The notes under the pieces are model-generated. The model was not told the origin of the DNA. It saw only the letters and a program-made list of their open reading frames with translations, and did no database searches. A DNA stretch of 64,000 bases from Halisarca cf. caerulea (Eukaryota > Porifera > Demospongiae > Chondrillida > Halisarcidae). A program made the position numbers and the translations under genes. Positions 1-64,000 of the stretch are shown one piece after another; positions within the stretch are counted from its first letter, which is position 1; every line of letters starts with the position of its first letter. Location of the stretch: contig CAUJGJ010000444.1 in NCBI GenBank assembly GCA_963170055.1, positions 6,109,118-6,173,117 on the forward strand, written 5' to 3'.

Positions 1-2350
1 AGGACCGTAAATTTCTCACTGCTTGGTATGATATATACGCATGGGTCACGCTTTGCGTCTCCAAAAGGAAGGTATTTTGTTTTTATTGCAGGCATGCAGC
101 CAAGCATAACCAATGTTCTATGTCCACAAAAGGTGAAGATGCATTTTCATTAAATGGATTTGATAACTACAAGAAAGCATTGGAGAAGTTTCAAACGCAT
201 GAGAAATCTGCTTTACATAGAGAAGCAGTAATGAAGTGGCACTCACGCCAAAGCACATCATCTATTCAAACACTACTGAGTACTAGAATTGCAAAGGATC
301 AGTTAGCACGAAGGTCTGGTCTTATTAAGCAGTTAGAAGCCATGAAATTTCTTTTACGGCAAGGAATACCTTTGAGAGGCCACACAGATGATGAAGGGAA
401 TTTAAACCAGTTGCTTGTATCCTGGTCGAATGGCAACAAAACCATTCAAGATTGGCTCAAAGAAAGACAATATCAGTCTCATGATATTATTAATGAGTTA
501 ATCATATTGATGGGCCAGAATGTATTGAGGAAGCTTCTAGAGCAAATGAAGCTATCAAGCCCGAATTGGTATTCCATAATAGTGGATGAAGCCAGCGATG
601 TGTCAGGAAAAGAGCAGTGTAACCTCTCCCTCAGATATGTTAATGATGCCTATGAGGTCAGTGAAGATTCTATTGGGTTATACTCCCTACCTGACACGAC
701 TGCAGCAACTCTAGCCACTGTAGTGAAGGATATTCTAGTGCGGTGTGGCCTCCCCCTATCACTTTGCAGGGGACAAGCCTATGATGGAGCAGCTAATATG
801 CAAGGAAAAAGGAAAGGCTTGGCTACCATCATCAAAAATGAGGCACCTGCTGCACTTTCAGTACACTGTTTGGCACACTCACTCAATCTTTGCCTGCAAG
901 ATGCTGGGAGACAGAATGTGCTGTTACGAAACAGCATGGACATTGTGAGAGAAATTGTAAAACTTGTTAATTATTCACCAAAGCGTAAGCATCTCTTCAG
1001 TCAAAAGTTACAGCAAACAGAAGGTCCTAAAGTTGGGATAAAGCCACTGTGTGCAACACGTTGGACAGTTAGAACAGAAGCTCTGGATGCAGTCATTAAA
1101 CAGTACAGTGTCATTATGGACACAATGGAGGAAGTTAACCATACAACTCGTGATGAATATGGACTGAAAGCTGGAGGTGTTCTTGCAGCTCTTGAAAAGT
1201 TTGAAATGCTCTTTGGATTAAAGCTAGGACATTTGCTCTTCAGTGCTTCTGAAGATACTTCACGTGTTTTGCAGTCGGAAAATTTATCCCTCCAAGAAGC
1301 GATAACTGCAGTCAAGGTCACCCAGTCCTTTTTTAAAAGGCAAAGAAATGACGATTCTTTCAATAGGTTCTATGATAATGTAGTTAAACTTGCCAGAGAT
1401 CTTAAAATTGGGAGCCCAATTTTGCCACGATACAGGCAACCTTCTCGGCGTTTAGACTCAGGAAGCCAGCCACATCAGTTTCAAACTCCAAAGGAGTACT
1501 TTCGGCAGCAATACTTTGTGGGGTGTGATCTTCTAATTTGTGAGTTGACTGATCGTTTTAATCAGGAAGAATTCATGACCCCCGTGCAAGCTCTAGAGAT
1601 ACTACTTCTAAAGTCGGCCAATGGGGAAACGATTGACAAGGAGCTACAAACCGTTCGTGATTCAGTATATAAAGATGATTTTGACTTCGACAAGTTAGGT
1701 AGGCAGTTATGTGTTCTTGTAGATGTGGTCCATGAGGCTCTGCCAAATGTCAAAGAAGTCACAAACATACGTACTATTTGTGATGCCATGTGCCATGGTG
1801 CTCACAGAACAATTTTCTCAGAAGTTCACAAGCTGATACGTTTATACTTGACTATTCCAATTACAACTTCCACTTCAGAAAGAGCATTTTCATCACTTAG
1901 ACGTCTTCTCACGTACATGCGATCAACTATGACTGAAAAAAGACTTAATAATTGCATGCTCCTACATGTACACAAAGAATTAACTGACAAGATTGACTTA
2001 ACTGAAATAGCTAAGGAATTTGTATGTGTTAGGGAAGAGAGGCAAAGGTACTTTGGGACATTTGTTCCATAAAGTAGTGTTTTTCAAAGTGTCTCACTCT
2101 GTGTTATCCTGTACTATATACATACCTATTAAATTCATTGTGTTCATGTGTGTTCAGTGCATGTGTGGTTTAATGTGTCATTTCTTCATCTACAACATTG
2201 CATGTCATGTCTACATTAATAATTATATATTTAAGTTATAAAATTAATCCTCTATTAGTTCTAGTATACATGTAAAACCCATGGCCACATTACAATAAAA
2301 CATCATGATGCCAAACTTGTCCCCCCAATCTGAAAGCCATGGAGCCGCCC

Positions 2351-2353
<3 letters not shown>
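1..2353 (+). mobile_element. hAT DNA transposon, right part
   Basis: The element enters from the left window edge, so its left end is not visible. Its right end is read from the terminal word at 2337-2353, the reverse complement of CAGGGGCGGCTCCATGG, which is the usual hAT terminus (CAGnGGCGGC). It abuts the TA microsatellite directly, so an 8-bp target duplication of TATATATA would be hidden in the repeat. The 2073-2336 stretch is an AT-rich 3' untranslated region with no other reading frame worth calling. The insertion lies just downstream, on the minus strand, of the last recognised exon of the gene at 2443-3080. Confidence 0.8.
3..2072 (+). CDS. hAT-family transposase, 5' end outside the window
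   Basis: This is a cut-and-paste transposase of the hAT superfamily. The frame is open without a stop from base 3, and the upstream codons encode a TTF-type zinc finger (RKF..W...AWV, then FCFYC with downstream H and C), so the ATG at 120 is internal. The DDE/RNase H-like core is visible: VDEASD with the first acidic residue, the RGQAYDGAANM motif, and VHCLAHSLNL. The C-terminus has the hAT dimerisation signature (TSTSERAFSSLRRL) and ends at 2072. About 690 codons are present with no stop or frameshift, so this copy may be recent. The layout resembles the ZMYM1/TTF-type animal hAT group. The true start and left inverted repeat lie outside the window. Confidence 0.9.
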   Translation, partial: DRKFLTAWYDIYAWVTLCVSKRKVFCFYCRHAAKHNQCSMSTKGEDAFSLNGFDNYKKALEKFQTHEKSALHREAVMKWHSRQSTSSIQTLLSTRIAKDQLARRSGLIKQLEAMKFLLRQGIPLRGHTDDEGNLNQLLVSWSNGNKTIQDWLKERQYQSHDIINELIILMGQNVLRKLLEQMKLSSPNWYSIIVDEASDVSGKEQCNLSLRYVNDAYEVSEDSIGLYSLPDTTAATLATVVKDILVRCGLPLSLCRGQAYDGAANMQGKRKGLATIIKNEAPAALSVHCLAHSLNLCLQDAGRQNVLLRNSMDIVREIVKLVNYSPKRKHLFSQKLQQTEGPKVGIKPLCATRWTVRTEALDAVIKQYSVIMDTMEEVNHTTRDEYGLKAGGVLAALEKFEMLFGLKLGHLLFSASEDTSRVLQSENLSLQEAITAVKVTQSFFKRQRNDDSFNRFYDNVVKLARDLKIGSPILPRYRQPSRRLDSGSQPHQFQTPKEYFRQQYFVGCDLLICELTDRFNQEEFMTPVQALEILLLKSANGETIDKELQTVRDSVYKDDFDFDKLGRQLCVLVDVVHEALPNVKEVTNIRTICDAMCHGAHRTIFSEVHKLIRLYLTIPITTSTSERAFSSLRRLLTYMRSTMTEKRLNNCMLLHVHKELTDKIDLTEIAKEFVCVREERQRYFGTFVP

Positions 2354-2411
<58 letters not shown>
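2354..2411. repeat. TA microsatellite
   Basis: An uninterrupted TA run, apart from one GT unit, immediately beyond the hAT terminus. It hides the target-site duplication. Confidence 0.95.
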
Positions 2412-2442
2412 GTCACTATGTAAGTACAGCATGCTGACTTAC

Positions 2443-3080
2443 TTCCGGAGTGTCGCAATTCGAAGATGTGGCGACAGGAGTGGACTCTTCAACTGTAGGC
2501 GGGACAGGAGTGGACACTTGAATGGTAGGCGGGACAGGAGTGGACACTTGAACGGTAGGCCGGACAGGAGTGGACACTTGAACGGTAGGCAGGGCAGGAG
2601 TGGACACTTGAACCGTAGGTGGGACAAGAGTGGTGGATTCCAGAGGATGGCTTGAGATAACCTATATTGTGTGTACACATGAAAGTTACAGTTAGACAGT
2701 CAGGGCGGGTATGTAAACCCGAAAGCTGTAGTAGTGTAACTGTGGATCTAAAGTCGATAAACAGCATGCATACTTTGGACTTCTATGGGCGATATATATG
2801 CATGCATGCTCACCGGTGCAACTGAAACTATTCTTATCTTCTCCTTGTTCTGAGCCACAAAGTCGTCGTCGATATCTATCCACTCCTCGAATTCTTCCAC
2901 ATATTCTTGAGGGTAGATTTCATGCTCTTCCAAGCTGAACAGAGTCCGAGCGTGCTGCACAATTGCTACCTTGTCCCCTGACCCTTGCAAATAGCTTACC
3001 TCCGCGATCTTGTTGCGTTCGCCATAGTTCAGTAATATCTTTCTCGGCTTGTCCATATTCCTGCAGCTATTTTTCTTCAT
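2443..3080 (-). CDS. two 5' exons of a divergent uncharacterised gene
   Basis: Exon 1 runs 3080 to 2814 (89 codons). It ends at a canonical GTGAGC donor, and exon 2 (2661 to 2443, 73 codons) follows an ATATAG acceptor and ends at GTAAGT. Both exons are phase 0, so the splice model is self-consistent. Exon 1 begins MKKNSCRNMDKPRKILLNYG and is acidic later (VEEFEEWIDIDDDF). It resembles the small beta-grasp/ubiquitin-like N-terminal modules that accompany large transposase-like genes in animals (family assignment from memory, weak). Exon 2 is a ten-residue repeat, VSTPVPPTVQ, encoded by a DNA minisatellite. Further exons are absent, and the hAT element sits where they should begin. The start lies 199 bp from the oppositely oriented zinc-finger exon at 3280. 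Confidence 0.5.
2472..2634. repeat. 30-bp minisatellite, about 5.4 copies
   Basis: Tandem units of 30 bp (GGGACAGGAGTGGACACTTG plus ten bases) with a few substitutions. It lies wholly inside exon 2 of the minus-strand gene and, since 30 is divisible by three, encodes a ten-residue proline/threonine repeat without breaking the frame. Confidence 0.9.
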
Positions 3081-3279
3081 GAATAAGGAGTCTATGCTTT
3101 AATTTACTCAAGAATGTTGCAGAAGGAGTATCAGATTGGTTCAGTACATTATCAGCTTTTTTGCTACGACACAGAAGTGCATTACGCAAGTGTGACGTCA
3201 CAAGCACTCAGCATGGAACCGGTGTCGTGATCCAAAAAAAGGCACAAGCGCCTTGCAATTGAGCAGTTAGCTGTAGAGG
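3081..3279. promoter_or_regulatory. putative shared divergent promoter
   Basis: This 199-bp spacer separates two start codons pointing away from each other (3080 minus, 3280 plus). It contains a TGACGTCA-like word (CRE) near 3192. No TATA box is obvious. The function is inferred from layout only. Confidence 0.4.
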
Positions 3280-3599
3280 ATGGCAGAAAGTTTCTCTCCT
3301 AGAAGATCTCGTCCTTCTAAATTTGTTTGCTGTCTTTGCGATAAGTTTGCCAGTAAGGCCTTTTTCTCAGTCCTAAGGCACATCAGTCATGTGCATCAAT
3401 TTGAGCCTGGGTTTTCCATCACGTGCGGACTCGACGGCTGTGCAAAGAAGTACACATCTTACTGTGGGTACAAGACACACCTGTACAGACACCATCGAGA
3501 ACTTAGGTTTGATCGCATGGCGCCATCATCCGTACCAGGCTTTCCCAGTTCAAGTGACGGAGAAGAGGATAATGTATTTTCCGATGGGACGCACTGCCA
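3280..3599 (+). CDS. first exon of transposase-like gene: double C2H2 zinc finger
   Basis: The ATG at 3280 opens a 106-codon exon with two C2H2 fingers: CCLCDKF...H.SHVH, then CGLDGCAKKYTSY...HLYRHH. The exon ends in a canonical donor, CCA|GTAAGG, leaving two bases (CA) of a codon. The next exon of the same family at 13268 begins with the one base needed, giving a glutamine and continuing in frame into REEPTT-like sequence. This phase match, together with the family architecture (N-terminal fingers, then a region with ALFLMKSKTENRLT), supports a 9.7-kb first intron filled with transposons. A stop immediately after the donor ends the unspliced reading frame. Confidence 0.65.
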
Positions 3600-3842
3600 G
3601 TAAGGTTTATACTTGCATGTCTATTAAATTTTATGTTTGCGAGAAGCAATTCACATGCAATTGTGAGCGCATATAGTAAAAATGGAAATTTATGCACGTT
3701 TTGATATTTCGCGAAAGGGAGCTCTAAAAATAGCATAAAATGAGTGTGAATTGTAACGTCATATCTTATAAACAGAACGACAGGGAGCTCTAGGATTTGG
3801 TGGCTATATTTAGCACAGCCTTGGCTGGCTTCATACCAAATA
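3600..3842. other. intron start, no gene seen
   Basis: The first part of the long intron, AT-rich, without recognisable element ends before the Tigger terminus at 3843. Confidence 0.5.
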
Positions 3843-3993
3843 CAGTCGACTCCACTTATAACGAACCCGGTTTTAACGAATTTCGGTTTATAGCGAACCG
3901 ACTTTCCGGAACACATCTGGGCACATGCAAAAGCTTCTGGTTACAACGTACTCACCTCCAGTTATAACGTCCGCACAGCTGAAGTTCATTAAG

Positions 3994-4931
3994 ATGGCTA
4001 CCACAAGAAAAAGTTTTTCAATCGAGTTTAAGAGGAAGCTTTTAAGAGCAGCTGATCAAGGAAAGGCAAAAAAGGACATTTGTGAAGAGTTTGGTATTGT
4101 GAAGTCGACTCTGAGCACCATCCTGAAGAAGCGCGCTGCGATTGAGAGCCTCAACAATGTGGACCCAGCTAGGAAGCGGGATCGTACAGCGAAACACAGT
4201 GACGTGGACGAGGCTCTTTTGCTGTGGTTTAAGCAGAGAAGAGCAATGAATGCACCTATTGGAGGCCCACTCATGAAAGCAAAAGCAAACGAACTGGCGA
4301 TAGAACTGGAAATCGTCGATTGGGAGGCTTCAGAAGGCTGGCTTCACCGTTTCAAAGAAAGACACGGTTTAGTATTTAAATCTGTTTGTGGAGAATCAGC
4401 TTCAGTGTCACCAGCGCTGACAGAGAATTGGTTCGAGAAAACCTTGCCTGAACTACTGCAGCGCTATCAACCTTCCGACATATTCAACGTGGACGAAACG
4501 GGCCTATTTTATCAGTGTTTGCCAGACAAAACGTTCGCTTTTCGAGGTGAGAAGGCTTCAAAAGCAGTGAAGGAGTCCAAACAAAGGCTAACAGTGCTTG
4601 TTGGGGCAAATATGGATGGCAGTAAGAAGTAATTGGGAAATTTGCTAACCCACGGTGTTTCATAGGAATTCGTTCTTTTCCAGTCCAGTATACACACAAT
4701 ACCAAAGCCTGGATGACCTCCGCTGTTTGGACTGAGTGGGTTAAAGCTTTTGACAAAAGGATGAAAAGCAAGAAACGTCATGTTTTGTTAGTAATTGACA
4801 ATTGTCCTGCCCATCCTGAAGTCAAGGGTTTGACACATGTCAACATTGTCTACCTGCCTCCAGCCACCACTAGTAAGACCCAGCCATGTGATCAGGGGAT
4901 TATTCAAGCGCTCAAAAGAAAGTACCGATGC
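3994..4931 (+). pseudogene. Tigger/pogo transposase, 5' portion
   Basis: The likely start is the ATG at 3994 (context AAGATGG). An N-terminal Psq-type helix-turn-helix (KKDICEEFGIVKSTLSTILK) is followed by a CENP-B-like second DNA-binding domain (GWLHRFKERHGL). The DDE domain begins with FNVDETGLFYQ. A frameshift at about 4630 breaks the gene. In another frame the core continues with VQYTHNTKAWMTS, VLLVIDNCPAHP (second catalytic Asp) and the DQGIIQALKRKY motif, up to the insertion at 4931. The remainder resumes at 9059. It is homologous to the POGK/TIGD/jerky family and not functional as read. Confidence 0.85.
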
Positions 4932-5233
4932 CACACAGGCTCATTATAGCGCTTTTCGACTGGGGAAGAAAATGGCCGCCGCTCGAAATGGTAATATATA
5001 CATCGAATTTTACAGCTCAAACAACAATGTACGTCAATTTTTACAACCGTTTAGTGTTTTAATGTTATTTATCGAAACAATAAACTACAAAACAGGCCCA
5101 TGTGTTATACGCAGAAGTATAAAAATGATTTTGAAAAAGGTACACTTTTTCTCTAAACGTCGATTTGGGGACGTGTAGACGGCCTCCCAAAGAGATGAAA
5201 CTGGCATGAGATGAAAGAGTAAAGTTCATTTAA

Positions 5234-8023
5234 CCCTTTAACGTTTTTTAGGCCATAAAGTGGCAGCGCGATAAAAAATCGCAAATTTTGGCGATTAAAT
5301 TTTTATATGTTTTATTAGGTCATAGGAATGTATTAGTCTATAAGATACTTTTATAGAGTTCGAGGGTCGTGCGATCTGTATATCAAAAGATACAGCTATA
5401 TAAAAGTGCTGATTTTACAAGAGTTTACAAAGAATACACGGTGTTATGCAAACATCAGACCACGTGTCGTGAAAAAAAAATGGCCGCCGTTCACTTTGTG
5501 TGATAGAGTTTGTAGCAAGGATGCACGCAGAGATGCACGGGCTTCTCAGGATCACACTCTTTGCAGCAAAACAGTGTTCTGGATCGTTTCCCCCGAGAAG
5601 AACAGTAGCGGCAAGGTGATCGGATGTCACTCTTATCGGGAAAGTGGCGCCCACAGAATCGTACCGAAGGAGGGCCTTCACTCACTCTCTGCTGACGTTT
5701 GCGCCCATTGTAAGAAGCCATGAGTTGGTCAGCGATCTGCAGGACGTACTCCTTCAGCGACATCTTCGAGAAAGAGCCAGATTCTTGGGACAAAATGTAG
5801 GAGTTGGTGACCGAAATGTCAACCAGGAAGTAGAAGATTCGCAGCCACCACCGCCTGGACTTTCGACTGCAACTGTAAGTCTTGCGCCTAGCATCAGCTA
5901 TGTCCACTCCTCCCATGAACATATTGTATAGCTTCACTGCTTCATGGCACTTCACAGGCTGTCTCACTCCCTGCTTGTTCCTCCTCATGATCTCTTCTTC
6001 TGAGCCTGGTTGTGTGATGGTGTTCACAAAGGGCACACATTTGTTGTCCTTCCAGACGATGCATTCAACATTTCCTTGGTTAGTACAGATGTACTCTCCT
6101 CTCTTCAGCTGCTTTTCCATCCTCTTCTTATCTCTCATTTCTTGTGGCCACTTCTTTCTGTTGGTTCTTGCTGTTCTGATGCAGTACAGCCCATCCTTCA
6201 GTAAGTCTTCCGCCAGATCAACACTTGTAAAGAAGTTGTCAAAGTACAAGTGATATCCCTTGCCAGCCAGAGGTGAAGATAGCCTTTTGACAACAGAAGA
6301 TCCAAGCCCATGTTCTGTGCTCCCTTGTGTGGCTCCCGTATACATTTCAAAGGATGTCAAGTATCCATTGTGTGCATCTGCCTCGCACCACACCTTGTAG
6401 CCCCTCTTCACCGGCTTCATTGGCATATACTGTTTGTAACTACTCCTCCCCTTGAACAGTATCATACCCTCGTCGATGGACAGCTCTTTGTGGGGCAGAT
6501 ACTTCGAGGCACAATTGTCTCGCAAGATGTCGTACAGTGGCCGAATCTTGTGCAGTTTATCGAAACCGTCCTCGCCAGGCCGCTTGGCAGTGCTGTTGTC
6601 ATTGATGTGCAGACATCTTAGCAGGGCCTTGAAGCGCAAGATGGGCATGCACTTGGAGATGGCATCAACATGCAGGAGTGGGCTCTTCGACCAGTAGTCT
6701 TCAACGGTAGGTAGCTTGTGAACACCCATGAGCAAAATCATCCCTATGAATAACTTCATTTCTTCATTGCAGGTTGGATGCCATTTGTAGGAGATGCCGG
6801 GTGGTGACTGCTCCGCATACAAGTTGCTTTGAGTCGTAAGCAGGTCAAATGAGTCTTCACCAAAGATCTGCAGGAAGTAGTCCAAGGCTGTAGCATCTTC
6901 TGCGAGGTTGCAAACTGGACCGACATCTTCAGCGAACACTACATCTGGTCTGTTCCCTACAGTAACTGCTGTGCTCAACACAGAAGGTGAGGGCTCATCT
7001 GTGTGGGAGGTGTCAGGTGTTTCATTGGTGTCCATGTCTTCCTCCATTTCAGCCTGGTCAAGGGGGTCTATCATCGTGGAGTCTTCCGGAGCTTCAAACT
7101 CATCACCCACATAGTCTTCATCCTCGGACTCCAGCCACTCTACATCATCTTGAAACTGATCCATCACATCTTGTAGTCTCATTGCTTTGTCCCTGCTATG
7201 TGTGTGTAATAATTATGTGCAATGTCATTATTGCCCACAACAATAAAAGTTTAGTAAACAAACAAACCGTTTGCTTGGCTGGCATTTTGGAATTGGAACT
7301 GAACCACAGTACTCTCGGGAAAGAAGTCCAAAGTCGCTCGACAGAAACGGTCGTGCTACGTGTAAGCAAATGGTGCTATGATAGTTGCCGCCTTGTGGTC
7401 AAAGCTCTTTGGGCGCGCGCGGCCAACAGTCACGTGTAGAACAGCTGTGTTCTTCTCCGAGTTGATTCTTTTTCCTTAGTTGCAAGCAGGATCTTTGGAA
7501 AGAGCGTCTACGCACAAGTATCGTTTTTTCAGTGCGGAGTGTACGTGAACATCGATGTTACGATCTAGTAACTATACGTACATATGCGTAGCTACTTGAT
7601 TCAAGTTTTCTTCAGATTCTGTGTATTACAGTTGCATCAAATTTTCCAAGTGTTTATTCACCGTGTGTTTCGATAACGTGTGCGTGCTTCCTTTCTAGTT
7701 GCTTGAAATGCTTGTTTTCAGAGACTTTAGGCCATCACTTGTGCTAGCCTATGTACCAAAGATTGTACGTGCTCTTTCTTAGTGTCTTCCATCCTGCACA
7801 TATTTGCGGTCAAAGTTTTCGATCGAAAACGACGTTTTCAATTCGGAAACCTTCACATATGATTCTATTATGTTTGGAATGTGCTTGAAATTGTTCTGGT
7901 AGGGGTCAGTACATAGTAAGCTGCTGAATTTCAGCGGCAAATTGTCTTCTAATTTACTGCCATTTTATGGCCTAATAAACGTTTGCGGACATAGAAACGT
8001 GCATACGCGCAAACGTTAAAAGG
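5234..8023 (-). mobile_element. piggyBac element 1, apparently complete
   Basis: It is flanked on both sides by TTAA (5230-5233 and 8024-8027). The ends are CCCTTTAACGTT and the inverted CCTTTTAACGTTTGCG. The uninterrupted host sequence is present at 28254-28257 in the second CACAGG copy, where a single TTAA joins the same flanks, so the insertion and its 4-bp duplication are demonstrated within the window. The 7183-8023 segment is the 5' untranslated region of the transposase and the 5234-5490 segment its 3' region; neither holds another gene. Confidence 0.92.
5491..7182 (-). CDS. piggyBac transposase, intact
   Basis: This 563-residue single-exon frame starts with ATG at 7182. An acidic N-terminal region (WLESEDEDYVGDEFE) is followed by the DDE_Tnp_1_7 catalytic domain. 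The likely catalytic aspartates are D237 (LSIDEGM), D315 (LYFDNFF) and D427 (MGGVDIAD). The C-terminus has a cysteine-rich finger (CRYC, CCKEC, HLCVHPCYKLYH, about residues 523-560) that in this family binds the terminal repeats. Length and domain order are those of active piggyBac transposases (about 560-610 residues). There is no stop or frameshift, and the element ends and TTAA duplications are preserved, so this copy may still be mobile or be recently so. Confidence 0.93.
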   Translation of the reverse strand: MRLQDVMDQFQDDVEWLESEDEDYVGDEFEAPEDSTMIDPLDQAEMEEDMDTNETPDTSHTDEPSPSVLSTAVTVGNRPDVVFAEDVGPVCNLAEDATALDYFLQIFGEDSFDLLTTQSNLYAEQSPPGISYKWHPTCNEEMKLFIGMILLMGVHKLPTVEDYWSKSPLLHVDAISKCMPILRFKALLRCLHINDNSTAKRPGEDGFDKLHKIRPLYDILRDNCASKYLPHKELSIDEGMILFKGRSSYKQYMPMKPVKRGYKVWCEADAHNGYLTSFEMYTGATQGSTEHGLGSSVVKRLSSPLAGKGYHLYFDNFFTSVDLAEDLLKDGLYCIRTARTNRKKWPQEMRDKKRMEKQLKRGEYICTNQGNVECIVWKDNKCVPFVNTITQPGSEEEIMRRNKQGVRQPVKCHEAVKLYNMFMGGVDIADARRKTYSCSRKSRRWWLRIFYFLVDISVTNSYILSQESGSFSKMSLKEYVLQIADQLMASYNGRKRQQRVSEGPPSVRFCGRHFPDKSDIRSPCRYCSSRGKRSRTLFCCKECDPEKPVHLCVHPCYKLYHTK

Positions 8024-9058
8024 TTAAGATATGGATGCTGAGCGGAGAACATATAACTCCAACTGAAATAGTTATAGCGAAAAATGTACTTTTAGCGGGT
8101 AAAAATGGCTTAAAATGACAATTAAAATGGTTATATCTTGGGCTAACCTGCTTATATAATCCCCGCTCAGCGAAAACAAGTAGACAAAAGTATTTTAAAT
8201 CGTTGGATTCTTTTGTTGTTCAGAAAAAGTCCCAGGTACACGTCCCCAAAACACGATATATTTGCAGGACGGTTCCAATCCGCCATTTTAGGATGACGTA
8301 AGGTGCGCGTCATCAGTATTGGGCATTTAAATTTGTATGGTACATTGGAAATAAGCGCCCTGCAATGTTATCGACTACGTGAACAATCGACCTGGTCGAC
8401 AATTTGTTGTGCGGAAAGTTCTATTTTTCATTAAATGGTTCCAACAAGTATCGGTGAGTTCTTATGCATATATTCTTGTCATTGATAGTCATGTCTGTGG
8501 CGAAAGTGGCATACTTGACAACTAAGACGCAGAGATAGTGGCACTAGCTTGCGTGCGAAATCAATCGATTACCAAGTACAAAGTCAGAAAGTAGACTGAT
8601 CAAGCCTGCTGACATTTTGCCGATTTTAGCTAGTGTTTCATTCGTGATCTAGGATATCCTGGATAGTATAGTGCAGTTACCTGTCACAGCACTTTCTTAC
8701 ATGGATTCGGCATTTTGCAACAATCATTCGAGGTGGGAAGGTCGATATCGGCGGTACCTGGCCCTTTTTGACGGTACTAGTGTAGCTTGAACATTGCGAC
8801 TAAACATTGATGTGCTTTTATAAATACCTAAACAAAACTTATTAAGGCACAAAACAGCTTTTTGCCTTTTCAAAATCGATAGGATTCGAAAGATTCTGCT
8901 ATCGCTAAACCACTGTAAGCGCCCGCTACTGATGACGTATTACAACGTTTACCTTCTGTTGGTAATGACGTATAGGTAAAATGTGACAAATTCCACAAAT
9001 TCCATAACTTTGTCGTCTGTAATCCCCAACTTCCAAAAAGCGCTATAATGCCCCTGTG

Positions 9059-9641
9059 CACCTTTTGAGGAAGTTTCTTCATTGCATTGACAACAACGAG
9101 GACTTCAAGCCTCATGTTCTAGATGCCATGACCATCGCACAGAGAGCTTGGGATGAAGTGACACCCACTACAATCAGCAATTGCTTCAAGCACTGCAAGT
9201 TTGTTGTTGGCGAATGTGATGATACTGATCACCTTGAAGATCACAATGCACTGGCTGGTAATGAGACTGATGTGTATGATCAGTTGAGTCAGCACGAGAG
9301 AACCGACAGACGCCATCACTCTCATGCAAGAGTATGTAGCCGTTGATGAGAATGTGGAAACTTGTGCAGAAATGAACAGCTCAGAAATTGCACAGTTAGT
9401 TTCCAAAACAGCAGCTGAAGAACCTTTAGACGAGGACTTGGACGAGTGCGATGTGGAGATTTTACCTCCATCAAAGACCGAAGTGATGGCCTCTCTTGAC
9501 GTCCTGAAAAGGCATCTGATGTGTGTCAACAGTAGCGAGCAACATTTAGTGATGCTCAACAAGCTGCAAAAGTTCACAGAGGAATCCTTTTCAGCTGCCA
9601 AGCAGCAGACACTTATTACAGACTACATTGGTCCTTCCTAA
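9059..9641 (+). pseudogene. Tigger/pogo transposase, 3' portion
   Basis: Continuation of the transposase after the nested insertion: HLLRKFLHCID, then AWDEVTPTTISNCFKHCKF, the motif that follows the DDE core in Tigger proteins. A second frameshift near 9308 shifts the acidic tail (DEDLDECDVEILPPSK) into the frame that ends at 9641. The tail closes with QQTLITDYIGPS, a short motif typical of the C-terminus of this family. Confidence 0.85.
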
Positions 9642-9853
9642 CATTTCCTAGTGGTTTGTATACAACTGAATGTGTATACTATATATTTACTGTATCTTGC
9701 ATATTAATGAAATTCATTAGTTTGGTTATAAAGAACTTCTGTTATAAAGAACTTTTGCTCCAGGATATTTGAGTTTGTTATAACCAGAGTCGACTGTATG
9801 GTTAGCAGAGCCCATACAATGGCAGTACACAAGGCGGGCAACTTATTCTGAAA

Positions 9854-12074
9854 ATGGACACACACAAGCGACTTTGTAGCGATTCCCAGAGTGAGGGAAG
9901 CCTCTCAGATGGCTCTAGTAGCAGTTATAGTGATTATTCAGTCGATGAGTCAAGTGAAGCAAGTTTTGAACAAGCTAAAACGTCTGAAAATGTAACGGCT
10001 CCTTCTACCAGAAAAGAAAGAAGATCTAAAAGGAAACAGTCTTTTCTGAAAGGAAAAGGACGGAAAGTCTACCGCTTTTCTTCTGATCTCCAGCATTCAT
10101 TTGAAGACAGTGAGTTATCAAACAACCCTGCTATGTCCAGCCACTTTCAGTCTAGTTCGTGGAATAAGAATGTATGCCGAGGCTGTGCACCCGTTTTGCA
10201 AAAGTATGCTGTGACGTTTAAAGGACTTAAAAGGCAAGGCAGTGAGCTGAAGCGGAGAAAACAGATCAACCCACACCCAAAGCGACCAGAAACACAGCAG
10301 TACAGAGATTTGGTTAAGCAAAACCATTGGTTACGTAGTAATATCTTTGATACTCTTGGTAACTACATGTTTTGCTGTGGTTGTGTACATCATGCACTGG
10401 GAATCTCATTCCAACGACTTGCACGGCAAAGAGCTATAAAGAGACGACTACATAGTGAACCTCTTCAATCAATGACCAAATCTCAAGTAGAAGTTGAACG
10501 TCTTGGTGAATACGTCGTTATGCCAGAGGGATGCAGCATGTCATTTGTGGCTTGGTGGAAGACACAAAGTCAGTCAGACATGGTTGAAGTGCGTTACCCG
10601 CATGACCGTCATGGACTGGCTGGACGGGCTTCTCATGCAGCTAAAGTTGATACGAAACGAGACTTCCTTGACTTCATTGATACCAATTCTCAACCCAATG
10701 GAAGAAGTGCAGATAGCTCTTCAGCTACACATTTTCTCTTGCCTAAATTTCGTACCATTCAGACTCCAAAGGCAGGAGTGGCAAATTATGAACAACGATT
10801 TCAGCAATCAATAGTTGGGGTGTTCAATCAAGTGCAAGGTGAGAGGCAAAGAGATACTATATCAAATTATTCAGCATCGACTTGGCTTAAAGCACAGAGA
10901 CCAAAATATTCCATATATCCTCACAAACTTGACTACTGTGACTTTTATGCTAAAAAGAAAGAACTGATTCAAGCCAAGCAGACAACATTGAACAGAATCC
11001 GTCAAACGGGTTCTGCTGGTGAAAGACAGCAGTTGGATCTTGAAGCTGAAATTTCAATGCTTAATGATGATTTGAAAACTCATAGGGAACATGCTCGAAA
11101 ATCGCACGAATACTACATTGAAACTACCACTCGATGCAAGAAGGAATGGGTAGAAATTCAAGCACTGGAGTCGAAAGAGAATCGCAATCAGCAGGAGAAT
11201 GAAGCACTTCTCCGTTTACAGCACAACTTTACTGCAACACTTAGCATTGACTATCAGATGCAAAAGCTTGTCCCTTACTGTGGACAGTCTCCACAACCTG
11301 GCAGTACCTACTATCTCCAAAAATTATCACATGACATCTTTGGAGTCGTTGACCACCGTGAAGGGCACTTGACCATTTACATCTTCGATGAAACTGTTGG
11401 CCCGAAAAATACCGACCACACAATGTCCCTAATGACACACTTTATCAATGATAGTGGAACATTGCCTCCATGGACACGCAGAATTCACATTTCTCTTGAC
11501 AACACAGGGAGCACCAACAAGAATGCATTCTTAATGGCATGGGGGATTGGGTTGGTGCAGCACAAAAGTTGATGATTACTTGCGCTTCTCCTTTCTTATT
11601 GCAGGCCACACCAAATTTGATGTTGATCGTCTGTTTTCAGTAACCTCTAAGGCTTATAACTCCTCTGATGTCTTCAACACAAGGGAATTGACAGAAGTAA
11701 TGTCACAATCTGATAGTATAACAGCTATCATAGACAATGGTGCTCTAATCCGTAACTGGAGGGATAAAGTCAGTGAAAAGTATTCAAAGCTCCCAGGTAT
11801 TCGTGATCTCCATGATTTTTTTGTTATCAGGAATCCAACTACAGGAAATGCTATGATGTCAATACAAGACCACTGCTATGAAGGAGTTGCTCGACCTACA
11901 ACTCTGAAACTTAATAAAGGAATGGATGCTGGTTTTGATACTTTTCCCACTTCGAATGAGACATATACCCACTTGGGTAGAATACGGACACTAACCTCCA
12001 CTAAGCTAGCTCATTTGCATCAAATGTGCACAAACTTTATTCCACAAGATCGCTGGCCGGACTGTATGAAGTAG
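9854..12074 (+). pseudogene. unclassified transposase-like gene (GHTKF family), one frameshift
   Basis: The gene has a start at 9854 (AAAATGG), a serine-rich acidic N-terminus, a basic region, and a conserved Cys pair block (YMFCCGCVHHALG). Then come a coiled-coil segment and a C-terminal core with HISLDNTGSTNKN, FLIAGHTKFDVDRLF, YSKLPGIRDLHDF and TNFIPQDRWP. I know this combination from large uncharacterised animal gene families that behave like transposases; I cannot name the superfamily. A single extra A in the run at 11564-11567 breaks the frame. Dropping one A joins the two halves at QHK|VDDYLRFSF without loss. An intron there is less likely because the region it would remove carries conserved residues. 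The gene sits inside the first intron of the zinc-finger gene. Confidence 0.65.
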
Positions 12075-12282
12075 CTAACATTGTTATTTCTTCATCACTA
12101 TGCTTTTTATTTATTTTGCTGCTGTTTAATATACTGTGTATGATTTTTTGTCTTGTTTCATACATGCATTGCCAGATCTTCCATTTGTACTCTATGCAAA
12201 ATACCCGATATTGATGTGCTTGGTTTGTGTATGAAAATATTTAGTTATGGTCTGAAATTTTGTAAGCAGGTAGAGTAATGGT
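12075..12282. other. AT-rich spacer, nothing seen
   Basis: Probably the 3' untranslated part of the preceding transposase-like gene; no element end recognised. Confidence 0.4.
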
Positions 12283-12286
12283 TTAA

Positions 12287-12953
12287 CCGATTATACGCCA
12301 TTTTTATTACGTCATGCGCACGCCTAATGGCCGAATTAATATTCACTAAAATAGATGCAAAAAGCCTACCCAGGGTGAAGGAAGCGAGGACGTCTAAACG
12401 AGAGCAAAAATGACGGCAGAAGCTCTAAATAAGCAACGATAGTTTTCTCTCCGGTTAAGCAGCAGCACGAACAACTAAGCAGCAGCTTAGAACTTACAAA
12501 ATACTCTACAAGAACGTGTAACACGAGCGCCAAAGTTGCTTCGAAGACTTTTCGTTCGTTTACGGTCGATTCTCGCCCTTTGTGCAATTGTCGCATATCA
12601 TTTAGGCAAGCGTTGTCCAGGCTATCTTCGATGCTAGTTAAAAGGCAATATGGCTTTCCAAAGCGGAATAACAACGAATCTTATAGTTGCCATTTTTTCT
12701 TACGCCCAGTGCCAAAGTTGCTTCGAAGACTTTTCTTTTCGTTCGTTTACGGTCGATTCTCGGCCTTTGTGCAATTGTCGCATATCATTCAGTCAAGCGT
12801 TGTCCAGGCTATCTTTGATGCTAGTTAGAAGGCAATATGGCTTTCCTAAGCGGAGTTACAACGACTCTTACGGTTGCCATTTTTTCTTACGCCATATGGC
12901 GTATTTGGCCATAACCTGCATTACGCCATATGGCGTAATTGGCGTATAATCGG
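12287..12953. mobile_element. piggyBac-type MITE (667 bp)
   Basis: It is flanked by TTAA at 12283-12286 and 12954-12957. The 14-bp inverted ends CCGATTATACGCCA are perfect. No transposase gene is present. A palindromic word, ACGCCATATGGCGT, recurs near the right end. Small size, TTAA duplication and inverted ends make it a nonautonomous piggyBac-like element. Confidence 0.85.
12526..12889. repeat. 183-bp tandem duplication inside the MITE
   Basis: Two adjacent units of about 183 bp, each starting near GCCAAAGTTGCTTCGAAGAC and ending with the TTTTTTCTTACGCC block, differ by scattered substitutions and a 4-5 bp indel. The duplication arose within the element. Confidence 0.85.
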
Positions 12954-12957
12954 TTAA

Positions 12958-13267
12958 TGTGCATAATCAAACATAATATGAGAATTGTGATAGTGTGCAC
13001 AATCTTCCATTTTTATTCTATGCCATCACAATTATGATTATACATTAAATGTATAAGACGATTCTGTTATTGTTGCTTGTCCTCCGTAGTTTCTGCTACA
13101 GTTTAGAGTGTCTATGGTCCCATGCACTCACACTAGATTTTGCTTGTATGATCTTAGAACCCCTTTTTGCCCCAGGTTGGCTGTATTTAAGGTAGTACCC
13201 ATATAATTTTTTAGAATTATGTCATGGGGATGTCATAATAAAAGGGTTAATCTTAATCTTTTAATAG
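12958..13267. other. intron end, no gene seen
   Basis: The last part of the long first intron. It is AT-rich and ends at the acceptor TTTTAATAG before 13268. Confidence 0.5.
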
Positions 13268-13724
13268 AGAAGAACCAACCACTGTAGATAACCATGCTCT
13301 GAGAAGGAGTGCAGCTCTCTTTCTAATGAAGAGCAAGACTGAAAACAGACTGACAAAATCTGCCTTGAAGGACATCACAAACAGCACCACTGTTTTGTTC
13401 CAGGATGCTATTTCATAGACAAAAAGGCAGTTTGAACAGACAATTATGGACACTGATATTTCTGATGAAGTGAAGCAAGCTTTAATAACAAAAATGGATG
13501 ACTTTGAGTATAACCTTTTTGATGGACTGGATAGTGAGCACATGCAAGAGAAATACTACAAAGAACACTTCGGATACTTGGTAAGTGAAACTTGCCATCA
13601 TGTTTTTAGTGTACACTCAAACACCACATATCTGCATGGACACCTTGGGACCAGACCCTTTCTGTAAGTCAGGAAAGTCTGGGTGTTAGAACGTATAAAT
13701 TCAATACAACTTGCATGTGGCACT

Positions 13725-14930
13725 CGCATGTGGGACATGTCCAAAGTCCCACTATTGTGTTAATGGGCTGGAATTTGGGCGTGTGTAAGGCTTCAATCAT
13801 GTGATATGCGTGTGACATTTTCTGACGTAAAGTTTTGGTGAAAAAGCAAGGGCGATTGCGCTGCTCGATATTTGTTCTGCTTTTACAACATATGAAAGCC
13901 TTTATTTATCAAAAGTTAATGTGACGTACATATTGTTGTGTGAGGGAGCTTGGAAGATCATATTCATGATCGATAGTGGGTATTGTACATAGTACTTACG
14001 TAATTCACGGCGAAATCGCCCTGCTATTTTCCAGTTGATGAAAGGCTTAAAGCGCATTTTTAAGGCACAAACATAGATCGATCGCTCTTTTATAAGGTAC
14101 TCAAGTTAGTAAAACCGACTTTTCTATTTGAATTTAAGATCAAACAAAGATTACGCACCTTGTTCTTCGATGTCGTCGATCGGGCGCTGAATATCCAGTT
14201 CGCTTCTCTTGAACCGCCGATATGATACTTTGTTAAACCGTCTGTCTTCTTTGCCTAATGTTCTTCCTCCACTGAGTTTCTCTCGCTTACGCCGCATCGA
14301 TCATTACAGAGATTAAACACTTCAAACACTTCGGTAAGGACACTATGCGATTACGTCACAACTCATGTCACATGACTATCATGTGATAATCGGCCCTCAG
14401 CTAAGCGAATCCTTGCAAAATGCCATGCCGTCAAGTAAATCAGCGGATCAATGTACGAAGCTTCTGAGTATTTTATTGTAATCTATATCGAACCCTTCAA
14501 CTTTTCACCGATGGGGATTTTGATGCTGCGAGTTTCCAAAGAGTTATTGCTGGTTATTTTAGTACATTTTTAGTATTTGTTGATTATCTTGAAAACTAGT
14601 TCAGTAAACAAAATCCCCATCGGTAGAATATTGGGTAGCCCTATTAGGGACAGTTTAGTCCATATTCTGTGTCTCTAGGCCTAAGTTTCGATTTACTTGA
14701 GAGAAATAACTGCTAAATACAGCTGCTCGGAAAAGCGGCGAGTATTTGAAAGATTGACGGAAAATTTGGTTGAAAACTAGTTAAATGTGTAGCTTAAATG
14801 TGTTCAAACAGTCTAAATGTCGTTGCTTGCCATTTCTGATACGCATTAAAGAGAAAAAGCGAATTTGTTAGCAACGAAATCGCCGACTTTCGGAAGCCAT
14901 TCAAGTGCGAATGGACATGTCCCACATGCG
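13725..14930. mobile_element. MITE with 19-bp GGACATGTCC inverted ends, copy 1
   Basis: Perfect inverted ends CGCATGTGGGACATGTCCA at both borders, each containing the palindrome GGACATGTCC. It lies in an intron of the transposase-like pseudogene. It has no coding frame of note. Its right part (about 14284-14930) is repeated at 51733-52725, where a different hairpin element has inserted. Confidence 0.8.
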
Positions 14931-16526
14931 CTGATCTTGACAAAATGATTATTATGGTATTAAACCACAGTTGGACTATGCAACACTTCTTTGTCCAGGG
15001 TGTACAATGGAGTCTATACAGAAAACATATTAGACTCTTTCTCCCTGAACTACCATGTTTCCATTTACAGCCACCACAGGAGATAATTATTGGGCAACAC
15101 ATGGTACAGAAAGGACACATTTTGAAACAAGAAAAGGATAAAGTCTATTATGTCCCGCTTTTATCTTCTCTCAAGCATCTGCTGGAAATGGATATCGTAC
15201 ACACCTGTATGAGTTACTATATAGTTTCTACATGGATTAGTATATATTTATTAATTTAGTTGCATGCAAAATCCATATATTATTTTACTGGTACATATAC
15301 ATGTATACTGTATGTATAGGTTCACAATCCTTGTATCTCCGTGGATGGCAACAACATGCTTTCCTACTACGACAGCCCTGCCTACAGACACCATCCGCTC
15401 TTCTCCACTGACCGTACAGCCTTACAGATTCAACTATACTATGATGATGTTGAAGTAGTGAATCCCCTAGGCTCCAACACCAAAGTACACAAACTTGGTA
15501 TGCCTTTGTGTATGGCTCTGTGCAATATTTGTGTAAGCTATTAGTGTACATTACCCTTCTTGTTCAACTGCAGGCTTACTTTATTACACTCTTGGGAACT
15601 TGCCACCAAATTATAGGTCACGTCTCGAAGCTATACAGCTCCTACAAGTGGTAAAGGTCCAACACATTCAAACCTATGGAATAGATGTAGTACTTTCCTC
15701 TGTAATCGAAGATCTGAAGACTTTGGAACAGGTATATTGTGCAAGAATGAGAGACCCGCAATAATTATTACAATGTCATTTTCATTTCTTAAATGTTATT
15801 TCACAGGAAGGCTTACAAATTGGAGACATGATGTACAAGGGGGCACTAACAGCGATATCAGCCGATAATTTGGCCTCACAGCTCATTGGAGGATACAAAG
15901 CCCTGAATGCTGCCTTTATGAAGTGCAGGTTTTGCATGGCTACTGATGAGCAGATGCAGAGTAAGGTAATTGTGTTCAACCATTTTGTATACACAGCGAT
16001 AGCAATCTTAGATTTTATGACGGTACATGCACTCATGCCGTTACACATGCAGTACAAGTGAACAAGGTCCTATAGTGAACCTACAACCACCTTGCCTTAC
16101 GTGTATTTTACCACTATGACAGTTCCATGAGAAAAGAATTCCAACTGAGAACTCGGGAAACCCATCAAGCACAGTGTGCAAGCCTGGGTGGGCCATTACA
16201 CAGTCACATGGCCACCACCTATGGTCTGCATAGGGACTCCATTTTAAGCAACTTGCAGTACTTCCACACAACTGAGGGTCTCATTCCTGATGTTATGCAG
16301 GACATCCTGGAGGGGGTGCTGCCATTGGCTATCAAACATGTACTTAAGCACCTGGTAGATGAGAAAATGGTGTCTATCCATGATATAAATGGAAGGATTG
16401 AACAGTTTGATTTCGGACCCACTGAAGCTGCTAATAAACCCCAGGGAAATATTACATATTCACAGTTGAACTCAAGTGATCAACTGAAACAGTCAGGTAA
16501 TATGTATGTATGCATCATTCTGCATG

Positions 16527-16545
16527 TGTGTATGTGTGTGCGTGC

Positions 16546-16639
<94 letters not shown>
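16527..16639. repeat. GT microsatellite
   Basis: A TG run with occasional TT and GC units in an intron. The apparent cysteine/valine reading frame here is a repeat artefact. Confidence 0.95.
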
Positions 16640-16641
<2 letters not shown>

Positions 16642-16781
16642 ATTACACTGTGAAGTACACTGCACTGATCATGGCCCAATAAGGTCGAAACAGTGCAGAC
16701 ATATGCATGACAGCTCTAAATCGAAACTATTATAGTACTTTATACATCAGTCATGTATCCTTTTGCACTGTCTGTAGTTCT

Positions 16782-16782
<1 letters not shown>

Positions 16783-16852
<70 letters not shown>
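16783..16852. repeat. GT microsatellite
   Basis: A pure TG run in the same intron region as the preceding array. Confidence 0.95.
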
Positions 16853-16855
<3 letters not shown>

Positions 16856-18079
16856 ATGCATACATTAAAGTACCACCTGTTTGTATAATAATATAATACG
16901 GTTGCGTAAATTGTTGTTATTATGCCATGCATATCATTTCACTGCATACTTTTCCAATGTAGCTAGCAATATGTGGTGTCTAGGCAGATACCTCCCCCTT
17001 TTGTTTGGAGATTTGGTCCAGGAGTCAGATGATCACTGGAACCATTACATCCTCTTGCTGGATATCATGGGTTATGTTTTTGCTCCTATGACATCTTCAG
17101 ACAATCGTGAATATCTGAAATACATGATTGAAGAGTACCTGCAGACCTGGACCACCCTTCATCCTGATAAAAATCTGACCCCAAAAATGCACTACATGGT
17201 CCATCTTCCCACTTGGATGGCCAAGTAAGTTACATTGCTAACTTTAATTTATATCATGTGGTATACACAGCTATGCATGCATGGGGACACATTGTGTGTT
17301 GTTTCATATTAAATAAGTTTGGGCCACTTATCCATTTCTGGTGTATGTGATATGAAGGTAAACACAGCCCCTTCAAACGGATGGCAAGCATTATAGGAAA
17401 TTACACGAACCTACCTTACACCCTGGCCAAACGCCACCAATTGCAGATGTGCTACAGCATGGTAAACTCTCAGTCTTACCTTACCCATGACACCAGCTAT
17501 GGCAAAGGTATGTATACGGATTTGGATGTGCAGAATGTACTAGTTGTATAAATACAATGTACATGTCTGACTGTAATAATTATCACCTGTGCCTTTTACA
17601 GTAACTCTCCTCTCAATGGATGAAAAAGAGTCAGATACCAAGGAGCAGCTTCTCAGTAACTGTAATACAATAACTCCAGACACCAAAATAGAAAGGTAGA
17701 ATTTCATTAACTATTACCTAGTTCCGTCTGTTCAAGTTCATCCACACTCATATGCAGGGTAAAAAAGATTGAATACAAAGGTTGCGGGTATAGGGAAGGG
17801 GACATTCTCCTCACAGGGAAGGAAGAAGCTAAGCCAATCTTTGGCAAAATTAAAGACATTTTTTACTTATACAAAGAAGATGTTTGTTTGTTTACAGTGT
17901 TTGATGTATCTTCACAGTTTTGTCCCAAGTACCATGCTTATAACATCCATGTTATGCCACAAACATACGTTACCATACCAGACCATTTATTTGACCCACA
18001 TCCTCTAAGCACCCATCTTTGCTTCGACACTTCCATTGATCAGCACACTTTTGTATGTTTAAAGTTCAATTTGTTATGA

Positions 18080-18555
18080 TTAGTGACACAATACTATGGT
18101 AAACAATGCGAACTTATATCATGAATAAAAATATTATGATTCATATACATGCACTAGCTATATATAGGCTGAAGGGAGAAGGCGATACATATGCTTTGCA
18201 TGATCATGCAATCTGCATGCCGTGGGACTGAGCATGCATACGCAGTACGTAATCCTACATATACAGTACATGTCTATATGTGCACCTGACATGCATGGTA
18301 CCGTCCATTCTGGAAATGTAAAAATTGCACAGCGAAAACAAGATGTATACATGGTACCGTGGGTATCTCGTTGTACATAAAGTACACAGGAAGTATACGG
18401 GACATAATGTACACGGTATGACACGTGTCCGAGGATACGTATACTCAGGCATCGTGTTTAGCTCATGTTAAGTCGTCGGCTACAAGACGTTCAACCCTTT
18501 TTGTGTCTATGGTTAAACCCTTCATACACGCTTGATCAGCCCTTAAATCTGCTCA
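18080..18555. other. spacer, no gene seen
   Basis: Contains GGTACCGT/GTACAT-rich sequence and a word shared with the repeats at 29.2-29.7 kb (GGAAATGTAAAAATTGCACA), but no element ends that I can define. Confidence 0.4.
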
Positions 18556-18943
18556 ATGTCAGACTCAGAATCCGATTCATTTGATGGCTTGCCATTCACT
18601 TGTCCAGTTAAACGACGTCCCACTTCATCAAGCCCGGAGAAGCGTGTTCTGTGTCCTCACTGTGGCGATCACGTCTCGGAGGACTTTTTATCGCCACAAA
18701 GCCCAGTTTTACGACCACTCTCTGACAAAGTGGTCTAACCAAGGGCAATTTCAAGTTACTATTGATTCTACCAATGTTCAGGACACAGACAACAATCTCG
18801 AGACGGCAATCAACCAGTACTACATGGAGAGTAGTGCTTTAACAGACGAACTGGAGCAACCATCACCTAGCCATCAAGAACAACCGGTAAACTTGAAAAC
18901 TTCATGATTCAAATAGCTTGCATGTGTGTATGTGTGTGTGCGT

Positions 18944-18976
<33 letters not shown>

Positions 18977-19069
18977 CGTGCGTGCATGCGTGCGTGCGTG
19001 TATGTGTGTGTGTGTGTGTGTGTGTGCGTGTGCACATGTGTGTGGGTGTGGGTGTGCATAATATACGTA

Positions 19070-19112
<43 letters not shown>

Positions 19113-21775
19113 GTGTGTGTGTGGGTGTGTGCTTATACGTATGTGTACACAGTGTCATGTTCACAATCTCTTGTCATTTCAATATTTTGTCTTTTCAGAA
19201 TGTGTCTGTTCAGTCTGATGACTGTGATCAATCTTCTGATGGCTCAGAAGAGTTTAATTTTGGGGATGATGAAGCTGTACAGCAAGGTGAGAGCGGAGAA
19301 TTGTCTAACACACCTATCCCTGCCCCAGTTTCACAGTTGTTTATTTTCTGTTTAGTTTGGCAGGCATTTTATAAGATTTCAAATGGGGCTATTGCTGCTT
19401 TGCTAAGATTTTTGAAGTTTTTCTTAACTGCCCTTGGCTTGGCATTTGGCTGTGATACGATTGTTTCTTTGGGTAAAATTATCCCTATGACTAGAAATGG
19501 ATTGAGAACTGCTCTTTCATTACACGATGAACCTTTTGAAACATTTATAGTTTGTCCTAAATGTGATTCAATCTATAGTAAGCAGCACTGCAGGAGGGGA
19601 AGCAAATTTGTTGCCACTACTTGTTCTAATAAGCCATTTCCAAATCACCCAATGACATCAATGCGAAAACCGTGTGGCACCCAGTTAATGAAATCTATTA
19701 AGACACGATCAGGGATAAACGTCAAACCAATAAGATTTATCCATATCAGAACCTTCAGAATGCTCTGAAGTGTCTACTTCAACGACCTGGCATTGTGCAT
19801 AAGTGTGAAGAGTGGCGAAGTCATGTTGCATACAGAGATTATGGCTATTTTTGTGACATCTATGATGGCCAGGTGTGGAGAGACTGCAGTTTTTTTGTAG
19901 ACAATCCATTTTGTTACTTGCTTACTTTGAATGTAGACTGGTTTCAACCCTTTGACCATGGTTGATATTCTGTTGGTGCTATCTACCTAACAGTTCAAAA
20001 TTTGCCTAGGGATATGAGAAATAATCCTGACAATGTCCTTTTGATTGGGATTATTCCTGGCCCATCTGAGCCCTCCTTGACACTCAACAGTTATCTGTCT
20101 CCTCTGATAATGGATTTAAAGGAGGCATTCAACTCAGGATATCAAATTGCTGTTTCCACTGAAATGTGGGAAAGAGCAAACGGTTACAATATGTGCTATG
20201 CTTACATGTATTGCATGTGATATACCTGCAACTCGAAGAATATGTGGATTTGTTGGTATTAGAGCATGCAACCCTTGCTTGCAATAAGTGTTTGAAAAGG
20301 TTTGCTCAGGTTCATAATGATGATTCTTGCTGGACAAACTACTCGGGATTTGACACATCATCATGGCCTCCTCGAACAGACAATGGCCACAGACAGGCTT
20401 GTAGAGAAATTCTTACCCAGTTTACACAGGCAGAAACAAAAACTGCATTGCAACAGGCAGAATCAGAAAAGGGGCTGCACTATTCTGTCTTCTTAGATTT
20501 GCACTATTTTGACCCAATAAGATTTCCTGTAGCATGATGCATGACTTATTCTTAGGTACAGGTAAACATACAATGGAAGTGTGGCTGGAATACAAACATA
20601 ATGGAGTAAAGTTATTAACACAGCAATTAATTAAAAAAATAGATGATATTAACAATTTTATTGTACCGGATGGCATGGGTCGGCTTCCGAGACGATTGAC
20701 TTCACATTTTGGTAGTTTCACAGCTGATCAATGGAAAAATTGGATAATTATTTACTCAGCTATATTATTGTTTGATGTCTTAGTTGACGAGCACTTTCAA
20801 TGTTGGTTGTATTTTGTTGCTGCGTGCAAATGTTTGTGTCGTCGCATTGTTAGGAATGGTGATATTGCAGAAGTCAAAACATTTTTGCATCAATTCTGTA
20901 CAAATTTCTGTGATCTTTATGGAGAAAAGGCATGTACAATGAACATGCACCTTCACCTTCACTTATGTGAGAGCATCCTAGATTTTGGACCAACATATGC
21001 CTTTTGGTTGTATGCTTTTGAACGCTATAATGGTATATTAGGCTCCTACCATACAAACAATTTAAACATCGAGTGTCAGATCATGAGGAAATTCTTGGAA
21101 TCTCAATCAAACATGAATTATGGTATCTCTCAAAATGATGTGTTTACAGAAGACTTTCTATCAGTACTAGGTAAAAATTTCAATATCAACTCTCCAAATG
21201 CAAGTATAAGCCCCGCCAATGTCATAGAGCTGTTGGAGCTACCATGTGGTCCTGTTGCTGTTTCTATTTCCACAGTGAGGTCATTTAACAGCATTATTAA
21301 GCCAGTTGGTTCGTTTAAAGAGAAGGTTTTCCCTGATTTACATTTTAAGCAACTATCAAATGTTGTGGACAAGATTTTTTCTGGAGAATCAGGGTACCGT
21401 GTGATAAAGTCTAAATTCTACTTGAAGTTTGGCAAAATTCTGATTTCTGATGACTTAATTGGTTCTGCAATGCCCAATTGCAATGTTGCATCATCCATGA
21501 TTATTGCATCATGGCCAGCTTTACTCGAGCATACCATGAGTGATGTTGATATTTGTGTTGGTGAAGTACAATATTTTGTACAGATAACTGTTACAGTGGA
21601 TGTTGACTCCACTGTACAAGACAATGAAAGTGAAGATTCAATCTCTATGTACTTTGCATATGTTCATTGGCGGAAATCTCAAATACAGCCTGCTAACTTT
21701 CCCAAGGACATTGCAATCATATGTGAAACCATAGCATGCCCTTCTAGCCATTGGTGCTTTCTCCCACTACATTGA
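18556..21775 (+). pseudogene. Tnp2/CACTA-like transposase gene, decayed
   Basis: It begins with MSDSESDSFDGLPFTCPVKR and a CPHCGDHVS...FYRHKAQFYD zinc finger, followed by an intron with a GT array. The second exon carries a WQAFYKISNGAIAALLRFLK segment and KIYPYQNLQNALK. Then come YSVGAIYLTVQNLPRDMR, LLIGIIPGPSEPSLTLNSYL, MHDLFLGTGKHTMEVWLEY and, near the end, FTADQWKNW, HLHLHLCESILDFGP and FWLYAFERYNGILG. Those are Transposase_21/DUF4218-type motifs of CACTA-Plavaka proteins. Breaks: frameshifts near 18678, 19730, 20180 and 20285, and a TGA at 19963. The last 413 residues from 20534 are open. The fold is DDE-like and the gene dead as read. Confidence 0.75.
18915..19133. repeat. GT/GC imperfect microsatellite
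   Basis: A TG-rich tract with TGCG and TGGG interruptions in the first intron of the Tnp2-like pseudogene. Confidence 0.95.
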
Positions 21776-22338
21776 ATAAGAAATCGTTGTGCACACCTTT
21801 CAAAACTATATACATTTGGTGGTGTAACTGATATGTACACTTTTGTTAGCCCATTGCCATTACGTATCAACATGTAATTTTGTTTTTGGACGTTCATGCA
21901 GGTATGTCTGACAGGCATGCATATGTACATGGCTTACATTGTCTTTATTAGTTTTGCTTGTACAATTGCAATGTGCACATGTATGTTTAATTAGCTTAAT
22001 GACGCTAGTAATTTATGTGATTATTATTGTTGTACTGTGTAATTATACTACGTAATTGCGGCATTCTCTGTTATTACGCAGAGTAATTGCGCATAGTAAT
22101 ACGTACGTAATACGCATGTATTGCGGATCACAATGTAAACTTTTTTCGATCCCTACCATACAGTTCAAAATCCATATCATTTGTGAAATATGTAAACCAC
22201 AGTACTAGTGTGTATAAACGTAATGTACTACAATCGTCCACATTTCATCAGTAAAATCCATTCATTTGTAAAATACGTAAACCATGCAATGCAGTTACAG
22301 TACTGTACTTAGTCTAGTGTGTATAATATTATACTGTA
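21776..22338. other. AT-rich spacer, no gene seen
   Basis: Rich in TACGTA/AATTACG words. No coding frame or element end is recognised. Two similar segments near 22180 and 22260 (CATTTGTAAAATA with flanking GTAAACCA) may be a decayed duplication. Confidence 0.4.
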
Positions 22339-23526
22339 CTATAAGCGTCCACATTTCTTCAGTGATTCCCTAAGCATGCGTCCACCTCTGCTACCTGTAC
22401 CCTCACTAATACTGTTTCTCCAAAACTGTCTTATCCGGAACTCCCGCCTAATTGCCTCATGTTCAACTTTCTTGACTGCAATAGCTAAGTCTTCGCAGCG
22501 GTCTCGAAAAATCCGGGCTTTCTGTACAGCTTCCCGTTCTTTGTCCTTGAGCTCAGTAATATACTGGTTCAGACACATTCTTTTGATGGCAGGGAACTCC
22601 TTCAAAAGAGCTTGGGCTGGGGCCTCATAGTTGCAATTGTCTACCGAAGATGTTATTTTGAAGTGCAGTATGTGCTCATAACCATCTCCAAATGTTAGTA
22701 TTTGTTCCCTCTTCTTAGCCCATCTCTTCACTGTGGCTTCATTTGCTTCTTTTCGCATCTGAGTCCAACCTGGTAGCTCCAATTCTAATTCAGGATCTTT
22801 CTCCTGCAACCTTGGATGGTTTGGATCTTTGAAGAATTCAAGAGGTGGACGCATGCCTTACTTTTCCACATCCCACATTTCCCTAGGATTTGGTTCAGAC
22901 TCATCTCCAGAATAGATAAGTTGGGACTTCTCTGCAGCTAAAATATCATCAAAATCGGCTGGATCAATGGGTTCTATATTAATATGAAAATAGTATGATT
23001 TATATATAACCATTGTTAACATTTGATCCCAATAAATGAGAAGACCAACCTAAGCCATATGATAGGGGAGGTGACAAAGAGTCTGTGTTGATACTTATTG
23101 ATTCAACACATTGCTGGCCATTAGCCACGTTGCTCACAAAGTGGTCTTTTGGCTTATCCAAGACATTTTGAAATTCTTGAGACTCTGTATAATCTGCAAC
23201 AGCAGTGGAAATGTGGAATACTAAACTGCATGGCTATTCAAAACATATATATAATCCTATTTGCCTCACCTAAGATGGAAGGCAGATGAGATGAATTACA
23301 TTGTGAAACCTCTTTGCTTAGGGTGGTAGTGTCTGAATCGACTACAGTTGAATTGGAAGAAGGAGGTGTGATGCATGGGGACAGTCCCTGCATTGAATTA
23401 ACTTTGCTTCCTTTCTGTCATTTCTGTCTCAAGATGATCTTTTTGCCTGATTTGGTGTATTTTCTCTTACTCAGAGCATTTAGGGACCTTCGACCACGTT
23501 TTGATGTACCATGAACTTTAACTTGC
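22339..23526 (-). pseudogene. multi-exon gene, basic and coiled-coil protein, decayed
   Basis: Three exons read on the minus strand: 23526-23270 after TATGCAG, 23193-23050 after GTTGCAG, and 22973-22339 after AATATAG. The donors GTGAGG and GTTGGT are at the first two exon ends. Exon 1 is basic (VHGTSKRGRRSLNALSKRK) and has an in-frame TGA after ILRQK. The last exon is acidic at first (EPIDPADFDDILAAEKSQL) and has a TAA after WDVEK. It then continues through GWTQMRKEANEATVKRWAKK and a long charged helix (ELKDKEREAVQKARIFRDRC) to a stop at 22339. I do not recognise the family. It could be an accessory gene of a mobile element. Confidence 0.45.
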
Positions 23527-23929
23527 CTGCATACACAATTGTAACAGTCATGGTACATCATTACGATATGTGGACACTTAAAACTGCAAAATACAACAAC
23601 AACATGCATGCACCTGTAGTATCTTTATATCCAAAAGACTACATGCAAAATCATTAATTCAACTTTAAGCACAGACTAAGTTAATACAAAACTAACGTCT
23701 TTAAATGGTGTAGGGTGATCATGAGACATGATATTATAAAGAGTTCTAGACAAGTAATGACTATCAATTACTTAAAGGTGCAGACATCAAAGAGTACAAA
23801 TTGGAATACATATGGACTACTCTTAATAGGTTACACACATGTAAGAGTTCTACTAGACACTACCAAAAAGGTTACTACAGCACCATACATAGCATTTGCC
23901 CAATGAACACACCAGCATGCATCAGTTAA
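23527..23929. other. spacer, no gene seen
   Basis: Probably the upstream intron of the preceding minus-strand gene; it leads into the satellite array. Confidence 0.4.
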
Positions 23930-25665
23930 CACAACATGGTAGACATCTGCTCAATGAAGGCGGACACTCACTTCCATGTGAGACAAACACCAACACAAAC
24001 CAACACAACATGGCAGACATCCGCTCATGAAGGCGGACACTCACTTCCATGTGACACAAACAACAAGCACACCAACACAACATGGCAGACATCCGCTCAA
24101 TGAAGGCGGACACTCACTTCCATGTGACGCAAACATTAACACACACCAACACAACATGGCAGACATCCGCTCAATGAAGGCGGACACTCAGTTCCATGTG
24201 ATACAAACACCAACACACTAATAAAACATGGCAGACATCCGCTCAATGAAGGCAGACACTCACTTCCATGTGAGACAAACAGCAGCATACACCAACACAA
24301 CATGGCAGACATCCGCTCAATGAAGGCGGACACTCACTTCCATGTAACACAAACACCAACACACACCAACACAACATAGCAGACATCCACTTAATGAAGG
24401 CAGACACTCACTTCCATGTGATACAAACACCAACACACACCAACACAACATGGCAGACATCCGCTCAATGAAGGCGGACACTCACTTCCATGTAACACAA
24501 ACACCAACACACACCAACACAATATGGCAGACATCCACTCAATGAAGGCGGACACTCACTTCCATGTGAGATAAACACCAACACGCAAATAAAACACGGC
24601 AGACATCCGCTCAATGAAGGCGGACACTCACTTCCATGTTAGACAAACACCAACACACAAATAAAACATGGCGGACATCCGCTCAATGAAGGCGGACACT
24701 CACTTCAATGTGACACAACAATAGCACACACCAACACAATATGGCAGACATCCGCTCAATGAAGGCAGACACTCACTTCCATGTGATGCAAACACCAACA
24801 CACACCAACACAACATGGCAGACATCCGCTCAATGAAGGCGGACACTCACTTCCATGTGATGCAAACACCAACACACACCAACACAACATGGCAGACATC
24901 CGCTCAATGAAGGCGGACACTCACTTCCATGTGAGATAAACACCAACACGCAAATAAAACACGGCAGACATCCGCTCAATGAAGGCGGACACTCACTTTC
25001 ATGTGACACAACAATAGCACACACCAACACAACATAGCAGACATCCACTTAATGAAGGCAGACACTCACTTCCATGTGATACAAACACCAACACACACCA
25101 ACACAACATGGCAGACATCCACTCAATGAAGGCGGACACTCACTTCCATGTGAGATAAACACCAACACGCAAATAAAACACGGCAGACATCCGCTCAATG
25201 AAGGCGGACACTCACTTTCATGTGACACAACAATAGCACACACCAACACAACATAGCAGACATCCACTTAATGAAGGCAGACACTCACTTCCATGTGATA
25301 CAAACACCAACACACACCAACACAACATGGCAGACATCCGCTCAATGAAGGCGGACACTCACTTCCATGTAACACAAACACCAACACACACCAACACAAC
25401 ATGGCAGACATCCGCTCAATGAAGGCAGACACTCACTTCCATGTGATGCAAACACCAACACACACCAACACAACATGGCAGACATCCGCTCAATGAAGGC
25501 GGACACTCACTTCCATGTGATACAAACACCAGCACACACCAACACAACATGGCAGACATCCGCTCAATTAAGGCGGACACTCACTTCCACAACACAAACA
25601 CTGACCAGCACACCCCACAAAACATGGCAGACAGCCGTTCAAAAATGTTGGACGCTTCCTCAATG
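23930..25665. repeat. 73-bp satellite array with higher-order structure
   Basis: About 23 tandem units of 71-74 bp built on GGCAGACATCCGCTCAATGA, then AGGCGGACACTCACTTCCAT, then an A/C-rich spacer of ACACCAACACAAC type. Units differ by small variants (CCGCTC/CCACTT, GATACA/GAGATA). A three-unit block of 219 bp recurs around 24830-25048 and 25049-25267, so a higher-order repeat is forming. Decayed units trail to about 25850. Reading frames across it are repeat artefacts. Confidence 0.95.
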
Positions 25666-26217
25666 TGACAACATAGGGGTTTGAGTAAATATTGATAGCT
25701 ATGCATGGTGCATATATAGCAAAACATACACACCGTGGGCTAACCATAGTATCTATGCACCGACTCGAAACATGGCAGACTTCTATATATACACACCAAC
25801 ACAAAAATATGGCAGACATACACACAATACAAATATATGGCAGACATCTAGGATCCCCTAATCACTAAATACTACGGAGCTAACCATGGTGTTGTACGCC
25901 AATATCGCTAAAGCAACCGTGCATGCACGTTGGGCGGCGAACTATATACTCACTCACATTTCCTCCATTGATATATTGCTGGCGTCCATAGGCATTTATC
26001 GAGGAAAAGAATTACAGAAGAATACAGATACGTATAAAGAAGAACTTCACAACTATCAATCGACGCGCACTTTCCTGCGGAAATAAGCGGCAAATCTAGT
26101 AAGATTTCGTAAAATTTGGTATACGCAAATTTGCGGTTGAAATCGGCGCCTTTTCCAAAGTTCATTCTTGCTCGTCTCGCCTTGTCAACTTGTGATCTTT
26201 CATCTGTCATTCATAAT
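25666..26217. other. spacer upstream of the gene at 26218
   Basis: Holds decayed satellite units up to 25850 and then unique sequence. It is the likely promoter side of the following gene; no motif can be assigned with confidence. Confidence 0.4.
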
Positions 26218-27184
26218 GTTTAACAACACTTCTAATCTTGGAGCATTCACAGGATCGCGTTTTTTCTCAAGTCCTTCTTCGTCTTCCAGCAGCTCAAGTC
26301 CATCTGTGATGTCACCTTTTGAGCCTGCTACAACACCCCCATCCACATCTGCGACAGCTGCTGCAGCTGGGTACCATCAAAAGCTGGATCTTCTGATAGC
26401 CACCACAAGAGATCAGCAGACGTCGATTCATACTTTGCGCGATGAAAACTTACAGCTGAAACAACAGCTTCGTGCTATGCAGGAGGACTTGAAGTCCATT
26501 AAGGAAAGTGAAAGTAATCGTAGCAAAGGGAGGACAATCAAACTTCCAACAAACATATGTGTAAGTAACCTTATAGTTATGCTGTATCTTTAGTCAACTA
26601 TTTCAAATGTAGCAATCAATTTGTAGGCTTCGGTGAAAAAGCTACATTCTAGCTATGAACCATCGGATCAATTCAAGCCCACATTAAGGTATTATGCACA
26701 ATAAACATGATACTGGCCGTGGCAATTTATACACATGCAGCTGCATTATTTTCATTATAAAGGTACGATGCCCATGAAAACCAAAGTGTGAAAGAACTGC
26801 TCCTCCGAGACTTGAAATCTAAACACAATACAGAAGAAAACATCTTGAAAAGTAAGCGCCATTTTACTAAATTTAAAAGTATACATGCATGCACTAACTG
26901 AATTTAAGGCGGGTGGCAGCAGTGACCAACAACAATAAGCTACGGAAACGCAAACAGTCACAGAAGAATGTGAGAGTTAGATTCCTCTAAATTTAGCACA
27001 GGCCTCAGGCTCTAGTCTTAACTGCAGTGCTTTGTCTCCACCATAGTTATTTACAAGAAGGGCCAAGTATGTGCGCCCAGGAAGAGAGGAAGAAAAGTGG
27101 AAGGAATTAAACTATAACTTCATGACAGAAGAGAGTAGTGGAGAAGGTGAGGAGGAGATAGTGCGCCATAAATTACCCTGGTGA
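26218..27184 (+). pseudogene. multi-exon gene with serine-rich and coiled-coil start, probably truncated
   Basis: Exon 1 (26218-26560) encodes MFNNTSNLGAFTGSRFF, a serine run, and a coiled coil (TLRDENLQLKQQLRAMQEDL), and ends at GTAAGT. Further exons at 26627-26688, 26763-26851, 26909 to about 26967, and 27047-27184 have GT/AG borders. The third-to-fourth exon phase does not match, suggesting an indel. The last exon ends RHKLPW and then TGA at 27182. Related animal proteins have RxD after this tryptophan, so the stop is best read as CGA to TGA. The CACAGG element begins 54 bp further on. It belongs to an uncharacterised family common in cnidarians and sponges (from memory, moderate). Confidence 0.45.
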
Positions 27185-27237
27185 TCGGATTGTAAGTCCG
27201 TAGGCGTGCTTTAAGTTACTGTATAGATCTCTACGTT

Positions 27238-28553
27238 CACAGGGGCATGATAGCGCTTTTTGGAAGTTGGGGATTGCAGACGACAAAGTTATGGAATTTG
27301 TGGAATTTGTCACATTTTATCTATACGTCATTACCAACAGAAGGTAAACGTTGTAATACGTCATCAGTAGCGGGCGCTTACAGTGGTTTAGCGATAGCAG
27401 AATCTTTCGAATCCTATTGACTTTGAAAAGGCAAAAAGCCGTTTTGTGCCTTAATAAGTTTTGTTTAGGTATTTATAAAAGCACGTCAATGTTTAGTCGC
27501 AATGTTCAAGCTACACTAGTACCGTCAAAAAGGGCCAGGTACCGCCAATATCGACCTTCCCACCTCGAATGATCGTTGCAGAATGCCGAATCCATGTAAG
27601 AAAGTGCTGTGACAGGTAACTGCACTATACTATCCAGGATATCCTAGATCACGAATGAAACACTAGCTAAAATCGGCAAAATGTTAGCAGGCTCAGTCTA
27701 CTTTCTGACTTTGTACTAATCGATCGCACGCAAGCTAGTGCCACTGTCTCTGAGTCTTAGTCGTCAAGTATGCCACTTTCGCCGCAGATATGACTATCAA
27801 TGACAAGAATATATGCATAAGAACTCACTGATACTCGTTGGAACCATTTAATGAAAAATAGAACTTTCCGCACAACAAATTGTCGACCAGGTCGATTGTT
27901 CACGTAGTCGATAACATTGCAGGGCGCTTATTTCCAATGTACCATACGAATTTAAATGCCCAAACTGATGACGCGCACCTTACGTCATCCTAAAATGGCG
28001 GATTGGAACCGTCCTGCAAATATATCGTGTTTTGGGGACGTGTACCCGGGACTTTTTCTGAACAACAAAAGAATCCAACGATTTAAAATACTTTTGTCTA
28101 CTTGTTTTCGCTGAGCGGGGATTATATAAGCAGGTTAGCCCAAGATATTACCATTTTCATTGTCATTTTTAGCCATTTTTACCCGCTAAAAGTACATTTT
28201 TCGTTATAACTATTTCAGTTGGAGTTATATGTTCTCCGCTCAGCATCCATATCTTAAATGAACTTTACTCTTTCATCTCATGCCAGTTTCATCTCTTTGG
28301 GAGGCCGTCTACACGTCCCCAAATCGACGTTTAGAGAAAAAGTGTACCTTTTTCAAAATCATTTTTATACTTCTGCGTATGACACATGGGCCTGTTTTGT
28401 AGTTTATCGTTTCGATAAATAACATTAAAACACTAAACAGTTGTAAAATTTGACGTACATTGTTGTTTGAGCTGTAAAATTCGATGTATATATTACCATT
28501 TCGAGCGGCGGCCATTTTCTTCCCCAGTCGAAAAGCGCTATAATGAGCCTGTG
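27238..28553 (-). mobile_element. CACAGG-ended element, copy 2 (empty piggyBac site)
   Basis: The ends are CACAGGGGCATGATAGCGCT at 27238 and the inverted CACAGGCTCATTATAGCGCT ending 28553, with TT on both flanks. It is nearly identical to 8024-9058 joined to 4932-5233, in reverse orientation. At 28254-28257 it has one TTAA exactly where copy 1 carries piggyBac. A frame of about 85 codons on the minus strand (28309-28584) is shared with copy 1, but I take it as a by-product of recent copying. Confidence 0.88.
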
Positions 28554-28591
28554 TTATGGTATTATACCAGTTAGTACCTTGCACTCATTAC

Positions 28592-28795
28592 TTAGTACTG
28601 TATTTTTCCTCCTTGGTTAGTGGCTACGACGTTCATAAGGAAGTTGGACTCCTGATACGCAATGGTCTCCAGTCGAGGAAAGTTTCGGGTGAAGCCAAGA
28701 ACGTCTGGACCTCCCTCAACAACGTCTGCTCCTGACGGCCCAAGATGGGCAATCAAGGAAAGCTCAACGGTTACAGCTGAAGACGTCAATGCCAC
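28592..28795 (-). other. open frame, possible exon
   Basis: A 67-codon frame (HLGPSGADVVEGGPDVLGFT) with balanced composition. No splice sites or family recognised. It is listed only because the surrounding 28554-29195 stretch has no other candidate. Confidence 0.15.
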
Positions 28796-29195
28796 ATCTT
28801 CTGATATCTTCCCTGACTCGGAGTAAACTTCCTCTTATATTTTGTACTTTTGTTTGAAATTTGTACCACTTGTCTTGCTAGTATATTTGACTCAGAAACT
28901 GCAATAAATCAAGTTAGAAAGCATACAAAGCATGGATATGCAGCCCAGGCCAGCCTGTCTCTAACCAACAGGTTCACAGCAACCCACGGTACAGTATCAA
29001 CATGTGGACGGTACATACACGTTTCCGTATTCAATATTATACACGGGCGTCCCCGTGAATAAACTGCCATTACAGCATTACACGGGTCACCGTATTCACC
29101 TTTCCCTGGAACCGTGGAAACTTCGTGTGTTTTGATAACACGGGAACTGTCAGTCACTAAAACGGATACCGTGTTTACACTGCATATTCGCTGTG

Positions 29196-29476
29196 TTGCA
29201 CAATACCCCCAAGTGTGGTATCAAATTGAAGTATTTGGTGCACTGAATGCAAATATGGCCACTGGAGCGTGATCGCCTCAACCATGGTTGAGTAAAAGGT
29301 CAATGTATTTCTGAGTGGAATCTGCGGAGAGCCATAATGCAGGAACAGTAGTGGCTGATGACACGAAATTTCACATGTGCATTGTGCTATGCATTTATAG
29401 TTATGTTGCATTTCTGACAGTCCGATGTCATGCACTGCCTTTGTGCAATGCAAAAAACTGTTTAATCAGACGGCCA
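29196..29476. repeat. 280-bp repeat, copy 1
   Basis: Nearly identical to 29688-29968 in the same orientation, starting near TGCACAATACCCCCAAGTGT and ending near AACTGTTTAAT. The two copies are separated by 211 bp. The family is unknown and no coding potential is supported. Confidence 0.85.
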
Positions 29477-29687
29477 TTTTGAGGGCGGAGTCTATAATAT
29501 ATACACGAATGAACCTTATTGGGGTGCTTCCGGCATGTGATTTGGAAGGGCATAGCATTTAGCACCAGCTTGTTTAGCCAAGAAATTCCCGATTAGGGTT
29601 AGGGTTACAGCTCACTCCAAAACTGTATAGAATGTATAGGAAACCAACAAGGCCGGACGTGGTCTATTCTGAAAATGTAAAAATTGC

Positions 29688-29968
29688 ACAATACCCCCAA
29701 GTGTGGTATCAAATTGAAGCATTCGGTGCACTGAATGCAAATATGGCCACTGGAGCGTGATCGCTCAACCATGGTTGAGTAGAAGGTCAATGTATTTCTG
29801 AGTGGAATCTGCAGAGAGCCATAATGCAGGAATAGTAGTGGCTGATGACACGAAATTGCACATGTGCATTGTGCTATACATTTATAGTTATGTTGCATTT
29901 CTGACAGTCCGATGTCATGCACTGCCTTTGTGCAATGCAAAAAAACTGTTTAATTAGATGGCCATTTC
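29688..29968. repeat. 280-bp repeat, copy 2
   Basis: The second copy of the preceding repeat, differing by a few substitutions and a one-base deletion. The sequence just before it (GAAAATGTAAAAATTGCACA) is also found near 18310. Confidence 0.85.
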
Positions 29969-30591
29969 GACGTTGTGCAATTGTCACATTGTGCTATGCT
30001 AGGGGCGCCAACGTGAAAAATGGACCTACGCCGATTTCTCTCAAAGTTGGTACAGGGGTGGCCCCTAGTACACATTACCTGCACGCCATCTTTTGGTCGT
30101 ATTCGTTCCTTCGTCACTGAGTTATTGCCCAAATTCCACCATTTTATCCAACGTGTAATGAAAAAACTTCGGTCCACAGTGACTAGGAACCACCCCTCCA
30201 ACTCCTAACTATACACGTGTATGAAGTAGTTGTATGTGTATGCTAACCAGGTATTAAAAGTATAAAAGCTGAACTTAGCAATGATTACGGAGTGAATTCG
30301 TACCGAACTCTGTCGGCACACGCACACACTTCAAGTCACGACTCTCCAACGAGAAGGACAATGGTAAGCGTAGTGGTATGATAAGATAGGGTAGTGTAGT
30401 ACCTACCGTCGTTGAAGATACGACATAAGTTTCTTCTCTTTGTACCATGATGCGTGGGCGTATCCTTTGATGTGGCTGGGTGTATAATTCACTAACCCAC
30501 CTCATTAAGAATTCATGAGGTGTATATTTCTTTCAATTAGCACACAGTGTTTACCTTAGCAACAGTGAATCACCATGGTATGCAATGATTA
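29969..30591. other. spacer, no gene seen
   Basis: No reading frame with family signature; no element ends recognised. Confidence 0.4.
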
Positions 30592-30695
30592 CAAGAACTC
30601 AAAAGCAGCAGTGTTTGTATAAAAGGCCTAGGCAAAGTTGCAATAACTCAAAAGCAGCAGTGTTTGTATAGAAGGCCTAAGCAGAGTTGCTAGAA
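30592..30695. repeat. tandem duplication, period about 52 bp
   Basis: Two copies of AACTCAAAAGCAGCAGTGTT followed by TGTATA.AAGGCCTA, just downstream of the Crypton-like gene's stop. Confidence 0.8.
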
Positions 30696-30708
30696 CTACT
30701 ACTCTAAT

Positions 30709-32586
30709 CTACTTCATATTAATAGTGATTGAGCAGTTGGAAAACTGAAAAGCTGGAAAAGGTATGTTTTCCTGTCCAATTGGGAAAATATGCTGAAGTT
30801 TCCCAAGCTGACTTGCTGCACAATGATCTTGCACTTGTACATTAGAATCCTGGAGTGCATCCTGTTTAGTTTGAGTCTGAGGTACTTGGCCTTGTGCGAC
30901 TTGACTCAGCATTTGCAGCTGATCATTGCCAACTCTCTTATACTTCCTCACACCATCAGTGCTACGGTGCCCAGTTTTGGTCATTATGAGCTGTTCATCA
31001 ATGCCATTTTGGAATAATCTTGTAGCAAGTGACACCCTTAGAGAGTGATTGGTTTTGAAACCTTGTATACCTGCAGTCTTGCACATTCGTCCAATTGTCT
31101 TGTCAAGACTGTTGTGTCCAATTGGTACATTACTGAACCAGACGTCATCCTTTGGATCTTTGAGTGGTTGAAGATAAAATGAATTTCCTGGTCTACTTGT
31201 TGAACATCGCTTGTCATACTCTTTGAAAACACGCACAATACACCTGTGTGGATTTTCTACATTCTCATGCTGGACAACTGTTTTCAGTTCAATCTTTCTC
31301 ATTTTGATACCTCCTTGGTTGTTTTTAGACACATCTTCAATGTACTTCAAGTAACTTCTCTGTAGAGGAATCTTGGAATCAGCAGGGATTTCAACCAATG
31401 ACAATTGTGAATTGTGCCAACGAAGCTGTCGATGCTCCTGTCCACCACGCAAACCAAAGCACATTCCTATGAGAAAAAATATGGTATCAACAAGAGCCTG
31501 AGGACTATGTGTACCAAGTACACCACATTTCCACATGATGTTCTCTTCTTCAGCTGTTATTGGCTCTGCCTGTCTTTTGGCATTTCCCAACCCTTTGGCT
31601 TTGCTATCCTTCATTTGAGCATCCAAACTATCCCGGAAATCACGAAATTCTGGCTGTGTGAACAAGTTCCATTCTGGATTGGTTTCCCGAATTGTTCTCT
31701 GTAGACCACAACAAATTTGATACAAAGTGTTTGGCGGATACAACTCACCATCTTTTCTTCTAACCTCAACAACAAAATGGGAGAGCCAGTAATTTAGTTC
31801 TGTCTTCGTCATTTGATTGATTAAAGCAGATAGAAAGCTTGATTCTTCCTCATCCTCCTTTGCAATTCTCTGTCTGTATTCAGCCCAATCGATCCAAACT
31901 GTATTGGCCCAGTTTGTAGTTTTTCGTGTATTTTTAGGAATTGCTCTTACCCGCATTGCCTTAACTTCTTCATCTGAAACAATTGGAGCAAACCTTGTAG
32001 ACAGATTCTTTTTACACGTTGGGGAAATGATCAGGTCTGTTGGTAGCTGGGCGATGTCGTTCGTTGAAGCTAAAAGCGAGATGGAGGAGTTCTCATCAGC
32101 AGACAATTCAATGGAAGGGTTCGTGTCAGTAAATGGCTCGGTAAATGGCTGGATGGAGGCGGTCGAATCAGCAGATGGTTGAATGGAAGGGTTTGTGTCA
32201 GTCAATGGCTGGATGGAGACAGTCTGATCAGCAGATGGTTGGATGGAGGCGTTCGTGTCACAGTCAGTAAATGGCTGGATGGAGGCGGTCGGATCAGTAT
32301 TATCTATGGTTGGATCGGGAGACGGTTGGATGAAGGCTGTGAGATTAGTAGACGATTGGCTGAAGGCATCTGGGTAGATGGAGGCGGTTAGATCAATAAA
32401 CAGCTGGTCGGAAGCATTTGGATCGGCAAACGGCTGGTCAATGAAAACCTGGTTGTTGGAGGTCAGATTAGCTGATGGTTGCGTGGAGGTGTTCGGGTCA
32501 TAACTAGTCGTTTCAGCTAAGGGGTGGACCAAAAACTGATCTGGACTGAAAGCAATCGCAAATTCTGATAAGAAAGGATCAGCCAT
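30709..32586 (-). CDS. Crypton-like tyrosine recombinase, intact
   Basis: A 625-residue single-exon frame; the ATG at 32586 has a good context (GAGATGG). Residues 1-180 are low-complexity repeats of the ASIQPFTD type. Residues 225-300 form a core-binding region (WIDWAEYRQRI to LQRTIRE). The catalytic domain follows, with the tyrosine-recombinase set in order: R380 (CFGLRGG), H514 and R517 (NHSLR), H540 (KTGH) and Y549 (VRKYK). The C-terminal domain resembles DUF3504 of KCTD1/QRICH1/ZMYM proteins, which are Crypton-derived in animals. All catalytic residues are present and there are no breaks. A Crypton would cut and rejoin through a circular intermediate. Element ends are not visible, so a domesticated gene remains possible. 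Confidence 0.85.
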   Translation of the reverse strand: MADPFLSEFAIAFSPDQFLVHPLAETTSYDPNTSTQPSANLTSNNQVFIDQPFADPNASDQLFIDLTASIYPDAFSQSSTNLTAFIQPSPDPTIDNTDPTASIQPFTDCDTNASIQPSADQTVSIQPLTDTNPSIQPSADSTASIQPFTEPFTDTNPSIELSADENSSISLLASTNDIAQLPTDLIISPTCKKNLSTRFAPIVSDEEVKAMRVRAIPKNTRKTTNWANTVWIDWAEYRQRIAKEDEEESSFLSALINQMTKTELNYWLSHFVVEVRRKDGELYPPNTLYQICCGLQRTIRETNPEWNLFTQPEFRDFRDSLDAQMKDSKAKGLGNAKRQAEPITAEEENIMWKCGVLGTHSPQALVDTIFFLIGMCFGLRGGQEHRQLRWHNSQLSLVEIPADSKIPLQRSYLKYIEDVSKNNQGGIKMRKIELKTVVQHENVENPHRCIVRVFKEYDKRCSTSRPGNSFYLQPLKDPKDDVWFSNVPIGHNSLDKTIGRMCKTAGIQGFKTNHSLRVSLATRLFQNGIDEQLIMTKTGHRSTDGVRKYKRVGNDQLQMLSQVAQGQVPQTQTKQDALQDSNVQVQDHCAASQLGKLQHIFPIGQENIPFPAFQFSNCSITINMK

Positions 32587-32635
32587 CTCCCCGCTACGGC
32601 GCAGTAGAACAATAGAAAAGGCGGGAAAATGAACG

Positions 32636-32664
32636 ACATCCTCAGGCTACGCCTTCGGATGTCC
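32636..32664. repeat. GC-rich hairpin
   Basis: Arms GACATCC and GGATGTC enclose AGGCTACGCCT. It lies 50 bp upstream of the recombinase start codon and close to a second, larger hairpin. Confidence 0.7.
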
Positions 32665-32689
32665 GGCATCATGGTACAAGATAGTTATA

Positions 32690-32779
32690 CAATGGGAACG
32701 GAAGGTTTAGCGATTCACACCTTCGGGCTCCGCCCTCAGGTGTGTAAATCGCTAAACCTTCCGTTCCCATTGTATAACC
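32690..32779. repeat. long inverted repeat (about 39-bp arms)
   Basis: Arms GTTATACAATGGGAACGGAA to ACACCT and their inverse flank a 15-bp GC loop (TCGGGCTCCGCCCTC). One small indel separates the arms. It could form a cruciform. It lies about 110 bp upstream of the recombinase gene. Confidence 0.9.
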
Positions 32780-33096
32780 TATACTAAACCACCTGGATGA
32801 ATACCTTCCAATTGATTGCCGAAATATATTCGACGGCAAAGGTACAAGAAAATGCTAATCGACTTTTAAACTTATGGTTATTAAGGCAAAGACGACTCAT
32901 ACTTTATAACCATTGTAAGATGAAAAAGCTCGGAATATTGACAAATAGAATGCGCATGTTCGGCAACCGCCATTTTCTTGTGGGTTACGCAACATCTAAA
33001 ATACTGTGGTGAAAATGTATGGGGAGAGTTGATGTAAATCAAGTCACAAAGCCAAAAATGAGTGAGTTCACAAGGTATAAACTGTGTAAATTAGGA
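32780..33096. other. spacer, no gene seen
   Basis: Separates the recombinase promoter side from the 3' end of the 2A-motif gene; no signature. Confidence 0.4.
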
Positions 33097-36000
33097 TTAA
33101 AGTTCGGTTACTGGTATTTGCTCAGACATTATTTTTAAATCACCCACTGCAAAGTCTGCCATCAGATTGAAGTGACATGGCCCTTCTTCACCCTCATACT
33201 GAACCTCAAATGTACCTGTTTTCTCATCATAGCTCTGTATAAGACCATTGTACCATTTGTTTGATTTTGTATGCTTGCAATGGAACCTATGTCGTATTTG
33301 TTTGCCAACCAAATCTGTGGGCTCGTACTTGGCTGCTTGTGGGATGGGATTGCTCTCTATAATCTTCTTAAATGTTTGAATCAGTTCTTCCATGGGGACA
33401 GGTTTTCCTGCTCGAGTGAAGTTTAGCTTTATGTTCTGATGGAATAATTTCTTCCGCAGTTTAACTTGCATTTGAATTAGCTCTTTCATCCGTGACCTTT
33501 TCTTTTGTACACTTGTTTGTTCATCATCAATCATGGATAAAATTTCATCAAGTTCATGTGCTCCAATAATGACCATCACATTTGATAGCGTATCTTTCAG
33601 ATTTGCTAGTTTCTCCGCTGCAATTTTCTTAGATTTTATTTGTTCACTAAATGCTGCTTGTCGTTCTTTCTTCAGTGCTTCTTTTTTTGTTTTATGGAGT
33701 TCCTGGGCTTCTTTTCTGTTATCCATTGCCTTTCCAATTGCCATGGATTGTTCTTCTTTGGACAGTGAATCCAACCAGCCCATGGTTTTGTTTTTTTTTG
33801 CTTCAATTAAGTTTCGTTTTGTCCTTTGACTAGCTGTAGCCATGTTATTATTGTGTAGCCAATCATTTAACCCCAATATTGACTCACATATATCGTTGCT
33901 TGGTTGAATGGATTTTAATATCTTTTGCACATTTTCTGGGGGATCCCAATATTTTCCTTGAGGTAAGAAGTCCCTTGCATAAGTTCGTAGTTTGCTTCGC
34001 ATTTCCAGTGCACCAACTGATACTAGCTCCACCACCAGTCCATCCCATTTATCTTGACTGAAGATTCTACTTCGGACTGCTATTTTGGCTGCATGTCCTG
34101 AGGTGGTGGGGCAGTATAATCTACCCTCACTAGTGAAGACCTGTATTTCACCATCAAGTGCTTTTCTTGAGTCGATCTCAAGCAATTCAAGATATGAGTC
34201 TAGCTCTAGATAATGTATTCTCATATCAAATGCACTCTTATTTAGTATTGTAGATTTTGAGAGTGTCACTAAATTGCTATAGATATGAAGAAACATCAAA
34301 CTATCAGCTTTAACGGCAGCCATGATGCGATCATCATTTAATTTGATGTAAAGGTCTCTTTCCAGTTTGTTTTTTTTGAATAGTTCAAGGTACTGCAGTG
34401 CTGCTTTCCTCAAGACAAGTAACTTTGCTGCATTAGAAGCAGTCACAAAGTACCTACTGCCCACTTGTCGATCCAAGGTAATTAGTTGGCATGTTCTGTA
34501 GTATTCACATTCATCGCTGCTTGATGCCATTCCTACTTCCAGAAAATCAGGAAATGACACAGATCCAACACCATATTCTGGCACTCCTTTGCTTCCGAAC
34601 ACCTTACAAAACTCATGGACAATGGTGTCAATTTCAGAGTATTGGCGATTTACTGCAGATCCACCTGTGCATTCAGACTGAGTCTCCCTTAGTAGTGGTG
34701 AAATTCCCTGTATAAATGCCTTCCGAAGATTTACTCCTAGATGCATAGAGCAGAAGTTAGTAACCAAATCTTCACTGCTGAAGTCAGTCATGCTAAATCT
34801 TGCAATATCCTCCTTCCTTTTCTGTTGTACTATTGCATTGAACTTTTTTTGTGTCGCAGCACTGTCTGATGTTGATGATGTAACCAAGCCCCAATTTATG
34901 GAGTCTGCATTCGGAAGACCAAGATCATGTGCCAACTTTCTTAAACGCTCCAGTTCACTTGAAATATCTTTTGCTATTTGCTCTGCAGAGCCATTTGGCA
35001 ATTCGTTTACTGACAAAACTATACCATTAATGGTTGCAGCACCAAGTTTCTTTTGTCCTAATGTGGTGTCATCTGAATTTAAGTGAAATGCTTTGCTGTT
35101 TGATAGCTCTGTCACCTTATGTATGTCGTTTATTGTGCATAATTCATTTTGGCGCATGTATTTGGAACAAGATTTTTGTGGCAATTGGACCTCATCTATG
35201 TCTATGTGTGGTAAAAAGTGTTGAAGCATAAGCTTGATGCTACTTGATATTTTGTCAGGTGGCATTCCGTGAGCAAGTAGATTGTAGTATAATTTGCAAA
35301 TCTCTTTTGTGCATTGTCCTCCCTCTTTAGTTTCATAAGCAATCTCATGATCTGCAGGTGCCTCTTCTGTTTTTGGAGGAATACCATCCATGGACCAATT
35401 TGAAACCTTTGTTTCTTTACTTCCACTGTGACAAAATTCCTGCATTTCCTCTAATTCTGCCTCAGTTGCTGCTATGTCTTGCTGGAGCCTGCCTATTATC
35501 AGTTCATGGGCTTTTTGCAACTTTTTTTCATAACATTTTGTCATTTCTTTCATTCTGTTTGCTATATTACTCAATGGTTGCCTTTGACTTGTGTCTTGGA
35601 TTGAGCAAATACTGGGTGATTCAACAATATCATGATTTTCTTCATCTGAGTAAAATTGTGCCAGCTTATCATGATCAATGACCCCTAGTGCATTTGCTTT
35701 GCTGTCACTCACTGTTGGATAAACATCTTCATTATCAGCATGTTTTGCAACCTTTCTTGCAATGTAGGTATATGCATTGTGAGGTAGATATCCTTTTTGT
35801 CTCAAAAATGGATCAATGGCTATGTAAAACCTCCCAATTTCTGTTTTAGTGGCACCTCTAGTATAATCCCATTTTGCAAGAAACTCATGAAGCTGCTTGT
35901 AAAATTTAATTGTAGGTGGTTTTGTGAGAGCTAACACTGGCAGACCTTTTCGGGTATTTGAGAAAGCCTTTTGTAGTTCTTCTTTGCTGTACCCTTCAAT

Positions 36001-36753
36001 TTCAATTTCTTCTGGAAACTTCTCTCCTGCATGCATGGGTCAAATAAATTGTCAAATTGAATCTTTAAGTTTAACTTAGTTGACTGTTTATTATAGGTTA
36101 AGGTTGCACAATACTATACACTGCCAGATAATTACCTGAAATATGTATGTATGAACGGATTCGTATTTTCATTTCCATGCAAGTCATGCTCTGTAAGTTG
36201 AACACATATACATACTTTTATCCAGTGTCCGTACACGGGGAATCCACAATGTATCCATATATTGATCACCACATGAACTTGCACCTTTACTGATAGGTGC
36301 AGCTATTCGCTCTGCTGTGTGCAGTAATCGGCATGGTCTTGATGGAATGTAAGCATTTGGATAGTTCTGCTTATACATACTGTGAAGAATGTCTCCAACA
36401 TAACTCCCAGACCTGCTTGCTTGCTTTTGTGCTGCTTGCAGCATGTCAATCATATTCTTATATGTAGGGATACCTATATATGTAAGCGTGTGTGAATTGC
36501 ATGTTGAACATTAAATTATCACGTAATGTTTAGTTGTATGCTTGTACACCTGACCTGAGTCCTTTGCTACTGCCTGTGTTTTCACTTGACTCCTTAGGAT
36601 GGGTCCAGGATTCATTTCTATCCCCCCAATTAGCAGCAAGCAAACTAAGCACATGATGGCAATGGAGTGGTGTATTAGCTTGTTTTGGCAGTGGTTACAA
36701 CCACTAAGAAATAGAGTGAAAATTGACTGAATGTATCCAACTGCCCCAAACAA
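33097..36753 (-). CDS. three-exon gene: 2A-like leader, coiled coil, Tudor-like tail
   Basis: Exon 1 (36753 to about 36553) has a hydrophobic stretch and then LLIGGIEMNPGP (motif at 36601-36624), a 2A ribosome-skipping signature with G in place of the first D. Exon 2 (36456-36216) and exon 3 (36026-33097) follow with GT/AG borders, and the phases match if the first donor is CAG|GTGTAC. Exon 3 alone encodes about 976 residues: KEELQKAF near the start, NFCSMHLGVNLRKAFIQGI, GSRYFVTASNAAKLL, ADSLMFLHIYSNLVTLSKS and SNDICESILGLNDWL. A charged helical region comes next (about 790-900). The C-terminal barrel, about 50-60 residues (LVGKQIRHRF to YDEKTGTFEVQYEGEE), is Tudor/chromo-barrel-like. The family is large and uncharacterised in invertebrates, possibly transposon-borne. 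It is intact. The role is unknown. Confidence 0.65.
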
Positions 36754-36835
36754 AGAACATTGATATCATCACACACACATGTGGAATACTCAGTGGTTAG
36801 AGTATCTATGGTGGCATCACCAACAGCGCAGTTAC

Positions 36836-37541
36836 AGTATAGGGTATAGGGTATAGGGTATTCTTATTTAACCTGGGGAACCTTTAGCCAGAGGCTACTG
36901 TAAGTGGCACCCAGATAAGAAAAGGGACAAAAGGCCAAAACTAAAACAACAAAGGGGTGTACAAAGTTTCAACAAAAAGAGAGTTTGAGGTTGGCATTAT
37001 GATGAAATGATTATAGAATGAATAGATGAGCAAAAATCATAAATTTAGTCATTAGTGAATGGAATAAATTCAATCTGTAATGAGATAAGATTATTGGTGC
37101 ATGAGTATGAAAATAGTGTCTGATTGATGATATGTACAAAATCATATTGTCAATGAGTTATTCATTTAAAAAGTGATTTTCACATAGTTTAGTGAACACC
37201 CGAAAGTCCGCACAGCATCGGATGTTATTTGGTAGTGATCGCCATAATGATGCGCCAACAAAACTAAATGCCTTCTGGCCAAGGGAAGTACGAAAACGTG
37301 GAAAGTTTAATTGTGAAGTAGAAGATGCTCGAGTATTATAATAAGAGGCTGTTGTGGAAGAAAGGTTGTTAAGATAAGTAGGTGATTGTAGAGATAGGCA
37401 CTTATAAACAGTTTGGGCCAAATGTACTTTTTGTCTAGCACTAAGAGTTGAAATACCTAATTCTTTACAAGCAGAAGAGGCAGAATAATCTCTACGTTTG
37501 TGAAGGACAGTTCTACAAGCAAAGTTTAAAAGCGTTTCTAA
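36836..37541 (-). mobile_element. LINE 3' fragment (CR1/L2/Jockey-like)
   Basis: The fragment is 5'-truncated and on the minus strand. The coding end (37541 to 37158) is the post-RT domain of such LINEs: LQLNFPRFRTSLGQK-type text, SFVGASLWRSLPNNIR and HLAQTVYKCLS. About 300 bp of 3' region follow. The 3' end at 36836-36861 is a short heptamer repeat, ATACCCT three times on the element strand, as expected for LINEs with simple-repeat tails. The 5' break coincides with a hairpin-B fragment. Confidence 0.8.
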
Positions 37542-37633
37542 CCGCCATGTTGTTGACATATATATATATATATATATATATTGACATCGTTCCAGACGTT
37601 CTGGACACTTCCGGTGAAAGTAAAAACAATATA
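37542..37633 (-). mobile_element. hairpin-B element fragment
   Basis: It matches the left half of the elements at 62237-62870, inverted. CCGCCATGTTGTTGACAT is followed by a TA run (37557-37580) and the reverse of ACTTTCACCGGAAGTGTCC. It carries the same ETS-like and YY1-like words. It is fused directly to the LINE fragment; the remaining half is missing or diverged. Confidence 0.7.
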
Positions 37634-37817
37634 GTAAAAATACAAAGCTGAAGGATAAAACCCCTTCGTAAACCTGATACCATTGTTGTAGAGATAAACT
37701 GTTGCTTGTTTAAGTCTTCTTTTAGCAGCCATTTTTATTCGCCCACTTCCTGTTGCGTATATATATATATGAATAGAGCATTACACTTCTACTGTCTTGA
37801 CAGATACGGAACGGGTC

Positions 37818-37938
37818 ACAAAAAACTTGATGGTAACCGATAAGTGCCAACCCCTATCGTCGTTTTTCAGTTACTTTCCTTTCTCGCAAGGTTGACAGTT
37901 GCGGATATCCGCTGACGCTAAATGTTAGTGGATATCAG
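37818..37938 (+). repeat. terminal direct repeat, left
   Basis: Pairs with 42436-42578 in the same orientation at an estimated 75-80 percent identity by eye. Both contain inverted GGATATC words typical of split repeats around DIRS elements. Confidence 0.65.
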
Positions 37939-38211
37939 GTAATGCATACAGGTATTTTTATATGGATGTTTGTATCATTGGGTCATCAAGAAAACTCATC
38001 CTAAAAGGTGTTGTTAGGGAAAACTGACCGATACTCCGTGTATTGCTGTACTTGAACATTTTTGTGGTTTTTGTTACACAAATTGTATAAACTTATATTA
38101 TGGTTATCAAAACTGACCTTAGCAACAGCACCCATATTCTCATTTCAAGAAGATAGTCGACACATGACTCACCTTGTTTAATTCACTTTTTATTATTTTT
38201 TTTATTTAGGG

Positions 38212-38547
38212 GTGTTTCCTGCTTCTCCTGAGGGAGACTGGGGAAAGTTAGACCATGATTCGTGGGCGTTGGCCATTGGAGCTCGTACCTCGCAGGATTA
38301 TAAAGCAAACACTCCTCCCCAACATCCAGCTCAAGCTTGCGATAATTGGAACTTGCGTAGGTGTGACAAGACGTACTGCCCTTTCCCTCACGTCTGTTCC
38401 TTTTGTGGCCGCTCTGGGCATAAGGCACCGTATTGTGGCCGTGCTAGGCAGGAGGAGGGGCAGCTTCCACCACCCTTCATAGGTCCGTCTGGTCATCCGC
38501 CGGGTCCAGTCAGGTCTCCATTCATACGTTATGGTAGAAGGATGTAG
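38212..38547 (+). pseudogene. gag-like protein C-terminus with zinc finger
   Basis: A short frame following a T-rich acceptor-like TATTTAG. The block CDNWNLRRCDKTYCPF, HVCSFCGRSGHKAPYC is the C/H-rich finger found at the end of ORF1 in DIRS/Ngaro elements. A proline-rich tail ends at 38547. The N-terminal part of ORF1 is missing. The word GGGGTGTTTCCTG at the start recurs at 39826 before the RT region. Confidence 0.7.
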
Positions 38548-38823
38548 AATTTTTGCTGTTAGCTCAGGCTTTGTGAGACACTTACATGTATGTTATGATC
38601 TGGGACTATACTTGTATAATTCTTATTTAGATCTTAAATTGTAGACTTTTAGTATCTGGTTCTTGTATTTGATTTTAGGTATTTACGTGTTTTATAGCTG
38701 TAATCTTTAATATTCCACTATTTAGTACGTGTAATTAGTTCAATATCATTTTCAATCAGTTCTCTGTTGACCAACAAGTCTAGGTCTAGCAGAGTTGTTT
38801 TTAATATTATAGTGGGGTAACCG

Positions 38824-38828
<5 letters not shown>

Positions 38829-38856
<28 letters not shown>

Positions 38857-38858
38857 CT
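38829..38858. repeat. ATT microsatellite
   Basis: A TTA/ATT run directly adjoining a GC-rich hairpin at 38860-38896 with CGCGGCC/GGCCGCC-type arms. Confidence 0.9.
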
Positions 38859-38992
38859 AGGGGAGAACGCGGCCTTTGGCCGCCTTCACCCCTAGTTCGG
38901 GTGGCGGGTGCAACCCTTATATCAAGTGAAGAGGTTGTGTTCAGTGAATTTATCCAATTATTGAGTGCAATTTCCATATTAAGAGAAAGCCC

Positions 38993-39017
38993 ACACACAC
39001 ACACACACACATGTGCA

Positions 39018-39082
<65 letters not shown>

Positions 39083-39088
39083 GCCCAA

Positions 39089-39139
<51 letters not shown>
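38993..39139. repeat. AC microsatellite
   Basis: AC runs with a TCTC tract and a short GGGCCCAAACG break. Frames read here are artefacts. Confidence 0.95.
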
Positions 39140-39143
<4 letters not shown>

Positions 39144-39862
39144 AACTGTAAAGGAATCCTGCACATGTATGTTCCAAAAATAAATATCTAACAGGGCTCT
39201 TCGTAGTATCTATGGTACTGAGTTAGCAGCATAATGGACACACACACACACACACACATACACACACCAATTTTGTCACACATACAAACTGTAAAGGATT
39301 CCTGCACGTACATGTTCCCAAGATAAATATCTATCAGGATAATACGTATTTCGCAGCATAATCGACGGATTTCGACAGGATACCCGCATACTTACTACGG
39401 ATATCATTGCGCACGAACATGGCTGTTGACATCCTTTTTGCCACCGATGCCGCTTTAGTTTCCAACGCGTAAATCATTCCGCCTTATAGATAAGGACACT
39501 CACCAAGTTTATTTTGGAACATTCGTTGTAGTCAGAAAGTGCTCGCATCTTTTTCCCAGGAGGAGTTAGCGGACAACCGTTTCGAAGGTAAAAGTCGTAT
39601 TCCTGTCAGGATTCGCCCGTAAACCGAATATGGCGGCTCGTAGGCTTGTACGGGCTATTTTCGAAATTTCGCCATTTCGCAAGTAAAAGTGAAGAGGAGC
39701 CTTACGTGCTCTTTCCAGATCCTACAGTTGACGATCGTAAACCGTCGTCCGCAGTCAGTCGAAGCGCACGTCAGTGAACTGCGAACAAAAAATTGGCCTA
39801 TCTTTATTATAATAAGATTTAGGGGTGTTTCCTGATCTCGACCTTAGGTGTACCTATTTCTC

Positions 39863-41381
39863 AAGGATGGGCTGCATCCCAGAGGCTAGCCAAGCAGTTT
39901 GTGGATATTCATGTGGTTGCGGACTCAGTGCTGGCCAAGGTGGTTTCTTTACCTCCAGAGGCCCAGCGGGTATCATCTCCTCTTCAAGCTAAGGTATGGG
40001 AGGCTGCTCTGGCAGGCCACCCTAGTCGTCAGTGGGTGAAGTTGATTCTCGACGGCATTACTTTGGGTGTACGTCTCGGTTTTGATGGGCGCCCTGTTCG
40101 TTCTGCAGGTCACAATGTGCCATCTGCATCAGAGAATGTGGCAGTAGTGCGTGATTACTTGAAGAAGGAGCAAACTCGAGGGTCCATTTCTGGCCCTTGG
40201 TCCCCAGGTGAATGCGGTGAGGGGTGGTCATCAACCATTTTGGCGTTATACCAAAGTCTGGCAAGCCTGGTAGATGGCGCCTCATAGTGGACCTTTCTTT
40301 CCCAGATGGTAGTAGTGTCAATGGGGGCATCGACAAATCTCTCACAGCCATGAGATATGCATCAGTCTTGGATGCTGCTAAAATGCTGTTACATCTTGGC
40401 CCCGGGACATTGATGGACAAGATTGATATTGCTAGTGTCTACCGAATTATCCCTGTTCGTCCTAAATATCGTTATCTGTTGGGAATGTCCTTTGATAAGA
40501 AGGTGTGCATTGACACCCAGCTTCCTTTTGGCTTATCTTCTGCTCCAGTTTTATTTAATGCTTATGCGGATGGCTGGGAGTGGATAGTACGTAGCAAGGG
40601 TGTAAAGTTCATCCTTCATTGTTTGGATGATTTTCTTGTCTTGGGCAGTTCTGAGTCCAAGGAGTGTCAGTCTGCATTGGATTCATATGAAGGATTGCTG
40701 CCAAATGTTGGGTGTTCCTTTGGCAATGGAGAAGATAGCTGGGCCCGTTACAGTTTTGCAATTTTTGGGATTTGAGTTGGATTCAGAGGTGATGGAGATC
40801 CACTTACCGAAAGAGAAGTTGGACCAACTGGTTCTTTTATTGGGGTCATGGGTCTCTAAGAAGTCTTGCGTCAGAAAGGAGCTGGAGCATCTTTTAGGAA
40901 AGTTGAATCATGCTTGCATTGTGCTTCCCCAAGGCAGAGTTTTTCTTTGAAGGATGTATGATTTACTGAGTGTTGCCCGCAAGGGTCATTTTCATATTCG
41001 GCTAAATCAGGGTTTTCGATCGGATTTAGCTTGGTGGCAAAGCTTCATGTCCCATTGGAATGGCCACTCGTTAATGGCTTTGGTTGGCGCTGCAGTACCA
41101 TCAGTGGTATTTTCATCAGATGCTTCCGGAGGCTGGGGCTGTGGTGCTCTTTGGGATAATCATTGGATACAGGGTGCATGGCCCATTGGTTGGGAGGATA
41201 CTTCGATCATGGTCAAAGAGTTATGCCCGGTGGTTCGCGCGTGTGCTATTTGGGGTCATGTGTGGCGAGGACAGGTGGTGCTCGGAAAATGTGACAACTT
41301 GTCTGTAGTTTGTGCCGTAAATAGCGGTACAGCGAGGGAGAAGAAGAAGAAGAGCGTCAGCAGAGCTTCCACAAGGCTATA
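39863..41381 (+). pseudogene. DIRS/Ngaro-like reverse transcriptase and RNase H
   Basis: The polymerase region reads from SQGWAASQRLAK through HFGVIPKSGKPGRWRLIVDL, DKIDIASVYRIIPV, LPFGLSSAPVLFNAYAD and the catalytic LDDFLVLG (LDD) box. Then come LGVPLA.EK, VTVLQFLGFELDS and LGKLNHACIVLPQGRVFL. The RNase H part has SSDASGGWG, MVKELCPVVRA and KCDNLSVV, its three acidic residues. Frameshifts near 40240 and 40700 and a TGA at 40948, at a position that is arginine in the family (FL.RMYDL), show it is dead. The frame leaves the family after VNSGTAR near 41340. Confidence 0.85.
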
Positions 41382-42165
41382 GGTTCTGTTTACAGAATAG
41401 CTACCTTCGTTGCCACAGCAACCTAGTTACCCCCTCATTGGACTGCACCCCCCTATTCTAGCTTGCAATGGTTGCGAAACTCTCTAATGCAATTCGAATA
41501 ACGCCCCTCGTTCCCGCTTCGACCGCGCCATTTTCCTCGCACTGACGCCTCCACCCAAAAGTGTGAAGTCCGTACGCTCCCCTAATTAACTCCGATTACC
41601 TCCGCAATCTCCATTTAATTATGTTCACTACCTTGAGCATAGACCACAGGAGAGCTGAGCCCACTATTTGGAACACCGTAACTGAACCCCCTGTCGGTCA
41701 ACCACACCGAACTAGTCACGGCATCGAATGATACCCATGACTGGCGGTCGGCTGGGACGTTAAAGGGCACGCCCCCCTCACCACATGGTTTGGGGAAGCC
41801 ATGCTTCTTCCACAAATGACAGCCGCAGCTGGAATACCCCAAACCACGAGCACAAGGCGCAACGACATCGCTGCCGAACACTGGTAATCCATTGTGAAGT
41901 GAGTCCTACTTGTATTGCCGTCCCCGTTACCCCTTCTCATATCACAAGCAAAGCAGTTCAGCCTCTGCACCTGAGCGTAATCACAACCGTACCTATCTTA
42001 GTTGAAGCTAAGTAAGCAAAAAACAATATATACGAAGATCGAAACGAATAAGCTTCACCCCCTATTCGAAATAATAATATCCAGAACAACAGTCAATATA
42101 CCAATTAGAACTAGACTGTTAGCTCTAAAGTAGAATACAAATCACTAAACAATAACAAGTATAAA
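41341..42165. other. unassigned segment between RT and recombinase pieces
   Basis: The homology to the RT protein stops abruptly at 41340. The segment is GC-richer than its surroundings and has a minus-strand frame (about 41615-41881) without a family signature. It also contains GTTGCCACAGCAAC, an RFX X-box-like palindrome, at about 41411-41424. Confidence 0.4.
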
Positions 42166-42340
42166 GGGAGTTAACTATCCACCAAGCGTGCAGCAAATGC
42201 CACTAACTGATCTTGAGGTGTCTTGATGTACGACTGATAAGCCAAGCTGTCCCAATGGCCTAACAGCTTAATACAGCTCTCGGGAATTCCGACCTGAGCT
42301 GCTGTAGTAGCTGCTCCAATGCGGAAACTATGACCTTGTT
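42166..42340 (-). pseudogene. tyrosine recombinase C-terminal fragment
   Basis: Read on the minus strand: GHSFRIGAATTAAQVGI, then IKLLGHWDSLAYQSYI, ending LVDS and a stop. These are the H.xR, GHW and catalytic Y boxes of DIRS/Ngaro integrases (HSFRIG, LLGHW, YQSYI). The orientation opposes the RT. Upstream of GHSF the sequence changes to CTTGTTTAATTCACTTG, also found near 38173, so the breakpoint is at 42340. Confidence 0.85.
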
Positions 42341-42435
42341 TAATTCACTTGTTTCACCTTTTGCAGGACAATCTAGTAGTATCTGAAACTTGGCAGATAC
42401 ACTGTTTAGAAACTTTTTGACCAACATACAGTACG

Positions 42436-42578
42436 CGTCGCAAAAACTTGACAGTAACCGATAAGCGTCAGCCGCTATCGTCGCTTTTCAGTTACTTTCC
42501 ATTCTGGCAATAAACCGTGATGTAATAGATATCCGTTGACGGTTGTGAATATCCGCTAACACTAAAAGTTAGCGGATA
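42436..42578 (+). repeat. terminal direct repeat, right
   Basis: Partner of 37818-37938. It contains the inverted words GATATCCG and CGGATATC around AACACTAAAAGTT. Confidence 0.65.
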
Positions 42579-42656
42579 TCAGTTGCTTGCACAAGTGGGA
42601 CGTCTTTGCCTGAGTATGCTCTTTTACTGCTTTAGTTTCTCTTTGAGTATCATGAG

Positions 42657-42925
42657 AATGGTGGTCGGTTATTTTGTGAAGCAAAGAATTATTCAGCTCT
42701 ACTTTTAGAGGAAAATTTATTTTGGAAAGATTTTGAGGATTCTTCAGCGCAAAGGTTTCAATATTTTGAGGCAGGCAATCTGGTTAATCGTGAGAAAGTA
42801 CCAGAAACATGGAATGCTTTCAAGATTACCAGGCTCTGGTAGACGGTTCAAGCAATCTAATGAGGTGCTGGCTATCATTGAAGCACAGATGAGGGATAAT
42901 GACGAGACGACAGTCACACGGCTGC
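42657..42925 (+). pseudogene. Tc1/mariner transposase N-terminus, cut by piggyBac
   Basis: The frame reads GYFVKQRIIQLYF, a TAG, then ILRQAIWLIVRKYQKHG and LSRLPGSGRRFK, ending at TTVTRLL. It is a paired-type helix-turn-helix with the GRR linker of Tc1 proteins. The homology ends exactly at the TTAA that starts the second piggyBac, so this older element was interrupted. Confidence 0.75.
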
Positions 42926-43309
42926 TTAACCTTTTAACATCCGCGTGACCGTGTTTACACTACTGCGTTATGTACTGATAGCCTATTTTAGGCGCGAATT
43001 TCTGCTGACAGAAACAAGCTTTCTCTAACGGATCAAAACGAGTCTAGTCTCTGTAATCTGTTCTTCGAGCTTTATAACGAATGTATCACCCAGGTAAGTC
43101 AATTAAATCAAGGTGATTTCGTGCGACGCTTTTGTTTTCACTCTGTTCGATCTGTTCTTGCTGTATTGCACACATTCACAACATAGATACTCTATGTTGA
43201 CAAGAAGCTAAAACAAGTTCACTGCCCAAATCTGCTTTTTTCGCTTTACAGATCACTCATTATCCTTTATTTGAATCCATAACATTGTTTTATTGTTCTT
43301 TTCTCGCAC

Positions 43310-43773
43310 AATGGCACGAAAGGTACCGGTAGAGGACGTTTGCAGCAATTCTCAAATGACAGCGATTGGTACGAATCAGAAGACGATCTGATCGACGCTG
43401 AACAAGAGGGAGAGCTAGAATCATTCGTCCACCGAACGGATGATCCAATTGATAGGGCTCAACAGGATATTAGTCCTGAAGAGGAGCCAGAAGGTGAGAC
43501 AGTACCCACCAGCTATGATGAAGAACCTCAGGCTGATACAATTAGTTGTATACAGACAAGTACCTCTGGAGATAGACCTTCTGCACAACCTGGTGCTGTG
43601 TTCTCAGGACCAAGTAGCACACCTCCACCAAACACACCTTTTTTGCCACCACACAACACCAGTTTTGGTGGACAGCCTTATATGTACATTCCGGTCCCAA
43701 TAACAAACCTTGATGAAGAAAGTCACCCCTATGACTTCATCGTGCAAATTTGGGGTGACAGTACCTTCAAGTA
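43310..43773 (+). pseudogene. piggyBac 2 transposase, N-terminal piece
   Basis: The acidic N-terminus (DSDWYESEDDLIDAEQEGE), a proline-rich stretch, and HPYDFIVQIWGDSTFKY align with the start of piggyBac 1 (DYFLQIFGEDSF). The nearest ATG (43311) is one frame off, so the true start is lost or spliced. The frame is cut at the TA at 43772. Confidence 0.8.
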
Positions 43774-43834
43774 CAGTGCTGATTAAAATTATGTTACCAT
43801 GGTAAGCTAGAACAGCTCTAGAGTACACGAGGCT

Positions 43835-43861
43835 ACTCGCGAGTACTCGCGAGTACTCGCG
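43835..43861. repeat. left subterminal palindromic iterons
   Basis: 2.7 head-to-tail copies of the perfect palindrome ACTCGCGAGT, 61 bp inside the left end. They are mirrored by 46905-46931. The 10-bp period is about one helical turn. Confidence 0.9.
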
Positions 43862-43986
43862 TAGATTAACACTTATTCACACAATGTACGTGTAAAATGG
43901 CGATATGCGGTCGACGAAAAACTATATCGTTTGAAGTGTAAAATCGTCATTTTCGTTGAACGAAAGTTACTGAGAATTGCTTAGCA

Positions 43987-45009
43987 ATGAGTTATCATCT
44001 TACAAGTTATCAGAGACAGCGAATCGTATCTTTGTACGAAGAGGGAAAGACTATTTCGGACATTATCCGGATTTTCGAGTTGGAAGGAAGAAGAACGTCT
44101 CGCGCCACTGTCAGAAAGTGGGTTTTTCGGTGGAAAACATCTCGTAGATTAGTACACAAACATTGTTCCGGGCGTCGGCAGAAAATTACACCTGAAATGG
44201 CTGAATTTATGGAAAGGAAGATGGAAGAAGATGATGAAATAACCTCTGCAGAGCTCCACAGGCTGATAGCAAGGAATTTTTCCACTGAAATTAGTCCACC
44301 CACAATACGAAGGTTCATTAGAAAGAACTTGGAGTGGGAAGTTGTACGAACCCGGTTTGGCCCAATGATTTCTGATACTAACAAAGTCAAAAGACATGCC
44401 TTTGCCGAGATGTGCATTGAGAAGCGGGACACTTTCGATGATGTCATTTGGTCTGACGAGAGTTCAGTTCAACTAATGCGCCACAGCCAAACAATGAGGG
44501 TAAAGGTTGGAAAGGAACGTGTTCTCAAACCACAAGCAAAACATGCACTTAAGGTACATGTATGGGCAGCTATATCCAAGAATGGGGCCACACACATCTG
44601 CGTATTTGACCAGATCATGGACGGACCACTCTATGTCAAAATATTGGAGAACTTTCTTTTGCCCTTCCTCAGTACAGCATTCCCTGATGGGAATTATCGA
44701 TTCATGCAGGACAACGATCCGAAGCACACGAGTCGTGTTGCGAAGGAGTTTTACGAGAGCAAGGACATTAAGTGGTGGCGAACACCTGCCAGTAGCGCAG
44801 ATCTCAACCCCATTGAACATGTGGGGAGGGAGCTAAAATATTTTATAGCAAGACTGGTTAAACCACTAAATAAAAAAGAGCTAGTAGAAGGAATTACTTT
44901 GTTTTGGAGCCAGAGGATGACACCCGAGAAATGCCGAGCGTATATTGACCATACATTCAAGGTTCTACCTAAAATTGTGGCCAAAGAAGGAGGCATCACA
45001 GGAGAGTGA
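43987..45009 (+). CDS. Tc1/mariner DD34E transposase, intact
   Basis: A 340-residue single-exon frame. Residues 1-50 are a first helix-turn-helix (YQRQRIVSLYEEGKTISDII). A GRR linker and a second winged HTH follow at residues 60-115. The catalytic DDE_3 core has D157 (VIWSDESSVQL), D242 (RFMQDNDPKHTS) and E277 (SADLNPIEH), with 34 residues between the last two, which is the Tc1-type DD34E spacing. The usual tryptophan after NPIEHV is glycine here (HVGREL), while element 2 keeps W. The C-terminus ends GGITGE in both copies. There are no stops or frameshifts, so it is possibly functional. Confidence 0.92.
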   Translation: MSYHLTSYQRQRIVSLYEEGKTISDIIRIFELEGRRTSRATVRKWVFRWKTSRRLVHKHCSGRRQKITPEMAEFMERKMEEDDEITSAELHRLIARNFSTEISPPTIRRFIRKNLEWEVVRTRFGPMISDTNKVKRHAFAEMCIEKRDTFDDVIWSDESSVQLMRHSQTMRVKVGKERVLKPQAKHALKVHVWAAISKNGATHICVFDQIMDGPLYVKILENFLLPFLSTAFPDGNYRFMQDNDPKHTSRVAKEFYESKDIKWWRTPASSADLNPIEHVGRELKYFIARLVKPLNKKELVEGITLFWSQRMTPEKCRAYIDHTFKVLPKIVAKEGGITGE

Positions 45010-45121
45010 TTAAGGCTTATAATATTATATTATTTTTGGTATCAGAAATTTTCTATAACATATTCTTATTACTATGTATTAATTAAAAATATATTATTAA
45101 TATGTAATAAGGTTGTAACGG

Positions 45122-46393
45122 TTAAGTAACATTGAATGTTGCTCTATTGAGCTGGCGGCAGCTACTATCTATTGCTAGTCTGTAAGGCCGCCATACATCC
45201 TCCTCTTTTTGTCCTGGATGGACTGGATAAATAGCATATATTGCCTCCTTAATTGCTGCCAGTCTCCGTGGGGATAACGGTCTTTTATTGCATTTCCCAG
45301 CACAGTTGGACCTAGCCCTCTCTTTCCTTGAGTAGGACCTCTTGGCTAGCTGCACGGCCAGATTAACCTGTGAGTTGGCTGTTTTGTATGCTTCAGAAAT
45401 AACCTCTTCCTTGAACAATAATGGTGAAACAGAGTCTGCATAGTTCTGAAAAACCTTGTCCAAGTCAAACTGCTCATTGGCATCATCACACTGTGTGACA
45501 TCAGCATGCTGGGTGGAAGAGCTCCCTTGGTGTGATGGGTTTAGGGTGGAGGACAAGTATTGTGGAGTGTGTGGAATGGATGGAGGGCATGAATACACGG
45601 ATGGTCTGGGTGGGTACGTAGTACAAGGTGGGGGGACACATGGAGAATATGGCAAGTATTGAGGCTGAACAGGTGGGTAAGGGGTGGGAGCAGGTGGACA
45701 TACATATGAGGGGTAAAGGGTGGGAGCAGGTAGGTGTATATGTGTTGGTGAAGGGTAATGTGTGGGAACAGGTGTGTGTGCATACAAAGGGTAAGGGGTG
45801 GGAGCAGGTGGGTGTACATGTGAAGGGTAATGGGTAGGAGCAGGTGGGTGTACATGTGAAGGGTAACAGGTAGGAGCAGGTAGGTGTGCACCTGAAGGGC
45901 AATGGGTAGGACCAGGTGGGTGTACATGTGAAGGGTAATGGGTGGGAGCAGGTGGGTGTGCACCTGAAGGGCAATGAGTGGGAGTAGGTGGTTGTACATG
46001 TGAAGGGTAATGGGTGGGAGCAGGTGGGTGTGCACCCGAAGGGCAATGAGTGGGAGTTGGTGGTTGTACATGTGAAGGGTAATGGGTGGGAGTAGATGGG
46101 TGTACATGTGAAGGATAAAGGATGGGAGCAGGTGGGTGTATACATGATGTGTAAGGGGTAGAAGCGGGTGGGTGTGATGAAAATTGTGTCTGGCGACATG
46201 GCGAAAGGGAACTATGTAATGAGAGAGGAGAGGGTGGGCTGTTAGATGCATGCAATGGTAAATGAGAGGGAGTATGAGGAGATGAGAAAAGAAGAGGAGA
46301 AATTGGACTACTAGGTGGTGGAGTAGAAGATGGAGATAGGTGGTCAGTAACATGTTGATTATTCAGGGTGTTGGTGATCTCAGTCAATGCCAT
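45122..46393 (-). CDS. proline-rich BEN-domain protein of element 1
   Basis: A 423-residue frame from the ATG at 46393. The first 300 residues are proline/serine/histidine-rich, with an 11-12 residue repeat (HYPSHVHPPAPT) encoded by a DNA minisatellite. The last 95 residues form a BEN domain: NLAVQLAKRSYSRKERARSN, a basic KRPLSPRRLAAIKEAIYAIY segment, and WRPYRLAIDSSCRQLNR. BEN domains bind DNA and mediate protein contacts in chromatin factors and some viruses. The start overlaps the upstream frame (46384-46818) by 10 bases in a different frame. The two may be joined by splicing or a lost base, or be separate. Convergent with the transposase, 112 bp between stops. Confidence 0.8.
   Translation of the reverse strand: MALTEITNTLNNQHVTDHLSPSSTPPPSSPISPLLFSSPHTPSHLPLHASNSPPSPLSLHSSLSPCRQTQFSSHPPASTPYTSCIHPPAPILYPSHVHPSTPTHYPSHVQPPTPTHCPSGAHPPAPTHYPSHVQPPTPTHCPSGAHPPAPTHYPSHVHPPGPTHCPSGAHLPAPTCYPSHVHPPAPTHYPSHVHPPAPTPYPLYAHTPVPTHYPSPTHIHLPAPTLYPSYVCPPAPTPYPPVQPQYLPYSPCVPPPCTTYPPRPSVYSCPPSIPHTPQYLSSTLNPSHQGSSSTQHADVTQCDDANEQFDLDKVFQNYADSVSPLLFKEEVISEAYKTANSQVNLAVQLAKRSYSRKERARSNCAGKCNKRPLSPRRLAAIKEAIYAIYPVHPGQKEEDVWRPYRLAIDSSCRQLNRATFNVT
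45660..46160. repeat. 36-bp coding minisatellite
   Basis: Imperfect units such as GGTGGGTGTACATGTGAAGG followed by GTAATGGGTGGGAGCA encode the proline/histidine repeat of the BEN protein. Confidence 0.85.
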
Positions 46394-46818
46394 TCTATAG
46401 ATTGAACATCTTCTGCTCTTACTTCAGCTTCTTCTGGCATTTTTCCAAAAGACTTCGCAGGTGAACCAGACCCCAACCACAGCGGTTTGCTCGCTGCTAT
46501 CTTTACTCCAGTACGCCTCGAATTATGTATTTTTGCACAGCAAATTGAAGCCTTGGTCTTTAAGGCTGTTGGATTCTTCTTCTTGCTGTTTTGTATAACA
46601 CCCGCGTTTCGGGGGATATTCTTCTTTGGAGGTTGCCAGTCCAACATGTCCACGACGGTCGCCCGATAGCGACGAGAACCTAGTTTAACCACAATTTCGT
46701 CCTCTTGTTTGGTCTGGGCGAGGTCTCCCAAAATGTGCTTCACATTTACTCGGTGAATCATCCCCTCATCTTTGGATTCCAACCATTTCACTTCGATTTC
46801 GTTCCTTCTTCGAGCCAT
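46384..46818 (-). CDS. SH3/Tudor-like small frame of element 1
   Basis: A 144-residue frame from the ATG at 46818. Residues 1-62 form a beta-rich module (IEVKWLESKDEG, RVNVKHILGD, IVVKLGSRRYRATVVDMLDW), the pattern of Tudor/SH3-like barrels seen at the start of some BEN-domain proteins. A basic tail follows. Homologous modules are at 47313-47582 in element 2 and 56600-56791. I infer that it is the N-terminal part of the BEN protein, or its partner. Confidence 0.65.
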   Translation of the reverse strand: MARRRNEIEVKWLESKDEGMIHRVNVKHILGDLAQTKQEDEIVVKLGSRRYRATVVDMLDWQPPKKNIPRNAGVIQNSKKKNPTALKTKASICCAKIHNSRRTGVKIAASKPLWLGSGSPAKSFGKMPEEAEVRAEDVQSIEWH

Positions 46819-46904
46819 TCGAATCTTTTTCTTATCTCAGACAACGCTTCACACGACAAGCGACACATTCGATGCTTTCCGAATAGGTGTTAATAGTTTA
46901 CAAT

Positions 46905-46931
46905 ACTCGCGAGTACTCGCGAGTACTCGCG
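46905..46931. repeat. right subterminal palindromic iterons
   Basis: Identical iterons to 43835-43861, 64 bp from the right end. Confidence 0.9.
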
Positions 46932-46997
46932 GACGTCCTCGAAACAAGCGCGTGCGATGCTCGTTTTAATGGTAACATAATTTTAATCAGCACTGTA

Positions 46998-47077
46998 CTT
47001 GGCAGAGCAGACGAACATCTATGCTGCACAGAAGGGCACTGCATCATGGACTGATGTCTCAGAGGAGGAGATGAAGC
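46998..47077 (+). pseudogene. piggyBac 2 transposase, middle piece
   Basis: It encodes LAEQTNIYAAQKGTASWTDV then SEEEMKL, which bridges FKY (43773) and the FVGIQLATGIVHLP-type text at 50446. It is only 82 bp long including the TA duplications and is trapped between the two Tc1 insertions. Confidence 0.8.
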
Positions 47078-47122
47078 TACAGTGGTGATCATAATTAATA
47101 ATACCACGAAATGCGTGTGACA

Positions 47123-47154
47123 CTTGTGTACACAAGTGTACACAAGTGTACACG
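47123..47154. repeat. left subterminal palindromic iterons of element 2
   Basis: Three 10-bp repeats of TGTACACAAG, including the perfect palindrome CTTGTGTACACAAG, about 43 bp inside the left end. Confidence 0.85.
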
Positions 47155-47312
47155 CGCGTGTAAATTCCATACACGCACTAATTGGCAGCACGTTAACGCC
47201 GTCGACGTGATAATACTCTGCTAATTTTCAGTCGAAATACTGCCAAATCTTTTTGGACTTTATAAAGCGTCGGGTCTCAAGCCATCTTATTTTGTCCGAA
47301 AAAGGAGGAGCG

Positions 47313-47582
47313 ATGTCTAAAAACGAGATTTTTGTTAACTGGATTGACACCGGTGAAGGAGACTCGCGCGTGAATGTTAAACATATCGTAAACAAAGAAA
47401 ATATTGAAGTTGGAGCTATCGTTAAGGCCAAATTCAACGGGAAGTTGTACAGAGCAGCCGTCCTTGACCTACTCCACTGGAAAAAGAAGAAAACGACGAA
47501 AGGGCTTTCCACCCGAAATGCCAGCCGAAACTTTCCGCAACGAGGACGAGATTCTATCAGTTTGGGTCCAAAACGTGGTTGA
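47313..47582 (+). pseudogene. SH3/Tudor-like frame of element 2
   Basis: It begins MSKNEIFVNWIDTGEGDSRV, then NVKHIVN and KAKFNGKLYRAAVLDLLHW, matching the element 1 module at the same relative position. After the tryptophan the frame is doubtful. An in-frame TGA at 47580 separates it from the BEN frame starting at 47604, which is in the same frame, so one fused protein is plausible ancestrally. Confidence 0.6.
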
Positions 47583-47603
47583 AGAAAGACAAACGTTCCC
47601 CTT

Positions 47604-48810
47604 ATGACCAGCTGTTCACCAGCACAACCAACAACAGTCCAAGTACTGGAATCCAATACTCAAGAAGACGTTCCAGCAGCAGATTGTGAGTTGGTCATTT
47701 TCCCTGATGACGTATCGACCGAACATCAGTACACTACTTCCGGATCGTGGGCTGAAGAACAATTGCCAGACCATGTGCCTGAAGGAGACACCAACAACCG
47801 CAATAACTCTGATCTTGTACCTTCATTGATTACTGTAGACCCCATTTCTCCTGTGCATGCGCTTTATTCACCCTCACAGATTGTATCCCCATCATCTCCT
47901 GTTTGTACTCCTCCTTGTTCCCAACCAGATCTCATCACAAGCACTCCAATTAATAGTAGCATGCATTGTGCACCCCATACACGTAGATCATTGTATATGC
48001 ACTCAGCTCCACAATCTGCAACACACAATGCCTTTCATTATCTTCCACATAATCTCTCTCATCCTCCACAGCTAAACACCTTCACTAATCACTCAGTGTA
48101 TACTCAACTTCCACCATACCCTAGTACCATTTGCTCAGCACACTATCCCAGTTGCCATTTGCCACACCCATGTCATATGGGTTTCCATACATCACTTCCA
48201 TCACACCATCATAGGTTGTCTTCACCGCATCCATCAAATTTTCATAGTTGCTGTTCACCATACACGTCACATTCAGTCCATAACACCCTCCACACACCTG
48301 TCCCACCCCCACCGTGCAACTGTCATACACCGTGCGCTTACCCATCACAACAATTGCAGTACTGTCACTCATCTCTTCCTTCACCAATTGTCACTCGTAC
48401 TAACACTGGGTCCATTGATGGTGAAACACATCAGCGTATATCATTTGAAGATGCTGGACCAGGTCAAGATGGTCAGGAAATGAAGGTAGTCAGGGAGATG
48501 TTTGATGACTACAATGAAGGATATCAAGGAGAATGTCCTCACAGAATGCTTCAAAAAAGCAACATCAAAGCACAATTTGGCCGTGCACATTGCAAAGCGG
48601 TGCTTCACAAAGGCAGAGCGAATGACTTCGAACAGCTCTGGTCAGCTGAACAAGAAGAAGTTGTCTCCTCGCAGAATGGCTGCTATCAAGAAAGCAGTAT
48701 ATAAAGTATATCCAGTGAGGCCTGCTGAAAGTGAGGATGAAGCATGGAAAGAATTCAGGAGAGCTATAGACTGCAGTTCTAGGCAATTAGTTAGGTATAG
48801 AAGAAACTGA
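47604..48810 (+). pseudogene. proline-rich BEN-domain protein of element 2
   Basis: An N-terminal acidic part (DCELVIFPDDVSTEHQ) is followed by a long proline/serine/histidine/tyrosine-rich region without the regular repeat of element 1. A frameshift near 48527 precedes the BEN domain. In the shifted frame it reads HNLAVHIAKRCFTKAERMTS, KKLSPRRMAAIKKAVYKVYP and WKEFRRAIDCSSRQLVRY to the stop at 48810. The match with element 1 is strongest in the BEN domain. Convergent with the element's transposase. Confidence 0.75.
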
Positions 48811-49281
48811 ACTATCCTTAGGCTATTCTATTGCAAGGCTTATATTGAGTATCATGTAATCAGTTCAACAATGGCATGAATCATATTTTCAACAACTGCA
48901 TAGTAGTCATAGGTGATTTGTCTTGTAGCAGTTTAAGATTTACTGTTATTGGCAAACAGCTGTCTTATCTTGACTCACTATGATCTGGTGGATCCAAATA
49001 CATAATATTATTTATTATTTCAACAACAGCTGGACTATAAACATTGTCTTAATATAATTGGTGAACAGCTTGGGAATGAATTAATCTGTTCAATGACATT
49101 AGGATTTACAAGGAATAAGAAAAATCTTATGCTGTATTACGATGAAAATGAAACATTACATTCTAGTGAAAATAATGCCTTGTACATAAAAAAACAAAGT
49201 AATATGAAATTCAATATTAAAAACAGTTATACACTGCATAAAACTTATATATCATGCACACAACATAGTCAAATTGAATTA
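48811..49281. other. convergent 3' spacer of element 2
   Basis: AT-rich sequence between the BEN and transposase stop codons, with no gene seen. Confidence 0.5.
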
Positions 49282-50309
49282 TTACTGACCAGTAATACCT
49301 CCTTCTTTAGCCACTATAACTGGGAGAACTTTGGGTGTATGTGATATGTAAGTAATACATTTGTCCACGGTCATACGTGTTCTCCAAAACCTCTTGATCC
49401 CTTCCACCAGCTCGCTCTTTGTTGTTGGCTTCACCCACCGTGCAAGGAAATATTTCAATTCGTGCCAAACTCTCTCAATAGGATTGATGTCAGCACTGGA
49501 AGCCGGTGTTACCCACCAATTGATCCCTGCGTCTTTGTAGTATTCCTTGGCCTTCCTACTCGTATGCTTTGGATCGCTATCCTGCATGAAGCGGTACTGT
49601 CCATCTGGGAAGTGTTCCTTGAGAAAGGGCTCCAGGTTACTTTTGAGAATCTCAATGTAGAGATTTGCATCCATGATGGAGTCGAATATGCAGATCTTTG
49701 TCACTCCACGCTTTGAAATAACTGCCCAAACATTGACTTTCAAAGCATGCTTTGGTGTGGGCTTGTCTATTTGTACATGCATGTAATGAACATGTCTTCG
49801 CAGTTGAACACAACTCTCATCCGTCCAGATAACGTCATCAAAGTTGTCTCCACACTCAATGCAACATTGAGCAAACTCCACTCTTTTGCTTTGTTCACAT
49901 CTCTAATCATAGGTCCTAAACGAGTGTGTACAACTTTTCATTTCAATTCTCTTCGTAGAAAGCCTCTTATGGTCGATGCAGCGATGGTAACACCAAAATT
50001 TTTTGATACAAGATAGGACAGTTCGCGAGAAGAAAGTTCATCATCCTTCTCTAAACTTTCGTTGAGGAATGCAGCAATGTCTTCTACAATGCGAGGCCGC
50101 CTTCCAGCACATCCGGCGTCTTCCAGACCTTGTTTCATTTCCCAGCGATATATCCACCTTCTGATTGTAGCCTTGGTTGTTGTAAGGCCTTCTTCCTTCA
50201 AAATGTCAACAATCTCGGCCAGCGACTTACCTTCCGTGTTTAAAAACACGATTCTACGACGAAAATAAGCTGATAAGCGAGCAGGCATTTTCCTTCGAAC
50301 TTGATACAC
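49282..50309 (-). pseudogene. Tc1/mariner transposase of element 2, broken
   Basis: The N-terminal half runs 50309-49938: HTH with YFRRRIVFLNTEGKSLAEIV and a GRR linker. A TGA follows at a position that is tryptophan in element 1 (LEWEVV against LK.KVV). A frameshift in the next 50 bases restores the frame at EFAQCCIECGDNFDDVIWTD. The catalytic set is kept: D in VIWTDES, D in RFMQDSDPKHTS, E in SADINPIERVW, again 34 residues apart. It ends GGITGQ at 49282. Confidence 0.88.
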
Positions 50310-50355
50310 TCTAAACTAACACGTGCGGTTTAACCTTAGAACGTGACAATTGTTG

Positions 50356-50419
50356 CGTGTACACTCGTGTACATCCGTGCATACACTCGTGTACGCAGGT
50401 GTTAAACGCGTGTACAAAG
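50356..50419. repeat. right subterminal iterons of element 2
   Basis: Four or five CGTGTAC-type words on the two strands (GTGTACACTCGTGTAC and CGTGTACGC among them), less regular than the left side. Confidence 0.65.
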
Positions 50420-50445
50420 GTCTATTAATTATGATCACCACAGTA

Positions 50446-51711
50446 TTTGTGGGAATACAGCTGGCAACTGGAATTGTGCACCTTCCTTCAATGCAAGACT
50501 ATTGGAGCACAAACCCGCTGGTAGGGATTCCAGGTATAGTGGGAGGGATGACAAGGGATAGATTCCGTGCCATCTTGAGTTGTCTGCATGTCAATGACAA
50601 CAGTGCAGCACCAGCAAGAGGCACACCAGGGTACAACAGGTTGTACAAAGTACGGCCTCTTTTAGAAGCCATCATCAAAACTACACAGGCATCATACATC
50701 CTGCACCAGGACGTCTCTGTGGACGAGGCAATGGTACTCTTCAAGGGCAGGAGCACCTTGAAGCAGTATATGCCCATGAAGCCCACAAAGCGAGGATTCA
50801 AGTGCTGGTGCCTCTGTGATGCACGCAATGGACTGATGTACAATGTCGATGTGTACCAGGGGGCTGGGGAAGGCTCAGGCACAGATGGTTTAGGTGCAGC
50901 AGTTGTGAAGCGTATGCTGGAACCTGTCTATGACAGGAACCACTATGTATACGTGGATAACTTTTTTTCAAGCATTGCATTGGCCAAAGCCCTTCGTGAC
51001 CGGAAAAGGTACACCACAGGCACGATACGCACTAACCGTAGTGGGTGGCCCTCCTCCCTGAAGGACATCAAAGGCATGGCAAAAGCTATGCAAAGGGGCG
51101 AAAGCAAATCCATCATGGTTGATGGTGTGGAATGCCTTGTTTGGAAGGATAACAAGGTTGTTCCTTTGGTGAACAACATAAGTGATCCTAACAAACAATC
51201 CATGGTTCCATGCCGCAACAAAGATGGGACAAGGTCACAAATTTCTTGCCCTGAAAGTGTTAAGTAGTATAATGCCTTTATGGGAGGGGTGGACATGTTT
51301 GATTCACGAAGGAAAACTTATTCCTGCTCCAGAAAATCCAAAAAGTGGTGGATGCGCCTTTTCTATTTCCTTCTGGACGGCACGGTTACCAACGCGTACA
51401 TCTTGTACAAAGAAATATGCAGAACAAAACCATTAACGATGAAGAATTTCCTTCTGAAGCTTGCAGAACATCTCTTAGGATCCGCTAGCACCCGGAAATG
51501 TAATGCCATCCAAGAAGCTCCACCAGCAAGATGACTCCACGAACGACATTTCGTGGATCGTCTTGACCGTCAACAGCAATGCCGAGTCTGCAAGGAAAGA
51601 CGACGAACAACATATTGTTGCAAGGACTGTTGTTCTCAGGAGCCCATTCCTCTTTGCCCAACGGTATGCTTCCGAATTTATCACACAGAAGAGAACTATC
51701 GACAAACGTAA
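50446..51711 (+). pseudogene. piggyBac 2 transposase, C-terminal piece
   Basis: It contains the DDE_Tnp_1_7 core: DVSVDEAMVLFKGRS (first Asp), HYVYVDNFFSS (second) and FMGGVDMFDSRRKTYSCSR (third). The cysteine-rich tail has CRVCKERRR, YCCKDCC and LCPTVCFRIYHT up to TAA at 51709. Two in-frame stops break it: TAG at 51265, where piggyBac 1 has leucine (VKLYN), and TGA at 51532. Catalytic residues are kept, so inactivation was through stops and the two Tc1 insertions. Confidence 0.88.
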
Positions 51712-51732
51712 ATAAAATATGTTTGCTTACGC

Positions 51733-52079
51733 CACATCGATCATTACAGAGATCAAACACTTCAAACACTTCGGTAAGGGCAATATGCGATTACGTCACA
51801 GCTCATGTCACATTACTATCATGTGATAATCGGCCCTTAGCTAAGCAAATCCTTCTTGCAAAATCCCATGTCGTCAAGTAAATCAGCGGATCAACGTAGA
51901 AAGCTTCTGAGTGTTTTATTGTGATCTATATCGATCGCTTCAACTTTTCACCGATGGGGATTTTGATGCCGCTAGTTTCCAAAGAGTTATTGCTGGTTAT
52001 TTTAGTACATTTTTAGGGGCTGCCACAGGCAGCCCCTATATTGTTTTCATTTGGACTTCCGGTGTGTAACGCTCGTCCG

Positions 52080-52110
<31 letters not shown>

Positions 52111-52725
52111 GGATTTGAAGAAAAGTCTTCTAATAGAGAATTTATATAATAGTAATAGAGAAGTATGAATTTATACAGGAATGAGTTATAGGAACTGTTT
52201 TGAAAACAATTGCCAAACATGGCAATTGTTTTCAAAACAATCGTCCAGTTACAATAAACAGTATGTTCAATGAATGTTCAGCTGTGCACTTACACTCCAA
52301 TGCTTTGCAAGTGATTCGAGTGCGTGGGGCGGCAGCCCCCACGAGTTTTTAACTCGAATTACTTGTTAGCATTTGTTGATTATCTTGAAAACAATTTCAG
52401 TAAACAAAATCCCCATCGGTAGAATATTGGGTAGCCTTATTAGGGACAGTTTAGTCCATATTCTGTGTCTCTAGGCCTAAGTTTCGATTTACTTGAGAGG
52501 AATAACTGCTAAATACAGCTGCTCGGAAAAGAAGCGAATATTGGAACAATTGACGGAAAATTTGGTCGAAAAATAGTTAAATGTATAGCTTAAATGTGTT
52601 CATACAGTCTTAATCTCGTTGCTTGCCATTTCTGATATGCATAAGAGAGAAAAGCAAATTTGTTAGTAACAAAATTGCCGACTTTTGGAAGCCATTCAAG
52701 TGCGAATGGACATGTCCCACATGCG
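51733..52725. mobile_element. GGACATGTCC-type MITE, copy 2 (left part missing)
   Basis: Homologous to 14284-14930, starting at GCTTACGCC.CATCGATCAT and ending at the same terminus TGGACATGTCCCACATGCG (52725). The left 550 bp seen in copy 1 are absent; piggyBac 2 adjoins instead. A hairpin-A element has inserted at 52017. Confidence 0.8.
52017..52365 (+). mobile_element. hairpin-A element (349 bp), copy 1
   Basis: Comparison with the uninterrupted sequence at 14560-14600 defines the insertion exactly, with TTAG duplicated (52013-52016 and 52366-52369). The left end is a hairpin, GGGGCTGCCACAGGCAGCCC. Then come a TA array (52080-52106), a central palindrome (TTTTGAAAACAATTGCC and inverse), and a right-end double hairpin (outer GATTCGAGT/ACTCGAATT, inner GTGGGGC/GCCCCCAC). 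It contains the ETS-like word ACTTCCGGTGTG. No gene. Confidence 0.88.
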
Positions 52726-52905
52726 TGGATAGCAGCATCTATTGTTGGTTGCAAGGATTCTGTGAACATTTATGAATCTGTTTACACTTCTGTGGATGAT
52801 GCAACTAAAGCACTTGTGCCATATCTGTTTCATACTGAAGCAATCAATGTGAAGCATTTGCAGAGGCAAGCAGGTGGAGCAGACTGTGGGCTATTTGCAA
52901 TTCAT
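52726..52905 (+). pseudogene. Ulp1/C48-like protease fragment
   Basis: The frame reads WIAASIVGCKDSVNIYESVY, then LQRQAGGADCGLFAIH. Q followed by DCGLFA is the oxyanion/catalytic cysteine motif of Ulp1-like proteases, which many transposons carry. The N-terminal catalytic histidine part is missing because the MITE sits immediately upstream. Confidence 0.65.
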
Positions 52906-53130
52906 TGACAAGGTGTTCAGCTGTAATACCAGCACCTTTATAATCATTCTTGATGATCTCGGGGTGGGCTTTCAGATAGTCTAATAGCTGAACGAACCAC
53001 TTTGCTGAAAGGGGCTTCACGATACTCAGTCTCAATCAACTGGGTTCTTAACATTGCTATTCATTTGTTGCTGAATCTGTTCTGCAGACCACCTTTGGAA
53101 CTGATCGTGCATAAAGTTCTTTGTTGCTTT
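52906..53130 (-). pseudogene. transposase C-terminal-like fragment
   Basis: The minus strand reads LSIVKPLSAKWFVQLLDYLK, AHPEIIKNDYKGAGITAEHL. The K.L.AKW..Q..DYL...P..I...F...GI pattern closes several transposase-like proteins of animals. It is isolated and truncated. Confidence 0.5.
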
Positions 53131-53354
53131 AGGCCCGGGGCACACCACGTCCAATTTGATGACAACGTTGACGATTATGTCATGATTTTGTGGTTACACT
53201 TCATTTCATCGTGAACGCGAACGTGACTCAATCATTATCGTGGTCATGGTCGTGAAAATGAAGCCGCAGTGACAATTACGTCAGATGATAAACTCACAAC
53301 AAAGTGAAAAGTCGAGCGCTGGTTTGGACGATTTAGCGAACGAAACTATTTGAA

Positions 53355-54324
53355 ATGGCAAGCGGAGAGAAGACAATTAAGATTAAATGGGAACCTGAGG
53401 CAGAGAGAGCGTTGATAGACATTTGGGCAGATGTATTGACCGAAAAGGACGGCAAAATGGTGAGCAGGAAGACGAAAGAAAAAGGTGGCTACAGCCAGTT
53501 TGAATCAGGAACTAAAGAAGATGGACTTGAAGACTTGGAGGGAAAACAGGAAAAGAGTATGATGGAGACCCTATTGACTGGGAATCTGCAATAGTGTGCT
53601 GGCCCAACTTTGAGACATTCTACAAATGTTTTAAAGACCACCCATCCTTTGGTCCAGGAAAGGTAGACGAGTCATGCGTAGTACCAATACCCAAGGAGGA
53701 AGTGGTTATCACTGATGACCTACCAGAGGACGTGGTAAAGTCGGCCAATTCAAGCCTCCAAGACACACCATCAACATCACGGTGCCCAAGCCGACTGTCA
53801 AATAAAAGTGAGCAGGATGATATGTCCTACGTTGGAGATGAGGATGACGATGCAGAAGAAGATGATGACAACACCCCTCCTCCAAAGAAGGTCAAGTCGG
53901 AGAAAGACAAGCTGCCTGCCAGAGTAGGTAAAAAAAGGCAGCAACATCATCTGGCCCTCTTCAGTTTTTGTCAGCATTTAGTGACATCCAAGAATTGATG
54001 CAGGCAAGGCAAATTGAGCATAAACAAAAAATGCAACAAGAAGCCCAATCATTCCAACAAACATTGGAACAAAACAGAGTTAAATTTGAAGCGTTCACAT
54101 GTGCCTGTAGCTACCTGATGGTGATTGAAGAATGTTGCCCGATTCGTTCATTTTTGGTTCGCAAGCATCTGGACTTTCCAGATTTGGAGAGAGTTGTCAC
54201 ATCAAGCATGGCAGATGCTGTAAGAAAAGAAATATGCAACAATTCAGAGGAAGAAACCGCTCATGTGTCTGTGTCATTGCCCGGCCTGTTTGGCTTGGCA
54301 ATCATTAAAACTTTAGAGTGCTAA
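53355..54324 (+). pseudogene. Myb/SANT-like (MADF-type) protein, frameshifted
   Basis: It starts MASGEKTIKIKWEPEAERAL then IDIWADVLTEKDGKMVSRKT, a trihelix/Myb-SANT-like DNA-binding start. Frameshifts near 53480, 53540 and 53950 are needed. In the right frames the text continues EYDGDPIDWESAIVCWPNFE, FKDHPSFGPG, an acidic stretch (DEDDDAEEDDDNTPPPKK), and a coiled coil (QARQIEHKQKMQQEAQSFQQ). Such proteins often act as second genes of Harbinger-type transposons, but no Harbinger transposase is nearby. Confidence 0.65.
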
Positions 54325-54559
54325 TTGCGATCTCAGGTCTATCACTAGTTAACTTGAACAGAAAAAACAGAGGCACTGGATGGGGACCCGCAAAAATAAG
54401 AACGCGAAAATTGCAAGCCCGCGAAAATTAGAGCGCATAAGGTATGACTAGATCATGTGATATCACATGATCACCACAATTTATAATAATTATGATATAA
54501 GCAATGATTGAAATTCTGAATCAGTTAGCAATGACATAAGTGTTAATAGGTAAGAGTAC

Positions 54560-55850
54560 ATGGTCTTTCTGTAAGTGTTTAGAGGTAATGAATGCATGGT
54601 CTTTCTTTCCTCTGCAGTCAGTGATGCTCTAGATAGAAATAATGTATCAGGAGATATAGGTGAAGGAGATAGCAGTGAAAGAAGCTGTAGAAACAGGAAG
54701 AGAATACTTGCAGTTCTTCCATCCAGCTTTCTGAAGACAAAAGGGCAACTCAAGTGCCCTATAAGTGTGGGATAGAGGCATTCTCTGTTTTCCTAAAGCA
54801 CATATCAAATGCCCCAATACATATATATTCCTAGGGGGAAGTATTGTGTATCATGGCAAAGATGAGTCTTGCTGGCAAAATTCATCTACATTCTGGTATG
54901 CAGGAGGAAGACATAATGACAGAGATCCGTTCTGTCTTCGCTAGCAAAATGAGTGAAGATCATGTTTTTCCTTTCAAGATTCTTCAGGCCATAGGAAGAG
55001 GCTGAAAATCATTCACAGTTCCAAACACATCATCTTCATTTGTTTGGACTGCTAAAGAAGTTGCAAATTCAGCTGGGAAGGGTGCCATCTATATCTGGGC
55101 TCAAGCAGATTCACATGCAATCCTAACGAGGAACACCCTGGCCATTAACGGATCTACATCATAATTTGCATGCAGTTGTCATTATCGTGCTATTTAATAC
55201 ACCTGAAACTTGATCAATTCAGACAGTGATGAAAAGAAAGGCTTTCTCAAGCCAATGCTACAAAACAAAATGAACACCCTCAACAAAGGAACAGCCTGGT
55301 ACATAATGGTAACGAGGCATATATTGACCTTATTGATACTGCATCTCCAGCAAATGATGAGAACAGTGCACCTGTTACCAGTTTATGGGAAGCAGCTACT
55401 GAGCCAGCTTCACTACTCACATTGGAGCAAGGCATGTAAGTGTGATGTAATATCATTGCTATCATTGCTATATTCTTAAAAGCCACCTGCATATGTTTAC
55501 AGGGTAGATCCCGGTACACTACTCAAGTATCACCATTCTAGCTTGCTAAGTGATGATGATGATAATGTACACAGGCTCCTTATAGTGTGTCATGCAAATG
55601 AGGAAAAAATGGCTTCCGCTTGGCAGTAGCTAAAAAATTAGCACTTTTTTAGCTCAAGACAATGCATCTTCTTACTTTTCAAAATCGCTCTGTGTTTTAT
55701 TGCTGCATGTATGCTTGTTCTGCAGGGAGCTTGCTGAGGACAACCATTTAGATGACCTTTACTATGTGATCCAATTTAGATGACCTTTACTATGATGATC
55801 CAATTGTCAATGATGACGAGGATTTTGTGAGTCTATGACTTGTTCCTATG
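54560..55850 (+). pseudogene. decayed exons of an unrecognised gene
   Basis: Possible exons: after TTCCTCTGCAG at 54619 (SDALDRNNVSGDIGEGDSSE); 54840-55130 (KIHLHSGMQEEDIMTEIRSV, with TGA at 55003); and around 55310-55437 (NEAYIDLIDTASPANDENSA, ending at GTAAGT). Splice-like borders exist, but the frames break repeatedly. It is likely a relic of a transposon-borne or expanded gene. Confidence 0.35.
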
Positions 55851-56599
55851 ATGCATGTAGACGCATGTCATCTCGCTGCTCCCTATATATTTCCTATACA
55901 GGATTAGAATCTGATCTGATTCAGTCCCCTGCATTTGTACATGTTAGTCTGGTGTTGGGTTAGGAATGCCAAAGTACATGTTAGTTAAAATTTGCTTTTT
56001 GACACCACAAAATGTAGCTGGTAACTATGACCATAGAGTGTCTATGCTACAACCATCTATGCTACAACACACTGTCACATGTTGTGTTTTGATTGTTTTC
56101 TGCACATACTTACACAAGTGGGACATGTCCAATTCACACTGTTATGGCTTCAGCGGTTACAAAATTTACCTTCACTTTTTTGTTTTATTTGTCTTACTCT
56201 GATATAGATTTTGTGACAATCACATAACGTTCACTACCCTCAATCCTTAATGGTACTCAGTGTCTAGAGCCAAAATATTGGCTATTGGTCCTTAAGAGGT
56301 TAGTCCTTTAAGCTGATGTGGGTTTAGCCTTTCTTAATGCAAATTGGGGATGCCTGTCTTTGAATCCACGATACCAATCCCATCCTGCTTTTTTTGACTT
56401 GTCTTGCACATGCGAGCCTCATGCGAGTGACAGAATGTGAGTGATAATTATCACCTTTTATAGAGAGGAAAATGGTGGCTATGGTTAAACAGGCCCTACT
56501 CAGCGACTAATCCTACAATGTCCTTAAAGCTTGAAAGAACTTTCTAAGTATTTACACAAAAGAATTGTCCACCTTTGGTAAGATAGAATTGTCTACCTT
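55851..56599. other. spacer, no gene seen
   Basis: Contains GTGGGACATGTCCAATTC at about 56118, a probable relic of the terminus of the MITE seen at 13725 and 52725. Confidence 0.4.
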
Positions 56600-56791
56600 T
56601 AGTAAGAAGATCCAGCTAGTCCAAGAGATTTTCAGCACTTGGTATCACTTTGGGTTCAACTTAACCGCCACTTCTTCTCCATCGACAATTTCCTTTAAAC
56701 ATCCAATATTTAAGATGTTCACTCGGATTTTGTTCCATGTATCCTTTGATTCCAGCCACTCTACAAATATTTTGTTTGCATTTTTTGACAT
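56600..56791 (-). pseudogene. third relic of the SH3/Tudor-like module
   Basis: From the ATG at 56791 the minus strand reads MSKNANKIFVEWLESKDTWN, RVNILNIG, DGEEVAVKLN, a TGA at 56647, and then YQVLKISW. It aligns with element 1 (VKWLESKDEG, VNVKHIL, VVKLGSRRY) and element 2 (MSKNEIFVNWI). No BEN domain or Tc1 ends were found next to it. Confidence 0.6.
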
Positions 56792-56913
56792 TGGGCAGAT
56801 TTGTCACATGTCAAGTAATAGTAACACTCGAGTCAATTGACATGCTCACACTTCACACCTTATATATCAGCACTTATGTATTGAAAGTGAGTGTAACAAG
56901 TAATTCCATTTAA

Positions 56914-57908
56914 CCTTTTAATGACCAAAGACCAGTTAACTGGCTCTGTTCTGCTGTACCCCTTATGTACAGCGAGGATCAAACATTGTGTAATCGCTAT
57001 GAATTTTATATCAAAAGATAGAGCAAGAAGCACTTAATAAAAGGTGTACTTTTCAACTCGATACATAGTGGTTGAAACAGTACAATAGCCACTCAAAAGT
57101 ACAAAAAATGTAGCTGAATCACTATAAATGCAGTTATACTAAGTAGTTTACAGAGTTATGCAAGCAATAAAGATAGCCGTCTCCAAAGCGAATTGCTTCA
57201 AGTATCAATTTTTGGTCAGATATGCCTCTGTTTGGTTTAGTTTGAAGTGCCCTACTTGCCTGAGTGGCTCTAGTGCTCCCGAAGAATAGTCCAGACAGCA
57301 ACAGAAGGTCCTGAGTCGAATTTGTTACGCACAAAACTGCAAAAATATCCTGAATTCCAATTCATCGAAGCTGTTCACCACCGAATAGAACGAAACTGAA
57401 GATTTGTCCCAGGTTTCAGCTTGTGGAGATGTACCTCTCATTAAGTACGTTTACTGGCAGTTTTCAAAGCAGATAAATGCGCTTTCAAGGTTGTTTTTGG
57501 GCTTATACTGCATTCGCAGTTTACCCATTACTCCACATTATCAAGTCGAACAAACTATAACAAACTTTCTTTTGCTTGCATGTGTTTGTCTATTTATTCT
57601 TGTGTACTTTAGCAAGTTGTAATGATGGACTACAGTGTTTACGGTAATGATATATGAAAAATTCGTGAATTTATAAAGTGCGAACACTGCACATGATGAA
57701 ATCTGCATTCTGTGAGCTCACAGTGGATCGCTCAGTATTCTGTTTGTGCAACAGGCCTTAAGAGATGTTGAATCTGGAGAATAGGAACATTTAAAAGATT
57801 AGATAAGGACATTTTGACGAAAAATAGACATGACAAAGTTTGCGCCAGTTAACTGGTCTTCGGTCCTTAACGGACTAGCAGTAACAAAAAAACGCAGTCC
57901 GTAAAAGT
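56914..57908. mobile_element. piggyBac-type MITE (995 bp)
   Basis: Flanked by TTAA at 56910-56913 and 57909-57912. The left end is CCTTTTAATGACC and the right end its inexact inverse (ACTTTTACGGACT). A nearly perfect inner inverted word, GACCAGTTAACTGG, lies near each end. The terminus resembles those of piggyBac 1 and 2 (CCYTTTAAYG). No gene. Confidence 0.75.
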
Positions 57909-57912
57909 TTAA

Positions 57913-57954
57913 AAACTCGTGGGCCGCCTACGGCCCTGGAAACTAGAATCACTT
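57913..57954 (-). repeat. solo right end of a hairpin-B element
   Basis: Matches the inverted right end of 62237-62525: AAAACTCGTGGGCCGCCTAC followed by GGCCCTGGAAACT. Only about 42 bp are present. Confidence 0.7.
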
Positions 57955-58014
57955 GGAAATGGTCCTCACGGAATTGAAAGATCCCGAGCCTAAGATATAA
58001 TGTTTTATGATAAA

Positions 58015-58037
58015 ATGTGTGTGTGTGTGTGTATGTG

Positions 58038-58091
<54 letters not shown>
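58015..58091. repeat. GT microsatellite
   Basis: A TG run with two short interruptions. Confidence 0.95.
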
Positions 58092-58093
<2 letters not shown>

Positions 58094-58242
58094 CCTGATG
58101 TAAAGCTGTGAGTTGTGTTAACACTCTCTTGCGTAGAACAGCTGGTATCTATGCAGGTAGAACGTTGTAAGTTGCACATGTGGTTTCTGGTTGCATTACA
58201 CAATATATGTACTAGGTACACTTGTGTGTTAATTGTACTCAC

Positions 58243-58393
58243 CATTGCTATCTTGAATTTTTTCCCACACAGTGACAAAATTCTCATTGGAGTCAGTGTG
58301 TCCCGTAAACAACCTCAAAAGCGGGGTCTGGTGGCACTGAAAGTTCCGAACATTTAGTGCAGCTTTCACAGAACCATCTTCATTGAACATAAT
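58243..58393 (-). CDS. single open exon with good splice sites
   Basis: The minus strand has the acceptor TTACAG at 58395-58394 and the donor GTGAGT at 58242. The 151-bp exon is open in one frame: IMFNEDGSVKAALNVRNFQC, then LRLFTGHTDSNENF. The family is not recognised and its neighbouring exons were not found. It could be part of a host gene extending beyond the region I can read. Confidence 0.4.
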
Positions 58394-59953
58394 CTGTAAC
58401 ACAAAAGAATGTTAAAGTATTCATTGACAGTACTTTATTTTCACTGTTTCACAGATATCCTCATAATTTTATGTGTAGTAACGTGTTGTGTTACATATTG
58501 TTTTGACTAATTGTTTGTTGGAAAATGTTGTACATAATAAATTTTTTCACAAGTATTCTTTTGAAAAGCAATGATTGTGACTTTTATCATTAATATGCTG
58601 ACAAAGAAAGATATATATGAAAATGTGCATTACATGGTATTAGTGTTATAATGCAACAATGCGTATAATATAAAGTAAGGTAGGGTATTACGGGACGGAG
58701 GCTATTTTTAGCCGTTACGTGATAGCTTGAACAGCGGCATCAGGAAGTGTGCGCAAAATTCCAAAATTGCTGTGTAGGTTTGTTTGCCATCTGTTAACCA
58801 CACCATCCACTGAATAGCAAAGAACTCAGTGGCTGTGACAGTGTAAACGAACACAAGTTATAAATACTGTATTCCTACCTTAAAAATGTCTTGAAGAAGC
58901 TAAGAAATCAGTGCTCAATTTCAAAACAGTGATGATAGCACCAAATATCAAAAAACTTAAATAAAAAATACATCATCAAAAAGCTAAAAACATGCTGTTT
59001 TCCATGCTAGGGAAAAAATAAACAAAATTATTGATGACATGAGACAGAGCCCTGTGTGTGAAGAGCGGCCATTATTAGGCTTTGCGACCAATAATGGCCT
59101 ACCCAAGTAACCCTAACCCTAAAGAACTCTTTGTATCTTCGCTTATACATAATGTGAGTAATTGGATTCTATGTTTAATTATAGATAATATGTGGCCCTA
59201 AGTGGAATGCTAGTAAATTATTCTTCACCTCCATCTGTTGCCTCTCTACAAGGAAAGATCCTTAGGTGTCCCATATCTCCCCACATTACTCTACGTAACT
59301 TACGTCAAGGGCATGGTGGTTGTTGGGAAATACAAGCAACTTGCTGATGCTACGCACGGCTCCAAAGGGAATTTTTGTCACATGGTTAATGAATTCGGTG
59401 CCGTCTACGTATTTTACAAATACGCTGTTGTCTCGACGCACAAGGTACCAATGCTTTCCCATTCCAGTAAACGTCCTGCTAGAATCTGCTGTGCTAGGCA
59501 GCTGCATAAACTGTTTCCATACGGTCGGTGCGCCCGCCTAAATTTAGCTCTTCGATGAATTTTATAGGCTATTATATAGAAAGTGAGGGATATTCGGCAT
59601 GCAAGTGAGAAGGCAGAAATGGAAACTTCAAATTCGTTTGAAGACTTTTGTTTGTTACCATTGCCGCTTTCTAGCGACAGCTCCAATGTGGTTGCCCGTG
59701 TTTATGTAAACACGAATTCCTCGCTAGCCGCAAGTGGATTGCTTGTTCCGTATTGTCACGTACTCATACATCACGTGCACATTGCCTCGGGAAACAACGA
59801 AATGAACAATGAATGTAGATGTTGAAGGAGAATTTATTAGATACCATGCATGATAATACAAAAATAACAAAATTAATAGAAAGTGAGAATAATTACATAA
59901 ATTTTCTACTTTGAAAAATACTGTATTCGTAATTCTGCAATGTACTTTTACAG
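58394..59953. other. spacer, no firm gene
   Basis: A minus-strand frame of 73 codons (59286-59507, HWYLVRRDNSVFVKYVDGTE) is the only candidate and has no family match. The rest is AT-rich. Confidence 0.35.
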
Positions 59954-60854
59954 CTTGTTCATATGGTGCTATTGACTTGGACAACGATGACTACACTGTT
60001 GACTTGGACAATGACAACACTGTGGTGGACTTGGATGACTCCAGGGAAGAGGAAGCCGAGTATGGGCTTGTGGACCTGAGTAGTGCTGGAGGGAAGGAAG
60101 AGGACAACATTGAAGCAGCCAAAAGCACAATTGGAACATGTTGTAGCTACAGATGCACAGATTACTTTACGCCCATAGAGGTAGAACAGCTACAACGACT
60201 ATTTACTTCCAAGTCACAGACAGACCAGCAACAATTTTTGCTTGACCAGGTTACTTTAGCCGATGTACATGGGACAGAATACAAAGATGTTACATTTCAA
60301 CTCCATGGTTGCATTGTTTGCAAGCAAGCCATCACAGACATATTACACACATCACAAACAAGGTTGAAACACATGTTCTCCATGGCAATGGAAGGTATTG
60401 TTAAAGTCCCAGTGGCTAAGAGAAAGAGAGGCAACTCAATGAAGTACACCCATGCTATTTCTTGGTTTGATACCTACACCCATGAATTTGGTGAGAAAAT
60501 GCCCCACATGGAGCAGATTCACCTTTCCGTTGGTCAAACAAAGAAATCACTCTATCAGACAATGAAAGGCACACACCATGCACCATGCATGCACTGCAAC
60601 AAGTAATTTGAGTTAAAAACTCGTGGGGGCTGCCGCCCCACGCACTCGAATCACTTGCAAAGCATTGGAGTGTAAGTGCACAGCTGAACATTCATTGAAC
60701 ATACTGTTTATTGTAACTGGACAATTGTTTTGAAAACAATTGCCATATTTGGCAATTGTTTTCAAAACAATTCCTATAACTCATTCCTGTATAAATTCAT
60801 GCTTCTCTATTACTATTATATAAATTCTCTATTATAAGACTTTTCTTCAAATCC

Positions 60855-60903
<49 letters not shown>

Positions 60904-61168
60904 GACGAGCGTTACACACCGGAAGTCCAAATGAAAACAATATAGGGGCTGCCGCAGGCAGCCCCTAAAAATGAACTTGGAGTTCATGTTGCATGGACAT
61001 GTGACATTTCCAAACTTTCCAGTGTGTATTACATATTCTATGAACCTGAAGCCACACAACTTCATAGTGATTGTAGAATCACTCCAGAATGATGGCTTGC
61101 ATTCTGAGGACATCATTACATATGAGCACTTTACAACCATTTGGCATAAAGAATTCAAACATGTCATT
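59954..61168 (+). pseudogene. transposase-like N-terminal region, split by a hairpin-A element
   Basis: The first part (59954-60599) follows the acceptor TTTTACAG. It has an acidic repeat (LDNDDYTVDLDND), a CCSYRC...F motif, QQQFLLDQV, LHGCIVCKQAITDILHTSQT, and IHLSVGQTKKSLYQ. This is the DNA-binding half of a widespread animal transposase-like family. After the insertion (60600-60965) comes the next part (60971-61168: VTFPNFPVCITYSMNLKPHN, FTTIWHKEFKHVIIPK), with donor GTTAGT. The catalytic half is not found downstream. Confidence 0.55.
60600..60965 (-). mobile_element. hairpin-A element, copy 2
   Basis: Nearly the same sequence as 52017-52365 in reverse orientation, with a longer TA array (60857-60901). 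It starts CAAGTAATTTGAGTTAAAAA and ends with the inverted GGGGCTGCCTGCGGCAGCCC. It interrupts a transposase-like frame. On the element strand both copies follow ATTTTTA, suggesting a target preference. Confidence 0.85.
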
Positions 61169-62236
61169 ATTCCAAAGGTTAGTTACAGTGCATCCACAGG
61201 TACACTCCAAAGTGCATGGAATGGCAATTTATGCAAGCATACAAAAATGTGGACTGCACATTCTGAACAAATGCATACAATTCTCGAACATACGTATGTA
61301 TGTACATATGTTCATGCATATGCATACACACTGCAGTGCACCTGTACATATGGTATAGAACAAAAAAAGTTGATGTGAAGGGTTTTTATTACGTTTATCT
61401 TACGTCGTGATCACAGAACTGATACACCGTGGGCACGGAGCAGGTACGCCGCGATCCTGAAAATTCGTATCGTGACCATGGGAGGTCAGGACCGTGATCC
61501 CATTGCTCTACACCACAAGAGACTGCCTGAGAGCGATTAAACCTTACTTTGATGTCGACGTGAATCCACATGATATGAAAATGATACGAGGACAATCGCG
61601 CACTGCACCGTTTCTTCAGAGCACAGCGTCAATTTGAAGTGAATAAATCGAGAAATAGTAATTTAACAATATGGATGATTGCAAAGTAGTACTCCTCCTG
61701 AACGTGTACGCCCTACAGTTAGGAGCATCATTCCACGAATCACACAGAACAGGCACAGAACAAGCAGCCATGTTATTTTCAGTATATGTACGAATAATTT
61801 TGCGCACTAGTCTACCCACTTCCAGGAGAGCGCGAACTAGCGTATAGATTATTTCCTTGCTTTGCGGCAGGTAAAATGTGCCTGCTTGTTTACATAGACA
61901 ATGATGTCAATCCATTTGCATAGCAACTATTGATTCACTGTTAAATATAGTCAGATAAACGTAAAATTTTGTTGTCCAACTCGAGAAAGACGAAGATGAT
62001 ATGACATCCACCTTTGGCCAGAGTAGAAGTACACTAAGAGGCATTATCACGCTACAGGTAATCTTACAGGTACAGGCACACACACAGGTACAAGCTACAG
62101 GTAATCTTACCAATGATGTCTTCTTCTTCTTTGTGTGTACATTTTGTATGTATGTAGTACTAAGTATGTACGGTACAAGAGATAATTAAGTTGACGTAAA
62201 ACAAGCATAGCATGCTTCTATGAACGTCCTTTTTTT
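61169..62236. other. spacer, no gene seen
   Basis: Includes a small repeat of CAGGTAATCTTAC and CAGGTACA near 62055-62115. No family signature. Confidence 0.4.
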
Positions 62237-62525
62237 GGGCCGCCGGAAGGCGGCCCTATATTGTTTTTACTTTCACCGGAAGTGTCCGGAACGTCCGGAA
62301 CGATGTCTAGATATATATATATATATATATATATGTCAACAACATGGCGGACGCGAAGTCGGTACGTAATCTTTCGGCTATATTTCGGTAAAATTCATTC
62401 GTTCGCTTCTGATTTTATCAGCGAAGAGTCTTTTCGACCAGAAGAGTTCTTCGAAGACGAGTTCCAAGCGATTCGAGTTTCCAGGGCCGTGGGCGGCCCA
62501 CGAGTTTTTTAAACTCGAATCGCTT
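62237..62525 (+). mobile_element. hairpin-B element, copy 1 (289 bp)
   Basis: The left-end hairpin is GGGCCGCCGGAAGGCGGCCC. It is followed by ACTTTCACCGGAAGTGTCC (ETS-like CCGGAAGT), a TA array (62312-62335), GTCAACAACATGGCGGACGC (YY1-like AACATGGCGG), and a right-end double hairpin. The outer stem is AAGCGATTCGAGTTT with AAACTCGAATCGCTT; the inner is GGGCCGTGGGCGGCCC. The element is preceded by a T run. No gene. Confidence 0.88.
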
Positions 62526-62556
62526 ATTACGGACTGTTTTACACGCCTGATTTTTT

Positions 62557-62623
62557 GGGCCGCCTTCCGGCGGCCCCTATATTATTTTTACTTTGACCGG
62601 AAGTGTCCGTAACGTCCGTAACG

Positions 62624-62662
<39 letters not shown>

Positions 62663-62870
62663 AACAACATGGCGGACGCTAAGGCAGTACCCAATTCTCT
62701 CCTATAATTCGACGAAATTGGAACGTTTGCTCCTCATTTCATCAGCGAAGGGACTTTTGGAGTAGAAGAGATCTTCGAAATGTTAGTTTCGTGAATAACG
62801 ACAACTTCCAAGCGATTCGAGTTTCCAGGGCCGTGGGCGGCCCACGAGTTTTTTAAACTCAAATCGCTTG
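62557..62870 (+). mobile_element. hairpin-B element, copy 2 (314 bp)
   Basis: Same organisation as copy 1, 31 bp downstream and in the same orientation: hairpin GGGCCGCCTTCCGGCGGCCC, GACCGGAAGTGTCC, a TA array (62631-62661), and AACAACATGGCGGACGC. The identical right-end double hairpin has one outer-stem change. It is also preceded by TTTTTT. Confidence 0.88.
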
Positions 62871-63677
62871 TTTCCTTACAGAAGACTTACGGGCAGATAT
62901 ATGGTACACACAGGTGAGGAGAAATCTGCAGGGACAAATCGACATGAAGGGCAATTTCTTCTGAAATTTTAGCGTTCAAATCAAGGCATCATCTTCGAAA
63001 GGATGGTTGTCTCCCCAAATGTTTATCGTAAGCTCGTAGTGTAAGTACATACAAGACTTGCAGCGAGTGCGAGACAGCTGTGAGAATGCCACGTTGGCCT
63101 TAAGTCAGCATTTTCAAAACCTTTTTAAGATTGTTGAAGGAAATCAAAACCAAAAGAGGAAAATTCCAATACATTCTTCCACGAAAACACTCACAGCTAC
63201 TTATTGAGGATATTCATACGCGGCCACCATCTTTATGATGCATCATAAAGTATTGCACAACCGTAATTCTGTTGAATTCTTACAAGGTGTGTTACAGGTG
63301 TAATTTTCACAAGCAACACACTTTTTACACCTGAAATTAAGGGCATAATTCGGCAGTCAAACGTCAACTTTATTATTTTTTGTACTGTACATCTGGTGAA
63401 CAAAAATACTAACTGAAGGAATTATGTATGTTTTCTTAAAAGTGTATAATACATGTACCTGTAGACATGTGTACATGTTATGCATTGACATCCAAGGTTA
63501 CATGCTCCTACTAATGTTTCTGTGTGTGGTACCACATGATTTGCAAGCCTTAGGAGAAACCACATACGTACTAGGATACACACATGTGAATATATATTGT
63601 CTTTCTACACACAAGCATATTTCCGGTATGTACATGCACATAATAAATAGATGAATGGGCTTACCTGCTACACTTAG
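62871..63677. other. spacer, no gene seen
   Basis: AT-rich, no family signature or element end recognised. Confidence 0.4.
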
Positions 63678-63932
63678 GGGGTACCAACTGGATGTCCACT
63701 CCTCAGTCAGCCCACCACAGCATGGGTGGACAAAGAGGCTCTTCAAAGAGACATCCCAAAGTGGTTCAAGTGGATGTCCAGTGTCTCCATGCAGGAGTGG
63801 AAAGACTTAATTCTTGGCCACCACTTTGCCTTGCCTAGAAGAGCCTGTAGATCAAACAACAACAGAGTCATTGTGGCTACTGCCCAAGACATTGTCCATT
63901 TCTCAAAGTCAACTTATCAGTGGCACACATAA
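63678..63932 (+). other. possible terminal exon
   Basis: After the acceptor-like CTGCTACACTTAG an open frame reads VPTGCPLLSQPTTAWVDKEA, WFKWMSSVSMQEWKDL to a stop at 63930. No family recognised. The opposite strand also has a GTAAGC donor at about 63667, so the strand is uncertain. Confidence 0.25.
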
Positions 63933-64000
63933 GGATGAGGAGACTCCCAACACCATAGAGGCAGCAAGCATCTTCACTTCTGAAACAATTGAAAGCAATG

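Follow-up and report, generated by a model that had tools for sequence, protein, structure and literature searches.

Tc1/mariner elements usually carry a single gene within about 1.3–2.4 kb. In PIF/Harbinger, another superfamily, the second protein is Myb-like and the targets are 3 bp long, and in the plant element En/Spm (CACTA) the element-encoded TNPA binds subterminal repeats close to each end; En/Spm differs from the elements described here in its transposase class, its plant host and its DNA-binding domain. The available text of PMC2836001 reports that movement of PIF/Harbinger elements (Ping/Pong) requires the transposase together with a second element-encoded protein, a two-protein design that these elements may share, although theirs is a DDE_3 transposase with a TA target. 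Tc1/mariner elements with other extra genes have already been published (excerpts of PMC4724952 and PMC3627910). The former assigns the TBE elements of Oxytricha, in which purifying selection acts on more than a single gene, to this superfamily and lists three ORFs (transposase, a 22 kD unknown, and a 57 kD zinc finger and kinase), with no mention of a BEN protein in the excerpt. The latter describes mariner elements with a TA duplication and Fanzor1, nuclease or methyltransferase genes, several of them in algal viruses, and the word BEN is absent from its main text. None of the literature matches listed describes a Tc1/mariner group with a BEN partner.

BEN proteins are described, in the portions of the literature available, as acting on chromatin and transcription; BANP binds CGCG (excerpts of PMC11472053 and PMC10206803), and both BANP and BEND3 are reported to favour CpG-bearing DNA. 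These are host chromatin proteins outside transposons. We report here on elements that join a gene for such a domain to a Tc1/mariner transposase, and we lean towards the reading that they form an old, diverse two-component Tc1/mariner (DD34E, TA-target) lineage whose BEN protein binds the element ends.

Two insertions in a piggyBac-like gene

The window (the whole 64,000-nt stretch of DNA analysed) is abundant in mobile elements. Two of these, E1 and E2, had been proposed in an earlier note to be complete insertions with inverted ends and TA duplications, and their borders could be set exactly (Table 1). When the three flanking pieces were joined with one TA per site, a single open piggyBac-like frame ran across both sites, with a PF13843 match (E 3.4e-62) in its 3' part; removal of E1 and E2 thus restores this frame and bears out the TA duplication of both. 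In the joined gene, 82 bp separate the two insertion points. Over the 30 bases inside the TA, tip-to-tip agreement was 27/30 for E1 and 22/30 for E2. The same convergent gene order was present in both, as had been claimed.

Table 1. Features of elements E1 and E2 (positions within the window).
Feature	Position	Strand	Basis
Element E1, group A, convergent two-gene Tc1/mariner, 3222 bp	43774..46995	+	TIRs, TA both sides, in-frame flank junction
Element E2, group A, family other than that of E1, opposite orientation, 3364 bp	47080..50443	-	TIRs, TA both sides, in-frame flank junction
TA target-site duplication left of E1	43772..43773		
TA target-site duplication right of E1	46996..46997		
TA target-site duplication left of E2	47078..47079		
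TA target-site duplication right of E2	50444..50445		
E1 left terminal inverted repeat, 27 bp exact	43774..43800	+	Inverted pair with right end
E1 right terminal inverted repeat, 27 bp exact	46969..46995	-	Inverted pair with left end
E1 left subterminal repeats TACTCGCGAG, 10-bp spacing, putative BEN sites	43834..43861		
E1 right subterminal repeats TACTCGCGAG, 10-bp spacing, putative BEN sites	46904..46931		
E2 subterminal repeats GTGTACAC, three at 10-bp spacing, accessory-side end	47126..47153; one exact copy at the other end, 50357-50364		
E1 transposase, 340 aa, DD34E, open frame	43987..45009	+	PF13358 E 2.2e-15; triad spacing
E2 transposase, catalytic part, second frame	49282..49902	-	PF13358 7.2e-13
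E2 transposase, helix-turn-helix part, first frame	49938..50315	-	PF13565 1.9e-9
E1 accessory, upstream frame: Tudor/SH3-like N-terminus, ATG 46818 going down	46384..46836	-	ORF; alignment A6; fold searches with L029, L028 relatives
E1 accessory, downstream frame: proline-rich stretch and BEN domain	45122..46423	-	ORF; L009 has one frame with the Tudor-like part
E1 BEN domain	45152..45364	-	PF10523 1.8e-6, 28.5 bits
E2 accessory, first frame: Tudor/SH3-like N-terminus, ATG 47313	47214..47582	+	ORF; intact 541-aa sister ORF in L028
E2 accessory, middle frame	47583..48704	+	ORF
E2 accessory, last frame with BEN domain	48490..48810	+	PF10523 2.7e-6, 27.9 bits

A DD34E transposase had been noted for each insertion. 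For E1 this holds in full, the triad D157-D242-E277, with its last two members 34 residues apart, being read in an open ORF; the E2 gene is split over two frames and was recognized by its PF13358 match. At the NPIExVW motif the E1 protein has G and the other 16 rows of the transposase alignment (A2) have W. The transposase profile matched Sleeping Beauty (5cr4) with an E of 4.5e-39, and the DDE_3 domain with DD34E, the HTH N-terminus, the CAGT-type tips and the TA duplication are all like those of Sleeping Beauty-type elements. The TA duplication, DD34E (E1) and terminal inverted repeats agree with membership of Tc1/mariner; unlike one-gene members, however, these elements possess the BEN gene, a length of 2.8–4.6 kb and CpG-rich subterminal stretches. 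Relatives of the transposase are present in other database contigs; a scan with A2 found none encoded in 17 viral_contigs stretches or 33 genome_contigs stretches.

The two genes are linked across the genome

The 194-Mb genome was surveyed with a limit of 3 kb between a BEN locus and a related transposase. Such a transposase was present at 79 of 100 BEN loci, the chance expectation being 0.4% for each. The BEN gene was convergent to the transposase at 27/27 loci in group A and 31/41 in group C, and divergent (head-to-head) at 17/29 in group B, so the gene pair has outlived a rearrangement. Both ends, with TA, were located at 21 of the 36 places examined; the end-finding required TAC.GT tips, so that TA in the 19 elements beyond E1 and E2 is partly by construction, and most inverted repeats found without the tip condition likewise start with TA. 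All but one of these 21 elements contain both genes, the exception being a 1.7-kb deletion derivative, and the 20 span the 2.8–4.6 kb given above. Conversely, an accessory gene was found within 3 kb at 51/61 near-full transposase loci. One-gene elements of 1.3–2 kb are thus not the rule in this genome, and the two genes and greater length make these elements a variant within the Tc1/mariner superfamily and not its standard type. They likewise lack the three-ORF set of TBE, as no zinc finger or kinase Pfam match was obtained in the accessories scanned.

A 4.2-kb two-gene element present at several sites, in copies 99.4–100% identical, demonstrates that both genes have recently been copied together. 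The richness of the window in mobile elements would allow co-location by chance or repeat clustering, yet order, strand and spacing are fixed inside TA-flanked inverted ends, group A is without exception, and whole two-gene units have been freshly copied; we regard this explanation as having next to no probability.

Selection and co-divergence

E1 and E2 represent separate families, and the proposal that they are strongly diverged with the second gene kept agrees with changes between families that are mostly synonymous, indicating purifying selection; in most comparisons between families the silent changes are saturated and dN/dS is not finite, and the BEN gene shows no ratio near 1 at this level. 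BEN identity between families is 23–49%. The two genes diverge together, as evidenced by the correlation of transposase and accessory distances (r 0.92 over 15 loci). Linkage, synonymous bias and correlated distances together uphold, in this genome, the view that the BEN gene is a retained and functional component of the element.

A captured passenger gene that does nothing for the element would account for the frame-broken accessory genes of both window copies and for locus L011, which has lost the BEN part with both element ends still there. It would also fit the dN/dS values among near-identical copies, which rest on few changes: 0.07–0.73 for BEN and 0.27–1.13 for the Tudor-like part (BEN rows E1-L009 and L014-L026 contain no silent change, and Tudor-like row L028-E2 was left out), with 1.55 for BEN of E2-L028. 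The transposase itself, however, gives 0.14–0.81 among such copies, and the passenger explanation is made very improbable by the presence of the gene in three deep groups and two arrangements, by the BEN identity kept between families in the face of mostly saturated silent changes, and by the correlated divergence.

The accessory protein

The domain order described earlier, an SH3/Tudor module followed by a proline-rich BEN protein, was found to be right, but it belongs to one gene and not two: sister copies L009 and L028 have single ORFs of 582 and 541 aa, which rules out separate SH3 and BEN genes. Some genomic copies have the accessory split over two exon-like frames. The C-terminus is a BEN domain, as both its sequence and its predicted fold show, and BANP and BEND3 have this domain too. 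Both window domains exceed the PF10523 cut-off of 23.2 bits; among 10 accessory proteins scanned, 5 scored above it, 2 scored below and 3 had no match. Of 12 group C accessories, 5 matched PF10523 with an E of 1 or less (best 6.7e-5), and the group C profile matched the A/B BEN profile with a probability of 96 and an E of 1.8e-9. The linker is proline-rich in group A, where a 36-bp tandem repeat makes up much of this part in E1, and is predicted to be a long helix in group B.

For the N-terminus, two predicted models (L029 and L028 relatives) gave a Tudor-like fold with a middling match. Foldseek placed Tudor rows at the top, none at E under 0.001, and profile A6 of the Tudor-like part, searched against PDB sequences, gave no clear match (best E 0.11). 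Such a fold would raise the prospect that the accessory steers insertion, its Tudor-like part reading a histone mark while the BEN part holds the ends, and the close spacing of E1 and E2 in one piggyBac-like gene would suit this; since TA is the only target shown and the Tudor match is middling, we think it improbable.

At least three matching proteins were found among the 7992 database candidates scored with accessory alignment A1, a candidate list that proline-rich words had probably filled up. Visual inspection showed two to be near-copies of the L029 and L009 accessories and the third, of 189 aa, to resemble the L011 remnant. A comparison of the L028 BEN part with 52 protein candidates yielded no match and was uninformative, as it also missed the known relative P0122.

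CGCG-rich ends and their possible role

The ends of these elements are rich in CGCG, a new observation: the density is 14.6/kb in the ends and 0.67/kb inside, while the figure for the 1-kb flanks of E1 and E2 is raised because each contains ends of the other. The core of the BANP site is contained in the E1 end repeat. Short repeats near both ends, clear in some families only, differ between families as far as could partly be shown. CGCG-rich ends make end recognition more plausible as a candidate role of the BEN protein, which gains support in this way; judged from sequence, the accessory may be a chromatin-style DNA-binding protein that handles these ends.

The starts of both genes lie beside the ends in groups A and C, so the end sites could be promoter sites. 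This, together with the action of known BEN proteins on chromatin and transcription (from the partial sources above), favours a kept element-encoded regulator (transcription, anti-silencing or boundary) at the CpG-rich ends and outside the transposition complex. In group B, however, genes start mid-element and the ends are still the CpG-richest of the compared parts in 6/6 loci, which rules out a promoter as the sole cause of CpG-rich ends; a boundary role at both ends is still compatible with this, and we consider a regulator possible though doubtful.

In the two-component reading that we prefer, gene 1 is the transposase, and the BEN protein encoded by gene 2 would bind the element ends as an oligomer, as suggested by the helical linker and the 10-bp repeat spacing in E1 and E2. 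The bound protein would mark or pair the ends for the transposase, which would cut at the tips, and the Tudor-like part would tie the complex to chromatin; an end-binding partner would then play the part that the second protein has in PIF/Harbinger, here within an element of Tc1/mariner build. The broken frames of both window accessories and the restriction of clear end repeats to some families count against this reading.

A further version supposes that the BEN oligomer binds only unmethylated CGCG-rich ends, so that an element could move solely at times and places at which its ends carry no methylation; from family to family the end repeats would change along with the BEN domain, and some transposase-less BEN genes may be host genes derived from such elements. 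What the available text of PMC11472053 says of full-length BANP speaks for methylation sensing, and the insensitivity of the isolated BANP BEN domain in the corresponding text of PMC10206803 against it; we hold this version to be fairly unlikely.

Implications

Tc1/mariner elements serve as the model of simple transposition by one protein, and tools of the Sleeping Beauty type derive from them; a diverse branch retaining a DNA-binding partner of chromatin type would mean that the simple design is not the sole stable one. With dozens of naturally paired BEN domains and element ends, such a branch would allow direct tests of BEN recognition and of any connection between DNA methylation and transposition, and it points to a possible mobile origin of BEN domains in animals.

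Structure of the two insertions

E1 and E2, two Tc1/mariner insertions that each carry a transposase and an accessory gene, lie within a single piggyBac-like transposase gene. Removal of both, with a single TA kept per site, leaves the three pieces of this host gene as one open frame across both empty sites; the 3' part of this frame matched PF13843 (3.4e-62). The boundaries of E1 and E2 are thereby fixed without reliance on repeats, which upholds the earlier note's description of two exact TA-flanked insertions with inverted tips. Its assignment of a DD34E transposase was borne out for E1 by the triad D157, D242 and E277, with 34 residues separating D242 from E277. This protein matches DDE_3 (2.2e-15), and helix-turn-helix models match its N-terminus; among solved structures, the top sequence match to the transposase is Sleeping Beauty (5cr4, E 4.5e-39). 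The E2 transposase is split over two frames. Within the NPIExVW motif, the E1 transposase possesses G and H versus W and R in L009, a fetched sister copy; judging from these changes, the open E1 copy may be inactive. Other mobile-element sequences were also observed in the window, among them a 645-aa ORF whose domain matches are those expected of a tyrosine-recombinase, Crypton-like element.

Coordinates of the insertions, their host gene and other features of the window
Feature	Position	Strand	Remark
E1	43774-46995		inverted tips, TA on both sides
E2	47080-50443		inverted tips, TA on both sides
piggyBac-like host gene, three pieces	43283-43771, 46998-47077, 50446-51264		
E1 transposase	43987-45009	plus	340 aa, open frame
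36-bp tandem repeat (12 registers)	45641-46248	minus	encodes proline-rich stretch of E1 accessory
Second piggyBac-type transposase	5494-7212	minus	open, 573 aa; PF13843 1.8e-93
645-aa ORF	30712-32646	minus	matches DUF3504, QRICH1, Phage_integrase
980-aa ORF	33100-36039		near 645-aa ORF; no Pfam match
hAT with DUF4371	3-2069	plus	mobile-element piece
Tc5/CENP-B-type DNA-binding part	3877-4629	plus	mobile-element piece
DUF4218 (below cut-off)	20513-21772	plus	mobile-element piece
Reverse transcriptase	40221-40772	plus	mobile-element piece

The accessory gene

Opposite the transposase, both E1 and E2 contain a small beta domain together with a frame that terminates in a BEN domain (28.5 and 27.9 bits, respectively; cut-off 23.2). 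The SH3/Tudor-like module and BEN protein proposed earlier belong to one gene, which is frame-broken in both window copies and is a single ORF in the sister of E1 (L009, 582 aa) and in that of E2 (L028, 541 aa). In some families of group A, each of the two parts occupies an exon-like frame of its own. An alignment of accessory proteins (18-30% identity to the first row, except one 96% near-copy) revealed one two-domain design common to the transposase groups A, to which E1 and E2 belong, B and C. Identification of the C-terminal domain of group C as BEN relies on comparing profiles (probability 96, E 1.8e-9) and on PF10523 matches in 5 of 12 members under an E limit of 1, the lowest value being 6.7e-5.

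Linkage and mobility of the two genes

The 194-Mb genome assembly was searched with the transposases of E1 (119 matches) and L038 (129), and with the BEN sequences of E1 (44), L034 (53) and L038 (48) and PF10523 (21). Merging yielded at least 111 transposase and at least 100 BEN loci, with weak matches to E 0.001 counted; all locus counts are lower bounds. A transposase was localized within 3 kb of 79 of the 100 BEN loci, the chance expectation being ~0.4% per locus. Groups were assigned by similarity to the queries, and gene order played no part. All 27 BEN loci of group A are convergent to a transposase (median gap 272 bp), as are 31 of 41 in group C (10 unpaired, two of these slightly beyond 3 kb) and two of the three found by Pfam alone, whereas 17 of 29 in group B are divergent, with two on the same strand and 10 unpaired. 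Given this difference in gene order, the two genes have stayed paired through one or more rearrangements. These queries located the accessory gene at 51 of 61 near-full transposase loci. Among the other 10, of which four were inspected (one of them with N), L041 holds it in fragments between TIRs, and at one locus a group B gene lies 2.3 kb away; at L040, no accessory was found in the 5.5 kb fetched. At two BEN loci with open frames, C412:6754823-6755029 (403 aa) and C195:428875-429141 (478 aa), no related transposase lies within 3 kb; these are possibly host genes or orphan copies.

Using a script that required TAC.GT tips, both ends with flanking TA were located in 21 of the 36 places read (two in the window and 34 fetched, L009-L042). 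Twenty of these elements span 2.8-4.6 kb and contain transposase and BEN sequence (in fragments in L041), and the remaining one, L011, is a deletion derivative of 1.7 kb that lacks BEN. Four copies (L020, L021, L023 and L024) showed 99.4-100% identity across ~4.24 kb, L020 and L024 being the same, and their likeness breaks off at the element ends, demonstrating recent movement with both genes aboard.

Selection on both genes

Between families, pS was 0.70-0.90 (mostly saturated) and pN 0.14-0.47; where ratios were formable, the transposase gave 0.10 (L013-L018), BEN 0.17 (E1-L012) and the Tudor-like part 0.23 (L012-L013) and 0.27 (L029-L033). Near-identical copies gave 0.14-0.81 for the transposase, 0.07-0.73 for BEN, except E2-L028 (1.55), in which the E2 frame is broken, and 0.27-1.13 for the Tudor-like part, resting on very few changes. 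Transposase and BEN distances were correlated (r 0.92 for 15 loci, 0.62 for nine group A loci; matched by 0 of 20000 permutations), and nearest neighbours agreed in 9 of 15 loci. That the BEN gene is a passenger is poorly supported.

Composition of the element ends

The ends (bases 23-162 from each tip) of 12 elements contained 87.5 CpG per kb, compared with 25.7 in the interior and 19.1 in the flanks; the CGCG counts were 49 in 3360 bp, 24 in 35989 bp and 20 in 21547 bp, respectively, and zero in the ends of L041. Dinucleotide shuffles of slightly longer ends from 13 elements gave ~43 CGCG, compared with 64 observed, so the excess is mostly CpG density. Each of 12 group B ends (6 loci, three families) had 64-136 CpG/kb and the centre 20-63; the 3' centre of four group A loci had 0-10.5. 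Since group B start sites lie at the element centre and the ends are CpG-rich nonetheless, this richness belongs to the ends, beyond promoters.

Short repeats were observed near both ends of E1 (TACTCGCGAG, 10-bp spacing), L026 (TTACACGC-type) and L041 (GTTAAC-type), and as three copies at one end and one at the other of E2 (GTGTACAC). These repeats are conspicuous in some families; in others, single 8-mers recur at both ends, and no 8-mer was shared by the left and right ends of L018 and L025. Left-right sharing summed over 12 elements was 78, reached by 0-1 of 20000 reshuffled pairings, by 9 without E1, by 116 without E1 and L026, and by 353 without equal-distance-from-tip matches. An excess of 8-bp palindromes was present at 7 of 26 ends. 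Rechecking these repeats lowered our confidence in end binding and methylation sensing, and raised it in a role as regulator or boundary protein, which we still regard as rather unlikely; a targeting factor is improbable. The anatomy of the elements, the linkage of the two genes, selection, their movement as one unit and the make-up of the ends are established; our preference, a slight one, is for the BEN protein as a predicted end-binding partner of the transposase. It would bind the element ends, its oligomers would pair them and the transposase would act at the tips, while the Tudor-like part may tether to chromatin. According to two papers on BANP, its helix alpha5 binds CGCG within TCTCGCGAGA and its BEN domain by itself is methylation-insensitive (PMC10206803), and choice of unmethylated CGCG by the full-length protein requires oligomers (PMC11472053). 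The CTCGCGAG core of the BANP site is also present in the E1 end repeat.

A two-gene Tc1/mariner lineage

Extra genes in Tc1/mariner elements are already known: the literature describes TBE elements with three ORFs (PMC4724952) and some mariner elements carrying Fanzor1, nuclease or methylase genes (PMC3627910), and PIF/Harbinger requires two proteins (PMC2836001). No BEN or Tudor-BEN partner in Tc1/mariner appeared among the matches listed from open-access PubMed Central. A transposase tree of 20 loci from the assembly and 27 of the best 120 of 1179 database relatives (E up to 1e-10) separated group A from groups B and C, and database proteins were interspersed in all three. Some database transposases equal copies in this assembly and others are distinct; the transposase lineage therefore extends beyond it. 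That this would be a methylation-sensing, two-component lineage of Tc1/mariner is a prediction we consider doubtful.
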